Shown piece by piece: positions 1 to 64,000 of a stretch of DNA of 64,000 nt; within the stretch, counting starts at the first letter, position 1; each line of letters starts with the position of its first letter. The translations under genes were made by a program, and so were the position numbers. Origin of the DNA: Pseudo-nitzschia pungens (Eukaryota > Bacillariophyta > Bacillariophyceae > Bacillariales > Bacillariaceae); NCBI GenBank assembly GCA_037355855.1, contig CM074758.1:5491001-5555000 (forward strand), given 5' to 3'. The notes beneath the pieces were generated by a model that worked only from the letters and a program-made list of their open reading frames with translations, ran no database searches and was not told where the DNA came from.

Positions 1-333
1 TCTTTGTGGTCATATAAGTTTCGCTCAGAGGAAGTCATGGTCTGCATGCATTTTAACACTTTCTGGGAAGTATACTACTAGTAAGATGTTTGTCTCTTTG
101 TTGAACTTACAGTGCACAAAAAGCTGTGTGCACATGAGTTGTTGTTTTGGGAGTTGATCATGAATTGATGCGTTTAAAGTGGAGGAATCAAATGTGTGGA
201 AAGTAGGCTGTTGATTTTGATTCTGAACTAAATTATCTCTGTTCTTGTGGACCTGGTTTGGACAGCTTTTCCATGGTAAAGACGTGCTGACCATGTCTCC
301 ATTTCTGATTTGTTTCCTTTTGAGTGATGTGAA

Positions 334-600
334 TGTAACATGTTGATATTGCAATCCTACAAAAGGCTCTGAATGATTCATTGAATCCCGCATGTACTCC
401 AATATATATGATATTCATATACATATACTGAATATTCAACAAATATCAAGATAAATATCAAGAGTCCCATGACTCACCAATTGTTGATATTATGCCCGCC
501 AAATAATATCATACTCAAGAAATCATTCCCATCTCGTAAAGTATTCAACCATTCACAATTTATAAATCATTCATCTTTAAAATACCTCTATCCTGTAACA
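334..600 (+). repeat. Diverged Gypsy-type LTR (putative)
   Basis: It begins TGTAACATGTTGATATTG and ends CCTGTAACA, like the better preserved LTRs of the same family at 17819-18129 (reverse orientation) and 29735-30043. The block CCCATCTCGTAAAGT followed by a CACAATT stretch is shared with them. No target-site duplication is visible (GTGAA on the left, CTCCA on the right), so it may be an old solo LTR or one LTR of a decayed element. The assignment rests on short shared blocks read by eye. Confidence 0.45.
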
Positions 601-1203
601 CTCCATCTAATTCTACCGTAATGTGTCACAGTGAATTGTGCGGTGTTCCCCCATCCATTAAATATTTGGGTTACTTCACCCCTAGAATCATTGGCACTTC
701 AATCCTTCCCAGTTGGTAGTACAAAATACTTTGCTTCCACAAGTTGTGGGAAAGCTATCAATCAACAAAAATCATTTCTTAAATTTTGAGGTGTGAGAGA
801 GTTGTGGTGTGTGTTTGGTCTGTTCAGTAATAGTACTAGTTTCATTGCCTGTATTACTACTGTGAATTACAGAACTTGCTGTTGCAGCTCTCTTGGTTTG
901 CGGCTTGCACTTTTTCCATACCTCTGGTCTATTGGTGTTAGAATAGTAGTGATGTGCAAAGTAATTGTGAGCTACTTAATAATAATAATATACTTATTTT
1001 AAGTAGGAAAATCCACCAGAGGTGGTTAAAAGCTACTCAGTCTGTAACCAGACTTTATCATTGCCTCAATCAAAGAGTCAGGACCCCAAGTTGTAGAACG
1101 ACACGTTGCCTCAATCAAAGAGAGTTTAGGCCCCAAGTTGTAAAACACAATTTTGCAAACGAAGCTTGGAAACAATCAGGGAAAAATGAACCAGTCCAGA
1201 GCA
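601..1203. other. Intergenic, no supported gene
   Basis: Only short open frames without recognisable motifs. Two related segments, GCCTCAATCAAAGAG followed by a CCCAAGTTGTA block, occur near 1062 and 1107 as a small direct repeat of about 45 bp. Otherwise I see nothing. Confidence 0.5.
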
Positions 1204-2037
1204 CAACAGACACTGGAGCGGTCGGAAACAGAAAAATGCGCGCACCACGTGACAGGTTAAGTTTTTTCAAAATGATACGTAAGTTAAAAATCTCCATGAT
1301 TCAAATCTAAAAGGGGGAACCCCAGAATTAAAAATAGTTTTTTTAGGTAATTAATTAATTACGTACGTTATAAAATTGCTTGCGTACGTAATTAATGAAT
1401 TAATTACGCAAAATATCACACACGATTGCAGTTAATTACGTACGATTGCAGCTGCTCACGCACGATTGTATAATTAAGCTCTTAAGTGGCTTATATAATA
1501 ATTAACAGGCAAGTCCAACTTTAAATCTTACCAGTAAAGGCACCGTTTTAAGTGCCGCTGACAGCCACTTATTTGTACGTACCATCACGTACATACAGTA
1601 CTCAGCTCTAGTGCAAGTCGTAGGTGTACGTACTGAATAAGTGGCTGTCAGCGGCACTTTCAAAGGCGCGTATACATACGTCCTTGTCATTAAATTGAAG
1701 CAATTTGGAGGCTTTAATAAGTGGCTTAAGTCATATATTGATATGAGGCTCGATTAAATTATAAAGCCACATAATTACATCATTAATCCATGTAATTGTT
1801 CAATCGTACGTAATTAACTGCAATCGTGCGTAATTTTGCGTAATTAATCAATTAATTACGTAAGAAATTACATATGTAATAAAATTAATTACGCAACCCC
1901 AAAAAAAATATTTTTCGTTTCCTGGATCCCCCTTTGAATTTTGAATTGTGGAGATTTTAATACGATAATATGTTTTGAAAGACTTAACGTGCCGCGCATT
2001 GCGCGCATTTTTCTATTTCCGACCGCTCCTGCTGTTG
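1204..2037. mobile_element. Foldback (long inverted-repeat) element, non-coding
   Basis: The whole 834-bp segment folds on itself around about 1610. The outer arms share GGAGCGGTCGGAAA (1215 onward, inverted at 2016-2029), then GAAAAATGCGCGCA, AAATCTCCA and other blocks. A 26-bp segment at 1422-1447 is perfectly inverted at 1801-1826, and a 23-bp segment at 1550-1572 is perfectly inverted at 1637-1659. No open frame looks like a gene. Long imperfect inverted arms are usual for foldback or MULE-type non-autonomous DNA elements. No clear target-site duplication was found, so the superfamily is undetermined. Confidence 0.7.
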
Positions 2038-2099
2038 CAAAGCGTACAGGAGATGGGGTAACAAGAATGTGAAAGGGAAAGACACTAGCAAAACTCTGC

Positions 2100-2830
2100 C
2101 TCCAATGCTCTTTTGCAGCACCTGTAATGCTTGTGGTCAGCCAACACAAGCAAAACCCTTGCTCAGATACATAGTATCAGTAATGCTAGTGGTCAGCGTA
2201 CAAAAGTAAAACTCCTCTCTGAATGCTGGATTGCAGCATCTGTAATGCGAGTAGTCATCCCCAAGCACATTCCTTGCCGAAAGAACACAAGCAAAATTCC
2301 CAGGTAATGCTTGTGCACGAAACACTTAGAGGCAGTGGAGCCTACTACCAAATTCTTAACAGCTGTCCTTCTGTTAGAACTTTGTAGTAGCTTGGAAACA
2401 AGGACCATAAGCAAAAACACTTATGGACCAGCAGGGCAGTAGACTTGCAAACAGGTGGCAGCTGTACTGTGCACCTGAGAGGTATATGTAGGTGGTGGCG
2501 CGTTAAGTAACGGGTACTTAGCGACTTTGGGGCTTGGGTTAGGAAACAGTAGGACCATAAGCCAAAACACTTCTGGACCAGCAGGGCAGTAGACTTGCAA
2601 ACAGACAACACTTATAGTGTGCACCTGAAAGGGTTATGTAGGGGGTGGAGCCTTAAGCGAACTGTACTTAGTGGCATTGGGGCTTGGGTTAGGAAACATT
2701 AGGACCATAAGCAGAAATAGTTAAGGTCCAGCAGGGCAAAGGACTTGAAAACAGATGATAGCTAGAATTTTGTACAGTGGAAGGGGCTGTTTGGTAACTT
2801 CAACTTGAAATGACTTAGGGGACTCAGCAA
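2100..2830. repeat. Diverged tandem repeats (two families)
   Basis: From about 2100 to 2310 three diverged units share TAATGCTTGTGGTCA-like and ACACAAGCAAAA blocks. From about 2394 a second family with a period near 150 bp follows: units begin GGAAACA...GGACCATAAG at about 2394, 2543 and 2692, and contain a CCAGCAGGGCA block and an ACTTGCAAACAG block. The third unit is degraded. No coding potential is seen. Confidence 0.6.
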
Positions 2831-2839
2831 GGAACCTTG

Positions 2840-5059
2840 AAGAATGTAGAACGTTTAGTGGTAATCACTTAAGCAGCTTGGAAACAGTGTAGATCATTAA
2901 GTAAAAGATATACTTAAAACAGTTCAAAGCAAAGACATTGTGTACGTTTAATCAGTACTGGATTCAGTGTAGAAAATTATGTGTTGGTTGTGCTATATGG
3001 TAGAATCTGTACTGGAAGTGCTGTAGAAAATTATGTGTTCCTTTTGCTTGATCAGATCTGGATCGACACTGAGGGGAATGGTGAATAGGCACCAAAGCAA
3101 CAAAAGAGAGCAGCAAGCAGCTGAACCGATAGCAGAAACAAAGAGCACAGGTCTTGGTTAGTACATACAGGGTCCTGGGGTTGTGATTGGGGGTGTAGAA
3201 GGGAGCAACATATTGCATGGTAAAGTTGTGTAGAAATCTACATGTTTTTAGTGCTGGAACATTGGAACGTCAGACAGAATGCGCATCGCACAAATTGTAA
3301 TTGTGAGCTACTTAGTGATTAGAGTCTTGGTGGAGGAGCTCTCTCGTGGAGCATTGCGTGATTGATTAAAGAGCCCTGCTGAGTCAACTTGTTACCAAGC
3401 TCATGACCAAATGCAATCCTGTGTAGGGTTAACCTTTAATGGTTATCCTTACTAGGACTGATTCAGTGCACAGTATCATATTATGTGCCATCAATAGCCT
3501 ACTGCTGTTAATGGAATAAATTCAATTCCTGGTGCTCTACTTACATTTTTGGTGCAAATATTATGCCACCTAACAATTTGTTGTACTTTTGTGTAGGTGT
3601 TTAGCCTTTGATGAGTTTTACCTATTGACTTTGATGGGGCAAAAGTTCTTTCAAAACAGATTCTCTGGATGCCAGGTCACAGTAAAATTTTTTATGAAGC
3701 ACCAAAGAGTGACATGTGCTCGGTCAACATATGAGCCAACATAGGAGAGAAGGTTGCACTGTGCTGGGTTGCACCCATGCATCGACAGAATTTGTAATCA
3801 TGATCTGCCAAACTACAGAGGAAAGAATAGTTTCTGTTACATTTACTAGCATGTGCACAAGGTGACCTATTCCATCTTATTGGTTCAATTCTTCCGGCAG
3901 GTAGCATGTTACCCAACAAGTCTTTGGTTCTAAAGGAGCCAGTGGCAGTCATATTATGGATTTAAGACGTATTTGTTGCGCTGGTAACATCGAGGCCACT
4001 TCATGGAGCTTCCAGGAAAGACCAATGAGGAAAACAATATGCATTGCCCAGAGGATGTACTTGGATCCAAAAGCAGAAGACCATCCAACCTTAAACTCCA
4101 ATCAATAGCATCCTGGCTTTGGTATTTCCAAATGTTCTGCAGACTCCCCTGCTGCAGTGACAAAATGATTCACACAATGAACATTTCAGTTTACCAGAAA
4201 ACACAATACACCTGCACATAGCTGGAATTGGGCAGTGTGATTAAAAAATGAAATCATCTCTTTGACACTAAACTCCCTAATGTCTTGAGATTGTAGAGTA
4301 CCGATATTCAATTTTTTGTCTCAGAAGTGAAAAATATTTGGTACACTCAACAATACATAAAACTTAACTTTGAACATCATTTAAAATATTACTGCTACGT
4401 GATAGGTGGTCCTACGTTTCAATGCAAACTTAACAAGTCTGCCCGGACACACACCACTTTCCTTGAGAGCAACAAATTATTCATATCCACGATGGTCTTC
4501 TGTGCACACTCCAGATTGTTTGTTTCTTTTGTAACTTCTCAAAAAAGGAACTTCATCTGAAGACAAGAATGACTCAAAGTAGAAACCAACATGAGTAGTT
4601 TTACTCTCACTGCTCGTTTGAAGGAGGCAGCGTTTGCAGGAAGCAATCGAGCATTCCGCTACCTAAACAAACTTATATCTTATTTCCAACAAATTTCCCT
4701 GGATGCCAAGCCGAAAAGGTAACGTCTTCGGAACCCTTGGTATCGTTTGGGTCCTGTTAGACTACATGTTCATTACTTGGATAGAACTACAAACCATTCT
4801 CAAATACGTATCTATTTTGTCAGCTGTTGTTATTATTACTTGGATCTGTCGTTCGAAATTTACAAAATTACACAATCCATCATTCACTGTTTGTCCCAAG
4901 CTTGTCTTACAAATCATAATCAACAGCTTCTAGTTGCAAAAAATACGAAAACACGATGATAATAAAATCGTGCTTTGCTTCGTCCCGTTCTATAACACAT
5001 CACAACACAAATAATTCACCCAATTCTTGATCCAGTTTCTACCACCCCTTGCCGTATCC
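2840..5059. other. Long intergenic stretch, nothing recognised
   Basis: Short open frames on both strands have no domain-like motifs and no consistent codon bias. A GTAGAAAATTATGTGTT block recurs near 2970 and 3023. The last few hundred bases before 5060 would be the 3' flank of the HSF gene. I see no RNA gene here. Confidence 0.4.
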
Positions 5060-6938
5060 TCATATTGGTGTTGGCGTTGTGGCTGACCCATTCATGTTGT
5101 GAAACTCCAACGGGTCCGCGGATCGAGTTTGCAGCGCAACATCCGATCTTGGGTTGGATGGCACCAACGTGGGAACGTTGGTCGCAGTAGCAACAGATGC
5201 TGTTTCGTTGTTCGTCACAGCTGCAGCTGCGGCGGCGGTGTGCAGAGCAGCAATGGCAGAGGCCGTGGAGGTGGCCGAGCCTGTCGCACCAATCAGATCA
5301 GTGAACGGCTCCAACAACGATGGACGATCCGGGTGGACGGCATCTATTGTAGGCGTGAGGGGTATCGTTGTAGGCACAGTCGTTGTCGTCGTCGTCACAA
5401 TAGGTTCGGTAGTATATCCGGGGGTGACATACTTCGAGGCCATTTGAAGGAGAGACGATTCTGGATTGAACTCCTTGAGGAGCTCTAGTTTAACGTTGAT
5501 CCCAAGTTCTCGAGTCGGAGGCATGAGAAAGAACATCTTCCCTTCAAAGACTATTTTCGATGGTCTAGAACCACCAGAATCTTGAAGTACATAACTATGG
5601 GTTTGCTGCCGAGAGCTTGGTGGTGGCATCTGGGTGAGCACGGTCGACTGACCCACGCTTCCGATACTTGGTGGTCCCGCAACATTGTTCGGCAGTTGTA
5701 TCTGATTGCGATACGTTGTCTCCGGCGAGACAGTATGTACATGGTTGTTTTGCCGTTCCAACATTCGACCGAGCTGCTTCCCCTGCGAAATGTTGGAGGA
5801 CACTTCTTGATCTTCTGGCCTCATGATTGAGTTTGAGGAAACCACAGGCAAAATGGTGGGTTTCGGAACCATGGAAACTACGTTATCAAGAGGGCCATCC
5901 GTAGACATGGAAACATCGCGAGGCACGAACGAATCGGCGGCCGCACTACTAACAGTACCGGACGGAATCGGAGTGCTGGTAATGTTATTGTTCACCGGAT
6001 CGTTTGAGACCATCGTAGTACTTGTAGTGGTCATCTTAACCACAGTAGTTGTTGTGGTTGTAGTAATATTGGCTGCTCCCATTCCAAGTTCCAGTTCCTG
6101 CATGTTTTGATGTTGATGTTGTTGTTGTTGCTGCTGCTGCTCTTGTTGCTTTTTCTTTTGTTGTTCCAAAACCCTTGTGGGATTACGTGGTTTGTAGCCA
6201 ACCGGCTTCATTTGACGAACAAGGTCCACTTGACCCTTTCTCAATTTTTCATGATAACGCAATCCCTTGTTCGGGCCAACTGTTACTCGTTGGAAGCCAT
6301 ACAGAGATAGCTAGAAAAGATCAAATTGCGCAAGTATGATTCCGTTCGCGTGAGGGAAATTTTTCAGAGAAACGGAGAATCGTTGTATCGGAACGGACTG
6401 ATATGAGAAAATCAATGAAGTAAAACACAAATCGTAGAATGTGTCGAATATTCCCACCATTGCGCACGCATATACCGTGAAAGCAATCGGAATATTGATG
6501 AGATCTTACCTGTCTTTGGAAAGACTTGTATTTTGTGAGATTGAAATATCGAGGAACAATCTCTGCTGTGAAATGGTCTTTGTCGTGAACCATGAAGCCA
6601 TTTCCGGTCGCGTTCCAAGAAACGATATGAGAAAAATCCCTGGCATCTGCATCTTGCAGCATGTCGTATACCTTGACAGGGAAAGGTTGTCTCGATTCTT
6701 TCGAATCCATGGCTTTTTTGGCTGCAGATGGCAATGGTTGCGGAGAGCCGACGATAACGTTGCTCGATAGGCATGGAGCGATAGTAGGACTACTAGAAAT
6801 TCTCATAGGAGTCGTAGCCAATGGCTTCCCAAGGAGTTGGTTAGAGGCCATTTGAACAGCACCCACGAAAGATGGGTTGGCATGTGATTCTATCGCTTTG
6901 GCAGCATCGCCAGGTTGTGGTTGATCTTGAGATTCCAT
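5060..6938 (-). CDS. Heat shock factor (HSF)-type transcription factor
   Basis: Two exons, 6938-6510 and 6310-5060, joined in phase 0 across a 199-bp GTAAG...CTAG intron, give a protein of about 559 residues. The HSF DNA-binding domain covers roughly residues 85-165 and is built across the splice: FPVKVYDMLQDADARDFSHI, WNATGNGFMVHD, VPRYFNLTKYKSFQRQ, then LSLYGFQRV from exon 2. It would bind heat-shock-element-like nGAAn repeats in the nucleus. After the domain come a Gln-rich tract (about residues 175-195) and a long low-complexity Thr/Ser/Asn/Pro-rich tail with Thr runs. I see no clear HR-A/B heptad oligomerisation repeat, which is not unusual for diatom HSFs. The family is expanded in diatoms, so the stress or cell-cycle target cannot be inferred. 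The intron splitting the recognition-helix region from the wing supports a real spliced gene. Confidence 0.92.
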
Positions 6939-7680
6939 CGTGCTGGATCAAGTGATAATGATGGTTCAGTAGGAGTGATTTCTTTGTAGTATGTCGTGCA
7001 CATTCGGTAGCATCGAAGCGTCGTCAATAGGGCCAATGCTGTCCATAGAACTTTGCTTCTATTCGTTTGATGAGAATAAACAGTTTCAACTTCCGAACTA
7101 TGACAGCGGAATGGAATGATGGGCGATGAACGAATGATGTTGGGTGATGCCCTTGATTGTGTCTGCGATTCAATGAGTCTGATTGGTGGGTTTTTGACCA
7201 AAATGAATATATAATGCCTGTACAAGCAGCAGCCTGGACGTTCCCTGCTCCGCGAAAACGGCATCTAATACATGTAACAAAGGAACGAGTGTTAAGAACT
7301 CATTTTTTCGCATCGATAATCGGCATTTTTGTGACGGGCAAGTTCGCCCCTCCTGAACTTGTTCTATAATGTTCAGCAAACGGGATAAGCCCGTCATTGG
7401 CCCAGACGGAATTTCATGACGTCGCGTTTTGAAAGACACTACTTCCAGCAGCTGTTCATTCCTCAAAAGCCACCATCAGCCACAAACACCAACCAAAATC
7501 GAAACAGCTGCTCGAAAATCATTAAAAACATGCTTTGTATCGAAAAAGAACAGTAAAGAAGAACTGTTCTCTGTTGGCACGACTCACGACCAACCATCTG
7601 TCGCAGAACAAAAGCAGGTTTTCCATCCCCAGAAATTCTCGGTTTGAAAATTCAGTTATCGGCCAAAGGTTATGGTGGAT
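6939..7680. other. Upstream region of the HSF gene
   Basis: No supported gene. Open frames on both strands lack motifs. This segment should hold the promoter and 5' leader of the minus-strand HSF gene. I could not identify defined regulatory sites in it. Confidence 0.35.
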
Positions 7681-8345
7681 TTCCGATACAAGTAAGGTAA
7701 GGTTACGGTACTTTTACTCGTACAGCACTAAACTAATTTCCAAACGTCGCCGTTCAATGAGATACAGCGTTACAATAACAGTACGTTACATTCTCTCGTT
7801 CGATAGACCACAATGCATCGAGCAGTAAAGTCCTTCTTTATTCCAAAAAATAAATATTGCACATCGGTATGTACGGTAAGTTTACGTTATAAACCCGATA
7901 CCAAATGACTACGAGTAAAAAATAATAATGGTAACGGTAACTAAGTTCCTTATTTGCAATCGTGCGCAATAGCGTTTTTTGAGAGGGACTGACTAGCTAG
8001 AACTGTCATTATTGTACGAACCGGTAGCATAGTTATTCTACGTACGGTATTATTACTCGAAGTACTATTGTTGAATAAGGTTACGTGTTACTTCCTACTC
8101 AATGCACGAATGTACCGTCGTGATCGACAGTACAGTAGCCGTACAGTAGCGGTATGTACGATTGAAAATAAAATACGGTAATCACCGTGAGTGTACGGTA
8201 AGGCTACAGTAAGTTACGGTAAGATGCCTTACTTGTAATTACGGTAAGGTTATGAGCAACGAAATCGAAAATACTGTGCGGACTAGTGCAACCTCAACCA
8301 CCACAAGTTACGAGTAAACCTTAGTTAACCTTACTTACGAAAAGA
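7681..8345. repeat. Cluster of GTAAGGTTAC-like degenerate repeats
   Basis: The segment is dense in variants of TACGGTAAGGTTACGGTA and its complement (for example near 7690, 7875, 7930, 8090, 8170-8250 and 8320). The same words recur in other intergenic intervals of this window at about 8765-8840, 11630-11810, 15585-15750, 42090-42560, 58010-58620 and 61565-61800. No gene is seen from 8346 to 9305 either. Confidence 0.6.
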
Positions 8346-9305
8346 TGACAACAACGTGTAGTTTGCGGGACCAGTCAATCTTGGAAAAAAAATTACGAAC
8401 TGTTTTGATGATGAAAGACTAAAGCGAAACTTGTAACTTTTTTGAAGCTCGTGCCTCAACATCCCGAATTCATCGGGAAGAAATTGTTTTTCAAAAATGC
8501 AAGAACCGATACAAGGGTAGATCTACGAGAGCCACAAGTTTATTCGTCGAACTTTTGCTACCGACCATTGGATTCAGTTTTGCATAACACCATCGCTAAC
8601 TACAGTTACTTTTCGACAGAGTGGCAGCAACTTGATTCAGTGCCGGAAACAATTGCTATTGTCGAAAATGCAGAGCAGTCATTTCCGTTCATCATTATTA
8701 CGTACGTGTAGAATTACTACAAAAAAAATAATACTGTATTATTTTGTTAAAATAGTTGTCCGGAAGTGAGGTTAGGCTAAGGTCTTACCTCGTACTCGTA
8801 CTTTCCTTGTCGCAATGTTGCTCGTACTCGTACCTAGTCCTGGCGAGAAAAAGTTCCACGTGGATATCACCTTTCTGAAAGGAGTGGAACACATATGAAA
8901 CACGATTTTACAGATAATGATGATTATTATTTTATGATTACTTTTTTATGTAAGAGATCGAAAACCCCAAGGAGTCACTGCAAGATGTGAAATAAAGTTG
9001 GAAACGAAAGCAAGCTATCCTGTTTGACCAGGGTTAATCTCAACAGCAATGCGTGGTGAAAAAAATACAGTTTCCTATCATTGATCCATGTGTGACCCTT
9101 CCGGAAAGTCCTCACCAGCCGAAGCGATCGTGGGATGCTCTTTATCATTCGTTTCGTTTCGTTTTGTGTGTGTATTTGTGTGTAAATTATGTGTTTCTTT
9201 GATCTCCGCGATCAACCAGATGATTCCTTTCATCCTTCCACCAAACAGGACGTACTCCATTGTATCCTGACCCTGGATGTACAGATAGACCTACAGCACT
9301 TTTGC

Positions 9306-10626
9306 TCAGGCAGCATGATATTGTTGTTGATAAGGGTCGTGATGATACGCCTGGGCATGGTGTGCACTATACTCGTGTCCAGCGAGTCCACTGTGACCAA
9401 CAGTTGGATCGTAATATCCAGTTGATGCATGTTCTTGGGGCGAAACCGAGTCTCCCGTTGCAGAATCCTGGGCTGGCGGAGCTGCCGCAGCTTGGTTAGC
9501 TGTGTACTGCTGCATCTCGATCTGGAACCGCACCTTGTCTTCGGCAGCCATGTCTTCATACTCTTTCTTTTGCGTGGGAGTCAATGCTCTCCAGCGCTCT
9601 CCCAAGAGCTTACCGAGTTCCACAAACTTGATTCCAGGAAATTCCTCATTCACTTTAGGACGCATGTAGTTTGTAAAAAACACATAGGCACCAGAAGCAC
9701 GCTTAGGAGCCGCAGGATCTCTCGGACCGCGCTTGCTGCGCTTGCGAGGTCGATGTTCCTCGATCAAGACACCACGAGCGTCATGTCCTGGTGGAGGCTG
9801 ATAGGCAGCGATTTCGGCGTCGTATCGAGCCTTGTCTTGGGCAGCTCTTGCTTCCCAAGTGGCTTTCTCTTCAGGGGTCAGGTTCTTGTACATGTGCGAG
9901 GTGTACTTGGCGAGTTGACCAAAAGTCATGCCGGGATTTTCGCGTTTGAATTGTTCCCGCATTGCATTTTGATAAAGCAAATAAGCACTCATGTTTCTCT
10001 TGGGAGCGTTTGGATCTTTTTCTATCAATTGCAGAAAAAAATTCATATAATATTATTTATTTAAAAAGGGTCAGATTGTCATTTGTACACAACATATCAC
10101 AAAATATAAAGAGAATACCATTAATATTTCAACAGGATGAGGGAAAAAAATAGAAACTTACCAGCTTCATCGTGAAAAAATACAACAAACCACATAGAAA
10201 GTTAAAAAATAACACAACATTAGAAGAAAACAAAAGAAAGATTAGAACTGACCGTGCAAAAGAAGCCTCTTTGTGATGACAATAAACAGAATAGAAACAA
10301 AGGGGGAACTCACGCTTACCCTTCCGCCCGGTCTTCTGAAGAGTGGAAACGATCGCATCACCTTTGGGATCGTATCCCGGTGGAGCAACGTAGTTCGCGA
10401 GCTCGTGCAAATAGCGAGCTTTGTCAGCCTCTGCCCGTTGCACCCAAGTTTCCTTCTCTGCGGGAGGAAGTTCCGAATACATAGCTGAGGTATACTTGGC
10501 CAGTTGACCAAATGTCATTCCCGGATTGACGGACTTGAATTCTTCGCGCATCGCATTTTGGTAGAGCAAATAGGCACTCATGTTGCGCTTTGGAGCGCCT
10601 GGATCTCTTCCTGGTCGTTTACCCAT
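9306..10626 (-). CDS. Triple HMG-box chromatin protein
   Basis: Exons 10626-10320 and 10021-9306 join in frame to about 340 residues with three HMG boxes at roughly residues 9-80, 105-176 and 204-275. Boxes 1 and 2 are nearly the same sequence (APKRNMSAYLLYQNAMRE, NPGMTFGQLAKYTS) and box 3 is a more canonical NHP6/HMGB-like box (APKRASGAYVFFTNYMR, ELGKLLGERWRALTP). A basic PRKRSKRGPR linker precedes box 3, and the tail is rich in Ala, Gln, His and Tyr. Such proteins bend DNA and act in chromatin in the nucleus. The start is placed at the MGKRPGRDPGAPKRN methionine because upstream residues are not HMG-like. The intron donor is ambiguous: GTAAGC at 10319 or GTGAGT at 10313. Both keep the frame and differ by two residues. 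The intron lies between the duplicated boxes. Confidence 0.9.
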
Positions 10627-12176
10627 CTTTAATAGTATCTTGCGTGTGTTTGAATTTGTACAGAGGTTCACTCAGTTGAGTAGCTGGTTTCCGGTTGATA
10701 TTTCCGTGTTTCTATGAGGTCGATGCAAAGCGAAAATAACGGCAATGTGAGCGCCCAATGACACCTGTGACATCGTGGTTGCTGGAAGATGCAAACATTG
10801 ACAAATGACAACGAATCGTTCCCATCGATGAAAGCAACGTTCCCTTCATCATCGTACAGTATCAGCACAGTGACGGCGACGTCTCTCATCCACGACAACG
10901 CAATTCATCGCATCGATCGACGGCAGTCACTGGAGCACCTCCAGAGTCATTTCCGCTGCCCCCCCCCGTCTGCTCCGAAGCGCTGGTGCACCGCCTCCCA
11001 TTGTTGCTCCCTTCCTCGTCCATCGAACAAAACATCACCGATGTAATACAAGCATTAGTATGTAGACAAGTCTACGACGAAGTACATCAGTACATAACTT
11101 ACCGACTTTTCGCATGTGGAATGAAAGTAGAATGAACTACTAGTGGAATGAAAGTAGAATGAACTACTAGGTGTCTATTGATTGAGATCTCGTAACTTTT
11201 GTACCATTTTTTAGTTCCGTACTCCTCTTACGTTCATTTTACGGGTATTTACGTGTATGGACCATGTTATTGCATAAGAACTTACTCGTACTCGTACAAA
11301 AAAATACCCTCGCGCTGCTTTTTGCTTCTCGGTTGTACCCTCGCGCTGCTTTTTGCTTCTCGATTGAAACGGAAAACCGTCGATGGAGATAAAATAATGA
11401 TTTTGTTGTTGACTGTTGCGGACTATTTGCTGCACTTGTCGATGAGATGGCGTGATAGGAATGAAGCTCGTATAAGGTTCAGGTTTCAAGGATGAAAACA
11501 AAAAGGTGATTTATTTTTTGTACATTCATTTTTAGCTATTATTTAGAAATACGTCATGGTCTTTATTTAATGTATGCCAGCAAAGCCTTACAGTGCAGTA
11601 GAATTTTGTATTCTTGGTTTGTATCACGTACGAGGAAGACGTATTACCTTGATGCAGTACGATAGCTAGTACGGTGTTGGTATTACCTGGTACGGGTAAG
11701 ATAAGATTACCGTCCTTTTTAGACTTGCGTTTTGCGCTACATACGGTTTCAAAAAAGAGAACGTAGGGTAGTACGTAGTAATTCGTAGAAGTAAGGTTAC
11801 CACGTAACTGCACTACGAGGGCCTCAATGTGTAAACCAAGCTTTTTCTAAAAAAAGAGCTAAAATGAGATGCATAGCTCAGGAAGGATGTAAACGGAATT
11901 AGGAATTCAGGAATATCTGAATCAAAACTTCATGAAGAGACAAGGGTAGATTAAAAAGGGCTTAAGATTGAACATCTAGGAAAGAGCAAATTCCTATGTT
12001 TTCATCAGCTTTAAATAGATTCTGTTCTGATCACATTATTTTACTCTCTTTTCATTCGTTGTTCAGCTTTTTTGCTCCCACTTCCCCGTCATATTTCACA
12101 TTTCGTTCCGATCACTCTCAACGCACTATGTAGTTGTAAATTCTCACAACTCTTGTTTCGTACCAGACCGATAGCG
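10627..12176. other. Intergenic with small tandem repeats
   Basis: No supported gene. A 27-bp unit (GTGGAATGAAAGTAGAATGA...) is tandemly duplicated at about 11116-11169, and a 31-bp unit with CCTCGCGCTGCTTTTTGC is duplicated at about 11305-11365. GTAAGG-type degenerate repeats occur at 11630-11810. The 5' part should contain the HMG gene promoter. Confidence 0.4.
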
Positions 12177-12626
12177 ATGAGCATTCCAATCGAACCCAAC
12201 ATTTCGACCAGCACGCCTGAGATGTTTGGTGCCGCATCAGATGATAACGATGACCCTTTATCAATGACGTCGACCAAGGTTTCAGACGATGATGAGAGCG
12301 GCCAAGAGGATGAGATTGAAGAAGATATTTTCAAGAGCGAGCAAAGACGACGATCGAAAAGCGATAGTTCCGATTCTTATTTCGTACTGGAGAAAACAAG
12401 ACGAAACAATGGATTCGGGTTCAAAGACCCCTTGTTCCAAGCAGTCTACCTTCACGATGGATCAATGACCACCGAACAAATCAAGACCTACAAGTCCAGA
12501 TTTGGCATTGACGAAGCTAACAAGAATAACAGCAAGAATAACAGGAACAATCGAAAACAATCTCAAAGAGAGAATGGCGTCTTCTGGAGATCGCCCTTCC
12601 TCAATCTCTTCTTTTCCAGCATCTAG
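12177..12626 (+). CDS. Small acidic hypothetical protein
   Basis: An open frame of 149 residues from the methionine of MSIPIEPNISTSTPEMFG, with 35 further in-frame upstream codons that look like leader. The N-terminal half is rich in Asp, Glu and Ser (SDDNDDPLSMT, DDDESGQEDEIEEDIF), followed by a basic RRRSKSDSS patch, the segment FGFKDPLFQAVYLHDGSMT and an Asn/Lys-rich stretch. The alternation of structured-looking and disordered segments and the acidic bias suggest a real gene. I recognise no family and predict no function. The 3' end may continue through an unrecognised intron. Confidence 0.4.
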   Translation: MSIPIEPNISTSTPEMFGAASDDNDDPLSMTSTKVSDDDESGQEDEIEEDIFKSEQRRRSKSDSSDSYFVLEKTRRNNGFGFKDPLFQAVYLHDGSMTTEQIKTYKSRFGIDEANKNNSKNNRNNRKQSQRENGVFWRSPFLNLFFSSI

Positions 12627-13169
12627 TGAAAATGATTCGTTTCCACGCTTTCATCAATCGTGTCGGCACAGACCGGTGATTAGTTGCTGATACTGATCGC
12701 TTCTATTCGATCGAAAGTCTTATCGATCTGTTGCGTACACCAAGTACGCATCTGTTCCATTTCTATGTCCTTTTAAGATCTCTTGTTGACACGTTGAACG
12801 GTATAGGAAACTATGTGCATCAATTCCATTACATAACTATTCATATGAATCATATAAACTCGTTGTTGTTGCAACTGAAACCTTAATGACATCGATAGTG
12901 GTATCGCACCGTCTATTGAAATTTTAGTTCGCGTCAAAGGGTGGTGACAAAATCCTAGTTGATCCCTTATGAATCCTTTCTGCTACTATAGCAAATCTAA
13001 GTTGTTTGAGAATTGTTTTAGTACTACTAGGGATGGGAACCAAAAAGAAGATTGCACTACGTGTCGTATCTCTCAAAGCTACGACATGCAGCAAACTTTG
13101 CTGCGAGGACGTTGTTTTGTTTGATTTGGTAGGGTGTGTACTATGATGAGGACAAAAACCCTACTAGGT

Positions 13170-14000
13170 ATCGACCTGCGAGTAACTTCTTACTAGCAGT
13201 AGGATGAAATTGCTGAGTCAAAATCCATCCCTACTACTACCAGCACTTGATTTCACTCCACGTGATTCTAGATCCATACATGATTGAATTCAAAATTAGA
13301 ACCAGTGTACTATGGTAGTAACACTAGACCCGTCCCTCATATTATCACCTACAATTTAATATCCATCCATAGCGAACTATATTGATTACTCTTGCCACTA
13401 ATCACTTCTAATTATACTTCTAGTATTTCCATCCCTGCTTACATTGAACACACGAAATAACAGATCCACTCCTACTACTCTTAGTTTCATTGTGTGTGAT
13501 TTTAGATTCACCATTGCTCAATTCACTTCTACCACTACTAGCAGTTGTTTCTAACTCTAGTTCCATCCTCGCCTTCTTGAATTTGCCACATGCTATTCTA
13601 GATCCACCTATGTTTAATGTCATAATGTATGATTCTAGATCCACATACCTCACTCCACCACCACTATTCACGACTGATTCTAGTTCCATCCTTCGGTACT
13701 ACTGACGATGATTACTACTTCTAGTAAGATTAGCTAAATTCCAACTTTGTTCCACCACATGTGGTAATTGATGAATCCAAACTTCAAAATCCAATAGAAC
13801 TACAGCCGATCTCTACCAATTCCAAACCTCCTCCTACTTCAATTGATGACATGTGATTCCAGATCGATTCATCGCTGAATCCACCATAATTACCACTAAG
13901 CTATAATTCAGCGCATGTGATTCCATCCATAGCTTAATCCTCTACAACTAGTACTATCACTAGTAACCACTACCAATTCCAAACCCATCGTTGTTTCAAC
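13170..14000. repeat. Degenerate interspersed repeat block
   Basis: Variants of CATGTGATTCTAGATCCA recur near 13260, 13492, 13592, 13633, 13852 and 13913, each followed by AT-rich sequence ending in a TGAATCCA-like word and by CTACTACTAG-type words. Spacing is irregular. This looks like a heavily diverged minisatellite or several copies of an old short element. No gene was seen from 12627 to 14144. Confidence 0.45.
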
Positions 14001-14144
14001 AGTTCTTATTTACAACATGAAGATCATTATACATAGAAACCTAACCACAAGGAAAGCATTCACTAAATCACTTCTAGCATATCGATGACTGTGAATTGTC
14101 GTCTCTGCTGCAGCTCAATGACGGTGTTTTGAAGATATTATCAG

Positions 14145-15299
14145 TTAGACAAGTTGAAAAGCTTGTTCCGTCTCAAATCTCATTCGAAGAAGTCGCTCAA
14201 TCCGCGTCCAAAGTTCCTCACTGTCGTCAGAATATTGATCAGTTTCATCCCCAGTACTGTGAGTAGCGCTGCTACGATGATTACCAGAGTTGAAGTATTC
14301 TTCATCGTCTTCATCGTCGTCAAGATTTTCCCACGAGTTATCGTATTCGTCCCCAGTACTTGAAGTAACAATGGCAACTACATCTAAATTGTTGTTGATG
14401 CCATCATTTTCGTCGACGGCCTTTTGTCGTAATCGCCGCCTATTGGTGCTGCGAATATTTGCATGATTGTTTCCTAGGAGTCGGTCGCTCAACAACTCTG
14501 GCGGAAAGTGGCTTCGAAGAACTTCTGGTGTGACTCGAACAAATTTAGCGACAAAATGGCTCGATAGGAAAGGGTAGGTCGTTGCGTATACTTTCGAAAA
14601 CGTTGGAGGGCAATCCACGACCGGAACGTCTTCGACTTTGATGGGATAGGAGTCTCTCAATAACATTCGTCCACCACGGTAGAGAGGAGATGACGGGCGT
14701 TCCGTAACATCAACAAGATCTCCAATCCATACTGTTCCACGACGAATCGATTCTAGAGTGGGTTGTGTCACGTGCAGCAAATAATACAAGGCCTGGAATC
14801 GTTCTGCTTCGGTGTGATTAAATGGTGCCGGCAGAGACCACCTCAATCCGCTCAATTGAAATTGGACTGCTACTCGTCCATATTTATCCATTCCGATTTT
14901 CTTGATGAATTCTGGATATGCGATGAGGAATTTCTTCATCAGTTTGAGGATTGGCTCGACTGGATCGCTTGTACTACTACTCGCCTCGAAATCAAACTCG
15001 GGAATGTTGTAGGCATCCTTGAACATCTTCATTCGTTTCAGACGATGCAGTCCTTTCGAGATATTCCCTTTGGCGCGAAGCGCATGTGCAACAATTTCAA
15101 AATCTGACGGCTTCCCATAAAGTTGTGTCGCAGCTCGTAGATTTTTTGCCAAGTTTGTTGAGTCAACACTACTCCTGCGGGACACACTCCATCTACGCTC
15201 CTGACTTTTATCAAATCTTTCCCCGTAAATAGCCTCTTCCAACGCGAACGCCCACTCTCGTTCCTGTGAAGTCAACAATTCAGGATCATTCGAGGCCAT
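14145..15299 (-). CDS. CRAL-TRIO (Sec14-like) domain protein
   Basis: A single-exon frame of 384 residues from MASNDPELLTSQEREW. The start follows a 7-codon in-frame extension (MNCACVK) that I judge less likely. Residues about 70-100 resemble a CRAL-TRIO N-terminal helical region (HALRAKGNISKGLHRLKRMK), and residues about 125-270 resemble the lipid-binding domain: FLIAYPEFIKKIGMDKYGRV, a TVWIGDLVDVT strand, then YPIKVEDVPVVDCPPTFSKV and YPFLSSHFVAKFVRVTPEVL. Sec14-type proteins bind or exchange phosphatidylinositol and other lipids at membranes. The C-terminal 110 residues are acidic and Ser/Asn-rich (ENLDDDEDDEEYF) and probably disordered. Identification is by pattern only, so the ligand is unknown. 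Confidence 0.7.
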   Translation of the reverse strand: MASNDPELLTSQEREWAFALEEAIYGERFDKSQERRWSVSRRSSVDSTNLAKNLRAATQLYGKPSDFEIVAHALRAKGNISKGLHRLKRMKMFKDAYNIPEFDFEASSSTSDPVEPILKLMKKFLIAYPEFIKKIGMDKYGRVAVQFQLSGLRWSLPAPFNHTEAERFQALYYLLHVTQPTLESIRRGTVWIGDLVDVTERPSSPLYRGGRMLLRDSYPIKVEDVPVVDCPPTFSKVYATTYPFLSSHFVAKFVRVTPEVLRSHFPPELLSDRLLGNNHANIRSTNRRRLRQKAVDENDGINNNLDVVAIVTSSTGDEYDNSWENLDDDEDDEEYFNSGNHRSSATHSTGDETDQYSDDSEELWTRIERLLRMRFETEQAFQLV

Positions 15300-15999
15300 T
15301 TTCACACAAGCACAATTCAAACTCAGAGTGAACTCCCGGTGACGAAATAGCAGATGCTTCCTCTAAACTTTTCTCGACTGAATTTAAAAAGAAATGCCTA
15401 TGAGATCACGAATTAATTGTTGTGCTCTTTTGATAGATGGCATAGCTCCCCCTCTAGAAATGTGAATGAAGATGAGTACTTGCATTCTTTTCTATTTTGA
15501 ATTCTTTTGCGATGTCGGCAACTTCCCACCAACGTTGAGTCTTGGCGGATCGAAAGTGTCCGTCTTAATTATTACTACGTACTACAGTAAGGTTACAGTA
15601 TTATTTTGATTAATGATTTGTAAGGGATGATGCTTCTTCAACTTTGTATGACCGAATCAATACGCTTAAGTAAAAAGGGTATTGAATACGTAGTACGAAG
15701 TACCGGTACAAAATAATACGTACGGTAGTAAATAAGATTACCCCTAAGTAACTACGAAGTACTTGCATTATTTGGTACGTTGGAAATCTGGGCCTTCGTC
15801 GATTCTGCATGGCCGGATACGAAGAAAAAGTACGAGTAACAATAATGACCTTCAAAATAGAACCTCATCTGATTTACGCCGAAAAAAACTACGAGTAAAA
15901 GTCGTGCATGTAATTTCTACTTCGTACTTCGTAAAAATGACCTTCACGCAGCACTGTAGAACCTCATCTGATTTTCGACGACGCCAAGGTACGGTACGG
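15300..15999. repeat. Intergenic with GTAAGG repeats and a direct repeat
   Basis: GTAAGGTTAC-like words occur at 15585-15750. A roughly 92-bp spaced direct repeat carries AATGACCTTCA followed by AGAACCTCATCTGATTT at about 15845 and again at about 15937. No gene is seen. Confidence 0.45.
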
Positions 16000-16001
16000 T
16001 A

Positions 16002-16999
16002 AGGGTTTAGTGCGTGAAGTCGTCGTGACACAGTAGAATACATTACATTTTCTACATAGCGTCAGCCGTATAATATTTTCGCTAAACCACCCGACGTTGG
16101 TCTACCATACCGGTATTTTCGATCGATAGAAGTTCGAAATCTCCGAGTCGAAATTTTGCTCACTTTTTTTTGCTCTGATCTTCTATTTGCAACAATAATA
16201 AAGGCATATCTCTCTGTAACAAATAGACCACTTTCAACTTTAAACCACTAACAACATTAATGTCAACATTAATGTTGGCGTTCTTAATATAACAGAGCTG
16301 TCCAAAGCAGTCCGGTCCAAATTGATGCATAGGGGACCTAGATATTGATTTTTGCCATAGTTTCAGCTCTGTTTCATTTCAAATTTTGGAGGGGTCTGTA
16401 CTCACTGTACAGTTCGATTCTTGAAAAGGACTGCTCCAATCAATCCACAGGTTGAAGGGGTTGTCCTTCTTTATATAATAGAGCTGAACAAAGTGCTCTG
16501 GTTGGAATCCATGGACAGAGGACCAAGATATTAATTTTCACCGTACTTGGGACCGGAGAACATTTTCAGTAAATTTTTTTTTGTGTTCCTTTGACACTTT
16601 GATGCTCCAAACCAAGTGCTCCAATCAATTTGAAACTTGCAGGTCTCCTTCCTCTAATAGTGTAGATGGAGGAGCTATACTATCAGAAAAATTTGAGGTT
16701 GGTTGTGGAGTTAAGGGGGGTGTGACAGGTCTTAGTGCTGCGATTGTTGAAAAAGGAGTTTTTTTTTAATTTTGAAAACATTTTATGGCCCAATGCAAGG
16801 AAAGATTTGGCGTGAAATATAAGGCATGTTGGGTATTGTTGGAAAGTTTACAACCAGGCCATTTCAGACATATGGTATAAAATAGTGTCCAAGCTGTTCT
16901 ATTAGAGCTCTTAAAGTTAAAAGAAACAGTGCAGCTTGCGATGTTGCTCTGGCTCACAATCTGTCACTAGAAACCAGACAACTTTCTGCACTAAACCCT
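16002..16999. mobile_element. Non-autonomous pogo/mariner-like element with TA duplication
   Basis: The ends are AGGGTTTAGTG (16002-16012) and CACTAAACCCT (16989-16999), perfect inverted termini flanked by TA at 16000-16001 and 17000-17001, the target duplication of the Tc1/mariner/pogo group. The internal sequence matches both ends of the larger element at 29648-37314: 16015-16090 resembles 29665-29735, 16125-16260 resembles 33907-34053, and 16300-16990 resembles 36590-37310. The transposase region between these blocks is missing, so this is an internally deleted derivative that would need transposase in trans. Confidence 0.85.
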
Positions 17000-17001
17000 T
17001 A

Positions 17002-17813
17002 CCCTTCAAAAATTTAAATGACGCATGTTTTAGTGATAGATTGTTGCCTTACTATCTGACCAAATACCTCCCCTCAGAATCGGAAACCTCCTCAAAGCAG
17101 GTTACAACTTATTTGTAAAGAATATAAACTGACTGTTTGCAACAACTTCTGTTAAAATTGGTGACTTACCTCCAATCCAAAAAGTTGATTCATTATAATA
17201 ATTGTAGAAATTGGTACATTTTCTACGCACACCCATACCACTGGAGTGACAGCATGTTGATATCAAAATAAAACCTTGAGATTATTGTGGATGACCTTTA
17301 AGTTGTGTGTTGATGTACTATGGACAACCTTTTTTGGTTTGAAATGATTGTCTCCATCAGGTTCACCATTTCACCTCAACAATAAAGAATAAATAGGGTT
17401 ACAATATAATTATCAGAAGAATTTGCTTGAGCTCCAAAAATTGAGTTTTCTTCTTCTCCAGAAGCATATGCAGATAATGCAACAATATAATAAAACTTTT
17501 GAGATTTCTTAAGACCATACACATGAAAGATTGAGAACATGACATACAAAAACTTTTGAACATAGCTTGAAAAGATATTATTCTAACACAGGACAGTGAA
17601 CCAGTTAAGAGTTAAACCAAATTGTATGCACAAGAAAACCATCAAATTGCCTCTGCCATGGTCCCAGTTTGTATCCAGATCAGATTTGGGTTATAATGGT
17701 ATATTACAATAAAAGGCTGAGTTGAAAGCCAAGCAAAGTTTACACCTCTCCTGCAGCACCATGTGGCAGTGACTTACCATAAAAGATTTGATGAGATCAT
17801 ATACAATACTCAT
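17002..17813. other. Intergenic, nothing recognised
   Basis: AT-rich sequence between the TA-flanked element and the solo LTR. No open frame or repeat that I can support. Confidence 0.4.
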
Positions 17814-17818
17814 CTACA

Positions 17819-18129
17819 TGTAACACTCTAAGGTAGAAAATTGGAGTAGTATCGAATAATTGTGTGTTAATTCACTTTACGAGATGGGATTGAAATTAAA
17901 GAGAGGAAATAATGAGCGATGAGGTCATCGCGATCTCTTCATATAATATCCATCCCTGTATATAACATATATTCTGTATGTAACCTTAATCGTACAATCA
18001 CTCTCTTCTGCATGCCTGTTTGTACATACCAGATATCCGTACATGGATACCTTATATATATTTGAATCCCATGTGGGATTCGGTTAATTATTAATTCGTA
18101 ACACTACTAGCCTACGCTAGCATGTTACA
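17819..18129 (-). repeat. Solo Gypsy LTR with CTACA target duplication
   Basis: A 311-bp segment with termini TGTAACACTC and CATGTTACA, flanked on both sides by CTACA (17814-17818 and 18130-18134). Read on the minus strand it starts TGTAACATGCTAGCG and carries AATAATTAACCGAATCCCA and later CCCATCTCGTAAAGT, as in the LTR at 29735-30043. It is the product expected when recombination between two LTRs removes the body of an element. The intact duplication supports this rather than truncation. Confidence 0.85.
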
Positions 18130-18134
18130 CTACA

Positions 18135-19654
18135 GACATGTCAAGGATCAACAAATGTCAGAGGTAAATTCAAATCAGACCAAACAATCCTGCATTGCAT
18201 CAGTATGTGACTTTGCCTGCCAGGGACAACCCAAAATGTTGCAAGGAGTTTGTCTCCATCACTGCTTTTCTTTATCATAGAAACCTTTGTGAGCTAACCT
18301 ATTCTACTAGTGCAGTAGAGTGTGATTGTTGAAGACGATGGTGCATAAGGGTTTTGCTAGTCTACAATTGTCAAAGTGTCAGACATCATTATTGACTAAA
18401 TCATGCTTTCAAGTCAGATATTACCATCACCATGGGCATCATGCCCTAGTAGCTACTAGTAGTACTGATTTGGCCCAATAATCCCATGGAAGCAATCTAC
18501 TAGTATACCAGTATCTTGGTTGTGTATGCAATAACATTTAAATACTAGTATGCTTTGATGCAGCTTCACTGTTTGCTGCTCTTGCTGTTACTACTATTAT
18601 TATTATGTACAACCTTTTCTGTTGCACACCCACATAAAAAGACCTTTAAATATGAGAGCAAAAAACAACCATTAGTGCAATCTTAGGGGGGTCTCAAATG
18701 CAACTGTTTTCTGTCAAAAAATGGTGGTGAACCAACTCTTTGGTGATGAATGAATAATTCGTGACCATGTTTGCACCTTTGGTGATGTCTCTGCAAATAC
18801 ACACTCTCTATTCAAAGGAAAGACATCATCTTTTCGCAAACATTCTCCTCTAAAATGCTCTATATTCACATTGAAACATCTTTGGTTGTTATTCTTCCTT
18901 TAGTAAGCTCAATGAATAAAGTACAGAGGCCAAAACGAGGTGTTCCTGAGTCACAGCATCACACCAGCCGGCATGCCTTCTGACTCATATGCGGTAGGCA
19001 CTAAATTTTTCAAATCATATTTCAGAGTTTTGAATAACATCTGTAGAGAAGACCATGTACAGTGATTGCACTCTCCATGTGGCAAAAGTTAAAAATGCAT
19101 AAATAAATTTTTATCATTCCAAAGCTTTTTCCAATACATATTTTATTGATATGTACTGACTATACCCCTTTCATGTGGAATATCAATGTTAATATGCTGT
19201 CACCAATTTTGATGGTCACATGTAGGAAGCGTACCAAATTTCTACCCTTCCTTCTTGATGAATCTACTGTTTGGAATCTGGGGAATAATGGCTAGCTAAA
19301 GAGGTCAAAGCTATGGGTCCAAGTTGCCAATTGCAACAGGGATTGTTGCAAACAGTAAGGTTATACTCTTTATGAATAAGTTCTAACTTTTGTTGAGGAG
19401 GTTCCATTACTGAGTGGAGATCTTTGGTCCCATACTAAAGAAAACATTCTGTCACTTTTTTTGCTCATTGCAATTTTTAACGGGTAATTAATCTTACCGT
19501 ATTATTATTATTATTATTATTTTACTATGTATTACCGTGAGTTAAGGCTACTCTCAACCACCAAAAAACGTTACCGAACATCAAACAATGAGGCATACTG
19601 AGAAGCGTAATTACTGAGAACCGTACATCTACATCGTACCGGTACATATATGGT
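18135..19654. other. Intergenic, nothing recognised
   Basis: No open frame or domain that I can support. A (TTA)n microsatellite lies at about 19500-19521, followed by a few GTAAGG-type words at 19530-19660 directly upstream of the Copia insertion. Confidence 0.4.
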
Positions 19655-19659
19655 AATCT

Positions 19660-20508
19660 TATGAAGATATTCAAGGTGGTGCTATGATCTGTGCTAGCAA
19701 GGCTCCTGTGTAGGAGAGTGTACTGAGGCTACAGGCAGCAGCCTCCAGTAACTGACTAACAGGTGCTGAGCTGAGTGCTAGGGCTGTGTGCTAATTGGTA
19801 GCATACAGGCTTAGCAACAGGCTTAGCAACAGGCTTAGCAACAGGCTTAGCAACAGGCTTAGCAACAGACCTATCCTGATTTGGTATGGGTGCTAGCAGA
19901 GTTTACTAGGGTCGCCGTGTACGATTTGTACCAATCGTACCTACCTCAAGTAAAGCACCTTTTATGGTGTAGCTAGATGCTACAGGGTTAGGGTTGCTAA
20001 TGCCACGAGATACTGAAGATGCTAACCTACCATGATACCATGCTAAGATACTATGCTACCGCCGGGGTCGGGTCATTGGTGTATAATATGTACTATGACT
20101 CGATACCGGACCCAAACAGTTCCCCAACGAGCTAGCATGATTGAATATAATTAAGCGGAGCTACGCTACGATACTCCGCACACTACGCTACCCGTAGAAT
20201 ACAGTACTGGAGCTACAGAGCTCTATTATTCTACGAGTTAGCGAGCAACGCTGTCACGATACGATATAGAGCTGAGCTGCGCTCAGCTCCCTCTTTATTC
20301 ACTCTTTCTTTTACACTCTAAAATAAACACATCCTATCACGCCCTCACCATGATCGATTCCGATGTACCTCTAGGGAAGTGCCTTGTAGCCATTGAGCGT
20401 ATGTAATAGAGGCTGAACAGTATCTTCTGTAGTCTCACTATTTGCCAGGACTCTATGTGGTATTATTGTTATTGTTATCCCTTATTTGCTGACGAGCAAT
20501 ATCATTGC
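19660..20508 (+). repeat. Copia 5' LTR
   Basis: 849 bp. It contains five copies of a 12-bp unit (CAGGCTTAGCAA) at about 19806-19865, where the 3' LTR has seven. The 24-bp length difference equals exactly two units. A tRNA-priming-like TTATCAGACC follows at about 20512, resembling the TATCAGA primer-binding core of Copia elements. An AATAAA-like word lies at about 20322. Confidence 0.9.
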
Positions 20509-21405
20509 AATTTATCAGACCCACCGCTCGAACCCAACTTCGAAGCCGGGACGCCGGCTAGAGCGTGTGATGAAACCCAGCTGACTGATCCCTGCTGGCA
20601 TCCATGCCTACACTTGGATGTAAAAGAACCATCTGTTGGATGTAAAACTCAGCTCCAGGCCTACAGTACGAGGAACTGACATCGACGTGCCTCCAGTAGA
20701 TCATTTCGAACGTCGGACGCAGATACGAATGGCAAGCTCGGAGCGGACGTAAGGAGATCTACAGCGATGAGAATGGGGCTCCCTTTGCTAGATACCGGGG
20801 CCTAGAAATCCTACGCTTAGAGGACGGCTCAAACTAGGTCTACGAAACAGGGCAGGGTGGTGGCTCCACTACGTCTCAGCCCGGATGCAAAAGGGACCGA
20901 TTGAGCAACAAGGATGTAACGAACCCAGGTATTGGAGTCAGTACGTTACGAGAATCCAGGATGAAGCGAAAGACCCACACGATAGAGTCTTCAGTACGTT
21001 TTGAACATCCAGCTGCTGATAGTGGGTTGTAGCCAATGACTAGATCTGGAAGGTCACCCAGATTCGGAAGGTCACCTAGATCCGGAAGGACACCAAGTTT
21101 AATCTTGTCCAACCCGGAAGGTCACCAAGTTTAATCTTGCCTAGATCCGGAAGGTCACCTAGATCCGGAAGGTCACCAAGTTTAGTCTTATCTAAACAGA
21201 ACATGAAAGTCATCGAGAGGTATTCTCGCAATCGAACACTACGTTACAGCAGCAACGAATCACCAAGTTTAATCTTGCCTAGATCCGAAAGGTCACATAG
21301 ATCCGGAAGGTCACCAAGTTTAGTCTTATCTAAACAGAACATGAAAGTCATCGAGAGGTATTCTCGCAATCGAACACTACGTTACAACAACGAATTAATC
21401 ATTCT
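20509..21405 (+). other. Copia untranslated leader with 138-bp direct repeat
   Basis: About 900 bp between the 5' LTR and gag. A unit at 21123-21260 (CACCAAGTTTAATCTTGCC...) is repeated almost exactly at 21261-21395, and shorter AGATCCGGAAGGTCACC words recur upstream from about 21040. Such a leader would carry packaging and primer-binding signals, but no specific signal beyond the primer-binding-like site is visible. Confidence 0.6.
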
Positions 21406-23442
21406 TTGAAAAAGGAACGATTTACAAATCATCCAGAAGTCAATTCATCCAAAAGCCTAGCCAACATGCCTAATCCTACTGAAAAGGAACAGTCCAAGCA
21501 ACCCCCCAACGATCCTAAGATCCTTGAGAACCCCGAGGAGGATACTCCAGGGAAGGACGAGCCGGATGATGAGGAGATCACTGATCCCTCTGATGGGGAG
21601 GAGAATGACGACTCTGACGAGGAGGAGGAACAGGAGGAGCAGAAGGAACAGGAAGAGCAGAAGGAACAGAAGGAGCAAGGACGCAAGAGGAAGAATGCAC
21701 CAAGCGCCTACAAACCGGTCAAGAAGGTCACCAGGGCAGCAGCAGCAAAGGCAGCAGCAGCGGCGAAAGCAGCAGCAGCCGCGAGGGCAGCAGAGGCCCA
21801 AGACTTTGCAGCAGGCTCTAGGGTCCAGGCCGAAGATGATTTCTCTATCCAGCCACGTACCCAGAACGACACTGCCATGGCTATGGTTGTCAAGCAACTC
21901 CAAATCCTACAGGACCGGATGGATGAAAAATTCGGTACCTCCAAAGATAAGGAGACCCTTATTGCTTCCAACAGAGCTGCCCAGGCAAGAGGAGGTATCT
22001 ACGGCTACAACGACGGCAAGCCACTCACCAGACGAGAAGAGGATCTCTTTGAGGTCTACGAATCTTTCTGTAACGAGGCGACGGCTGAAAAATTATTCTG
22101 ATCTGATTTGTCCACGATTGATTCTATCCGTCGGCTCACTCCTGAGCGTGCTTCCAGATTCTCCAGGAACCTTGCTTCTTACAGACACCCTGCTTGTCCT
22201 GATCCTACGGCTGTCTATATCAGCGACTCCCTTATCGAGAAGCTAATGGTGTTTGCTGAATGGGTCCGCTATCAACCCCTCATTGGTGCACGCCCCACTG
22301 CCAAGGAGTGGTTAGAACAGCATGATTCTTATGAGCGAACCGAGAAGCGTCTAGTGGCGACGAAGAAGCAACGAGAGGCAACTCCAGTGACGACTCCCCC
22401 GCCTTCTTTGACGACCCTGCCCAAGTTTGCCGAGTGGGACCGAGCATTCTGCCAAGACCTACGTGATCGTTTCAACAAACATGGATTTCCCCTACTGTAT
22501 GTGATCCGCGCAGACGATGAAGCAGAAGTGACGGATGAAGACAGATCTAGTCCCATTGGCGGCAAAGACGGCTTCTCCAACTGGACCGAATACAATTTGC
22601 GGTGTGCAGTGCTTGAAGGCGAGCAGTTTGAAGAGGATAACCAAACGGTCTGGACGTTGCTTTTTGCTGCTGTACGAAGTGGTCCAGGCTGGGAATATAT
22701 CCGGACCTTCGCATACCAAAGGGACGAGACATGAGGCAATGCCCGAGCGGCATACCTCCATATCTACGACCATGCCTTCACAGAGACGAACGTCGACGCG
22801 ATTGTTAGCAAGACCGTCAAAGCCATCGCGGACTCCAAGTATTCAGGCGACTCCCGTCTCCACGATTTTGAGACCCACTGTCGAAATTGGTTGAAGTTCC
22901 GTACCACTCTCATCAACTACGGTGGATTTGATCCAAAGAGAGACGAGAAGCGATTCATCTTGGACTTCTTCCGATCGGTCACAGACGAGCGTTTGAATAA
23001 TGCCAAATCAATCGCTCTACGTGACAAGAAGAAATATATGTGGAATTTCAGGGAACTGGTTGCAATGTTCACCGAAGAACTTGGTATCACGACCATCCAC
23101 CATTCGAACAAGCGTGGTCGATCTGTCTCAGCTTTCGTGGCTGGTGGAGGCGGGAATGGAGGTGGAAATGGGAACAAGAAATCCAAGTCCGTGGTAGGTA
23201 CCTACACCGGTACGATTGAAGCCAAGAATTATCCCCCTTCTGTCTACAGGACCTTCTCCGCCGAACAATGAGAGAAACTAAAAGAGCTCCGTCGAAAGAA
23301 GGCTCAATCCCGCAGCGTCCAAGCCGCAGAAACTCAACCAGCACTGTCCCCACAGGCAAGCGGCGCCGGCAACAGTTTCGGACCGAAGGGACGAAAGAAA
23401 GGCAAAAATGGCAAAGGAAAAGGCAATGCAAAGAAGGATTGA
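21406..23442 (+). pseudogene. Copia gag region with four in-frame UGA codons
   Basis: One reading frame, the same as pol, interrupted by UGA at 22099-22101, 22732-22734, 23269-23271 and 23440-23442. The translation between stops is gag-like throughout: an acidic Glu/Gln-rich segment, an Ala/Lys repeat likely to be coiled coil, a globular capsid-like part (FAEWDRAFCQDLRDRFNKHG, WTLLFAAVRSGPGWEYIRTF), then Gly/Lys-rich basic sequence (GPKGRKKGKNGKGKGN) before the gag-pol boundary. Translation may start at 21406 or at the MPNPTEKEQSK methionine at 21466. No CCHC knuckle is visible. The stops could be CGA-to-TGA decay, or the codons could be read through. Since pol has none in 1,541 codons, their concentration in gag is notable. 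It is listed as a pseudogene because the frame is formally broken. Confidence 0.75.
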
Positions 23443-23463
23443 CTTCCCAGCCGGGGCCTGAAA

Positions 23464-26400
23464 TTGAGTAAGGTGGGCCGGCTGGTGTATCAAATGGATG
23501 TACCAGCAGCACAATCTGCAAGGCCTGCAGAAAGCAACTGTGAGTTGGATAGTCATGCAGACACGACAGCTGCTGGTTGCAATATGATTTTATTGGAAGA
23601 CCAGGTCACCTCCCATGTGGATGTTCATCCCTTCTCCCCAGAATATGAACCAGTGAAGAACATTCCAATCGGGACATGCGTCACTGCCTATACGGATACC
23701 AATGGAAAGGTTTGGTTGATATATTTCCATGAGGCTTTGTATTTCGGGGACAGGCTCCAACACAGCTTAATCTGCCCCAACCAAGTTAGAAGCTGTGGCC
23801 ACAATCGAGTGGACGAAGCACCGAGACAGTTTGATTCTCAATCGTCTCACTCCATCCATATTGAGCGTGTTGCTGAAGATGGAGAAGAAGAGGTCCCGGC
23901 ACTGGATATTAAGCTCCGGCTTAATGGTGTTATTTCCTACTTTCCCTCCAGACGCCCCACAAAAAGGGAAATGCGAACGTGTGATCATGTAATTGCAACC
24001 ATGGATGACCCATGGGATCCAGCAAGCCCGAAGTTTCAGCAGGCTGAATCAGCAATTGACCAATCACATCCATATTTCCCTGATCCAACCAAGTTTGTTT
24101 CTGCTGTACAGCAGCAACAACAGAGCAAGGTCGATACCCCGACAAGCAAAGCGCCTACAGCAGGAATCGACCCCACGATTGAGACCCCTGCCCCAACCGA
24201 TTCAAACATCCCCATGTCCGATTGCACGAGCCTACAACCCCCCAAACACAGGAACCACTTCAAACCCTCTCTGTATTCCAAGAAGCTCCAGCCAAATCAT
24301 ATGCTGCCATCCAACGAGAAGTATTCCCACTACAAACTCAGACGCCTACAGCAGCTATGTACACGAGATTTAACCCCCTGTTCCATAGCATCTGACGACC
24401 GGCTCCATACGAGACTTTCATCAATTTACTCTGAACCCCAAGTTGTTTCAGACCATGAAGATAATTCACTTGAGACTTGCGGGGACAGGGAAAAGCCAAG
24501 CCTCAAGATCAATGCCCTTCATACACCCTTGTATGAGCCTGCCTACACTGATGGATTGGATAGATTTGAACTGGATCCCAAGGTCAGGGATGCACCGGTT
24601 GCACTATCTGCAGTGTACAAGGACAAGCAAATCGCTTGGGCTGATTTGGAAGAACCGATTCCCGATCCGGAGACCGAGACAACTCAAAGGCGAAAGCAAT
24701 GGGGACCATCCATAGATACAGACCGGTACAGCAAGATTGATTCAGACAGGCTCTCCAAGATATGGGATATATCTGATCGAAAGGCAAGAGCAACACTGAG
24801 AGTGACCACACAAAAAGGATTTAGGAATCCCCAACATCCTTTGGTTAGAAGGCTCCCGACACAGAGCTTCAGAAACAAGCGAGTTGCAGCTGGCAAGTGG
24901 GGGACTGACACCTGGCATGCAAAGGTACCAAGTATTATGAGACAAGATAAAGCAGCCCAAGTGTTCAGTAACGGAAAAGGCTACGAAGAATTCATCCCTA
25001 TCCACAGCAAAAAGCAAGCAGCTGATGGCCTAAAGATCTTTATCCATGAGGTTGGAATCCCAGAACACCTGATTTCAGATGGGGCTAAGGAACAAGGCGC
25101 CGTCGGCACATACAAGACCCACTGGAATGCTGTAATTCGGAAGAACAACATCCATCAGACATTCATCCAGCCACACTGCCCTTTCCAAAACAGAGCTGAA
25201 TTAAGTATAGGGCATCTCAGCAGAAGCATTCGGAAGAAGACTGCCCGGAAGAGATCCCCCAAGCGATTGTGGGCATTCTGTGGTGAGCTTGTGGCAGCTA
25301 TCAGGCAAAGGACTGCTTCCAGTGATCCAGCATGCATGGAAAGAACCCCATTCGAACTAGTCCATGGGCACATGCCGGATATCTCCCTGTATCAAGCTCA
25401 TGAATGGTATGATTTTGTCTACTGGACCGACCTATCAGATGGTACAGAGAAGCTCGGGCGCTGGCTTGGACCGTGTGGAAGAATGTTTGGAGGTGGCGAC
25501 TGCCACTGGATACTCACTGAATCTGCACTTCCAGTCAGTACTAACACCGTTAGAGCTGTCACTGAAGCTGAATGGCGTGCACACGATGTCAAGCGTGCCA
25601 TGGACTCATTTGACCAAGCAGTTGAATCCAAGATCGGGGACAAACTCGAGGACACTGACGTTCAGTTCCAAGAGATGTATCCGCAACCCCCAGAAGAACT
25701 ATTTGAGAACCACCAGGATAGATGGCCAGACGATTCCACCACCATGGCAGAACCAGAAGCCTCTATCCCAGATGTGGATGAGCTCGTACCCGATGGGGAT
25801 ACCTATGATGAGTATATTGGAAACAAGGTCATGATTCAAAGAGGAGATGAACGCCTCAAATGTACCGTCAAAGCAAGAACCACTGATTTGAATGGCAATC
25901 CTTTAGGGAAGAGGGACAACAACCCTATCCTTGATACAAGGATGTACGATTTGCAGCTCCCTGATGGTACAGTGGAGCAATATACGGCAAATATTGTTGC
26001 TGAAAACATGTACAGTTCTGTCGATGACAAGGGTCGTATGTTCACTCTACTGGACGAGATCATAGACCATGAGAAAGATGAAACCGCCGTGACCAAACAA
26101 CAAGCGACCGCCAAGTCTAACAAGGTTCTTCCTACTACAACCAAGGGATGGCGATTCTTAGTTAGCTGGAAGGATGGTACTGAATCCTGGTGCAAACTAG
26201 GTGATATCAAGGAGTCTTTTCCTGTTGAAGCTGCGCAGTATGCGGTTGATAACCACATTGCTGATGAGCCAGCTTTCAAATGGTGGGTGCATCATGTACT
26301 CCGAAGGAAAAGAAGACTTCTGAAAGCCACCAAGAAATCCAACAAGTACTGGGATCGTACACACAAGTATGGTGTGGAACTCCCGCACTCAATCCCTGAA

Positions 26401-28089
26401 GCGCTTGCTATTGACAAGAAGACCGGAACGGACTATTGGCAAAAGGCAATTGCTAAAGAGATGAAGAACAACAAGATGGCGTTTGAGTTTGACCCCAGCT
26501 ACACCGTCGAAGGTCTCAAGGCTGAAGGATTCAGCAAGATCACCACCCACATGATATTTGATGTCAAGCTGGGATCCCTCACGAGGAAAGCGAGGCTTGT
26601 CGCCGACGGCCATAAAGTACAAGCTACAGCCAAGGAACACACCTTCAGCAGCGTTCCAAGCAGAGATTCCGTCCGAATATTCTTCCTGTTAGCAGCTTTG
26701 AATGGATTGGATGTATTGTCTGCTGATATCCAAAACGCCTACCTCACTGCGCCAATCAAAAAGAAGTATTATTTGGTGGCACGGGCTGAGGACGGTTTCC
26801 CCCCTCATTTGGTTGGACAAGCTTGCAAGATAGTACGGGCTCTGTATGGTCTGCCAGTCGCAGGCGCCTCTTTCAGGTCCTATCTAACCAAGCATCTAAG
26901 GGAACTGGGATATCAAGCATGCAAAGCAGATCCTGATGTCCACATGCGCATTGAAACTAAGAAGGATGGAACGAGGTACTGGGCGTATCTCATTGCTTAT
27001 GTGGATGATATCGTCTGCTGCAGTGAAAATCCAAGGCGCCAGCTGGAGAGTATAGAGCAGCGCTTTACACTCAAGGATGGCACTATAGAAGTCCCAAAGC
27101 TCTACCTTGGTGCTGACGTCACCCAGTACAAGATTGATGATGACCCTATCCCTAAATGGGCCATGTCTTCAGAGAAGTATGCCAAGAAGGCTGTGGATGC
27201 AGTGGAACAGGAGCTTGGAACAGAGAAGTACGGATACAAGTACCTCCCGAAGAAAGTAACCACTCCACTGACGAATGATTACAGACCTGAGATTGACTTG
27301 ACCCAGGAGCTGGATCCACAGATGCAGAACTATTACCAAGGCCTGATTGGAGTGCTGAGGTGGCTTTGCGAGCTTGGCAGATTGGATCTGGTGACACCTG
27401 TATCCCTAATGTCAAGGTACTTGGCGCAAGCCCGCATTGGCCACTTGAGTCAGCTGTTTCATATGTTTGCTTATATCAAGAACCATGCCAGGTCAAGGTT
27501 GGTATTTGACGATGCTATCCCTGATATTGACGAATCCAGCTTTGCTCAATGCGATTGGAGTGAGTTCTATCCTGATGCCAAGGAGGTCATACCCCCTGAT
27601 GCTCCAGAAGCCTTGGGTAAGGCTGTTATCATGACGTGTTTCGTTGATGCAGATCATGCCGGATGCAAAGCAACCAGAAGATCCCACACTGGGATTATCA
27701 TCTTCCTGAATAATGCCCCCATTCTGTGGTTCAGCAAGCGGCAAACAACAGTGGAAACTTCTACCTTTGGCTCTGAGATTGTTGCCATGCGGATTGCTGT
27801 CGAGATGATTGAAGGCCTCAGGTACAAGCTCCGGATGTTGGGTGTGCCAATTGCAGGATCCACGAATGTATTTTGTGACAATGATTCAGTTGTTAAAAAT
27901 GTTACCAGGCCAGAGAGTCCATGCAACAAGAAGCACAACAGTGTTGCCTACCACAAGGCTCGTGAAGCCATTGCTGCTGGAACAATCCGTGTCGCGAAGG
28001 AGCCGGGTGAGAGCAACATTGCTGACCTATTCACTAAGTTGCTTAATGGTCCAATGCTGAAGAGCCACTGCGAGCGCTGCATGTGGTAA
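23464..28089 (+). CDS. Copia pol polyprotein
   Basis: An open frame of 1,541 codons in the same frame as gag. The coordinate given begins at a TTG after the last UGA, so the true start depends on readthrough or an upstream product. The protease is at about residues 27-34 (ELDSHADT). The integrase core has TDTWHAKVPS, LISDGAKEQG near residue 537 and the NRAELSIGHLSR acidic residue, ending in MPDISLYQAHEWYDF. Reverse transcriptase has DVLSADIQNAYL and AYVDDIVCC near residue 1179. RNase H has FVDADHAGCKATRRSHTG near 1393, SKRQTTVETSTFGSEIVA and a C-terminal NIADLFTK. All catalytic motifs look intact, so the enzyme set appears complete. The polyprotein would copy element RNA in cytoplasmic particles and integrate the cDNA. 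Confidence 0.93.
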   Translation: MSKVGRLVYQMDVPAAQSARPAESNCELDSHADTTAAGCNMILLEDQVTSHVDVHPFSPEYEPVKNIPIGTCVTAYTDTNGKVWLIYFHEALYFGDRLQHSLICPNQVRSCGHNRVDEAPRQFDSQSSHSIHIERVAEDGEEEVPALDIKLRLNGVISYFPSRRPTKREMRTCDHVIATMDDPWDPASPKFQQAESAIDQSHPYFPDPTKFVSAVQQQQQSKVDTPTSKAPTAGIDPTIETPAPTDSNIPMSDCTSLQPPKHRNHFKPSLYSKKLQPNHMLPSNEKYSHYKLRRLQQLCTRDLTPCSIASDDRLHTRLSSIYSEPQVVSDHEDNSLETCGDREKPSLKINALHTPLYEPAYTDGLDRFELDPKVRDAPVALSAVYKDKQIAWADLEEPIPDPETETTQRRKQWGPSIDTDRYSKIDSDRLSKIWDISDRKARATLRVTTQKGFRNPQHPLVRRLPTQSFRNKRVAAGKWGTDTWHAKVPSIMRQDKAAQVFSNGKGYEEFIPIHSKKQAADGLKIFIHEVGIPEHLISDGAKEQGAVGTYKTHWNAVIRKNNIHQTFIQPHCPFQNRAELSIGHLSRSIRKKTARKRSPKRLWAFCGELVAAIRQRTASSDPACMERTPFELVHGHMPDISLYQAHEWYDFVYWTDLSDGTEKLGRWLGPCGRMFGGGDCHWILTESALPVSTNTVRAVTEAEWRAHDVKRAMDSFDQAVESKIGDKLEDTDVQFQEMYPQPPEELFENHQDRWPDDSTTMAEPEASIPDVDELVPDGDTYDEYIGNKVMIQRGDERLKCTVKARTTDLNGNPLGKRDNNPILDTRMYDLQLPDGTVEQYTANIVAENMYSSVDDKGRMFTLLDEIIDHEKDETAVTKQQATAKSNKVLPTTTKGWRFLVSWKDGTESWCKLGDIKESFPVEAAQYAVDNHIADEPAFKWWVHHVLRRKRRLLKATKKSNKYWDRTHKYGVELPHSIPEALAIDKKTGTDYWQKAIAKEMKNNKMAFEFDPSYTVEGLKAEGFSKITTHMIFDVKLGSLTRKARLVADGHKVQATAKEHTFSSVPSRDSVRIFFLLAALNGLDVLSADIQNAYLTAPIKKKYYLVARAEDGFPPHLVGQACKIVRALYGLPVAGASFRSYLTKHLRELGYQACKADPDVHMRIETKKDGTRYWAYLIAYVDDIVCCSENPRRQLESIEQRFTLKDGTIEVPKLYLGADVTQYKIDDDPIPKWAMSSEKYAKKAVDAVEQELGTEKYGYKYLPKKVTTPLTNDYRPEIDLTQELDPQMQNYYQGLIGVLRWLCELGRLDLVTPVSLMSRYLAQARIGHLSQLFHMFAYIKNHARSRLVFDDAIPDIDESSFAQCDWSEFYPDAKEVIPPDAPEALGKAVIMTCFVDADHAGCKATRRSHTGIIIFLNNAPILWFSKRQTTVETSTFGSEIVAMRIAVEMIEGLRYKLRMLGVPIAGSTNVFCDNDSVVKNVTRPESPCNKKHNSVAYHKAREAIAAGTIRVAKEPGESNIADLFTKLLNGPMLKSHCERCMW

Positions 28090-28724
28090 GAATTACTGCT
28101 TACCTGCATTATTTGGGGTACCTTTGATCTCTGGCAAGCAGCTCGGACGCAACGAATTTTTTGGGAGGCAGTCGATTTCGGATTTCGATTACGGATTTCG
28201 ATTCCGGGGACTTCAATTTCGGACGCCAACCTTGTTTCGGACGCGATTTATTCGGACGCAATCTGTTTTGGACGCGATTTGTCCGGACGCATTACGCAAC
28301 CTTATTTCGATGGTTTCGATTGCAACCTATTTTCGGATGCAACTGATTTCGATTTCGATCCGATTATATGTTATATTTGGGAGTCTCCCGGCACACCGGT
28401 TCCGGGGACTATAAAGATTTGAAACAACAATAGGCCGATTGATATGTCCTTATATGTGTTAAGGAATCGGACCAAGGGCAAAACGTCCTCCGGTCCACCC
28501 CCCCTTTTTTTTTACAATAAATCGGCCAGGCCTCTGATAGAGAACTGCAATATTTGATGCAGTTTTGATCTCTGACAAGTGACATGGATACATCCCTGAA
28601 TTCTGTTATGATCCATCCAAGTGTCCTGGTACAACAAGCAAGAGTATTGGTGTTTCCCTGGGAGTATCTGTTTCCGGGGACCAATGTGGTTGCTTATACA
28701 GGCACTAGCATGAATCACGGGGAC
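28090..28724 (+). other. Copia 3' untranslated region with GGACGCGATTT repeats
   Basis: Between the pol stop and the 3' LTR. From about 28143 to 28370 many short variants of TTTCGGACGCGATTT and GATTTCGATT recur. A C-run and T-run junction lies at about 28497-28513. The last bases before the LTR (CACGGGGAC) are a short purine-rich stretch that could serve as polypurine tract. Confidence 0.6.
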
Positions 28725-29597
28725 TATGAAGATATTCAAGGTGGTGCTATGATCTGTGCTAGCAAGGCTCCTGTGTAGGAGAGTGTACTGAGGCTACAGG
28801 CAGCAGCCTCCAGTAACTGACTAACAGGTGCTGAGCTGAGTGCTAGGGCTGTGTGCTAATTGGTAGCATACAGGCTTAGCAACAGGCTTAGCAACAGGCT
28901 TAGCAACAGGCTTAGCAACAGGCTTAGCAACAGGCTTAGCAACAGGCTTAGCAACAGACCTATCCTGATTTGGTATGGGTGCTAGCAGAGTTTACTAGGG
29001 TCGCCGTGTACGATTTGTACCAATCGTACCTACCTCAAGTAAAGCACCTTTTATGGTGTAGCTAGATGCTACAGGGTTAGGGTTGCTAATGCCACGAGAT
29101 ACTGAAGATGCTAACCTACCATGATACCATGCTAAGATACTATGCTACCGCCGGGGTCGGGTCATTGGTGTATAATATGTACTATGACTTGATACCGGAC
29201 CCAAACAGTTCCCCAACGAGCTAGCATGATTGAATATAATTAAGCGGAGCTACGCTACGATACTCCGCACACTACGCTACCCGTAGAATACAGTACTGGA
29301 GCTACAGAGCTCTATTATTCTACGAGTTAGCGAGCAACGCTGTCACAATACGATATAGAGCTGAGCTGCGCTCAGCTCCCTCTTTATTCACTCTTTCTTT
29401 TACACTCTAAAATAAACACATCCTATCACGCCCTCACCATGATCGATTCCGATGTACCTCTAGGGAAGTGCCTTGTAGCCATTGAGCGTATGTAATAGAG
29501 GCTGAACAGTATCTTCTGTAGTCTCACTATTTGCCAGGACTCTATGTGGTATTATTGTTATTGTTATCCCTTATTTGCTGACGAGCAATATCATTGC
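28725..29597 (+). repeat. Copia 3' LTR
   Basis: 873 bp, identical by eye to the 5' LTR except for two extra CAGGCTTAGCAA units (seven in all, about 28871-28954) and two substitutions, a C-to-T at about 29190 and a G-to-A at about 29347. Both fall in CpG context in the other copy. Confidence 0.9.
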
Positions 29598-29734
29598 AAT
29601 CTCTCATTACAGTATTATTTTAATAAAAATAATACTTCTACTCAGTAAGGGTTTAGTGTGCTAAGACGTTCAGACACCGTAGAACACAGTACATTTTCTA
29701 CATTGCATCAGCAGGTTTGTTTACAGCTAAAACC

Positions 29735-30043
29735 TGTGACGGGCTAGTGTAGCTAGCAGTCACGACTGAATAATTAACCGAATCCCATATGGGAATCGAA
29801 TATTATATATGTATATATCCAATCATGAATACGTTTCGGTTGAGTCCCAGAAGGTGATATATGCCTAATCGTGGGAATCAACAATGAATCAACATTTATG
29901 GCAGAGCATGCCAAAATGTGGCTATGCTCGCGACCTCAATTTTTATATGTTTCCATTTACAATTCGCGTAACAATATTTCGTAAAGTATCTAAACATTCA
30001 CAATTTTCATACCACTCCGATATTTCTACTCTAGACCGTAACA
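29735..30043 (+). repeat. Gypsy 5' LTR
   Basis: 309 bp from TGTGACGGGCTAGTGTAG to GACCGTAACA. It aligns with the solo LTR at 17819-18129 (reverse) through AATAATTAACCGAATCCCA near its start and TTTCGTAAAGTATC near its end. No 3' partner exists in the window, so age cannot be estimated from LTR divergence. Confidence 0.75.
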
Positions 30044-30163
30044 CAGTAATTACTGTTTGTGCTTTACAGTAGAAACAGTAGAAATCAGTACTGAATTCAA
30101 AAGAATCGACCAAACCTCCCTTAACCTCAACAACAGGGGGACGTTGTATCTCCAACAAGCAAC

Positions 30164-31204
30164 ATGGCAGGCATCTACAGAGAACCACCTGTCTCCTACA
30201 AGAGCTCCTTCGACAGCTCCAAGCCGAAACTAATCACGCTCTCGGTCTACGACAATGCCGACCATTCCGACAGCGTCAAAATCCCCCTCTTCACAGACAA
30301 AGGAGGTCTAGAAGAGTTGCTTCACACCGAGGAGGCCTTCCTGAACGCAGCAGAAGATCTAGGTGTACAAGACTCAGCGCTTATCCGCTACTTCGGACGC
30401 TGCTTATGTGTCAAAGCCCAAACCGAATGGAGAGCCCTCGCACGGAGCACCCGACCGAACGGACAGAGACTGTATCCACTTACGAGACAAGGATTCAATT
30501 CAGCTTTTGCAGCCTTTATCAAATACTACTGCAATGCAGAAGATGCCAGAGACCTCATGCACATATACCTACGAAGCCCGGCATGCAAGAAGAAAGTAGA
30601 ATCCACTTGCAAAGACCACAACGATCGACTCATCACTCTCATGAAATATACAGCAAAATTACATGGATATGTAACCAACCTGGACCATCTCCAGCAAGTC
30701 ACCATTCTCCTACACAGCTACCCAAACTCCTGGATCGAAGACTATGTCCGCATCCACCAAGGGGTCACTCAGCACACCACTACTCAGTTCATCGTCGACC
30801 ACATGAGCAGTCTCGACCGACTCAGCAAACAAAAGAACAAGAATAACGGAAGACGTTCCAATAATTCTAATAGTTCTAACACCAATAACAGGAAGCGCTC
30901 TGGCAACCAGAAGAATAATCCAAAGAGCAAAAAGAAATCCAATCCCTGTCGGATCCAAGGACACAACCACGATTGGTCCGAATGTCCTAAGAACAAATAC
31001 TCCAAGAACTACAAGGGGCCCGGTAACAACAAGACCCATGGCTCCAACCCCAACACTGAAACTTTCCACACTCAAACTCATGACCTTTCAGGCAGCAACG
31101 AGTCTTTCCAAGCCCACATGAAGGCCGCGATGGACTCATATCACTCGGACTTTGGAGGCCGAACAGAAAGGAGCATAGATGGTGAGCTTATATGGCTCCC
31201 ATGA
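30164..31204 (+). CDS. Gypsy gag protein
   Basis: An open frame of 346 residues. The central part (residues about 50-220) has capsid-like helices (LIRYFGRCLCVKAQTEWRAL, TRQGFNSAFAAFIKYYC, HLQQVTILLHSYPNSWIEDY). The C-terminal part is Asn/Lys/Arg-rich and ends in a zinc-knuckle-like CRIQGHNHDWSECPKN, a C-H-C pattern rather than the usual CCHC. It would package element RNA. It ends in UGA at 31202-31204, and pol continues in exactly the same frame, which suggests a stop-suppression gag-pol arrangement or a single nonsense change. Confidence 0.8.
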   Translation: MAGIYREPPVSYKSSFDSSKPKLITLSVYDNADHSDSVKIPLFTDKGGLEELLHTEEAFLNAAEDLGVQDSALIRYFGRCLCVKAQTEWRALARSTRPNGQRLYPLTRQGFNSAFAAFIKYYCNAEDARDLMHIYLRSPACKKKVESTCKDHNDRLITLMKYTAKLHGYVTNLDHLQQVTILLHSYPNSWIEDYVRIHQGVTQHTTTQFIVDHMSSLDRLSKQKNKNNGRRSNNSNSSNTNNRKRSGNQKNNPKSKKKSNPCRIQGHNHDWSECPKNKYSKNYKGPGNNKTHGSNPNTETFHTQTHDLSGSNESFQAHMKAAMDSYHSDFGGRTERSIDGELIWLP

Positions 31205-33907
31205 TTGCAAAACCAATCCTCCACCAAGAGACCCAAGAGTCCACCAAAACCAGCAATCACCTTGCCTCCAGCGCCACAGGCCCTGGATGCCAGTCCAGCA
31301 CAGCTGACTGGGATGACGCAAGGAGGAGATCTCCCGGAGAAAAAGGGGAAGGAACCTACAGGATGGAGTCCTGTTGAGCGCTTAGCAAAGACTGCAACAG
31401 CAGCAACCACAAAACACGTTCGATTCTCCGAAGAGAGCAATTCGAACATGGATCCGAATCGGAAACAAACGAATCGATCCAAGGGTACAGACGCATCATC
31501 AATTCATTCAATCGACCAGACAGCAACCACAAAACACGTTCGATTCTCCGAAGAGAGCAATTCGAACATGGATCCGAATCGGAAACAAACGAATCGATCC
31601 AAGGGTACAGACGCATCATCAATTCATTCAATCGACCAGACAGCAACAATAAATAGACCACTCTTGTCTCTAGCAAGAAATTGGTCTACGGGTACAGCAA
31701 AAAATCTCTATTGCAACACCCAAAACTCCAAAGACTACACCAAAGGAGGTGCGCTGGAGCAAAATTATTTAAAGCTGCTGTCGACTACTGGAAATCCAGT
31801 AGAACAGGCATCGAATAAGAGCAACGTGGCTCCTATTCTTTTAACAAAAGTACAGTACATACAAGGCATACCAACGAAAACAAGACCACTACTCGCACTA
31901 CTAGATAGTGGATCATCCGGAACTCTAATCAACAAAAGAGCCCTTCCATTCGGAACACTACCAATCAGAAGCAAGCATCGAGTCATAACTACTACAGCAA
32001 ATGGGAACTTCGATACTACAGAATACGTCATCATGAAGAACCTCAACTTACAAGAGTTTGGCAACTACACGATCGACAAACAACAAGCAAGACTCTTCCA
32101 TTCACCCGACTGCAGATATGATCTAATACTAGGCAGAGACTTCCTCCACCTAGCACAGATCAATCTCCTATTCAAAGAAGGAGCAGTCCAATGGATGGAT
32201 CGGACTATTCCAATGAAAGATACATCTCTATACCATGAGTCCGACTACACTACACTCATGGAAGAACTTGAAGACGCTGAACTCTTTGCTGATGATCTCT
32301 CCTTTGCCAATCCATATAAGTCCAAAGTTATTCTCGACAGAGCCTACCAAGAAACAGATCCATCCACAGTTGCACAACAACAATCACACATGTCCAAAGC
32401 AGAACAACAACAATTCCAAGCAATACTAAACAAGTATCCCAATGTATTCAACGGCGAACTAGGAAAATATCCACACAAGAAGATCTCTCTAAGACTGAAG
32501 CCCGGATCCAAGCCCATACACAAAAAGCCTTATCCAGTTGCATACAAAAGAGAAGACCTATTCAAAAGGGAACTCCAGAATCTCTGTAATGATGGAGTAC
32601 TCAAGCGCTGCACTGGACCGGCCGAATGGGCATTCCCCACCTTTATTGTTCCAAAGAAAGACAACAGAGTTAGATGGGTATCAGACTTCAGAGAACTCAA
32701 TGAACTTCTTGAGCGCCGACCTTATCCCATACCTAGGATACAGGACATCATGAATAAGAGGGGCAAGTATACTCATTTCACCAAGATTGACTTGTCCATG
32801 CAATACTACTGCTTTGAACTCGACGATGCAAGCAAGAAACTCTGCACCATAGTCACACCATATGGTTGCTATGAATACCAAAGACTACCAATGGGTGTCA
32901 AAGTCTCTCCAGATGTTGCCCAGCAACTAATGGAAGATATCCTACAAGATACCAACTGCACTGTTTATATTGATGATATAGGCGTCTGGACCAATGGATC
33001 CTTTGATCTCCACATGCAAACCATTGACAAGATTCTACATCGGCTCAACGACAATGGACTCAAGTGCAACCCACTCAAGTGTGATTGGGCTGTACAAGAA
33101 ACTGACTTCCTAGGCTACTGGATGACTCCCACAGCAGTTAAGCCATGGAGAAAGAAAATCGAAGCTATCTTACATATGGATCGACCTCGAACCATCACTC
33201 AAGTCAAGTCCTTCCTAGGAGCAGTTGGATACTACAGAGATATGTGGCCTCACAGATCGCATGTCCTATCTCCTCTCTTTGATATAACTGGTACGCCCAA
33301 GACTCCTCAAGCAGCTGCCATCAAAGGCAAGCAAAGGAAGGCTCCTTCGACTTTCACTTGGGGACCAGCTCAAGACAAAGCCTTTCAAGAAATGAAAGCA
33401 ATGGTGGCAGCAGATGCGCTGAACACCTATCCAGACCTTAACAAGCCCTTTGAACTGTACACTGATGCCTCAGACCTCCAGCTCGGTGCTGCCATAATAC
33501 AAGATGGCAAGCCCATTGCATATTGGTCCAAGAAACTATCCGATGCCCAAAAGAACTATACCACCATGGAGAAAGAACTCCTAGCGATTGTACTCTGCTG
33601 CAAAGAGTACCGAAAAATGTTACTTGGTGGTGTTATCAATGTATACACTGACCATAAGAACCTTACCTTCCGGACGCTCTCAGTCCAACGCGTCCTCCGG
33701 TGGAGACTATTCCTAGAAGAATTCGGCGTAAACCTCACCTATGTTGAAGGCAAGAAGAATATTCTTGCTGATACCTTCTCCAGGCTCCCCCGGATGGATC
33801 CACCCACTGTAGGGAAGAAAGAAGCCCTTGGTAAGGGCACTCTTATCGATTTCTTGAAACTTGAAGTCCCCGAACAAGTTGTCTCAGCGTCCGTCTGCCA
33901 ACCATAA
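31205..33907 (+). CDS. Gypsy pol polyprotein lacking integrase
   Basis: Opens directly after the gag UGA and in the same frame, 900 codons. The aspartic protease is near residue 232 (LLDSGSSGTLINKRA). Reverse transcriptase has FPTFIVPKKDNRVRWVSDFR, FTKIDLSMQYYCFELDD and the catalytic VYIDDIGVW near 586. RNase H has LYTDASDLQLGAAI near 752, YTDHKNLTFRTLS and the tether NILADTFSRLPR. The frame then ends at 33907 before any integrase HHCC or DDE motif, although Ty3-type pol normally continues with integrase. The product could reverse transcribe but not integrate on its own. A 40-codon segment at 31401-31640 is tandemly duplicated. Confidence 0.85.
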   Translation: MQNQSSTKRPKSPPKPAITLPPAPQALDASPAQLTGMTQGGDLPEKKGKEPTGWSPVERLAKTATAATTKHVRFSEESNSNMDPNRKQTNRSKGTDASSIHSIDQTATTKHVRFSEESNSNMDPNRKQTNRSKGTDASSIHSIDQTATINRPLLSLARNWSTGTAKNLYCNTQNSKDYTKGGALEQNYLKLLSTTGNPVEQASNKSNVAPILLTKVQYIQGIPTKTRPLLALLDSGSSGTLINKRALPFGTLPIRSKHRVITTTANGNFDTTEYVIMKNLNLQEFGNYTIDKQQARLFHSPDCRYDLILGRDFLHLAQINLLFKEGAVQWMDRTIPMKDTSLYHESDYTTLMEELEDAELFADDLSFANPYKSKVILDRAYQETDPSTVAQQQSHMSKAEQQQFQAILNKYPNVFNGELGKYPHKKISLRLKPGSKPIHKKPYPVAYKREDLFKRELQNLCNDGVLKRCTGPAEWAFPTFIVPKKDNRVRWVSDFRELNELLERRPYPIPRIQDIMNKRGKYTHFTKIDLSMQYYCFELDDASKKLCTIVTPYGCYEYQRLPMGVKVSPDVAQQLMEDILQDTNCTVYIDDIGVWTNGSFDLHMQTIDKILHRLNDNGLKCNPLKCDWAVQETDFLGYWMTPTAVKPWRKKIEAILHMDRPRTITQVKSFLGAVGYYRDMWPHRSHVLSPLFDITGTPKTPQAAAIKGKQRKAPSTFTWGPAQDKAFQEMKAMVAADALNTYPDLNKPFELYTDASDLQLGAAIIQDGKPIAYWSKKLSDAQKNYTTMEKELLAIVLCCKEYRKMLLGGVINVYTDHKNLTFRTLSVQRVLRWRLFLEEFGVNLTYVEGKKNILADTFSRLPRMDPPTVGKKEALGKGTLIDFLKLEVPEQVVSASVCQP
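31401..31640 (+). repeat. Perfect 120-bp tandem duplication in Gypsy pol
   Basis: 31401-31520 and 31521-31640 are identical by eye. The duplication is in frame and encodes twice a 40-residue Ser/Asn/Lys-rich segment (KHVRFSEESNSNMDPN...) in the linker before the protease. Lack of divergence suggests that it arose recently. Confidence 0.9.
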
Positions 33908-34070
33908 TTTCGATCCATAGAGGGACCAAATCTCCTTGACAAAATTTTGATCACTTTTTTTTGCTCTGATTACATGTCTTTGCAACAATAATAAAGGCAT
34001 CTCTCTCCCTGTAACAGATAAACCACTTTAAACATTAAACCACTAACAACATTAACTACAAGCGCTCGTG

Positions 34071-36507
34071 CTACTCCTCACAAGGGTAATGCGCTTGTGT
34101 CTCCTCCATCATTTTGATTTCCTCTGGGGACAGGTGTGCCTTTACAATTTCCACCCTCTTGTTTGTGAGAGCCCTTGATGTATTCAGTGCTCTTCTAACT
34201 TCCTCAGCCATCTTCTTTGCAACCTCTGTGTCCTTAAGTGTGATATCCTCTTGCTGTAATTCCTTTAATACAGCGTCATCCTCTTCAGTCCAATGAACTG
34301 CACCAACTGGGGGATCATCCTTTACTGTTACTACTGCATTCAGTATCTCCTCTTTCTTCAGACCGGTAGGCTTTTTTCCAAGCTTCCACTCGTAAATTTT
34401 TTTCATGTCATTCACCCTCACCTTTGCGAAATTGCCGCTGCATGACTGAATTAGCGCTTTGCAGTCCGTTTCCTTCTTTGCGTATACCTCCGCTTTTGCC
34501 TTTGCGGATTTCATTGCTTTGATTTCTTTTTCGTGACACGCTCTTTCGTCCGCAATGTGCTGATCGTGACAGTTATAGGGTCTCCCGCCTAGAACGATGT
34601 ACTTCTTCCTCGCAGTATTTGCCTTTGCGATTGCATCTTGAATCTGATGCGCCATAGTTGCTTCCATTCTCATAACTCGCTGCTGGTTCCGCAGTGCTTC
34701 CTTCTGAAATACTTCCCCATCGAAGCCAAAATTGATCAGCATTTCAACCGCCGCAGCGTTTCGACGTTCTAGTTCTAGTAACTCCACCGTTGCTGGGTCT
34801 TTTGTTTCGTCGATATCTCTGTTTGGCAAAATCATGAGCTGGTGAACAACATTACGGTCTCTGCGACACTTTCGTGTGAAGGGACTAATTCCAACCTTCT
34901 CCCAAAAAGATTTCAATCGATCCGGAGAAAATGCCGCATCGAACGCAGACTCTAATTTCGTACCCCAGGTCTCTTGTAATCCAAACACCAATACTGGGTA
35001 GTCACTAGTCCACAGGGACGCGCGTTCTACAAGGCGCATTGCATGAAGCTTCTTCCTGTTTTTGCAGTACGCCTTCTTGAAGGGACTGTAGCTCCAGTCC
35101 GTAACTTGCGTGACGTGAGTTTTGTTTGGTACTCCTGGCAATAGTAGCACACCCTTTTCACTCAGTTCTTGCAGGAGCCCTTTATCAAGACGCCCAGGAC
35201 CTGAATCCATGATTAACAAGACCCGTTGACCTTTTGCTGGCTGTACGTCTGGGTACAACAGAAGAATACTTGTTAGAACGTACTTACGAAACTCGTTGCT
35301 GTCCATTCCGGCATTGGCATTGCAATTAGCTGTGTGTGGACGTTTAGTGATAGACTTGAAGCCCCATATCCCGTCGCAGGTCCCTGCACGATCCAGTTCA
35401 TTGGTAAAACTGCGGGAGTTTCATTTACTCTCTTCGGTTGCTGCGGTGCTCTTGAGTTGAAAGTGTACTGGAATAGGATCGCCAGCAGCAGTACTTCCTC
35501 CAATCATGGTACAACGCAAGCTACTTTTGGAGCAAACTTGGGCTGCAAGCGCCTGTAGAGACCATTGAAATCTTTCAAAAAGAACAAGGCCCCCTTGATA
35601 GGCATGCCTCCAAATCATCCACAGCCTGCTTCCGATTTGGATTCACTTTCATTCCAGCAGAACAAAGAAGAAAGGATGTCTCCATTGCTGTAACCAGTGC
35701 CCCCTAGACTTCAATAGGGAGAGTGGATGGTCTACCCCAGGGTCCAGTGGACAGTCCCTTGTTGGCCTGGGACAAACGCAATTTCAAAGTGTTCCTCTTA
35801 ATGTCAGTTCCATTCATTTTGTTCACCATGGCACATGCCTCCTCCAAGGAGATATGTTTTGGTTCTGGCTGCTCTCTGAAGAACTTCGCTGCAGCAGCAT
35901 AAGACTGTTCTGATTTGTCCTTCCACTGCTGTTTAATTGTCATGGCATAAATCAACTGGGAATGGTTCCTCCTTGGCTTCTTCAGACTGTTGTTGGACTC
36001 CTCATTCATGTCGGCATCAGCGTTGTCTGCGTCATTGGCGTTGATGTTGATTGATCTCTTGTTGCCACTGTTGGTGCTGGGAGTCATGGTGGAACTTTTG
36101 TTTTGGCTGTTGTAGTTTTTGCAGCAACTACACTTACAGTTTTCACTCTCGCTGTTCCCCTTTGCTAATGTAGATCCAGCAGACGCCAAAGGAGAAATGG
36201 TCGGCGGCGCTTTAAGGGGAAGGGCGATAGTCGTTGGAACGCCACGAGTCTCCTTCATGTACTTGGACTTGAGCCTCAGCACTCTCCTTTGCAAAGCCTG
36301 GTTGGCACATTCTTCCTCACTGAATCCATATACTCTCATAGCTTCAGCTGCAGTGAATTTCTTGTTGTAGCTGTAGACAGTAACCAATAGCCTTGCTGCA
36401 GCGTTCGTTCTGTTGCATACCGGTAGTGTATGACCTCTCTTCAAGGATCCAACAGGCACTATCCCCCCTTGTTGTGGAGGAACAGTTGTATCCGGATTTT
36501 CTTCCAT
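34071..36507 (-). pseudogene. Degraded pogo/Tigger-like DDE transposase
   Basis: Coding pieces in order on the minus strand are 36507-35707 (N-terminal part from MEENPDTT, with helix-turn-helix-like TDIKRNTLKLRLSQANKG and the linker GPWGRPSTLPIEV), then a TAG where related proteins continue, then shifted frames near 35618-35421 (LRCTMIGGSTAAGDPIPVHF) and 35503-35310 (NETPAVLPMNWIVQGPATGY), and finally 35306-34071. The last piece carries the second and third catalytic positions of the DDE_1 family: RVLLIMDSGPGR and VPNKTHVTQVTD, followed by a long Lys/Glu-rich tail. At least one nonsense change and two frame changes make it non-functional as written, unless some gaps are introns. The family excises and inserts DNA at TA. 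Confidence 0.75.
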
Positions 36508-36512
36508 TTTTT

Positions 36513-37010
36513 GTGTACTCAGTCTACAGTTCGGTTCTCGAAATCGACACGTCCAATCAATCCGCAAATTGGAGGGGTTCTCTATCTTGATATAATAGAG
36601 GTCTCCAAAGTGGTCCGGTTGGAATTTGTCAAGCGGGGGAGGAGTTATTAATTTTCGCCGTTATTTGGACCGGTTTTTGCTTGTACTTCTTTGGGGGAGT
36701 GTACTCAGTCTACAGTTTGGTTCTCGAAATCGACACGTCCAATCGATCCGCAAATTGGAGGGGTTGTCTATCTTGATATAATAGAGGTCTCCGAAGTGGT
36801 CAGGTCAGAATTAGTCAAGCAGGGGAGGAGTTATTAATTTTCGCTGTTATTTGGACCGGGGTAGTTTTTTGATCGAAAAAAAGAAGGAATTTTGCTGCTG
36901 TTTGGAGCCTTCGATTGTTGGAAACGCAACGCCCAATCAATCCGAAACTTGGAGATCTTATTGCTGTAATAGTGAAGATGGAGACGTTGTAGTATCAGAA
37001 TTAAGCTGGC
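36513..37010. repeat. Subterminal direct repeats of the pogo-like element
   Basis: Units of about 160 bp at 36515-36672 and 36700-36857 share TACTCAGTCTACAGTT, TCTCGAAATCGACACGTCC, TTGATATAATAGAGGTCTCC and GGAGTTATTAATTTTCGC; a third, more diverged unit follows at about 36888-37010. Related units occur in the short element at about 16290-16560. They may be transposase-binding arrays, as in other elements with subterminal repeats. Confidence 0.65.
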
Positions 37011-37314
37011 GTTGGTTAAGGAGATAGAGGGGGCGTGACAACTCTTAGTGCTGTGGTTGTTGAAATAGAGTTTTTTTTTCCAATTTTTGACCTTATTTTG
37101 TGGCCCGGTGTATGAAAAGGCCAGGCACGCAATATAAGTCATGTTGGGTATCGTTTGAAAGCTCGAGACTTTGCCATTTCTGTCATTGGGTATATATTAG
37201 TGTCCAATGTGTTGTCTTATAGAGATTAGAGATAGCAGAAACAGTCGACTGTTTGCTGTTGCTCGGGCTCATAACCTGACTACAAAAACAGGGTACCTTT
37301 GTACACTAAACCCT

Positions 37315-37699
37315 TGTGTGGTACTTCGTACAAGTTGGACGGGCGCGAAGCGCGCGCAACAAACAATGGTTGCATTAATTTTAGTTAATTTCCGAGTAAC
37401 TTATCGTGCAAGTAGCCTTCTAAAATTTACTTGTGCAACTTGGCGTCGATGCTTGGTCACCAGAAAAATCGAGAAAAAAGACTCACTATTCGATTAGGAA
37501 GTACAAGTAAGATCTTATTTGTCGTTCAACTTTGTTTGCTGTCCGTTGTCCGACAACAGAACAGATCCGACAACTACTGAACGTCACCCAAGTCAAGACA
37601 CCAGAGCTTTGTTTTGTCTATTGCTTTTGAAAATAGTTTCTGGGAAAATAACTATGCTGGCTTGAATTTCATTCTCTTTGTAGTCCGAAGGAATAAATT
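37315..37699. other. Upstream region of the CDF transporter gene
   Basis: No gene seen. An inverted GCGCG-type hairpin (GGGCGCGAAGCGCGCGC) lies at about 37339. This interval should hold the promoter and leader of the plus-strand gene that follows. Confidence 0.35.
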
Positions 37700-39004
37700 A
37701 TGTCTGAAGATGGGGGTGATCGTTCATCACAGAATCGAGCGTTAGATCAGCCACTCGATGATTCTTCATCGAAACCTCCGTCAAACAAAAAACTACTATG
37801 CATCGCGTTCCTCTCCTTTCAATCGTTTGCAATCTTGCAGTTGAGTGCTGCAATATGGGCAGGATCGGAAGCAATGCTAGGAGATTCAATAGCGATGATG
37901 ATTGACTCGCTTGCCTACCTTTTCAATATGGTCGCCGAACGAAAAAAGGAGGTGTACGCTACCAAACTCCAAGAGCAGCATACAGCATCATCAACCAACT
38001 GCCTTGAACCTTTCACACAAAACAGAATGGTCTTGGAGTACCGCAAATACACGTATCAGTTGGAATTGATTCCGCCTCTCGTGTCGGTTACAACGCTGTT
38101 GGTTCTAACAATAATCGTTCTGAAAGAGGCTGTTCATTCCTTGATTCTCGATTTCCAAGGGGATAAACCTTTGGGACCTGATCCTGACGTGAACTTGATG
38201 GCTCTTTTCAGTGTCATCAACTTAGTATTGGATGCTGTGAATGTTGGATGTTTTGCATCGGCGAATCACGCTCTCGGATATAAGACAAACAGAGAGGTAC
38301 AAGACAGTGATTCAGTTGCAGAAACAAACGCATTGATCAAGCCCAGCGATGACTCAGAGATCGATAATGAACCTTCCAACAATTTTGATGTGGTCAACGT
38401 TGACAACATGGATAGACTCGAGAACGATAGACCGTGTTCCTGTCCTAAAACAACCTCCGATACTGGAAGCTCACCTCTCGATGAATCATGTGTATGTCCA
38501 TCAACACCTTTGTCAACAGAAAGTCCATCCTACGGATCTAACGACTCCGTCGATGATCAGTTTCTTGATCACAAAGTTGATGACGATGGAACGAATCTGA
38601 ATATGTGTAGTGCTTACACGGTGAGTAGAACGTTCAGGAGCACGCAGCGATTGAAAAAAGGATTATTTCCAAATTGCATGAATGCTGACAACTTTCTACT
38701 CTGTTGCAACTGATTGACGCGATGCTAACAGCACGTTTTGGCGGATACAATAAGAAGTTTGTGTGTAGTCATAGCATCCCTTCTAGCCAAATACACAGAA
38801 GTGGTAACGCCCGAAGTCGCCGATGCTTCGGCTGCTGTGGTCGTATCAATATTGATTTTTCTCAGTATTTTCCCATTGATCGGTGGCATGATCCAGACTT
38901 TCAACTCTTTGAGAGAAGTCAATCATTTGCTGAAAGCGAATGAGACCGGAGAGAACGTCGACGAAGAATATCAGGTCGAATTACTGGGATTGGTTCACGT
39001 CTAG
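37700..39004 (+). CDS. Cation diffusion facilitator (CDF) family transporter
   Basis: Exons 37700-38620 and 38732-39004 join in phase 0 across a 111-bp GTGAGT...ACAG intron to give 397 residues. Six membrane segments can be placed: about 31-54, 56-77, 122-142, 165-185, then after a loop of about 120 residues 306-327 and 338-360. The segment YTHVLADTIRS, created exactly by the splice, is the CDF TM5 signature HxxxD (H308, D312). In TM2, where CDF proteins normally have a second HxxxD or DxxxD, the sequence is GDSIAMMIDS, so the first ligand is Ala. The cytosolic loop is acidic and Ser-rich rather than His-rich. CDF proteins export divalent cations such as zinc or manganese from the cytosol by proton exchange. 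The altered site leaves substrate open. The C-terminal cytoplasmic domain is short. Confidence 0.85.
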
Positions 39005-39851
39005 AGCCCGTGCAAGTACTCAAACAACAATGCGTACCCAACTGTCTTCACCAAGCTGTCTCGATTATCCTGCCTTCACTGCCCAATACGATTCGAAGGA
39101 CCTTCACCAAGAGCAGGTTTATCATCAGCAGATGAGGAAAAAATAAGCCGAGAGACCATGAAACTTCCTGAACCTCGTTTGTTGACGTAAGGGCTCCTCT
39201 TCAAGAAAATGTGTTGTCAGCAGCTGAGAGAAGGCTTTTCATAGGTTGGAGGTGTTAGTTGTTGATAGAAAAAATGTTAGACTCTCTCACAGCTCAGAAA
39301 GATAAGATGATATTCAACAACTCATCTTCTTTGCCAGAGAAGAAGACATGAAAAAGCAATATAACATATTGAATTGTTCATGATCCGAATTCATTAACTG
39401 TTCGAGACATAAGAATTTGGTGGTGAGTCCATTTTCAAACGTATCACATCAAAGAAAAAATTAAGAAGCATCTTCCACCACTTCAGTATCCAAAGCTAAG
39501 ACATTGCGTAATCGGTTAGAGCAAATTTCCCGTACGCATACGTGATAGCTTCCACTTGCTACTAGTTGCAGGTGCACAGAGAACTCTGGAAAGCTGCAAC
39601 AACTTGCAAAACGTTCACTTCGTGGTACAGTAGTAACCTTACCGATAGCGTAGCATGATACCGCAGCATAGAGGTCGTAGCATGCAGCTAGTCGCATACA
39701 GTGTAGACTATGATCCATAGTATTACTGCTCCGTGCTATGCTATGGTAAGGTTATGCACTAGTAAACCTTACCAATAGTACACAATTCTACTGTTGGGCC
39801 TAGAGTGGTGCTACATAGAATACATACATAGCATACATACTGAATACTCTC
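39005..39851. other. Intergenic, nothing recognised
   Basis: No supported gene. Degenerate GTAAGG/CCTTAC words occur at about 39640-39790, just before the hairpin-rich element. Confidence 0.4.
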
Positions 39852-40041
39852 AATGAGTCTGCGGGAATTTATCATTTTTCACGAAAGTGGTACAAATATT
39901 TGGGGAACGGAAATAAACGAGTTGCTCTTAAAAATTACTATTCCTCCCCCATTCACATGTCGCTACTTTTAATAAATTCCCGATTGTGAAGAATTTTCCT
40001 TCAAGAATTACCGTTTCTCCCTAAAAATGAAAAAACTCCTG

Positions 40042-40137
40042 CAGCTGAGGGAAAAAAAAACAAATTCCCGCAGCCACCAAATTTTTTTTGGGTTCAAAAT
40101 TGGTGGCTGCGGGAATTTGTTTTTTTTCCCTCAGCTG
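40042..40137. repeat. 38-39-bp hairpin with short loop
   Basis: Left arm 40042-40080 and right arm 40100-40137 are complementary apart from one base in an A/T run, with a 19-base AT-rich loop. Each arm carries CAGCTGAGGG, a homopolymer run and TTCCCGCAGCCACCAA. From 40138 to about 40275 follow tandem units of the CTTCTGCGGGAGCG and AACGCTGAGGGAACG kinds. Confidence 0.85.
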
Positions 40138-41785
40138 AAGGAACGTTTTTTTGCTTCTGCAGGAGCGTTTTTTGCTTCTGCGGGAGCGTTTTTTCTTCTG
40201 CGGGAACGTTCTTAACGCTGAGGGAACGTTTTTTAACGCTGAGGGAATGTTTTTAACGCTGCGGGAACGGTTAATTGTAGTACTGGTAATACACTCAATC
40301 TATCTATTGCCTGAATATGTTATCCATCGGGCGCGGTTTCTGCGCAAAAAGCGATCGGTGGGACTGGTCCCCCAGCAAGGATCCCCGCCTTCCAGCTCTC
40401 CGCCATTGCCGATTGTTGATTGTCGACTGTTGTGTCTACTAGTACACCAATTGTCGCGTCTCCACCATTGTCGATTGTCAATTTGGTTCTATTTCTTAGT
40501 GGTTGTTTAGTGGATTGCTGTTGCAATTTACAAAAATAGAAATAATGAATTAGTGTTCCTGAGCGCTGCTTTGCTGAGCGCTTTGTTGAGCGATCGTGTT
40601 TTGGTGTTCGGGTTTACATGTAACAAAGGGTTTTTGATTGTATACCAATAGCACCGCCGGCAGTGTCACTCACACGTCACTCCCACAGCTAAGTATCGAA
40701 CACGTGTGGGATTCGATTATATTCATCTCCATTGTTGGATATCGAACATAGGTACAATAGAAAACCTTGGACCTCCCGATGGTGGGATTGAAGTCGACCG
40801 GCGCCGCAAAGTATAGAAGAACTGATGGGATTGAAGACCAACGTGCTTGTAATCTGATAGGTTAGAGTTGTCTTTAGTTGTTATTTATTTACAGGGGTGG
40901 ATATCGAACATATGTTACATGAAAACCGGAACAGTCGATTCTTGCTTTTGTAAGAAATCGATCGATTGATTCAGCGAGCAGCAGAAAGCAGCAAGCAATA
41001 AACTGGAGCAAACTAGTGGAACAAACTGGAGCAACACTAATTCATTATTTCTATTTTTGCAACTCTGCAAAAGCAAATCCACTAAACAACCACTAAGAAA
41101 TACAACCAAATTGAAATCGACCATGGTGGAGCCGGAGACGCGACAATCGACAATGGTCGAGACGTGACAATCGACAATCGACAATGGTGGAGACGTGACA
41201 ACAATCGACAATGGTGGAGACTCGACAATCGACAATGTTCAGCGTCAGTGGATTGTGGTGAACCAGAAAATTATCCATGATAAAGCACTTCCTATTCCCT
41301 GGCGTCCCATTCACCATGGTGGTGGAATTGTCGGATTGTCGGATTCTCGTTGTTGTCGGCAAAATCAGAAGCAGTTCGAAAAATTGCTTTCTGCAGTGGA
41401 TTTTCCAGAGAAAAAAGGCCGTAGACCTCAGAATGAAGCAAGGGTTACTCTGGACAACAAAATTGGGTTCAAAGGAGCTGTTGCAACAGGATTTGGGCAA
41501 CCACCATGGTACCGGTCGAAATGAGAAGTGGTGGTGTGTTGGTGTGGAAAAAAGACTAGATCCTACAGGTACTCTAAATTACGTGGAAATTTGTACTACA
41601 AGTACAGAGTTTTTCTGTTGCGAATGTACCGAAAGCTCGCCAAAACTCTGCTAATTACCGGTACTCCAATTTGTTTGAGCTTGCTCCAGTGTATTCGAGC
41701 CTTGATCCAATTTATTTAAGCTTACTCCAGTGTATTTAAGCTTGCTCCATTTATTTATATGCTGGTCCAGTTTTTTGGGCACTTT

Positions 41786-41890
41786 CCCGCAGACTGGGGG
41801 AATTTATTTTTTTTCCCGCAGACACCAAATTTTTTTTTTGTTCAAAATTGGTGTCTGCGGGAAAAAAAATAAATTCCCGCAGTCTGCAGG
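41786..41890. repeat. 43-bp hairpin, related to the one at 40042
   Basis: Left arm 41786-41828 and right arm 41848-41890 are complementary with about two mismatches around a 19-base AT-rich loop. The arms carry CCGCAGACT and CCCGCAGACACCAA. CTGCGGGAGCG-type tandem units follow to about 41980, so the layout repeats that of the first hairpin in the same orientation. Confidence 0.85.
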
Positions 41891-42075
41891 AGCGTTTGCT
41901 GCTTCTGCGGGAGCGTTTTTTGCTTCTGCGGGAGCGTTTTTTGGTTCTGTGGGAATTTTTATTGCTTCTGCGGGAATTTCTTCATTTTTTTCCCCTTAAA
42001 TGTAGTTTCGATTCCCTCAACACATGTTTTTTGGAGGACCAATTGTAGGAAAACATGATTTCCCGCAGACTCAAT

Positions 42076-42600
42076 ACCAACACCGGTGAGATATCTTCAT
42101 ACGGTAAGGTAACCTTACTCGTAAGTTACCTGGTAATCTTACCGGTACGGTAGACAAAAGAAGTTTTGTGTGTTCGGCTTGTGTTTTAACCTTACTTTTA
42201 CAACAGTAAGGTTACCTTTAACAGTTCACCGTTCACCCTAACTTACCAGTTAAACCTTACCGTACGGTACGGTACCGGTAGGTAAAAAACCTTATTTGAA
42301 GTTGGCCGGTAAAAACTCCTACCGTACCGGTACCGGTAGAGTAAGGTTTTACTGTATCTGTTGAGAAGTAACCTTACTACGTTCAACGTAGCTTCTTGTG
42401 TTTTCTACCATACCCTTTCCCGACTGATGTTACGAGTAATCTAGTTACCTACCGGTACGTACTCTGGTACGGTAGGTTGTGGTACTGGTAACCTTAGTTG
42501 CAAATGGTTGCAAACGGTGCACCGTTTTGTTTTTTTAGCCGTTGGTATTAGGTAACCTTACCTTATTATGTATGAATAACGAGGAACCGCAATTCGGAAT
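42076..42600. repeat. Cluster of GTAAGGTTAC-like degenerate repeats
   Basis: A dense run of GGTAAGGTAACCTTAC, CTTACCGGTACGG and related words, many of them self-complementary, between the hairpin element and the Helitron-like element. No gene. Confidence 0.65.
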
Positions 42601-42944
42601 TAGTGGAGTTGTAAAAATTGGAATTGCATAAACATTTTTAGAACGTAGGTCTTAGTTCGGCAGAACTGGGGGTCTGGGGGTGGAGAAAAGTGAAAAAGTC
42701 GTAAAAAAAGGTTTTTTGTGGTAGGCTTCTACGAGAAATTGAACTGTTAAAACCTGGAAAGAAACACTTAATTCTGTGGAAGCCATTAAAAATGATTATA
42801 AATGAGGTATGGCAATATAAAATTAGAATATAGCATGTCGTAATCGGTAAAGACAGTTATTTCAGTTACATAAAATGAAAAATGAGATTGAAAACGAGAG
42901 TTTCAAATTATAATTTAGAAATTAGCATGTGAATAATGGTTTGG

Positions 42945-43295
42945 ACAGTTATTTCGATTGTTATTATTATTAAGGCTTTAATAATAAATTAGCATGTCAG
43001 TAATGGTTTGGACAGTTATTTCGATTATTATTATTATCATGGCTTTAATAATGTAGTACGAATTAAGAGTCATTATCATGGCTTTAATAATGTAGTACGA
43101 ATTATTTTTGATTTCAAATTATTTTCGTTAGTCTTATTCCGATTGTTATTATTATCATAGTACGAATTAACAGTCATTATCATGGCTTTAATAATGTAGT
43201 ACGAATTATTTTTGATTTCAAATTATTTTCGTTAGTCGATTGTTATTATTATCATGGCTTTAATAATGTAGTACGAATTATTTTTGATTTCAAAT
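42945..43295. repeat. AT-rich tandem array upstream of the first Helitron gene
   Basis: Units built from TTATCATGGCTTTAATAATG, TAGTACGAATTATTTTTGA and TTCAAATTATTTTCGTTAGT recur about four to five times with variable spacing. They may be part of the promoter or an end-recognition region of the element. No function is evident. Confidence 0.65.
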
Positions 43296-43538
43296 TGTAT
43301 AAAATTTTAGCGAAACGTTGTTTTCTTTTTTATTTAATTTTAGCTTTGTTTAATTTAGTCATGGAAAATGTGGCAATAATAATGATGATTAAATCATTTT
43401 TGATTACAATTTTAGGCAAACAATCGTCGGTTTCTTTTTTTTCGTTGTCGTTAAGGTTACCATACAGTATTATCATTATTTCATTTCATTCAAAGGAAGA
43501 AAGCAACACCGAGGATTGTTTGTGCTGTAAAATCAACG

Positions 43539-45449
43539 ATGACTAAACCAGACGATCCCGGAAAGAAAGATGATATATCAAAAAAAGAGCAACCACAAGC
43601 CAAAAAAGTCCGGCGGAAAAGTGCGCCGCGTTTTCAATACAATATTCCATTCCGATCATTGAACGAAAAAAAAGTGAACGACATGCTGAATGCGAAGGGA
43701 GGATATTTTCATGCATACAAAAAATACAATGATGCGAACTGTGAAAAGTTATATTTTCCGTATGTGATTCCTTCAGATTACATGAATTATTTATGTCCTT
43801 GCGGCGAAAAGTTGAAAACACCGCAGGCAGGATACAACCATATGAAGACGTGTAAAACTGTTGACGAAGGGCTTCAAAACAAAACATTTAATCAATCTAT
43901 CCCCAAATATCTGGAACAAAAGAAAATCCTTCATCTTGAAATGAACCCGTCGCAACCATCACTACTCTGCATATGTGGTGCACGACTTTGTTACAGGAAA
44001 ATTGAAAATCACATGAAGGACTGTGGTGCCGTTAAAGACATGCGAAAAAAGTTTGAAGAAAAAAAAAAATTGACCAGTTTCAGAAATAATGCTGAGATTG
44101 AGAACGCAGTGTTGGAAGAAGGATATACAAACATTCCACATATGTTTTTCAAGAATTGCTTCGACTCAAGTTTTGTTGGAACAAAAGACAGTGCGTTCCT
44201 GAAACATGTCGTGAATGTCAACAATTTACGGGACGAAGAATGTGTCTTTTTTTTGCCACGAAATGAACATGCAATGTTCGAAAACCCATCATCGATTGTG
44301 GAAAGGTTGCAATCAGAAATTGTTTGCAACTGGGATAAATTGAAAGAAATGGTGGAAAAGAAAGGAATGAAAAACCAAAAAATATCAGCTACAACAATTC
44401 AAAGCTATCGATACGAGATCATGTTAGATTTTGATGCAAAAAACATGAGTTCAAGTGATGTGTGGAACCAATTTATCAGAAAGACAGAATTTGATCCCGA
44501 AGATATGACAAAATTGTTAAGTTTTGTGGAGGAAGTAACAAAACTATATTGTTTGCCAAATGATGATGTTGACAATTGGGTTGTTGCGACACCAAGTCTT
44601 ATCATCACTGAAAAATCATGTCCTCAGACAGTTCATCTTGATATTTTAGGTGATGAACAGAAGCAATTTGGTATGATTCTATCGCCTGGCCAAGCATCAA
44701 CACAAGCATTTTTGCCAATTAAAAATATGGGGGAAATTCAATATGCAGACGTGATCGATTTACTACAATGGGGAATTACGTCACATCCTGAATTGCGTTG
44801 GCTTTCTCCTCCAGAACATTTTTTTACACAATTGAAAGGTAAAACAGATGCAATAAAAAATTGGGAACCATCATACAGTGACCTTTTCAGGATTGTGCAT
44901 AAGGTTTGTTACAAAAATAAAGTGAATCTGAAAACTGGGTATTGTGACGAGGATGGACCTTTTGATTACAGAGCAGTAAGGTTGTTAAATGCACCAACAT
45001 TTTCATTCGTGAAACTAAATGGAGGTGTGATGCATGCAGGTTCAGGAACAACAGATGAAAGTTTGAGGATTTTGTTATTTTGGACAGCTCACAAAAAGAC
45101 TGGAAAGAAATATGATACAGATAGACAAGAAACCGCCCTCACAAGAATTGTGGATATTGCAAAAGATTTGTGGCCAGTGCTCGATCCATCCGAAAAAGAA
45201 AACATGATTTGGGTGATCTATTTCATATTTTATGTTTCTGAAAAAGCATATCAAGAGACAGCAAGTCCGACGTTTCGAAATTATTTTGGTGTTGAACAGT
45301 TAATTGACTCTTTTTTGAGAGTTAGTTCTCTCCCATCGCAATCAAAATTGGTATTTTTCAAGTATCTATCATCAATTAAGGATCTTTTTGAAGAAGAAGA
45401 GACACGACCAAGACGTTCCACTTCACTTCCCGTTCGGAATAAAAGTTAA
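43539..45449 (+). CDS. Zinc-finger protein with putative 2OG-Fe(II) dioxygenase domain (Helitron cargo)
   Basis: 636 residues, single exon, intact. A basic N-terminus (KKVRRKSAPR) is followed by two C-x-C...H-x3-C motifs, LCPCGEKL...HMKTC (residues 86-105) and LCICGARL...HMKDC (144-162), likely zinc fingers. The C-terminal half has CPQTVHLDIL (H366, D368), then GGVMHAGSGTTDESLRILLF (H499, R510). The HxD, distal His and Arg 11 residues later, inside strand-like segments, match the active-site pattern of the double-stranded beta-helix 2-oxoglutarate/Fe(II) oxygenases. Members of that superfamily (TET/JBP) modify DNA bases and are known to ride on some transposons, but I cannot assign a substrate here. 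The product could also be a structural relative without activity. Recognition is by motif only. Confidence 0.6.
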   Translation: MTKPDDPGKKDDISKKEQPQAKKVRRKSAPRFQYNIPFRSLNEKKVNDMLNAKGGYFHAYKKYNDANCEKLYFPYVIPSDYMNYLCPCGEKLKTPQAGYNHMKTCKTVDEGLQNKTFNQSIPKYLEQKKILHLEMNPSQPSLLCICGARLCYRKIENHMKDCGAVKDMRKKFEEKKKLTSFRNNAEIENAVLEEGYTNIPHMFFKNCFDSSFVGTKDSAFLKHVVNVNNLRDEECVFFLPRNEHAMFENPSSIVERLQSEIVCNWDKLKEMVEKKGMKNQKISATTIQSYRYEIMLDFDAKNMSSSDVWNQFIRKTEFDPEDMTKLLSFVEEVTKLYCLPNDDVDNWVVATPSLIITEKSCPQTVHLDILGDEQKQFGMILSPGQASTQAFLPIKNMGEIQYADVIDLLQWGITSHPELRWLSPPEHFFTQLKGKTDAIKNWEPSYSDLFRIVHKVCYKNKVNLKTGYCDEDGPFDYRAVRLLNAPTFSFVKLNGGVMHAGSGTTDESLRILLFWTAHKKTGKKYDTDRQETALTRIVDIAKDLWPVLDPSEKENMIWVIYFIFYVSEKAYQETASPTFRNYFGVEQLIDSFLRVSSLPSQSKLVFFKYLSSIKDLFEEEETRPRRSTSLPVRNKS

Positions 45450-45970
45450 GGTTAAATGCAAAATAAAAGTTAACGTTTAGAAGAAGATTTTCATTCATGT
45501 AATAATTATTGACCTGTAATTCCATCAATCAGATACCATCAATCAGAATACCGTAGTATTTGAAGGAGAAGAAATCTTTCATTTCATTAAGTAATAACTG
45601 AGTACGTGGTGTAAAAATGGAGAAGAGAACTTTCATTTTATTAAGTAATACTTGACTACGTGGTCCAAAAAAGTTGACGTGCAACCTAGAATTGGAACAT
45701 GTCACATTCCAACAGAACCACATTCTGTGAATTTTATTCGTGTTATTCTAATACTGTTGTTCTAATACCAGTAATCGAAAACAAACCACTTACGGAATCG
45801 ATTTTAATTTGTAAAATTGTCGTGCTAATACCCGTAATCAAAATCAAATCACATACAAAATCGATTTCAATTTGTAGAATAGTCATACCGCACAACACAT
45901 TCTCACAAACATATTTCAAATCTTAAAAATACAAATTCAATCGTTTTCATCCCTCAATCAACGAAAAAAA
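45450..45970. repeat. Helitron spacer 1 with short tandem duplications
   Basis: Two near-copies of a unit with TTTCATTTCATTAAGTAAT and ACTACGTGGT (about 45577 and 45640), then two units with CTAATACC-GTAATC, AATCGATTT-AATTTGTA (about 45760 and 45825). No gene. It separates two plus-strand genes of the element. Confidence 0.55.
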
Positions 45971-46720
45971 ATGGCAAAAACTACTGAAAATGCATCAACC
46001 AAAGCGAAAACAGGATCTCCAAGACGAGCTAAAGTGAAGAGAGCGCCTATTCCAAGATCCAAGAACAAAACCACCAAGAATGTTATTCATGTTTTCCAAG
46101 CTGGAACTGATGGAAGGTTTCTTGTTGGTCTCATGTTGCAAGTCAATGGTTATGGTGGATATGTGAAACCAATTCTTGATGCCATCGAAGAGGGGGATCT
46201 CAACAAATATCCCAAATTAGGAGAAGATTATTTCGATATCAAGTGCAAAGCGCCGCTCTTGTTGCGCAAAAGTCATGAAGACGATGTCAAAATTCCGAAC
46301 AATCCCAACAACAAGTTTGGACGTGTAGGGATTGTGGCCTATCCCGGTTCCAAATATGAAGATATCGATATGACTGTGAAAAAGGAGTTTCGCGATTTGT
46401 TGGTCAAAATCTTCTGTGATGACCAAGGAAAAAGCCCAGACGAGGCTTTTGTCCCGTTCCAACCAAACCATTGTCGTTATCCACCAAATGTAATGCCCTT
46501 GTCTTCTCTCGACACCATTTTCATGGATGAGTCGGTTGATCATATTCTTTTTAACTATCACGTTCCCGAAGAGATTCCTCCCGGCAAAAACATTTATGAA
46601 GAACTCATTAAAAAAGAGGGTTTGAAAGACATTTACACTCGAAAGAAGAATGGTAAGTTTAGTTTCTATGCCAGGGAAAACCTTGGGTATCCAGATGACG
46701 TCAAAATGTACGAAGCTTGA
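45971..46720 (+). CDS. Unknown 249-aa basic protein of the Helitron-like element
   Basis: An intact single-exon frame. The first 40 residues are Lys/Arg-rich (SPRRAKVKRAPIPRSKNKTT), like a nuclear localisation or nucleic-acid-binding tail. A globular part follows: NVIHVFQAGTDGRFLVGLML, LLLRKSHEDDVKIPNNPNNK, VGIVAYPGSKYEDIDMTVKK and FVPFQPNHCRYPPNVMP. I recognise no family and name no function. Its place between the zinc-finger dioxygenase-like gene and the Rep-helicase, on the same strand, suggests an accessory role in replication or transposition. The low-GC coding sequence matches its neighbours in the element. Confidence 0.7.
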   Translation: MAKTTENASTKAKTGSPRRAKVKRAPIPRSKNKTTKNVIHVFQAGTDGRFLVGLMLQVNGYGGYVKPILDAIEEGDLNKYPKLGEDYFDIKCKAPLLLRKSHEDDVKIPNNPNNKFGRVGIVAYPGSKYEDIDMTVKKEFRDLLVKIFCDDQGKSPDEAFVPFQPNHCRYPPNVMPLSSLDTIFMDESVDHILFNYHVPEEIPPGKNIYEELIKKEGLKDIYTRKKNGKFSFYARENLGYPDDVKMYEA

Positions 46721-47210
46721 ATGTGTTAAAAATTGATGTATTGTACAGATATTTAGTGTTAAAACGTGAATGGAACGATGTGAACAGAGTTTTAAGTGAA
46801 AACAGTTTTTAATCATAAAAAAAAAATTATATGTTATTCAAGATATTAACATACCGGTATGTGTTCGTGTGTGTGTGTTCCTGTGTCATTTAAAAATGAA
46901 ATCAAAACTAATTTCAATCGTCATACATAAGCCGAAATTCGAGTTGTTAGACATATGATTATACATGTGCCGTGTTAGACATATGATTATACATGTGCCT
47001 TCCAAGATCGCATCCAAAAAAAGGAATCAAAACGAATTTGAATGGTTACAGATATGCCCTATACGAATCAAAACAAATTTCAAATGTTATACATATGCTC
47101 TTTAAATTACTGGTTGCCCGAACTAATTTCAAAAAATAGCCTTCTACCTAAAAGTGAATTCTAATTTTTTTTTTTTTTTGTTGGTATATTAATCAATTCA
47201 AAGCATAACA
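46721..47210. repeat. Helitron spacer 2 with iterated AATCAAAAC...ATACATAAGCC motif
   Basis: At least three copies of an AATCAAAAC-NNATTT-NAATCG-ATACATAAGCC-like unit (about 46908, 47027 and 47067), and a perfect 25-bp direct repeat with TTAGACATATGATTATACAT at about 46947 and 46975. A T-run precedes the Rep-helicase start. The same unit recurs in the spacer at 53040-53690. Confidence 0.6.
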
Positions 47211-50200
47211 ATGAAATACCCATACACTATTGTGACCGAAGATAATATCAAAAATTCCTACAACAAGGCAATGAATGCACGGAACAATTTGATCCATTTC
47301 AGCGATGGAACATATAGATCAAAAGTTTGTTGCCTTTGTCACAGATTTATCAGAAATGATGATGAAAAAAAATTGGACATTGAATTATTGGTGCATCCGA
47401 ATGTCAGACCCTTTTTTGATAAAACATTGATTAAATGGGAGAAAATGCCATTTCAATTTGCATCACCTTCAGTTCGGGAAAAAGTTTTGCGACAATATGT
47501 TCAAAAATGTATTCCAAACAAAAGAAAAATAAATGGAATAAACGAAAACCTCGACAAGTTCATCTTGTCCCCAAACACCTATTCAATCACACCAAAAACT
47601 AAGAAACACAAAATATCCCAATTTGGATGTTGTACAAATTGTTGGAAAGGTATAAAGAAGATGACAAAAAATGATGATGAAGATACAGTGCCACCAGATA
47701 ACTGTATTGCAAATGGAAAAATCTTTGGTTTTGCACCAAAAGAATTGACACAACTGACACCAACTGAATTAGCAATTATAGCTGGTGCAAGAATTGATCA
47801 ACACTTGTTTTGCTTTCATGCAGGACAACATCAAATGATTAAAGGATATCATGTAATGAGAAAAAATGATCAACACTATACAAATGGTGTTTTGAATTTC
47901 ATGGATGAAGTTGGAAAAGGAGAAATACAAATCATTTTGACTGGACCTTTCACAAACCTCCAGAAAATAAAAGTTAGACAACTTATGACAGTTAACTTAT
48001 CAAGAACGAAAACAGCCTTGATTTGGATGAAAGAAAACACAACATATATGAAAGATGTTGACATCAACGAATCCAATATTATTCAACCCGTTTTCTTCGA
48101 CAAAACAAGCGCAGTGGATTCATCCAATTCAAACATTGAACAACAATTTGAGATGCATGTTGTTTTCCCCAATGATTCAAATTTAACAAGAAACAATGGA
48201 GGATTTGATACTGATAAAGATCTCAAAGACCATTGCCTCGCAAATCTTCTCAATCATCAATCAAAAATGGTTTGCAGGTCTTCCAGAAATATTTTGAAAG
48301 ACTATGATGGGGAAAATTTCATTAGAGCATTTCCATTACAATTTCCATATGGAGTTGGACATCAAGACATAAAAGGCAAAAACAAATTGACTCCCTCCTT
48401 CTTCAAATATGTGTCAGAGTTATCAACAAAATCTTTTCACATACCTTCTTTTGTTTCAGTTGTCTGCAGCATCCAAATAAGAACAAAAATGTTACAAAGT
48501 TCTTTTTTGAGAACAACACCAGGTCAAAGATGCAATTTTGCTGAACTAAATCCAAAAGAGTTAAAACAAGCTTCAAAGAAAGTGTTGGAAAGTAATGGTA
48601 AACCAAACACAAATGAAGAGGTTTTTCTATCCAAAATCAAAAGTATTACTAAATCTATTGGTAACACGAAAGGATCATCCGAGGCTGCAAGAGCAAAAAT
48701 GTTTCAAATGATGGCAGTCTATGGATTACCATGCATATTGTTCACAATAACACCTGATGATACTATCAATTTCAGAATTGAGCTTTTGGAGAAAAAAAAA
48801 ATACATCACGATGCACTACCAAATACCTCTGGAATGAGTGACAGTTATCTCTTCAACTTTGTCCATGATTGTCTTGAAAGAAGAACAAAATATCCTGGAC
48901 TTTGTGCATTGGAATTTGAAAATGTGGTTGACATAACCATAAGATATTTGTTGGGTTGGATTTTAACCGGGAAGAAAAAAGGAAATGATCCAAAATTAGG
49001 CATTTTTGGAGATCTTGATGCATATTCAATTGCTATTGAAGAACAAGGACGAGGAACATTACATGCTCATTTTGTGCTTTGGGTGAGCAAATGGAATACA
49101 ATTATAGAAGATTTGTATGATCCTGAATTGAAAGACGAAGTAATTAAAACAATGAAGGACCATGCAGATAGAATTATGACTACCAAACTTTTCCCCAACG
49201 CTCATAACATTGAATGTACCACACCAACATGCACAGAATTCATTCTTCAATCTGGTGACAAATGCAATAACCAAGATCTACGAAATTTGAGGCAAAGAAA
49301 TGGTAAAACATCATTAGGTGAAAAGTGTATTTTAAAATGCAGATCATGCCAGAAATTGTACACTTCCGAAGATATTGCACGGGCAAGTATACCATCATTG
49401 AGAATCTTACCAGAATCAAACTATCATTCAGACTTTTTCATGTATCACAAATTGTTCCATGGAATAACCAAAAAGTCAAAATGTGCAGTTACACTGGAAA
49501 AAGAATTGTATGACAATTTGATTGCAGAAAAGAAAAAAGCAAGGATCCCTGCTTATAATGGCTCTGTATATCAAAAGACTTTACATGCAGTTTCAATTCT
49601 TCGAAATATGCACAAATCAACACATGTCCCTTCTTGTCATAAGAAAGACAAAGATGGAGATTGCAGATTCAAACTCCCAATGAGACAATGTGATGAAACT
49701 ACAATTTTTTTCAATGACAAAATCACAACATGGTATGATTGGCGAGGCAATTGCAATGAAAAGAATTTGTTTCAATGGGAGTTTCAACGTGCCCATCAGG
49801 ATTGTTTTGCCAACCTAAACAATTCAGTTGTGAGTGCAACTTTTCAATGCAATAATAATGTTGTTTGGGGTCTTGACGGTTCAGGGATTTATTATGTAAC
49901 ATGTTATGCATCCAAAAGCACACAAAAAGACGACAATGAAAAAATAAATTCAGTTGCTGAAAAAGTTTTGAACCAAATTGCAAAAAAAGAACAGGAAATC
50001 AAAGACCAACAAGATACCAATATAGATCAACAGGGCATCAATGACCAACAAAATACCAATAGTGATACTCAAGATCGCGAGGAAAATGATGATCAAAATG
50101 ATGATCAAAATGATGATTTGATGAAGGAAAAAAAAGGAATGCGTACTGTTCTTAGTACTTTATTCCGGGTTACTCAAGACAATGTTATGTCTGCACCAAT

Positions 50201-53030
50201 GGCTTCATTCCTTATTCGTAATGATACCAGGTTCAAATTTTCCAATCAGAACTTTTCTCCGCTATTCTTAAGATCATTTCTGGAGGGTACTATAAATCAT
50301 GGTGTTTTGCAGAGATATGATGGTGAGTCAACACTTCCAACATATATGTGTCAAGCTGCAAATTACATCTACCGCCCTTTAGATTTGGAGAACATATGTT
50401 TATATGATTTTGTAAAGGACTATGTTTGTGATACTTTCAAGAGAACCAAAAGCCTTCTTTTCCAAGACCAACATCCAAGTGGAAACTACCAATTTTGCTA
50501 TGAAAGGAAGGAACCAGCAATACCTTCCATTTCATACACAAATTTCATTTCAACTGCAAAATTTGAGGGGTTTGACATTTTGACATTCAATCCAATTCCC
50601 AACAATGAAACACATGACAGAGTCCATAAACAAATGGAGATTTATGCAAAAACAGCTTGTATTTTGTTTTGTCAATTCAGGGACTATTCTGACATCCAAG
50701 TGAACTCCAAATATTTACCATATTTCCAAACTTTTGTTCTCAACAAAGGATTAAAAGCAGCTCATACACAAATTCTAAAAAATATACAACAAACTTTCAA
50801 CAGCTTGGACTGTGACCGGCAATTGGATGTTTTGGAACAAACAACAAAGGGACCTTCATCCAACACAACACATGAAGATGACACAAATGACATTGATGAT
50901 ATTCATGAAATGGAAGACAACTTTTGCATGCAAGAATTAGATGCATTTAATCATACAGTTTTGGGATTGGATGACAAAAATTCGTTCAGAACAAACGACA
51001 ATCATTTTTCAATGAAAACATCAATTATTGTGAAATCAGGACAAAACAATTGTGGTGAAAGACTGATACATGCACCATCAGTAGCTCAGTCAAATTCAAT
51101 CTTTGACATACAAACAAGACAAGAAAATACAATTCAACAAACAAACTTGCATAGTCAAAATCTGAAAAGGAAATGGGATGACCTTCAACTTGATAATTTG
51201 ATTACTGTCATGATTACAAAGACAAGTGTTGTGACAACTGAAATCAATACAAACATCTTTGTGGATGGAACATGTCAAAACATTATTCAGTATGGACATG
51301 AAATTTTTGGTGGAGATATTCATCAAATAGCTGCTTTCACTTACATTGTGTCTGGATTCATTTTGCGAGTATGTGATCGGCAGAGAATTAATGAAGAACT
51401 GTATGGACAAGAATCTACAATTGCAATTTCAAGACATCAAAAAATGCATTACAATTCAGAAAAAAAAAAATTGCAAAAACTGAACAAAAATGGAGAACAA
51501 TTTGTTGCATTGTTATCAGGTGCAGGAGGAACAGGTAAAAGTCGTGTCATCAAGGGTATTTTATCTTACTGCAAACAGTTCTGTGAAAACTTGGACATTC
51601 AATTTACAAAACAAACAATTGTTGTCACAGCATTGACTGGATGTGCTGCAGTTTCCATTCATGGTTCCACTCTTCACAGCGCATGCCACATACCAATCAA
51701 CAAAAAAGATTTTAACTACAACAAGCTGAGTGAATTTCAAGATGATTGGAAAGATACTGAAATGATCATTATCGATGAAATATCTTTCGGATGCCAAGAA
51801 TTGTTATCCAAACTTAACAAATGTTTAAATGAATTGAAAGACGCTCCAAGATCATCATCATTGTATGGTGGTATACATGTTGTGTTTGCCGGAGATTTTA
51901 ATCAACTTCCTCCAATCAAAGGAGAAAGACTCTACAAAGACCTTGAATGTGAATATTTTGGCAATGCAATTGATGTTTTTCTTGAATTGAAAACCAATCA
52001 CAGATTTAACAATGACAAACCATTTGGGGATTTGTTGTACCGAATTTGTACTTCAGGTGGAGATGAATCTGATGAAAAAACGATCAATTCGAGAGTTGTT
52101 GATGAGTCATGTAATATACCAACAAATGTTGCATATGCAGTTGCAGAAAACAAGGACAGATGTGCAATAAATGATGGTATTTTTGCACTTCATCTTCAAA
52201 ACACACATTCAAGAGATCCTAATGATCCCATCCCAAACCATACAATCTGCATCAAAGCAAGTGATTTAGAATACAAATACAAAGCTTCTTCAAAAAATTA
52301 CAAGACCTTTCCAGATAATGGAGACATTCTATATGCTTCTTGTGCAGACTGTCACGTAACTCAACAATTTGGAACAAATAAGATTGATCCATTTCTTAAG
52401 TTGTACACAAATTGCCCTTTGATGATAACAGAAAACATTGGAGTTGGAGAATCGATTGCAAATGGAACAATGTGCAAATTCAAAGGATTAATTTTGAAAC
52501 AACAATTCAATGCGTGTGACGTAATGGAAACAATTCAAATTGATGGATATTTTGTCAACAGTATTGAAGCAAACAAAATTGAATCCATTCAACTTGAAAT
52601 CACTGATAACCAAGAAAATAATGAACAACCAAGAATTTACAATCTTAAACTGGAGGAAAAAGCAACATATGCAAAATGCATGTTTCCAACATTATTTTCA
52701 GAAACCATCGATCACAACACACCGAGATCTGCAATCAATATCAAATTGAGACAATTTAAACTCAATGTCTCTCATGCACGGACAGTCCATAAACTTCAAG
52801 GCAGATCAATTAACCATTTAGTAATTTCTACGTGGAATTATAAAATGGAAAATTGGATCTATGTTGTTCTGTCTAGATGTCGAACACTAGGTGGTTTATA
52901 TTTGAAATCACCATTGAAAATTCAAAAATCAAAAGGAATGTCAAATGAAGTTAACAAATTTTTCCAACACTTCAGATTATACAAAAAAACACCTCAAACA
53001 CTGATGGAACAAATTATGGATTTCCAATAA
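47211..53030 (+). CDS. Helitron-type Rep-helicase
   Basis: 1,939 residues, one uninterrupted exon. N-terminal Cys pairs (KVCCLCHRFI, FGCCTNCWKG) suggest a zinc finger. The Helitron Rep domain follows: LPCILFTITPDD, then the HUH metal motif in GRGTLHAHFVLW near residue 618 and the two-tyrosine motif GIYYVTCYASKS near 892, with a Cys-rich insert between them. An acidic Gln/Asp/Asn linker (about 925-970) precedes a Pif1-type superfamily-1 helicase with Walker A GAGGTGKSRVI near 1437, Walker B MIIIDEISF near 1518, GDFNQLPPI, TNHRF, ARTVHKLQGRSI and VVLSRCRTLGGL near 1886. The family nicks and unwinds DNA for rolling-circle-like transposition in the nucleus. Every catalytic motif is present, so the protein looks functional. 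It is long for the family. Confidence 0.95.
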   Translation: MKYPYTIVTEDNIKNSYNKAMNARNNLIHFSDGTYRSKVCCLCHRFIRNDDEKKLDIELLVHPNVRPFFDKTLIKWEKMPFQFASPSVREKVLRQYVQKCIPNKRKINGINENLDKFILSPNTYSITPKTKKHKISQFGCCTNCWKGIKKMTKNDDEDTVPPDNCIANGKIFGFAPKELTQLTPTELAIIAGARIDQHLFCFHAGQHQMIKGYHVMRKNDQHYTNGVLNFMDEVGKGEIQIILTGPFTNLQKIKVRQLMTVNLSRTKTALIWMKENTTYMKDVDINESNIIQPVFFDKTSAVDSSNSNIEQQFEMHVVFPNDSNLTRNNGGFDTDKDLKDHCLANLLNHQSKMVCRSSRNILKDYDGENFIRAFPLQFPYGVGHQDIKGKNKLTPSFFKYVSELSTKSFHIPSFVSVVCSIQIRTKMLQSSFLRTTPGQRCNFAELNPKELKQASKKVLESNGKPNTNEEVFLSKIKSITKSIGNTKGSSEAARAKMFQMMAVYGLPCILFTITPDDTINFRIELLEKKKIHHDALPNTSGMSDSYLFNFVHDCLERRTKYPGLCALEFENVVDITIRYLLGWILTGKKKGNDPKLGIFGDLDAYSIAIEEQGRGTLHAHFVLWVSKWNTIIEDLYDPELKDEVIKTMKDHADRIMTTKLFPNAHNIECTTPTCTEFILQSGDKCNNQDLRNLRQRNGKTSLGEKCILKCRSCQKLYTSEDIARASIPSLRILPESNYHSDFFMYHKLFHGITKKSKCAVTLEKELYDNLIAEKKKARIPAYNGSVYQKTLHAVSILRNMHKSTHVPSCHKKDKDGDCRFKLPMRQCDETTIFFNDKITTWYDWRGNCNEKNLFQWEFQRAHQDCFANLNNSVVSATFQCNNNVVWGLDGSGIYYVTCYASKSTQKDDNEKINSVAEKVLNQIAKKEQEIKDQQDTNIDQQGINDQQNTNSDTQDREENDDQNDDQNDDLMKEKKGMRTVLSTLFRVTQDNVMSAPMASFLIRNDTRFKFSNQNFSPLFLRSFLEGTINHGVLQRYDGESTLPTYMCQAANYIYRPLDLENICLYDFVKDYVCDTFKRTKSLLFQDQHPSGNYQFCYERKEPAIPSISYTNFISTAKFEGFDILTFNPIPNNETHDRVHKQMEIYAKTACILFCQFRDYSDIQVNSKYLPYFQTFVLNKGLKAAHTQILKNIQQTFNSLDCDRQLDVLEQTTKGPSSNTTHEDDTNDIDDIHEMEDNFCMQELDAFNHTVLGLDDKNSFRTNDNHFSMKTSIIVKSGQNNCGERLIHAPSVAQSNSIFDIQTRQENTIQQTNLHSQNLKRKWDDLQLDNLITVMITKTSVVTTEINTNIFVDGTCQNIIQYGHEIFGGDIHQIAAFTYIVSGFILRVCDRQRINEELYGQESTIAISRHQKMHYNSEKKKLQKLNKNGEQFVALLSGAGGTGKSRVIKGILSYCKQFCENLDIQFTKQTIVVTALTGCAAVSIHGSTLHSACHIPINKKDFNYNKLSEFQDDWKDTEMIIIDEISFGCQELLSKLNKCLNELKDAPRSSSLYGGIHVVFAGDFNQLPPIKGERLYKDLECEYFGNAIDVFLELKTNHRFNNDKPFGDLLYRICTSGGDESDEKTINSRVVDESCNIPTNVAYAVAENKDRCAINDGIFALHLQNTHSRDPNDPIPNHTICIKASDLEYKYKASSKNYKTFPDNGDILYASCADCHVTQQFGTNKIDPFLKLYTNCPLMITENIGVGESIANGTMCKFKGLILKQQFNACDVMETIQIDGYFVNSIEANKIESIQLEITDNQENNEQPRIYNLKLEEKATYAKCMFPTLFSETIDHNTPRSAINIKLRQFKLNVSHARTVHKLQGRSINHLVISTWNYKMENWIYVVLSRCRTLGGLYLKSPLKIQKSKGMSNEVNKFFQHFRLYKKTPQTLMEQIMDFQ

Positions 53031-53701
53031 AGTATACCACATCCACGGCAAAAAAAGAAATCAAAAAAAATTTTAATATCAATACATAACCCTAACTTAT
53101 AATTATTTAACAATCACATAATTCAAATCAATACATCACTAACGTTCAGGCACAAACACATATCAAAAAATTCTAATCAAAAACGATTCTAATCGTAATA
53201 AATAAGCCTAACTAATCGTAAAATTAAACCAAAACCATTTTTAATCACAAACCATAACCACAAAAAAAAAATACTGTATTTGGCAACGACCACCACCACC
53301 ACAATGAAATCAAAAATAACTTTAATCACATTAAATAAGCCAAAATGAAATCAAAAACCTTTTCAACCACGATACATAACCCTGAATTATAATTATTTAA
53401 CCCATACCAGATTCGTGCCCCAAAAATTACTTACATTCGCGCAAAAAAATGTAATCAAAATCGATTTTAATCTTAATACATATGCCTAAAAAATTGTACA
53501 ATTAAATCCAAAACACAAACACAGTACTACTAAAAGACCACGATGTAATCAATAATAACAAATGAAATCAAAAACCTTTTCAACCACAATACATAACCCC
53601 AAAAAATAATGAACGTAGTGACAACATAATAACCCTACTTTATACCTTTATCTTCGTAAACTCCTGCAAATCAATAAAAATACTTCATTCTTTCTCCTTA
53701 A
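53031..53701. repeat. Helitron spacer 3 with iterated AATCAAAAA...ATACATAACCC motif
   Basis: About six copies of the 35-40-bp motif already seen upstream of the Rep-helicase (about 53068, 53176, 53305, 53343, 53453 and 53567), here in the convergent gap between the plus-strand helicase and the minus-strand peptidase. No coding potential. Both genes end into it, so 3'-end formation signals may also lie here. Confidence 0.65.
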
Positions 53702-55523
53702 TCATTTTTTTTGGAAAAGTTCTTCGAAATCTTTCGGTCTATCACCCATAATTTCGTGGTCCAAATGCTTTCCATCACTTACAATTTCATACTCATCAAA
53801 ATGATCATACAAATCAGTAACAAGAGTTTTCAACTCTTCTTCATTCATCTTCGATATCAAAATTCGCTGGGGAATCTTTCGAATGGGATTATGAAAAATC
53901 CCATTAGAATCAGGATGACAGCTAACCTCGTTGAATAACACACCAAACACATTTGTTCTTGGCAGATTTACATCACCGGATTCATATTGGCACATGTCAT
54001 GATATGTATAACAACGTTTTCCCAGTTGATATAGGGCTTTTCTGTGCGCATCATCGTGATAATTGCCAAGACTTTGAGCTTTTTCACCCAGCAATCTTTG
54101 TGCGTTAGATCTTCGAGCTTTCTTTTTTTCTTTCGATTCTCCTGCCGAGGAGGATTTTCTCTTTTTCTTTCCCATGACATCGACAAATGCCTTCACTTCC
54201 GCACCAATCTGACCCAATGTTTTCTTCGACTTTTTTGACAGTTTGTCATCAACCATTTCGATCTGTCGAACGCCATATGAATTACGTGGAAATTCTTGGT
54301 CACATCGATTTGAAACTTTTCCAAAACACATCGCAACCTTTCTGATATCTTCTTTTAAGCAATTCACGTCCCCATCAATTCGAAACCTATCAAAATCGAT
54401 CAAGCTCGCATTGCGGAAATAAAGATTTCCTGATTCGTAATATTTCATCACGGTGTTCCGGTTCAAAATGCACTCGTACCCACAGGACCAATCATTTTTC
54501 TGCTGTTTCACTAAAAAAAAAAAGGGGCGTTAGCTTATAAAATAAAATAGCATTCTTACAAACAAAAAAAAACTTACCACTAAGTGAAATACAAGGCAAC
54601 GTGTCGCGATTAAAACACACGCCTTCAATTCCATCGTGTCGAGAACAACATTCCTTCCAAATTCTTCGCAACTTTTTCCCAACCTTGCCGGTGTTATGAG
54701 GGTTCTTCTTCGAATTCGAATTTGACTCCAGTGAATTCAAATGCAATATAAATGGATACTCATCATGTTCTTCATTCAATCCTTGCCCGACATTTTTCAA
54801 CTTAAAAACAAAAAATTGCGAGTAGTGCCCTCCCTCCCAAATAATGCCGTCGATTACATCGAAATCAAAAAAACCATTCGAAGACAAACACAAAGGCTTC
54901 ATAGTGTTCATAAGCCCGTTGAATTCGCTTTCTCTTTTTGATGAATCTCCATTCATTATATGGTAAAACTCCACAGGAAGAGTCAACCATTGTTCTGTGA
55001 TATTAATGAAAAAATAGTTCGTGCAAAAATCGATAATAGAACTCGATGCGAATAACTGCCTTGTGTCATTACGAAAAATCTTTGGATCTCGTGAGACAAT
55101 CTCGAAGTCTTCCGGCGTAAATATAACATTATCCAATGGAAACATTACAGAATGGTTTTCGTCAAAGAAGTCGCTGTTGGCCGCACGAATACCATTCAAA
55201 CCATAACAATTCATCTTAGAATCCAATTCTTTGATAAGGAATGTGTCAAGACAAAAAGAAATATCATCACAATGAATGGCGGGGATTGTGATAACATTCG
55301 AAGACGCGCCGTCTGCATTCATTGATTTCTTCCCGAAGTTCTTATTGATTAAGAACGATTGTTGTTTTTTTTTAACGTCGTTTGCCAACTCCGGAGAACC
55401 CGAAGAAGACGAATCAGTCGAAGAAGAATTAACGAGAGCCTTGCCATTAGGTCCACTTATAAATCCCTTCGATTTCATTGCGAGCCTTAGAGTCTCGAAA
55501 GATTTACCGGTTGAACGAGACAT
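53702..55523 (-). CDS. Ulp1/C48-type cysteine peptidase of the Helitron-like element
   Basis: Exons 55523-54578 and 54510-53702 join across a 67-bp GTAAGT...TTTAG intron to 584 residues. The splice creates the peptidase signature SVKQQKNDWSCGYECI (Q319, C325). Upstream in exon 1 lie WEGGHYSQFFVF (His 233) and PFILHLNSLES, where the usual catalytic Asp is Asn (263). The order His, Asp/Asn, Gln, Cys is that of Ulp1/SENP-type enzymes, which cut SUMO or other ubiquitin-like proteins from targets. The C-terminus has a Lys-rich nuclear signal-like GKKKRKSSS and KEKKKARRSN. The start is placed at MSRSTGKSFETLRL; 24 in-frame upstream codons encode a hydrophobic stretch and are a less likely start. 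It is divergent to the other element genes and overlaps none of them. Confidence 0.78.
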
Positions 55524-56296
55524 GGTCTTGTTATGAAAGTTGAACAAATTATAAATTATGACGATGGTAAGGCTTACTAATATGATAAAATCCAAAACTT
55601 TTTCACGTGTAATACAGACTATTTACATTGAACCAAACAAGAACAAAACAGCAAACAGAAAAAAAACGTTTTCGAACCAATAACGTGGAAGAAAACATAC
55701 AAATACTAAATAATATGTTCTCAACAGAAAAATCAAATTCACACGATTTCAGAATACCATTCAATGCACTGTAAAATAATAGGAGAATTCATTATCACAT
55801 ACTTCCATAACAAACATAAACAAATATACTCTATTTATTCCAATAACACCAATAAATAATATAACACTTAATACGAAATTTAAAAATATCATGCCTAAAC
55901 ACACGATCTACGTTTTCTTTTCACTTTCTGACTTGTTAATCCAATACTACATGACTGAATATATGTTAATACATAAATTATTACAATCAATCCCCAAAAG
56001 GACGTTACGGGAATTTACAACTCCACACGCTTACCGGAGGCGCCAATTCTTTCTACATGCTTTTTCATCAAAATTTGCGGCGTGATTTTCATACGAAGTA
56101 GTAGTACTTATTTGGTGAATTATGCACGGCAATCTCGTGTGCATCGTTGATCATTGGTTTGTACGAAGTACGGTTTACTTTGTATTCGATTTTACGCAAT
56201 CGACAAGACATCTTGAGACTGGCACCGATACTCGCACATAAAATACAATCTTGCTCCAATCTACTTTCAGGAGAAATCTAAAACATCCCTGCTATC

Positions 56297-56644
56297 ATGG
56301 ACAACTGGATAGTCTCGCAAATATCGTTCTGGTTTACGGTTCGCAAAGTGAAACCAGCACAAATAGTTGATCAAATTATCAGGTTCTGGCTAGACATAAC
56401 AATTCCCGGTAGAGGTGCTGGAGAAAACAATCTGCTAATGCGTGGCGTTCGCTCGGTGCAACAAGGTGCAGAACGTGCACAAGCTGAACTTGACATACGT
56501 ACAAGCTTGCGCAAGTGGGACAATGATTTCCCAGAAATACACCACGAAATGATTGTCCGATGGGGGTGTGGGTTGCTAGCTTCTATCTTCGTCAGCAGTT
56601 TCTATCAAGCACTCAAACCGCAACCAAGGAATAGAAAATATTGA
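56297..56644 (+). CDS. Small hypothetical protein, possible membrane anchor
   Basis: An open frame of 115 residues from MDNWIVSQISFWFT. It has amphipathic helix-like segments (KPAQIVDQIIRFWLDI, GVRSVQQGAERAQAELDIR) and a hydrophobic segment WGCGLLASIFVSSFYQAL near the C-terminus that could span a membrane. No family recognised. It lies in host-like sequence just outside the Helitron-like element and could be a short gene, one exon of a longer one, or chance. Confidence 0.35.
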   Translation: MDNWIVSQISFWFTVRKVKPAQIVDQIIRFWLDITIPGRGAGENNLLMRGVRSVQQGAERAQAELDIRTSLRKWDNDFPEIHHEMIVRWGCGLLASIFVSSFYQALKPQPRNRKY

Positions 56645-58803
56645 TCGTTCACCTCGCGATTTTGAACTATTTCTTTCTTTCGTCAAGGCATGGATCATGG
56701 ATGGCAAACTTGCTTGAGTTCCAAGGCACCAAACAGACGCTGAGATAATTGAGGACGATTTCTGTTCGTTTCTTTGCACTCGAATGAAAGTGCCTTTCTA
56801 AGGCTAAAACCCATGGAAGGCTGATAGTTATTGAAGAGTGGAATGACTTCTTGGGCGTATCAGAATGCTACGAAACTCAATGAACGCAATGGGCTACGTC
56901 AATTCTAATCTTGATTTGGACAAGCGAGCATTCGAATAGTGAAATTAGGTGCCCGTGAAAAAACTGTTTCGTATCAGACTCGAAGAAGAAAGCATAAATA
57001 AGAGAATAGAAACTGAAGAGAACTCCGACATGACTTAGCAAACAAAATCGTGTTTGGAATTCAGAGGTAGCCAAACAATGTCTACACTGTTTTTGATGAT
57101 TAATTGTTGAATTCATGATGTCGTACTTTTCCCGAATTGATGTCAATTTTTGAGTCGGGTTGAACGATGAGAATTATCATCCTTTCATCATTAAAAATAG
57201 CGGATGCACACCGTTTGATTCACGTTTCGAGAATACTGTCTTTTGATCGAGAGGAGATGCAATAGTCTCTTTGTTCGCTTCCATACTTGGTTCTGCACTC
57301 TAGCATGGTCCCGGAGCAATCATTATTTGTTTTCCAATAGATCTCGTTGCTATCGGCGGACAACAAGTTCTGATAAGCCTTCTTCAGACAGCCCCTCAAT
57401 TGTTAATCATGAACTGCCATGTCTGCTGAATTAGGTCCACTCATCCAATTCCATGCAACGGGCACTTTGGGATAATTTGACATGGATGTGAAATACTACA
57501 AGTACTACTAGTAGCTGTGAAGACTCTGATAGCATTTCTAACGATTTTCTATATTGTTATAGCAGCCTATTTTTGTTCTAACTCTGCTTTTTAAAATAAA
57601 GAAGTGCTTTGAATCAGTTTGAATTGATCTTTTGACAGCTTTGCACAGTCACATCATGCCTTCTACCACCGTCTAAACCGCAGTCACGGCCGAACTTCCT
57701 ATTGGATCGCTATCTATTTCTATGGTCAGCGAATTTTACCTACGTTAAGTAGTTCTTTTTGAGATTGATGACACGGAAAGAAGCTTACCGGCAAAAGGAA
57801 GAAGTTCTAGTGCTGCAATCTTCAAACGGAAACAATTACTAGTAGAGCCACCGCCTAGTATTTACTCCGACTCAAACTAGAGTTTAAACTTCTCGTGATA
57901 ACAATTTTTTCTGGGTCTTGGCACCTGTAAGGTTAAAACCTTACGGTATGATCGCAATTTCTTCATTTTTGTTGTTGTTGTTGTTGTTGTTCCAATGTTT
58001 TGCTTTGGTACCAGTTACGAGTAAACCTTAATTACGGTAAGGCTAAGGTTTACGTACGATGATTGAAAAAAAAGATTTTCTTAGAGAAGTTGACAGACTG
58101 ACTGACTCCACACAAAACTTTACAGTTGGTTGTGGCGCGCCCGGCCCACCATGATTCGACTGATTCGTCGATGCCGGATGCGAAATCAGTGCACGGCCAT
58201 TCTCGTATTCGTACGTAACAGTACGTAGAATGGTCGTATTGGATTTTCTCCAACCGGTATCGTCCCCCTACCGGTACCGTAATCCGTACCGTAGTTATTG
58301 TCTAGGACGTAGGAACACGAGGCGTGTTCGCGCCGTACAGTTTCAGTTCCTCTTTCACCTTTAATCTTGCGTGAACGTTTTTTTGATGAGAGAACCATGC
58401 TCAAAATGCCACACCTTGTTGATCTGTACCGGTTTTGTACTCGCATTGTGTTTTTTATTACTGCATGAGTACCGTACGGCATGAATACCGTAAGACTTAC
58501 TCGGTAAGGTTAGTACTAGCAGTTGATTTGGGTCGCCAAGGTAGGTAATTTAGGCCTTAGGAGTAAGTTACTTACCGTAGTCCCCCATTGACCGCCTTAC
58601 CTACCGTAGAGGCGGTAAGATTGCCGCACGAGCCCTAAAAGCCCTTCGACTTGTGAGGGCCAAGGTGAAAAAACATGGGAGTCCGGAAACAACCCGAGAG
58701 CAGCACCGTAATCACCCTCCCGTATATTGATCCGGGGGACGATTGATTTTCAATTGTGAATCTCATATAACCTTCTCAGGAAGACAATAGATCACCGATA
58801 ACC
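56645..58803. other. Intergenic with GTAAGG repeats
   Basis: No supported gene. A (TTG)n run lies at about 57969-57990 and GTAAGGTTAC-like words cluster from 58010 to 58620. The last 150 bases should hold the SUMO promoter and leader. Confidence 0.4.
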
Positions 58804-59439
58804 ATGTCCGCAGACGAGAAAGCCCCCGATAGTGGCAACGAGCCAATCACCATCCGAGTTCGTGATCAGGTGAGCGATCGACTAGTCCTGGTTTGTGGCC
58901 GCTGTGTTGAGCAATGGCGTCGTGATTTGTTCTGCTTGATGGATAGAAGCTTGATGGAGACGTTGCACATCCACTAGTACCGAGAAAGAATTTGTGTTTG
59001 CTGGACCTGCTGTGGAAGCTCCAGTGATCACGAATGTTCCTAATTTAAAAAGCTGACGTTGTGTTCCGTCTCGACGGAACTCGAATCGTTTGAAGCTGGC
59101 TACAAAGAAACTGTCCCCTTTATCTTTCGTTCGTGGAAGACAGCACGATCTCATCTTGATTGCCTGATTCGTTCATCCTCCCCACTTTGTCGAATGCGAT
59201 ACGATGCGACACGCGACACAAATCTCCAGACCGGAGAAGAAACTTTCTTCAAGATCAAGAAGACAACCAAAATGTCAAAGGTATTTGGAACGTACGCCAA
59301 CCGAAAGGGAGTTCAGCTTTCGTCGCTCCGTTTTCTCTTGGACGGAGAACGCATCGAACCCGATCAGACACCTAAAATGCTAGAATTGGACGATCAGGAC
59401 CAAATCGATTGCATGTTGGAACAGTCCGGTGGATGGTAA
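58804..59439 (+). CDS. SUMO (small ubiquitin-like modifier)
   Basis: Exons 58804-58869 and 59230-59439 join in phase 0 over a 360-bp GTGAGC...CCAG intron to 91 residues, the usual length. Exon 1 gives the flexible N-terminus and first strand (ITIRVRDQ). Exon 2 gives TGEETFFKIKKTTKM, the helix with FGTYANRKGV, the RFLLDGERI strand and DQDQIDCMLEQSGGW. The diglycine is followed by a single Trp, so a Ulp-type protease must remove one residue before conjugation to target lysines by E1, E2 (Ubc9) and E3 enzymes, mainly in the nucleus. No Psi-K-x-E-type consensus is evident in the short N-terminus, so chain formation by that route is uncertain. Confidence 0.95.
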
Positions 59440-60300
59440 AATCCCATTCCTCCACCGTTCAACCTCTGACCCGGTGTGCGCATGCCATGCCATGCTGTTT
59501 TCACAATTCTGTTTCGTTCCCACCATTAGAGAAGAAGCAGTTGCAATGTCCGAATATGGAAAGGAAAATCATGCTTTAGGGCGAGGCGGAAGTAATGTCG
59601 ATCGAGTCTCACGCCTGTTCAAAAAACTTGTACAAGCTCAGTTTTGAGAAAAAATGACGGTTAGCAATATAACAGAGCTGACTTCTGTCATGGTAAGATC
59701 AATGATTGCTTGGGTGTCATCTTTACGTAATATTTATTCTAGTCATTCGATTTTTTACAACAGTGATGATGATCATGAATGAAAGCGATGTCCAAAGAAA
59801 GCGAATCAACTACACGTATTTATTTTGAGTCGACCGACGCGAATGAAATCGTAATTGTTTGGTGGTAAGCAGAAGCACGTGTATTCGCACAATCGATAGG
59901 TTCCGTGTATTTCATTTTGTGCTTCATCGGTAGTCATCAACCGGAGCGGTGAGGCGGCACATGTCGACACAAATAATGATAAAATTACAGTCGAAGCATG
60001 AGTCTCTGTGAGGCTCCTTGATGCGTGATGCTTATTGATCGTGTCAAGAGGTTTCTTTTCTGATAGAGAGATGCAGATGAAGAGGCGCTGCATTCGCTGC
60101 ATTCGATTGAATCGAACTATCTACCCGAGAGAGGAGCATAATCAGTCGAAATGCAATCTGATTCGCCACACTTCTCCAACACCAGAGATCAATGAAAATC
60201 CAAGCAAAAAGAGCACGGTACATTCGAGTTTGAAGTTCCAAGACCAAAACTCTTCGGCATTCAAGTTTTGAGGATTCCAGTTCCTCACCAACTGCAAAGT
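59440..60300. other. Intergenic, nothing recognised
   Basis: Short open frames on both strands without recognisable motifs. It holds the 3' flank of SUMO and, toward 60430, the 3' flank of the minus-strand dioxygenase gene. Confidence 0.4.
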
Positions 60301-60309
60301 CTCGTTTTT

Positions 60310-60362
60310 TGCACGTTGCATTGCATTGCATTGCATCGCATTGTATTGAATTGCGTCGCGTT
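60310..60362. repeat. Pentanucleotide (TTGCA/TTGCG) repeat
   Basis: About eight imperfect TTGCA, TTGTA or TTGCG units in a row, 70 bp downstream of the dioxygenase stop codon on the minus strand. A matching (GCAAC)n array lies just after the PGAM5-like stop codon at 63503-63538. Confidence 0.7.
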
Positions 60363-60432
60363 GTGCCCAACAACGCGTTTGTTGGTGGTTGACCTTGTCG
60401 TTTTCGTTTTCGTTTTCGTGTCGTGGCGATCG

Positions 60433-61434
60433 TCACCGGTTCCCGTACACCAAATCGGTTCTCAGAACGTATTTTTGGCCCCCCGTCACCACGTCCGCTT
60501 CGTGTTCCAGGCAGTGTTTTCCGTGCACGTGCAACAGGAGCGCACCGACCTCCGGCTCAAAGGCAAAGGAGGAGGCCCGACGCCCGAATCCTTTGTGAAA
60601 CCGCGTGGCTCCACCCGAGCAGGCCGAGAGATACACGAGCATGGTCATCTCGGTGGTTCCGCATCCCGGGACGACGTCGCTTCCGTCGACGTGCTTGCCG
60701 AACGAGTGTCCCTCATCGTACCGATAGACGCGAATGTTGGGGTTGCAATGGATTGGCTCGTAGTTGCAGTTGCAGTTGCAGTTGCGGTTGTTGTTGCGCG
60801 GATTGGGAGGAAAGAGATCCGCCGTCTCGGATTGCAACCGGGACAGGATGCTCGTGGGTTCTCCGTTTTCGACGCGGTCGTTGGACAGCGTCAGTTTTCG
60901 CAATCGCTGAAAGATGCGTTCCGACAGTTCCACGGCATTTTCTTGCTGCAGCCGATAGCATTCTCTGTTCGCCATGTACTTGCTGCCGGGGAGAGAAGTG
61001 TATTGGAAGCCACCGCCACTGCCACCGCCACCGCCACCATTAGTACCGTTGCTACCATTACTCCCATTACCGTCGTTGTCGCCAAAGGATTCGCAGAATT
61101 CGATCCACGCCCGGCATTCCTTGTGCGAAAAGAAGGACGGGATCACCCACACCCTTCCCTTGCAGAGTTCGCGGAGCTCCCGGCCGTGGTCCTTGCCGGC
61201 GTACTCGTTGTCCGGCACGAGGTGCAGGGGAAACGAGTCAAAGACCCGCTGGTTGCGACCGCCAACGCGATCGCGATTGCGATCGCTATCGCCGCTCCTC
61301 GACGATTTTCCTTTGCTGCCGCTTGTTGGCTGCGCGGATTTGCTGCTGCCGATTGCTGTTGTTGTTGTTGTTGTTGTTGCTTTTGTGCCCTTTTTCTGGG
61401 TACCAGGCGTATTCTTTCGCTTCTTGTTGGCCAT
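60433..61434 (-). CDS. Prolyl 4-hydroxylase-like 2OG-Fe(II) dioxygenase
   Basis: 333 residues from MANKKRKNTPGTQKKG. An upstream in-frame Met adds 21 residues but runs into a GGCAACAATAG microsatellite. After a disordered Lys/Thr/Ser-rich N-terminus, the catalytic P4Hc-type domain has VWVIPSFFSHKECRAWIEFC, NIRVYRYDEGHSFGKHVDGS (H248, D250), TMLVYLSACSGGATRF, then LEHEADVVTGGQKYVLRTD (H311, K321). The HxD, distal His and Lys that holds 2-oxoglutarate are all present, so an active enzyme is likely, using O2 and 2-oxoglutarate with Fe(II). Substrates may be prolyl residues, but this is not shown. Gly/Asn-rich insertions and a (CN)n run come from trinucleotide and hexanucleotide repeats in the DNA. 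No signal peptide is visible, so a cytosolic or nuclear site is likely. Confidence 0.85.
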   Translation of the reverse strand: MANKKRKNTPGTQKKGTKATTTTTTTAIGSSKSAQPTSGSKGKSSRSGDSDRNRDRVGGRNQRVFDSFPLHLVPDNEYAGKDHGRELRELCKGRVWVIPSFFSHKECRAWIEFCESFGDNDGNGSNGSNGTNGGGGGGSGGGFQYTSLPGSKYMANRECYRLQQENAVELSERIFQRLRKLTLSNDRVENGEPTSILSRLQSETADLFPPNPRNNNRNCNCNCNYEPIHCNPNIRVYRYDEGHSFGKHVDGSDVVPGCGTTEMTMLVYLSACSGGATRFHKGFGRRASSFAFEPEVGALLLHVHGKHCLEHEADVVTGGQKYVLRTDLVYGNR

Positions 61435-62180
61435 GGTTTTGGAGAGATAGAGTCTGCAAGGTTCGAATGGCAGACAATAGGCAACAATAGGCAACAATAG
61501 GCAACAATAGGACCCCGTTCTGTTCTGGATCCCCGATGAAGGATTGCCAATTGGAAGCTCCGTTGGTAAGTTACCGTAAGATTACCCTACGGTAAGGTTA
61601 ATTACCGTACGGTATGACTGTTGAAAGTGATTGTAGCATCGAACGGAAAAAACTGATCAACGCAAGCTAACCTTACCAGTAACTTACGAGTAAACCTTAA
61701 CTTAGGTCCTACTTTACTTTAACTTCGTACGGTAATTAGTACCTATTTTGTGCTGTACGGTAAACCTTACCGTAACTTACTTAGTACTTTCTCGTGTAAT
61801 TACTGTATCGAACAAAACTCGCATCTCTCACTATTATTTTTCGCGCCATCTTCAATCTTTCGTCCGAAATTCGGAATTCGTAATTCGAAATTCCCAGCGC
61901 AGCGTGTCGGACATCGAACACCGGACTGAAGACATATCGTTCTGTACTCGACAATCAAGATCCAGCCCCGGAACGATCTATGATGATGTAGTACCTTACC
62001 AACACCGCACGGTAGTAAATCTTACAGCAGGATGCAGGATGCAGGATTCCATGCACCATCCAACATTGCTCACCAACTACGAGTACGCAACGGGTAAGGT
62101 TACCCCATGATTGATTCCCTCTACCGGTATCGCTATTGGATTACCGTTCTGTTAGATAATCGACAGAGGACATAATACCA
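61435..62180. other. Divergent promoter interval with microsatellite and GTAAGG repeats
   Basis: Between the minus-strand dioxygenase and the plus-strand PGAM5-like gene. A GGCAACAATAG unit is repeated about four times at 61476-61512, and GTAAGGTTAC-like words cluster at 61565-61800. Any promoters here would be divergent. No gene. Confidence 0.5.
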
Positions 62181-62222
62181 TTACTTGTACTTGTACTTGT
62201 ACTTGTACAAGTACAATAACAA
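62181..62222. repeat. Self-complementary TTGTAC hexamer repeat in PGAM5-like leader
   Basis: Five tandem copies of ACTTGT/TTGTAC words followed by their complement (ACAAGTACAA), ending 15 bp before the start codon. The run can fold into a short hairpin in DNA or RNA. Confidence 0.6.
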
Positions 62223-62236
62223 GAACAAGTACCACC

Positions 62237-63502
62237 ATGTTCTCAGTACTGTCCCTGGCACGACGTTTCTCGGAACGCACGCAACAATCCCGGGGATCAC
62301 TTCCCGGTTCGTCGGTGTTTCTCGTCGTTGCCGCGGCAGCGGTTGCTTCGGCAGGGAGCATTGCCGGTTGGCGAGAAACGGCAACGAGCACTTCGCCACC
62401 ACAACCACAACCATCAACAACAACCCAGTGTTTGGGGTGGTTGTGGGGATCGTCGGACGACTCCGAGAAGAAAGAAGGGGACGACGACGACGAATTGTTT
62501 CACGGCCAGTGCCTCAAGCGCCAAATGCACAAACCGGCCGTTCCGTACCCTCTCTGGGATTACAACTGGGACGGAAGAATGACCAGCGAAACGACGCTGG
62601 AAGCCTTTCGCAGCGGTCGAGCCAGGGTCAAGGCGTCGTCGTCGTCGTCGTCGTCGTCGTCATCGTCATCGTCCACGGAGAACAAAAGCGGCGACCGCGC
62701 CCGAACGCGAACGAAACGAACGAGGCACTTGCTGCTGGTCCGACACGGCCAGTACGACGAGCAATCGGAGGACGACAAAGACCGGAAACTCACACCGCTG
62801 GGTCGGAGGCAAGCCATCCAAACCGGGAAGCGATTGGTGGACATTGCCAAGGGCGCCACGAGCTTCGAAAAGGATCGATTCAACGGCGGGTGCTCTGTCA
62901 AGGCGATCCACGTCTCCAACATGGAACGGGCGAAGGAAACGGCGGCCTTGATTGCCCAACAATTCGACAGCGAACGCAAAACGAAAACGAAAACGAAAAC
63001 CGCGCTGCTCCGGGAACCGGACCCGCTGCTCAACGAGGCCCTGCCGGCTCCCATGGTTCCCATTCGGCCGGACATCGAGGGGGCAACCGAAGAGATCGAC
63101 GAACACCACGATCGAATCGAGGCGGCCTTTCGAAAGTACTTTTATCGAGACAGTGACGACGACGATGACGACGACGACGACAACGACAACGATGATGGGG
63201 ACGACGCTGTACCGCAGGGGGCGGGCAACAATAGCAGCGACAAGGAAAAGGATGAAGACAAGGACGAGGACGAGGACGAGTTTGAAGTGATTGTGTGCCA
63301 CGGTAATGTCATCCGTTACTTCTTTTGTCGGGCGCTCCAGCTGCCACCCGAGGCGTGGCTCCGATTGTGCACGTTCAACTGCTCGATTACGTACCTCGTC
63401 ATTCGTCCCAACGGGATGGTGTCCGCCCGCATGATGGGGGACATTGGACACCTGGAGTACGACGAATCCACGTTTTCGGGGTATCACGGTTTCAAGTGGT
63501 GA
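62237..63502 (+). CDS. PGAM5: PGAM5-like histidine phosphatase
   Basis: 421 residues, single exon. An N-terminal hydrophobic segment (about 26-44, VFLVVAAAAVASAGSIAG) after a basic start resembles the mitochondrial membrane anchor of PGAM5. WDYNWD at residues 108-113 corresponds to the WDxNWD multimerisation motif specific to PGAM5. The histidine phosphatase core follows with LLLVRHGQY (catalytic His 170), VSNMERAKETAALIA, and VIVCHGNVIRYFFCRAL (second catalytic His near 355). The family dephosphorylates Ser/Thr proteins and acts in mitochondrial dynamics and stress signalling. Low-complexity insertions are a Ser run (134-146) and a long Asp-rich run (306-324) between conserved blocks. They match GTC and GAC repeats in the DNA and probably form loops. 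The gene symbol is by family resemblance. Confidence 0.9.
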   Translation: MFSVLSLARRFSERTQQSRGSLPGSSVFLVVAAAAVASAGSIAGWRETATSTSPPQPQPSTTTQCLGWLWGSSDDSEKKEGDDDDELFHGQCLKRQMHKPAVPYPLWDYNWDGRMTSETTLEAFRSGRARVKASSSSSSSSSSSSSTENKSGDRARTRTKRTRHLLLVRHGQYDEQSEDDKDRKLTPLGRRQAIQTGKRLVDIAKGATSFEKDRFNGGCSVKAIHVSNMERAKETAALIAQQFDSERKTKTKTKTALLREPDPLLNEALPAPMVPIRPDIEGATEEIDEHHDRIEAAFRKYFYRDSDDDDDDDDDNDNDDGDDAVPQGAGNNSSDKEKDEDKDEDEDEFEVIVCHGNVIRYFFCRALQLPPEAWLRLCTFNCSITYLVIRPNGMVSARMMGDIGHLEYDESTFSGYHGFKW

Positions 63503-63538
63503 CGCAACGCAACGCAACGCAACGCAATGCAACGCAAC
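63503..63538 (+). repeat. (GCAAC)n pentanucleotide array in 3' UTR
   Basis: About seven units of CGCAA, one with a T, directly after the PGAM5-like stop codon. It is the counterpart of the array at 60310-60362 after the dioxygenase gene. Confidence 0.75.
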
Positions 63539-64000
63539 CCAGTTGGCAACGGAACGTTGCAGGCAGTCCTACAGGCACGCAGGCACGCATTCATGCATTT
63601 ATGCACACGAGACAACAGTGACGGTGTCGTTTTTGCTTTTGCATGCAACGCGCAATCCTATTCAAATACTATTATTACTGGTATAATATTATTACAATAG
63701 TTGAATTGTACCGCTTTTCAGAACCTCGGACGTTCTACTTTTCTGGTTACTCGTAGTAGGAATCTTGCAATCGGGGTCGGATCCAACCGGTCCGTCGTCC
63801 CAGCATGAAACCATCTGTCATTCTTTGCAGAGGAAATTCCAAGAAGGATTCCCTGCAACCGTGTTTGGAATGTCGAATGATGATGGCACTAAACAACAGC
63901 AACAACATAGCGAAAATAATCTCCTGTTTGACGCATCGGATATCATCGTGATGGAGAACACTACCTAGGGATCCAGAAGCAAAATACGAATTGCTCGTGA
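63539..64000. other. Window edge, no firmly supported gene
   Basis: A 67-codon plus-strand frame at 63765-63968 (MQSGSDPTGPSSQHETICHS...) shows Gln-rich and polar sequence without a family. It could be an exon of a gene extending beyond the window, but there is no supporting splice or domain evidence. Confidence 0.2.

Follow-up and report, generated by a model that had tools for sequence, protein, structure and literature searches.

A Helitron-like rolling-circle transposon and its constant four-gene set in the diatom Pseudo-nitzschia pungens

The 64,000-nucleotide stretch of the Pseudo-nitzschia pungens genome analyzed here (contig CM074758.1, positions 5,491,001 to 5,555,000; hereafter the window) contains four genes within 13 kb, which raises the question whether they belong to one mobile element and what the genes beside its Rep-helicase are good for. 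Helitron cargo is usually treated as chance capture. A preliminary description, made from the letters alone, had proposed four intact AT-rich genes that form one Helitron-like element. All four frames are indeed present and open, and the GC content of 1-kb windows is 30-39% for 43001-56000 versus 34-55% elsewhere in the window. Across the whole genome, all intact copies found have one fixed gene set under selection, which outlasted a change in gene order.

The search of the 66.9 Mb genome identified eight intact Rep-helicase frames that fall into four groups with identities down to 54%. In all eight, the same ends enclose Rep together with homologues of the other three genes, hence the four genes form one element as proposed. 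The preliminary description had named Rep-helicase copies devoid of the flanking genes as evidence against a single element; among the intact copies found in the genome there are none, and the gene-poor copies are the fragmented ones. A chance arrangement can be dismissed, because unrelated genome sites share the whole element end to end. In copies A-D the peptidase gene is situated 3' of Rep on the opposite strand, whereas in copies E-H it is found 5' of the gene for the 636-aa protein on the same strand; the gene set has thus been kept despite the changed order. Copy H keeps an open Rep frame although an in-frame TAG interrupts its peptidase in the C-terminal part. Of the 39 5' ends detected, 29 have a 3' partner; besides the intact copies, 26 more 5'-end copies do so, 13 of them miniatures of 284-456 bp.

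The element is a rolling-circle transposon that occupies as one unit 13,447 bp on the plus strand (42600-56046 of the window), and copies with differing flanks diverge exactly at these positions. The comparison of copies thereby slightly shifted the previously assumed limits (42603..56026), while the element as such stood. The 5' terminus (42600..42615, plus strand) consists of TTA and a 13-bp inverted repeat, GTGGAGTTGTAAA, at 42603-42615; the 3' terminus (56014..56046, plus strand) begins with the inverted repeat TTTACAACTCCAC (56014-56026), which is followed by 16 nt and the terminal CCAA. Including the flanking host bases, A at 42599 and T at 56047, the structure reads A, then TTAGTGGAGTTGTAAA ... 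TTTACAACTCCAC-N16-CCAA, then T. Both ends were mapped by copy comparison in 8/8 intact copies. The 5' end is TTA(G/A)TGGAGTTGTAA preceded by A in all 13 distinct insertions seen, and the 3' end is CCAA followed by T in all eight intact copies. The insertion takes place between A and T, and no target-site duplication is visible as judged from filled sites. The 13-bp inverted repeat is asymmetric: in the window copy it lies 3 nt inside the 5' terminus and 20 nt inside the 3' one, and the match is shorter in copies E-H (10 bp searched, at most one mismatch). A short and weak hairpin is possible in the 16 nt before CCAA, with energies of -2.0 kcal/mol (z -0.09) in the window copy, -3.4 (z -1.86) in D and -1.4 (z -0.56) in E; the one of the window copy is no better than in shuffled sequences, and no convincing hairpin exists at the 5' end. 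AT-rich subterminal direct repeats with units of about 24-89 bp (42821..43309, plus strand; families D3, D4, D6, D7 and D9) fill part of the 5' leader, and the length of this repeat stretch varies between copies A and C. The window gave no match in an Rfam search.

The Rep-helicase (47211..53030, plus strand) is a protein of 1939 aa encoded by one exon, and Pfam detected DUF6570 (2e-13), Helitron_like_N (3e-13) and a PIF1 helicase at residues 1425-1601 (2.9e-24). Residue 617 marks the HUH motif (LHAHF) and residue 894 the two-tyrosine motif (YYVTCYASK); both are intact in the four copies checked (window, D, E, H). The complete HUH-Y2 Rep with Pif1 helicase expected from the preliminary reading is therefore present, and no Pfam match to an AP endonuclease was obtained at its C terminus (E up to 5). 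Directly upstream of Rep, the second gene (45971..46720, plus strand) encodes an orphan protein of 249 aa whose N-terminal tail is basic and which is the best conserved cargo with 53-65% identity among the element copies. It had been described as being of no recognised kind, and this still applies after searches of Pfam, PHROGs, PADLOC, PDB and the protein database (318 candidates), all without a relative, the PDB profile hits being at chance level. The scan of viral_contigs with its family was likewise negative, neither Pfam nor PDB matched it to an OB-fold profile (RPA or ssDNA-binding), and the AlphaFold2 model from the single sequence is unusable (mean pLDDT 35.5). None of 13 genome matches is an intact free-standing host copy of its gene. 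For the element's extra proteins together, PHROGs returned nothing informative and PADLOC only PtuB (0.004, 15 bits), which was judged a chance match.

The 636-aa protein (43539..45449, plus strand) had been noticed as a zinc-finger protein with HxD...H...R, and these motifs are confirmed. The two CxC...HxxxC zinc-type motifs (C86/C88/H101/C105 and C144/C146/H158/C162) and the 2-oxoglutarate-oxygenase-like residues H366xD368, H499 and R510 are invariant in 5/5 aligned relatives. The latter four are embedded in strongly conserved blocks, and their order as well as the distance of 11 from H to R are usual in 2OG oxygenases. However, the suggested identity as a dioxygenase found no support in Pfam, PDB profiles, protein databases, host-protein comparison or AlphaFold2, and the motif alone would be weak evidence for it. 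Five family members gave nothing informative in Pfam, without a TET/JBP or other oxygenase match (E up to 10); the best hits were ULD_2 (0.0011, one of five members) and Spore_III_AB (0.0082, two of five). The PDB profile search yielded chance-level matches only, and relatives were absent among 5274 protein database candidates for the single protein, among 5616 for its profile (threshold E 1) and from viral_contigs. When the oxygenase core was aligned by hhalign with host 2OG, PhyH and JmjC proteins, nothing rose above the controls: the best host alignment, a PhyH protein, scored 22.9 (P 0.023), and ordinary controls reached 25.7. This holds for 37 counted controls; two of 39, scoring about 500, were dropped because they evidently stem from the 636-aa gene of the element itself, frames of which occur in L003 and L016. 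The single-sequence AlphaFold2 model was unusable here, too (mean pLDDT 32.8). All 13 genome matches of the 636-aa protein lie at element copies or fragments, none of them an intact free-standing host gene, and identities among element copies range from 41 to 67%.

The peptidase of 584 aa is encoded on the minus strand by two exons separated by one 67-bp GT-AG intron, with H233 and N263 in exon 1 (54578..55523) and Q319, C325 and the C-terminal region in exon 2 (53702..54510, stop included). Peptidases of the C48 (Ulp1/SENP) family have the catalytic order H-D/N-Q-C with Q six residues before C, and H-N-Q-C is common to all six peptidase sequences examined. The hhalign comparison lines up H, N/D, Q and C of the family profile with the host C48 protein L057; the spacing is 30/56/6 in the window peptidase versus 29/47/6 in L057, and the former has N where the latter has the catalytic D. 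The score of 31.8 (P 7e-4) was reached by none of 103 controls, the highest of which attained 23.3. Pieces of a second host C48 protein, L060, scored 33.7 and 26.2, and a piece of a third, canonical one, L056, scored 16.5, below some controls. A single-sequence BLAST was not significant for the window peptidase (E 1.3), PF02902 (C48) did not match any of four element peptidases (E up to 10), none of the 23 genome matches of PF02902 is an element peptidase, and for the family the PDB profile search stayed at chance level and Pfam was uninformative. The claim of a spliced Ulp1-type His-Asn-Gln-Cys peptidase is borne out by intron, motif and the C48 profile score, and sequence comparison supports calling the protein Ulp1-like (C48-like). 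An Ulp1-like peptidase also occurs in a second, unrelated transposon type of the same genome. Despite the intron position common to the five element copies that are spliced, the peptidase may have been acquired independently in the two gene orders, because in an unrooted tree that of the other transposon falls between their groups.

How these proteins might cooperate can be outlined as follows. The Rep with its HUH-Y2 and Pif1-type helicase parts would nick between A and TTAG at the 5' end, the strand would be displaced and replaced, and the process would terminate between CCAA and T, leading into a new site between A and T. Short copies that keep both ends would be mobilised in trans. For the 249-aa protein, given its place directly before Rep and its conservation, a role as DNA-binding replication accessory is most likely. 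Host proteins or chromatin are the most likely targets of the Ulp1-like peptidase and of the 636-aa protein, with SUMO or ubiquitin removal by the former and oxidative removal of methyl marks by the latter as candidate activities. As a result, the element would be expressed and its replication proteins would persist. While the identity of the element, its ends and gene set, the relationship of the peptidase and the purifying selection are demonstrated, the biochemical activities are inferred throughout, and so is the counter-silencing role, which we consider plausible. The three extra genes that recur in all intact copies found, one of them similar to enzymes that remove small protein tags from other proteins, suggest an element that is itself equipped to evade its host. 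In this regard, the host genome has seven DNA cytosine methylase matches, hence a host methylation system to evade may exist. Taken as a whole, this reading of the element as an autonomous transposon that moves by rolling-circle replication, belongs to the Helitron2/proto-Helentron type and has a constant four-gene set with the proposed roles is about as likely right as wrong. Doubtful is its sharpest form, in which the lineage would have fixed a two-enzyme counter-silencing module of an Ulp1-type deSUMOylase/deubiquitinase and a zinc-finger-targeted 2OG oxygenase of a new family, beside a new replication accessory, and kept all three proteins while Rep diverged to 54% identity. If that were true, the SET methyltransferase would fill the slot of the chromatin enzyme in the Phytophthora relative discussed below.

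It might also be that the extra genes serve transposition itself, with a 636-aa protein that binds ends or target, a peptidase that matures Rep or strips SUMO or ubiquitin from repair factors, and an HxD...H...R that is no oxygenase site. For the proteases of Helentrons, cleavage of Rep subunits or an effect on signalling has been proposed (PMC4067079), and for the Ulp1/OTU domains of Ginger transposases an activation of repair factors (PMC2836005). The two invariant zinc-type motifs of the 636-aa protein and its undetectable oxygenase relationship point in the same direction. The conserved surroundings of the four motif residues, with their customary order and H-to-R distance, speak against this idea, to which we assign a considerable chance short of even. 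Helitrons are known to capture genes, hence the three genes could be passengers taken from the host without any role for the element. This we rejected as very improbable, because the set is fixed in eight of eight intact copies across four groups at the identities given above, intact host counterparts of the 636-aa and 249-aa genes are missing among 13 matches each, and dN/dS is below 1 in all 16 estimable pairs (0.08-0.63), which indicates that the cargo genes are under purifying selection. Finally, that the element is what is left of a viral or virus-like replicon, or a variant of one, is highly unlikely: adenain-type proteases of the same clan do take part in virion maturation among several DNA viruses and in Polintons, and the peptidase could act likewise with the 249-aa protein as a structural or packaging component, but neither the 636-aa nor the 249-aa protein has a viral_contigs relative, none of the four genes has a capsid or packaging match, and ends and insertion site are of the rolling-circle transposon type.

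Regarding the class of the transposon, the ends TTAG ... CCAA rule out a canonical Helitron (Helitron1, 5'-TC ... CTRR-3'), and termini and missing endonuclease rule out a strict Helentron. Asymmetric terminal inverted repeats are a Helitron2 trait present here, whereas Helitron2 insertion in T runs is not seen, the element sitting between A and T. A proto-Helentron is recognised by a Rep that groups with Helentron Reps, an absent endonuclease, 5'-TT and insertion between A and T; the comparison covered the last three traits, all of them present here. The element shares with Helitron2/Helentrons (PMC5148889, PMC4067079) the Rep-helicase, non-autonomous relatives and asymmetric inverted repeats, of which the 3' copy stops some 20 nt short of the terminus, and differs by its A-T site instead of T runs or TT, the lack of an AP endonuclease and of a convincing 5' hairpin. 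The closest known system in these sources is proto-Helentron-Pi from Phytophthora infestans, an element of about 14 kb with an intronless Rep-helicase without endonuclease and with 5'-TT, which inserts between A and T and leaves no target-site duplication (PMC4067079). It resembles the window element in size, the endonuclease-free Rep-helicase, 5'-TT, insertion site and extra genes including one for a chromatin-type enzyme, which is a SET protein there and the oxygenase-like 636-aa protein here; the 3' ends differ, CTAG versus CCAA. Its first plus-strand hypothetical ORF has 218 aa and its last, on the minus strand, 266 aa, compared to 268 aa for the minus-strand exon 2 of our peptidase; the two ORFs may be homologues of the 249-aa protein and the peptidase. 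PMC4067079 lists hypothetical proteins of proto-Helentron-Pi under EEY70650.1 and EEY64853.1.

The combination of genes had been thought undescribed. Our limited literature search found no such set; each neighbouring idea is, however, already in print, namely TET/JBP in fungal Helitrons, SET in the Phytophthora proto-Helentron, OTU/VTD in Helentrons and Ulp1 in MULE and Ginger elements. The element adds two orphan protein families and an Ulp1-like peptidase shared with another transposon type, and its fixed, selected gene set makes it possible to test directly if transposons are armed with matched enzymes to counter ubiquitin/SUMO- and chromatin-based silencing by the host. The fungal Helitrons likewise carry a 2OG-Fe(II) oxygenase gene, putative in our case, which is thought to counter silencing; in contrast, five element members lack a TET/JBP Pfam match, and the accessible part of the fungal report mentions no peptidase (PMC12730594). 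Helentrons with VTD/OTU deubiquitinases similarly combine rolling-circle replication with a cysteine protease whose targets are, or are believed to be, ubiquitin-like modifiers, but these domains are described inside the Helitron ORF (PMC9741609), whereas the Ulp1 (C48-like) peptidase is a separate spliced gene. Ulp1-type domains on DNA transposons are also known from the KIU/VANC genes of Vandal MULEs and from Ginger1 transposases, in these accounts cut-and-paste elements with the domain fused to other proteins, different from the rolling-circle element of the window; Vandals carrying KIU are reported to induce hypomethylation of related copies (PMC13317346, PMC2836005).

The Helitron-like element is real, intact and present in multiple copies in the 66.9-Mb genome (28 contigs) of Pseudo-nitzschia pungens. 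In its window copy (copy A; window at C1:5491001-5555000), the four genes all lie within 42.6-56.0 kb. The 1939-aa frame gave Pfam matches to DUF6570, Helitron_like_N and PIF1 and is the Rep-helicase, with HUH at 617, Y2 at 894 and Walker A at 1437; the check was extended to three further copies, D, E and H, which likewise have HUH and Y2 intact. A genome search with Rep yielded 25 matches, eight of which are intact frames spanning at least 1928 of the 1939 residues. Taking A as reference, Rep identity is 99% for B and C, 73% for D (C12), 55-56% for E, F and G (C8, C5 and C6) and 54% for H (C1, 2.27 Mb). The three cargo genes, encoding the 636-aa protein, the 249-aa protein and a peptidase, lie inside the mapped ends in all eight copies; neither the 636-aa nor the 249-aa frame is interrupted in any of them, and the peptidase match is open in seven, with a TAG in the C-terminal part in H. 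Intact Rep frames without the flanking genes were sought, but because all eight carry the three genes, the view of the preliminary description that the four genes form one element holds. The other 17 are Rep fragments, spread over five loci (C8 2.74-2.76 Mb, C1 6.70-6.71 Mb, C9 3.69-3.71 Mb, C5 4.33 Mb and C9 2.67 Mb), some of which are without part of the gene set: no 636-aa match was found near the C8 pieces, and the peptidase is the only cargo gene near the C5 piece.

The element ends were mapped by genome searches, which gave at least 85 matches for the 5' leader and at least 40 for the 3' end, both lower bounds since scoring was confined to the best candidates. At the junctions read, the base preceding TTA(G/A)TGGAGTTGTAA is A in all 13 distinct insertions (AA in 12), while the 3' terminus is CCAAT in 8/8 intact copies, beyond which the sequences diverge. 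On the simplest reading, the element runs from TTAG to CCAA and sits between a host A and T, occupying 42600-56046 of the window. The motif GTGGAGTTGTAAA at 42603-42615 recurs inverted at 56014-56026, 20 nt inward of the 3' end, a repeat of the same kind as the asymmetric inverted repeat described for Helitron2. The hairpin at the 3' end is weak, with a stem of 3 bp in the window copy and E and 5 bp in D (z-scores -0.09, -0.56 and -1.86, respectively).

For end pairing, 39 of the 85 5' matches (at least 120 bp, starting within query bases 6-12; a 53-bp row at C9:1544480 was excluded) and all 3' matches but an internal one (39 of 40) were used. Twenty-nine 5' ends pair with a correctly oriented 3' end within 30 kb and ten are unpaired; the pairs comprise three near-identical full copies, 13 miniatures (284-456 bp), 12 of 3.2-14.3 kb and one of 24.4 kb, which may represent more than one element. 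Some non-autonomous copies are long, e.g. C3:3528031-3542369 and others of 3-14 kb, with AT-rich leader units repeated many times in the 5' parts examined, and captured genes may be among their contents. The near-identity to A of the 5' parts of B (99.5% over 4.3 kb) and C (99.3% over 3.7 kb) indicates that the element has moved recently. Pairwise NG86 dN/dS of the three cargo genes ranged from 0.08 to 0.63 in the 16 of 31 pairs that could be estimated, the two highest values coming from close or very similar pairs; in the other 15 the synonymous sites were saturated.

None of the three cargo proteins has an informative match in Pfam. The peptidase had been proposed to be of Ulp1 type, and the residues H, N, Q and C, in the same order, are common to six peptidase sequences, with a spacing of 30-56-6 in the window peptidase versus 29-47-6 in the host C48 protein L057 (H-D-Q-C). 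When these six were built into a profile, its alignment to L057 matched up all four residues, with a score of 31.8 (P 7e-4, at a probability of only 26%) as compared to a maximum of 23.3 among 103 controls (unrelated frames, shuffles, reversal); the profile scored 33.7 and 26.2 against two pieces of a second host C48 gene and only 16.5 against a third. Single-sequence BLAST against L057 gave 0.004 for H, 0.005 for G, 0.008 for E, 0.036 for C7, 0.91 for D and 1.3 for the window peptidase. The Pfam C48 model did not reach the element peptidases, either in Pfam runs on the members or among the genome C48 matches. We take the peptidase as Ulp1-like with Asn replacing Asp. Canonical Peptidase_C48 (Ulp1) matches occur in large multi-copy frames on C2, C3, C5, C6, C8, C10, C11 and C12, namely three near-identical ones of 1078 aa, four of 1157-1242 aa with one common score plus one close, and seven of 2770-2806 aa; these look like other repeats bearing Ulp1 domains.

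In A-D the peptidase gene follows Rep and is encoded on the other strand; in E-H it precedes the 636-aa gene and shares its strand. An intron directly ahead of the Q...C motif is identical in position and phase in the five spliced copies (A, D, E, G and H), which argues for a single origin with later relocation. The unrooted peptidase tree is neutral on this point: between the A-D and E-H groups it places a peptidase from another transposon. The latter is a second, transposon-like repeat some 10.8 kb long (loci L044, L045 and L078-L082), with two copies, on C7 from about 4542474 and at C2:7090883-7101713. The copies share 99.6-99.8% identity over the fetched parts, and the one on C2 has 250-bp inverted termini that are 89% identical. 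The repeat's 931-aa intronless frame is the only relative of the element peptidase found beyond the Helitron copies, and its 1058-aa frame has no Pfam match across the 939 residues tested. One peptidase family is present in two transposon types.

In five sequences of the 636-aa family, with 41-67% identity to the window protein, neither the two CxC-x11-12-H-x3-C motifs nor H366xD368...H499...R510 varies; this is the pattern a zinc-finger 2OG oxygenase would show. The suggested dioxygenase likeness is retained at the level of these motifs, but comparisons with Pfam, PDB profiles, protein databases and host oxygenases gave no support for the fold and the AlphaFold2 model was uninformative; the protein is a possible 2OG oxygenase. 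A host-type 2OG-Fe(II) oxygenase (PF13640, 26.9 bits, just missing the cut-off of 27) lies about 4.4 kb from the Helitron at 60436-61581 on the minus strand of the window, and there is an equally scoring match at C1:5682650-5682919. The comparisons made revealed no relation of the window oxygenase to the 636-aa protein. The 249-aa protein is better conserved (copies D, E and H keep 53-65% identity with the window version) than the 636-aa protein and the peptidase. Its gene adjoins Rep on the same strand and its first 38 residues are K/R-rich, and it might be a DNA-binding accessory protein.

No description of this gene set, and no paper combining a Helitron with dioxygenase and Ulp1, was found in the open-licence literature searched; an entry in a RepBase-type database may exist. 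Closest in print are the proto-Helentron of Phytophthora, which carries a SET gene (PMC4067079), and fungal Helitrons with TET/JBP, published in December 2025 (PMC12730594). New are the fixed gene combination and how strongly the evidence ties the cargo to the element, the functions of the cargo proteins being predicted. The window also contains a Copia-type LTR retrotransposon at 19660-29193 (RVT_2 at 23443-28089), the LTRs of which (19660-20104 and 28725-29193) are 99-100% identical, and a retroelement with reverse transcriptase, RNase H and aspartyl protease at 31205-33907.
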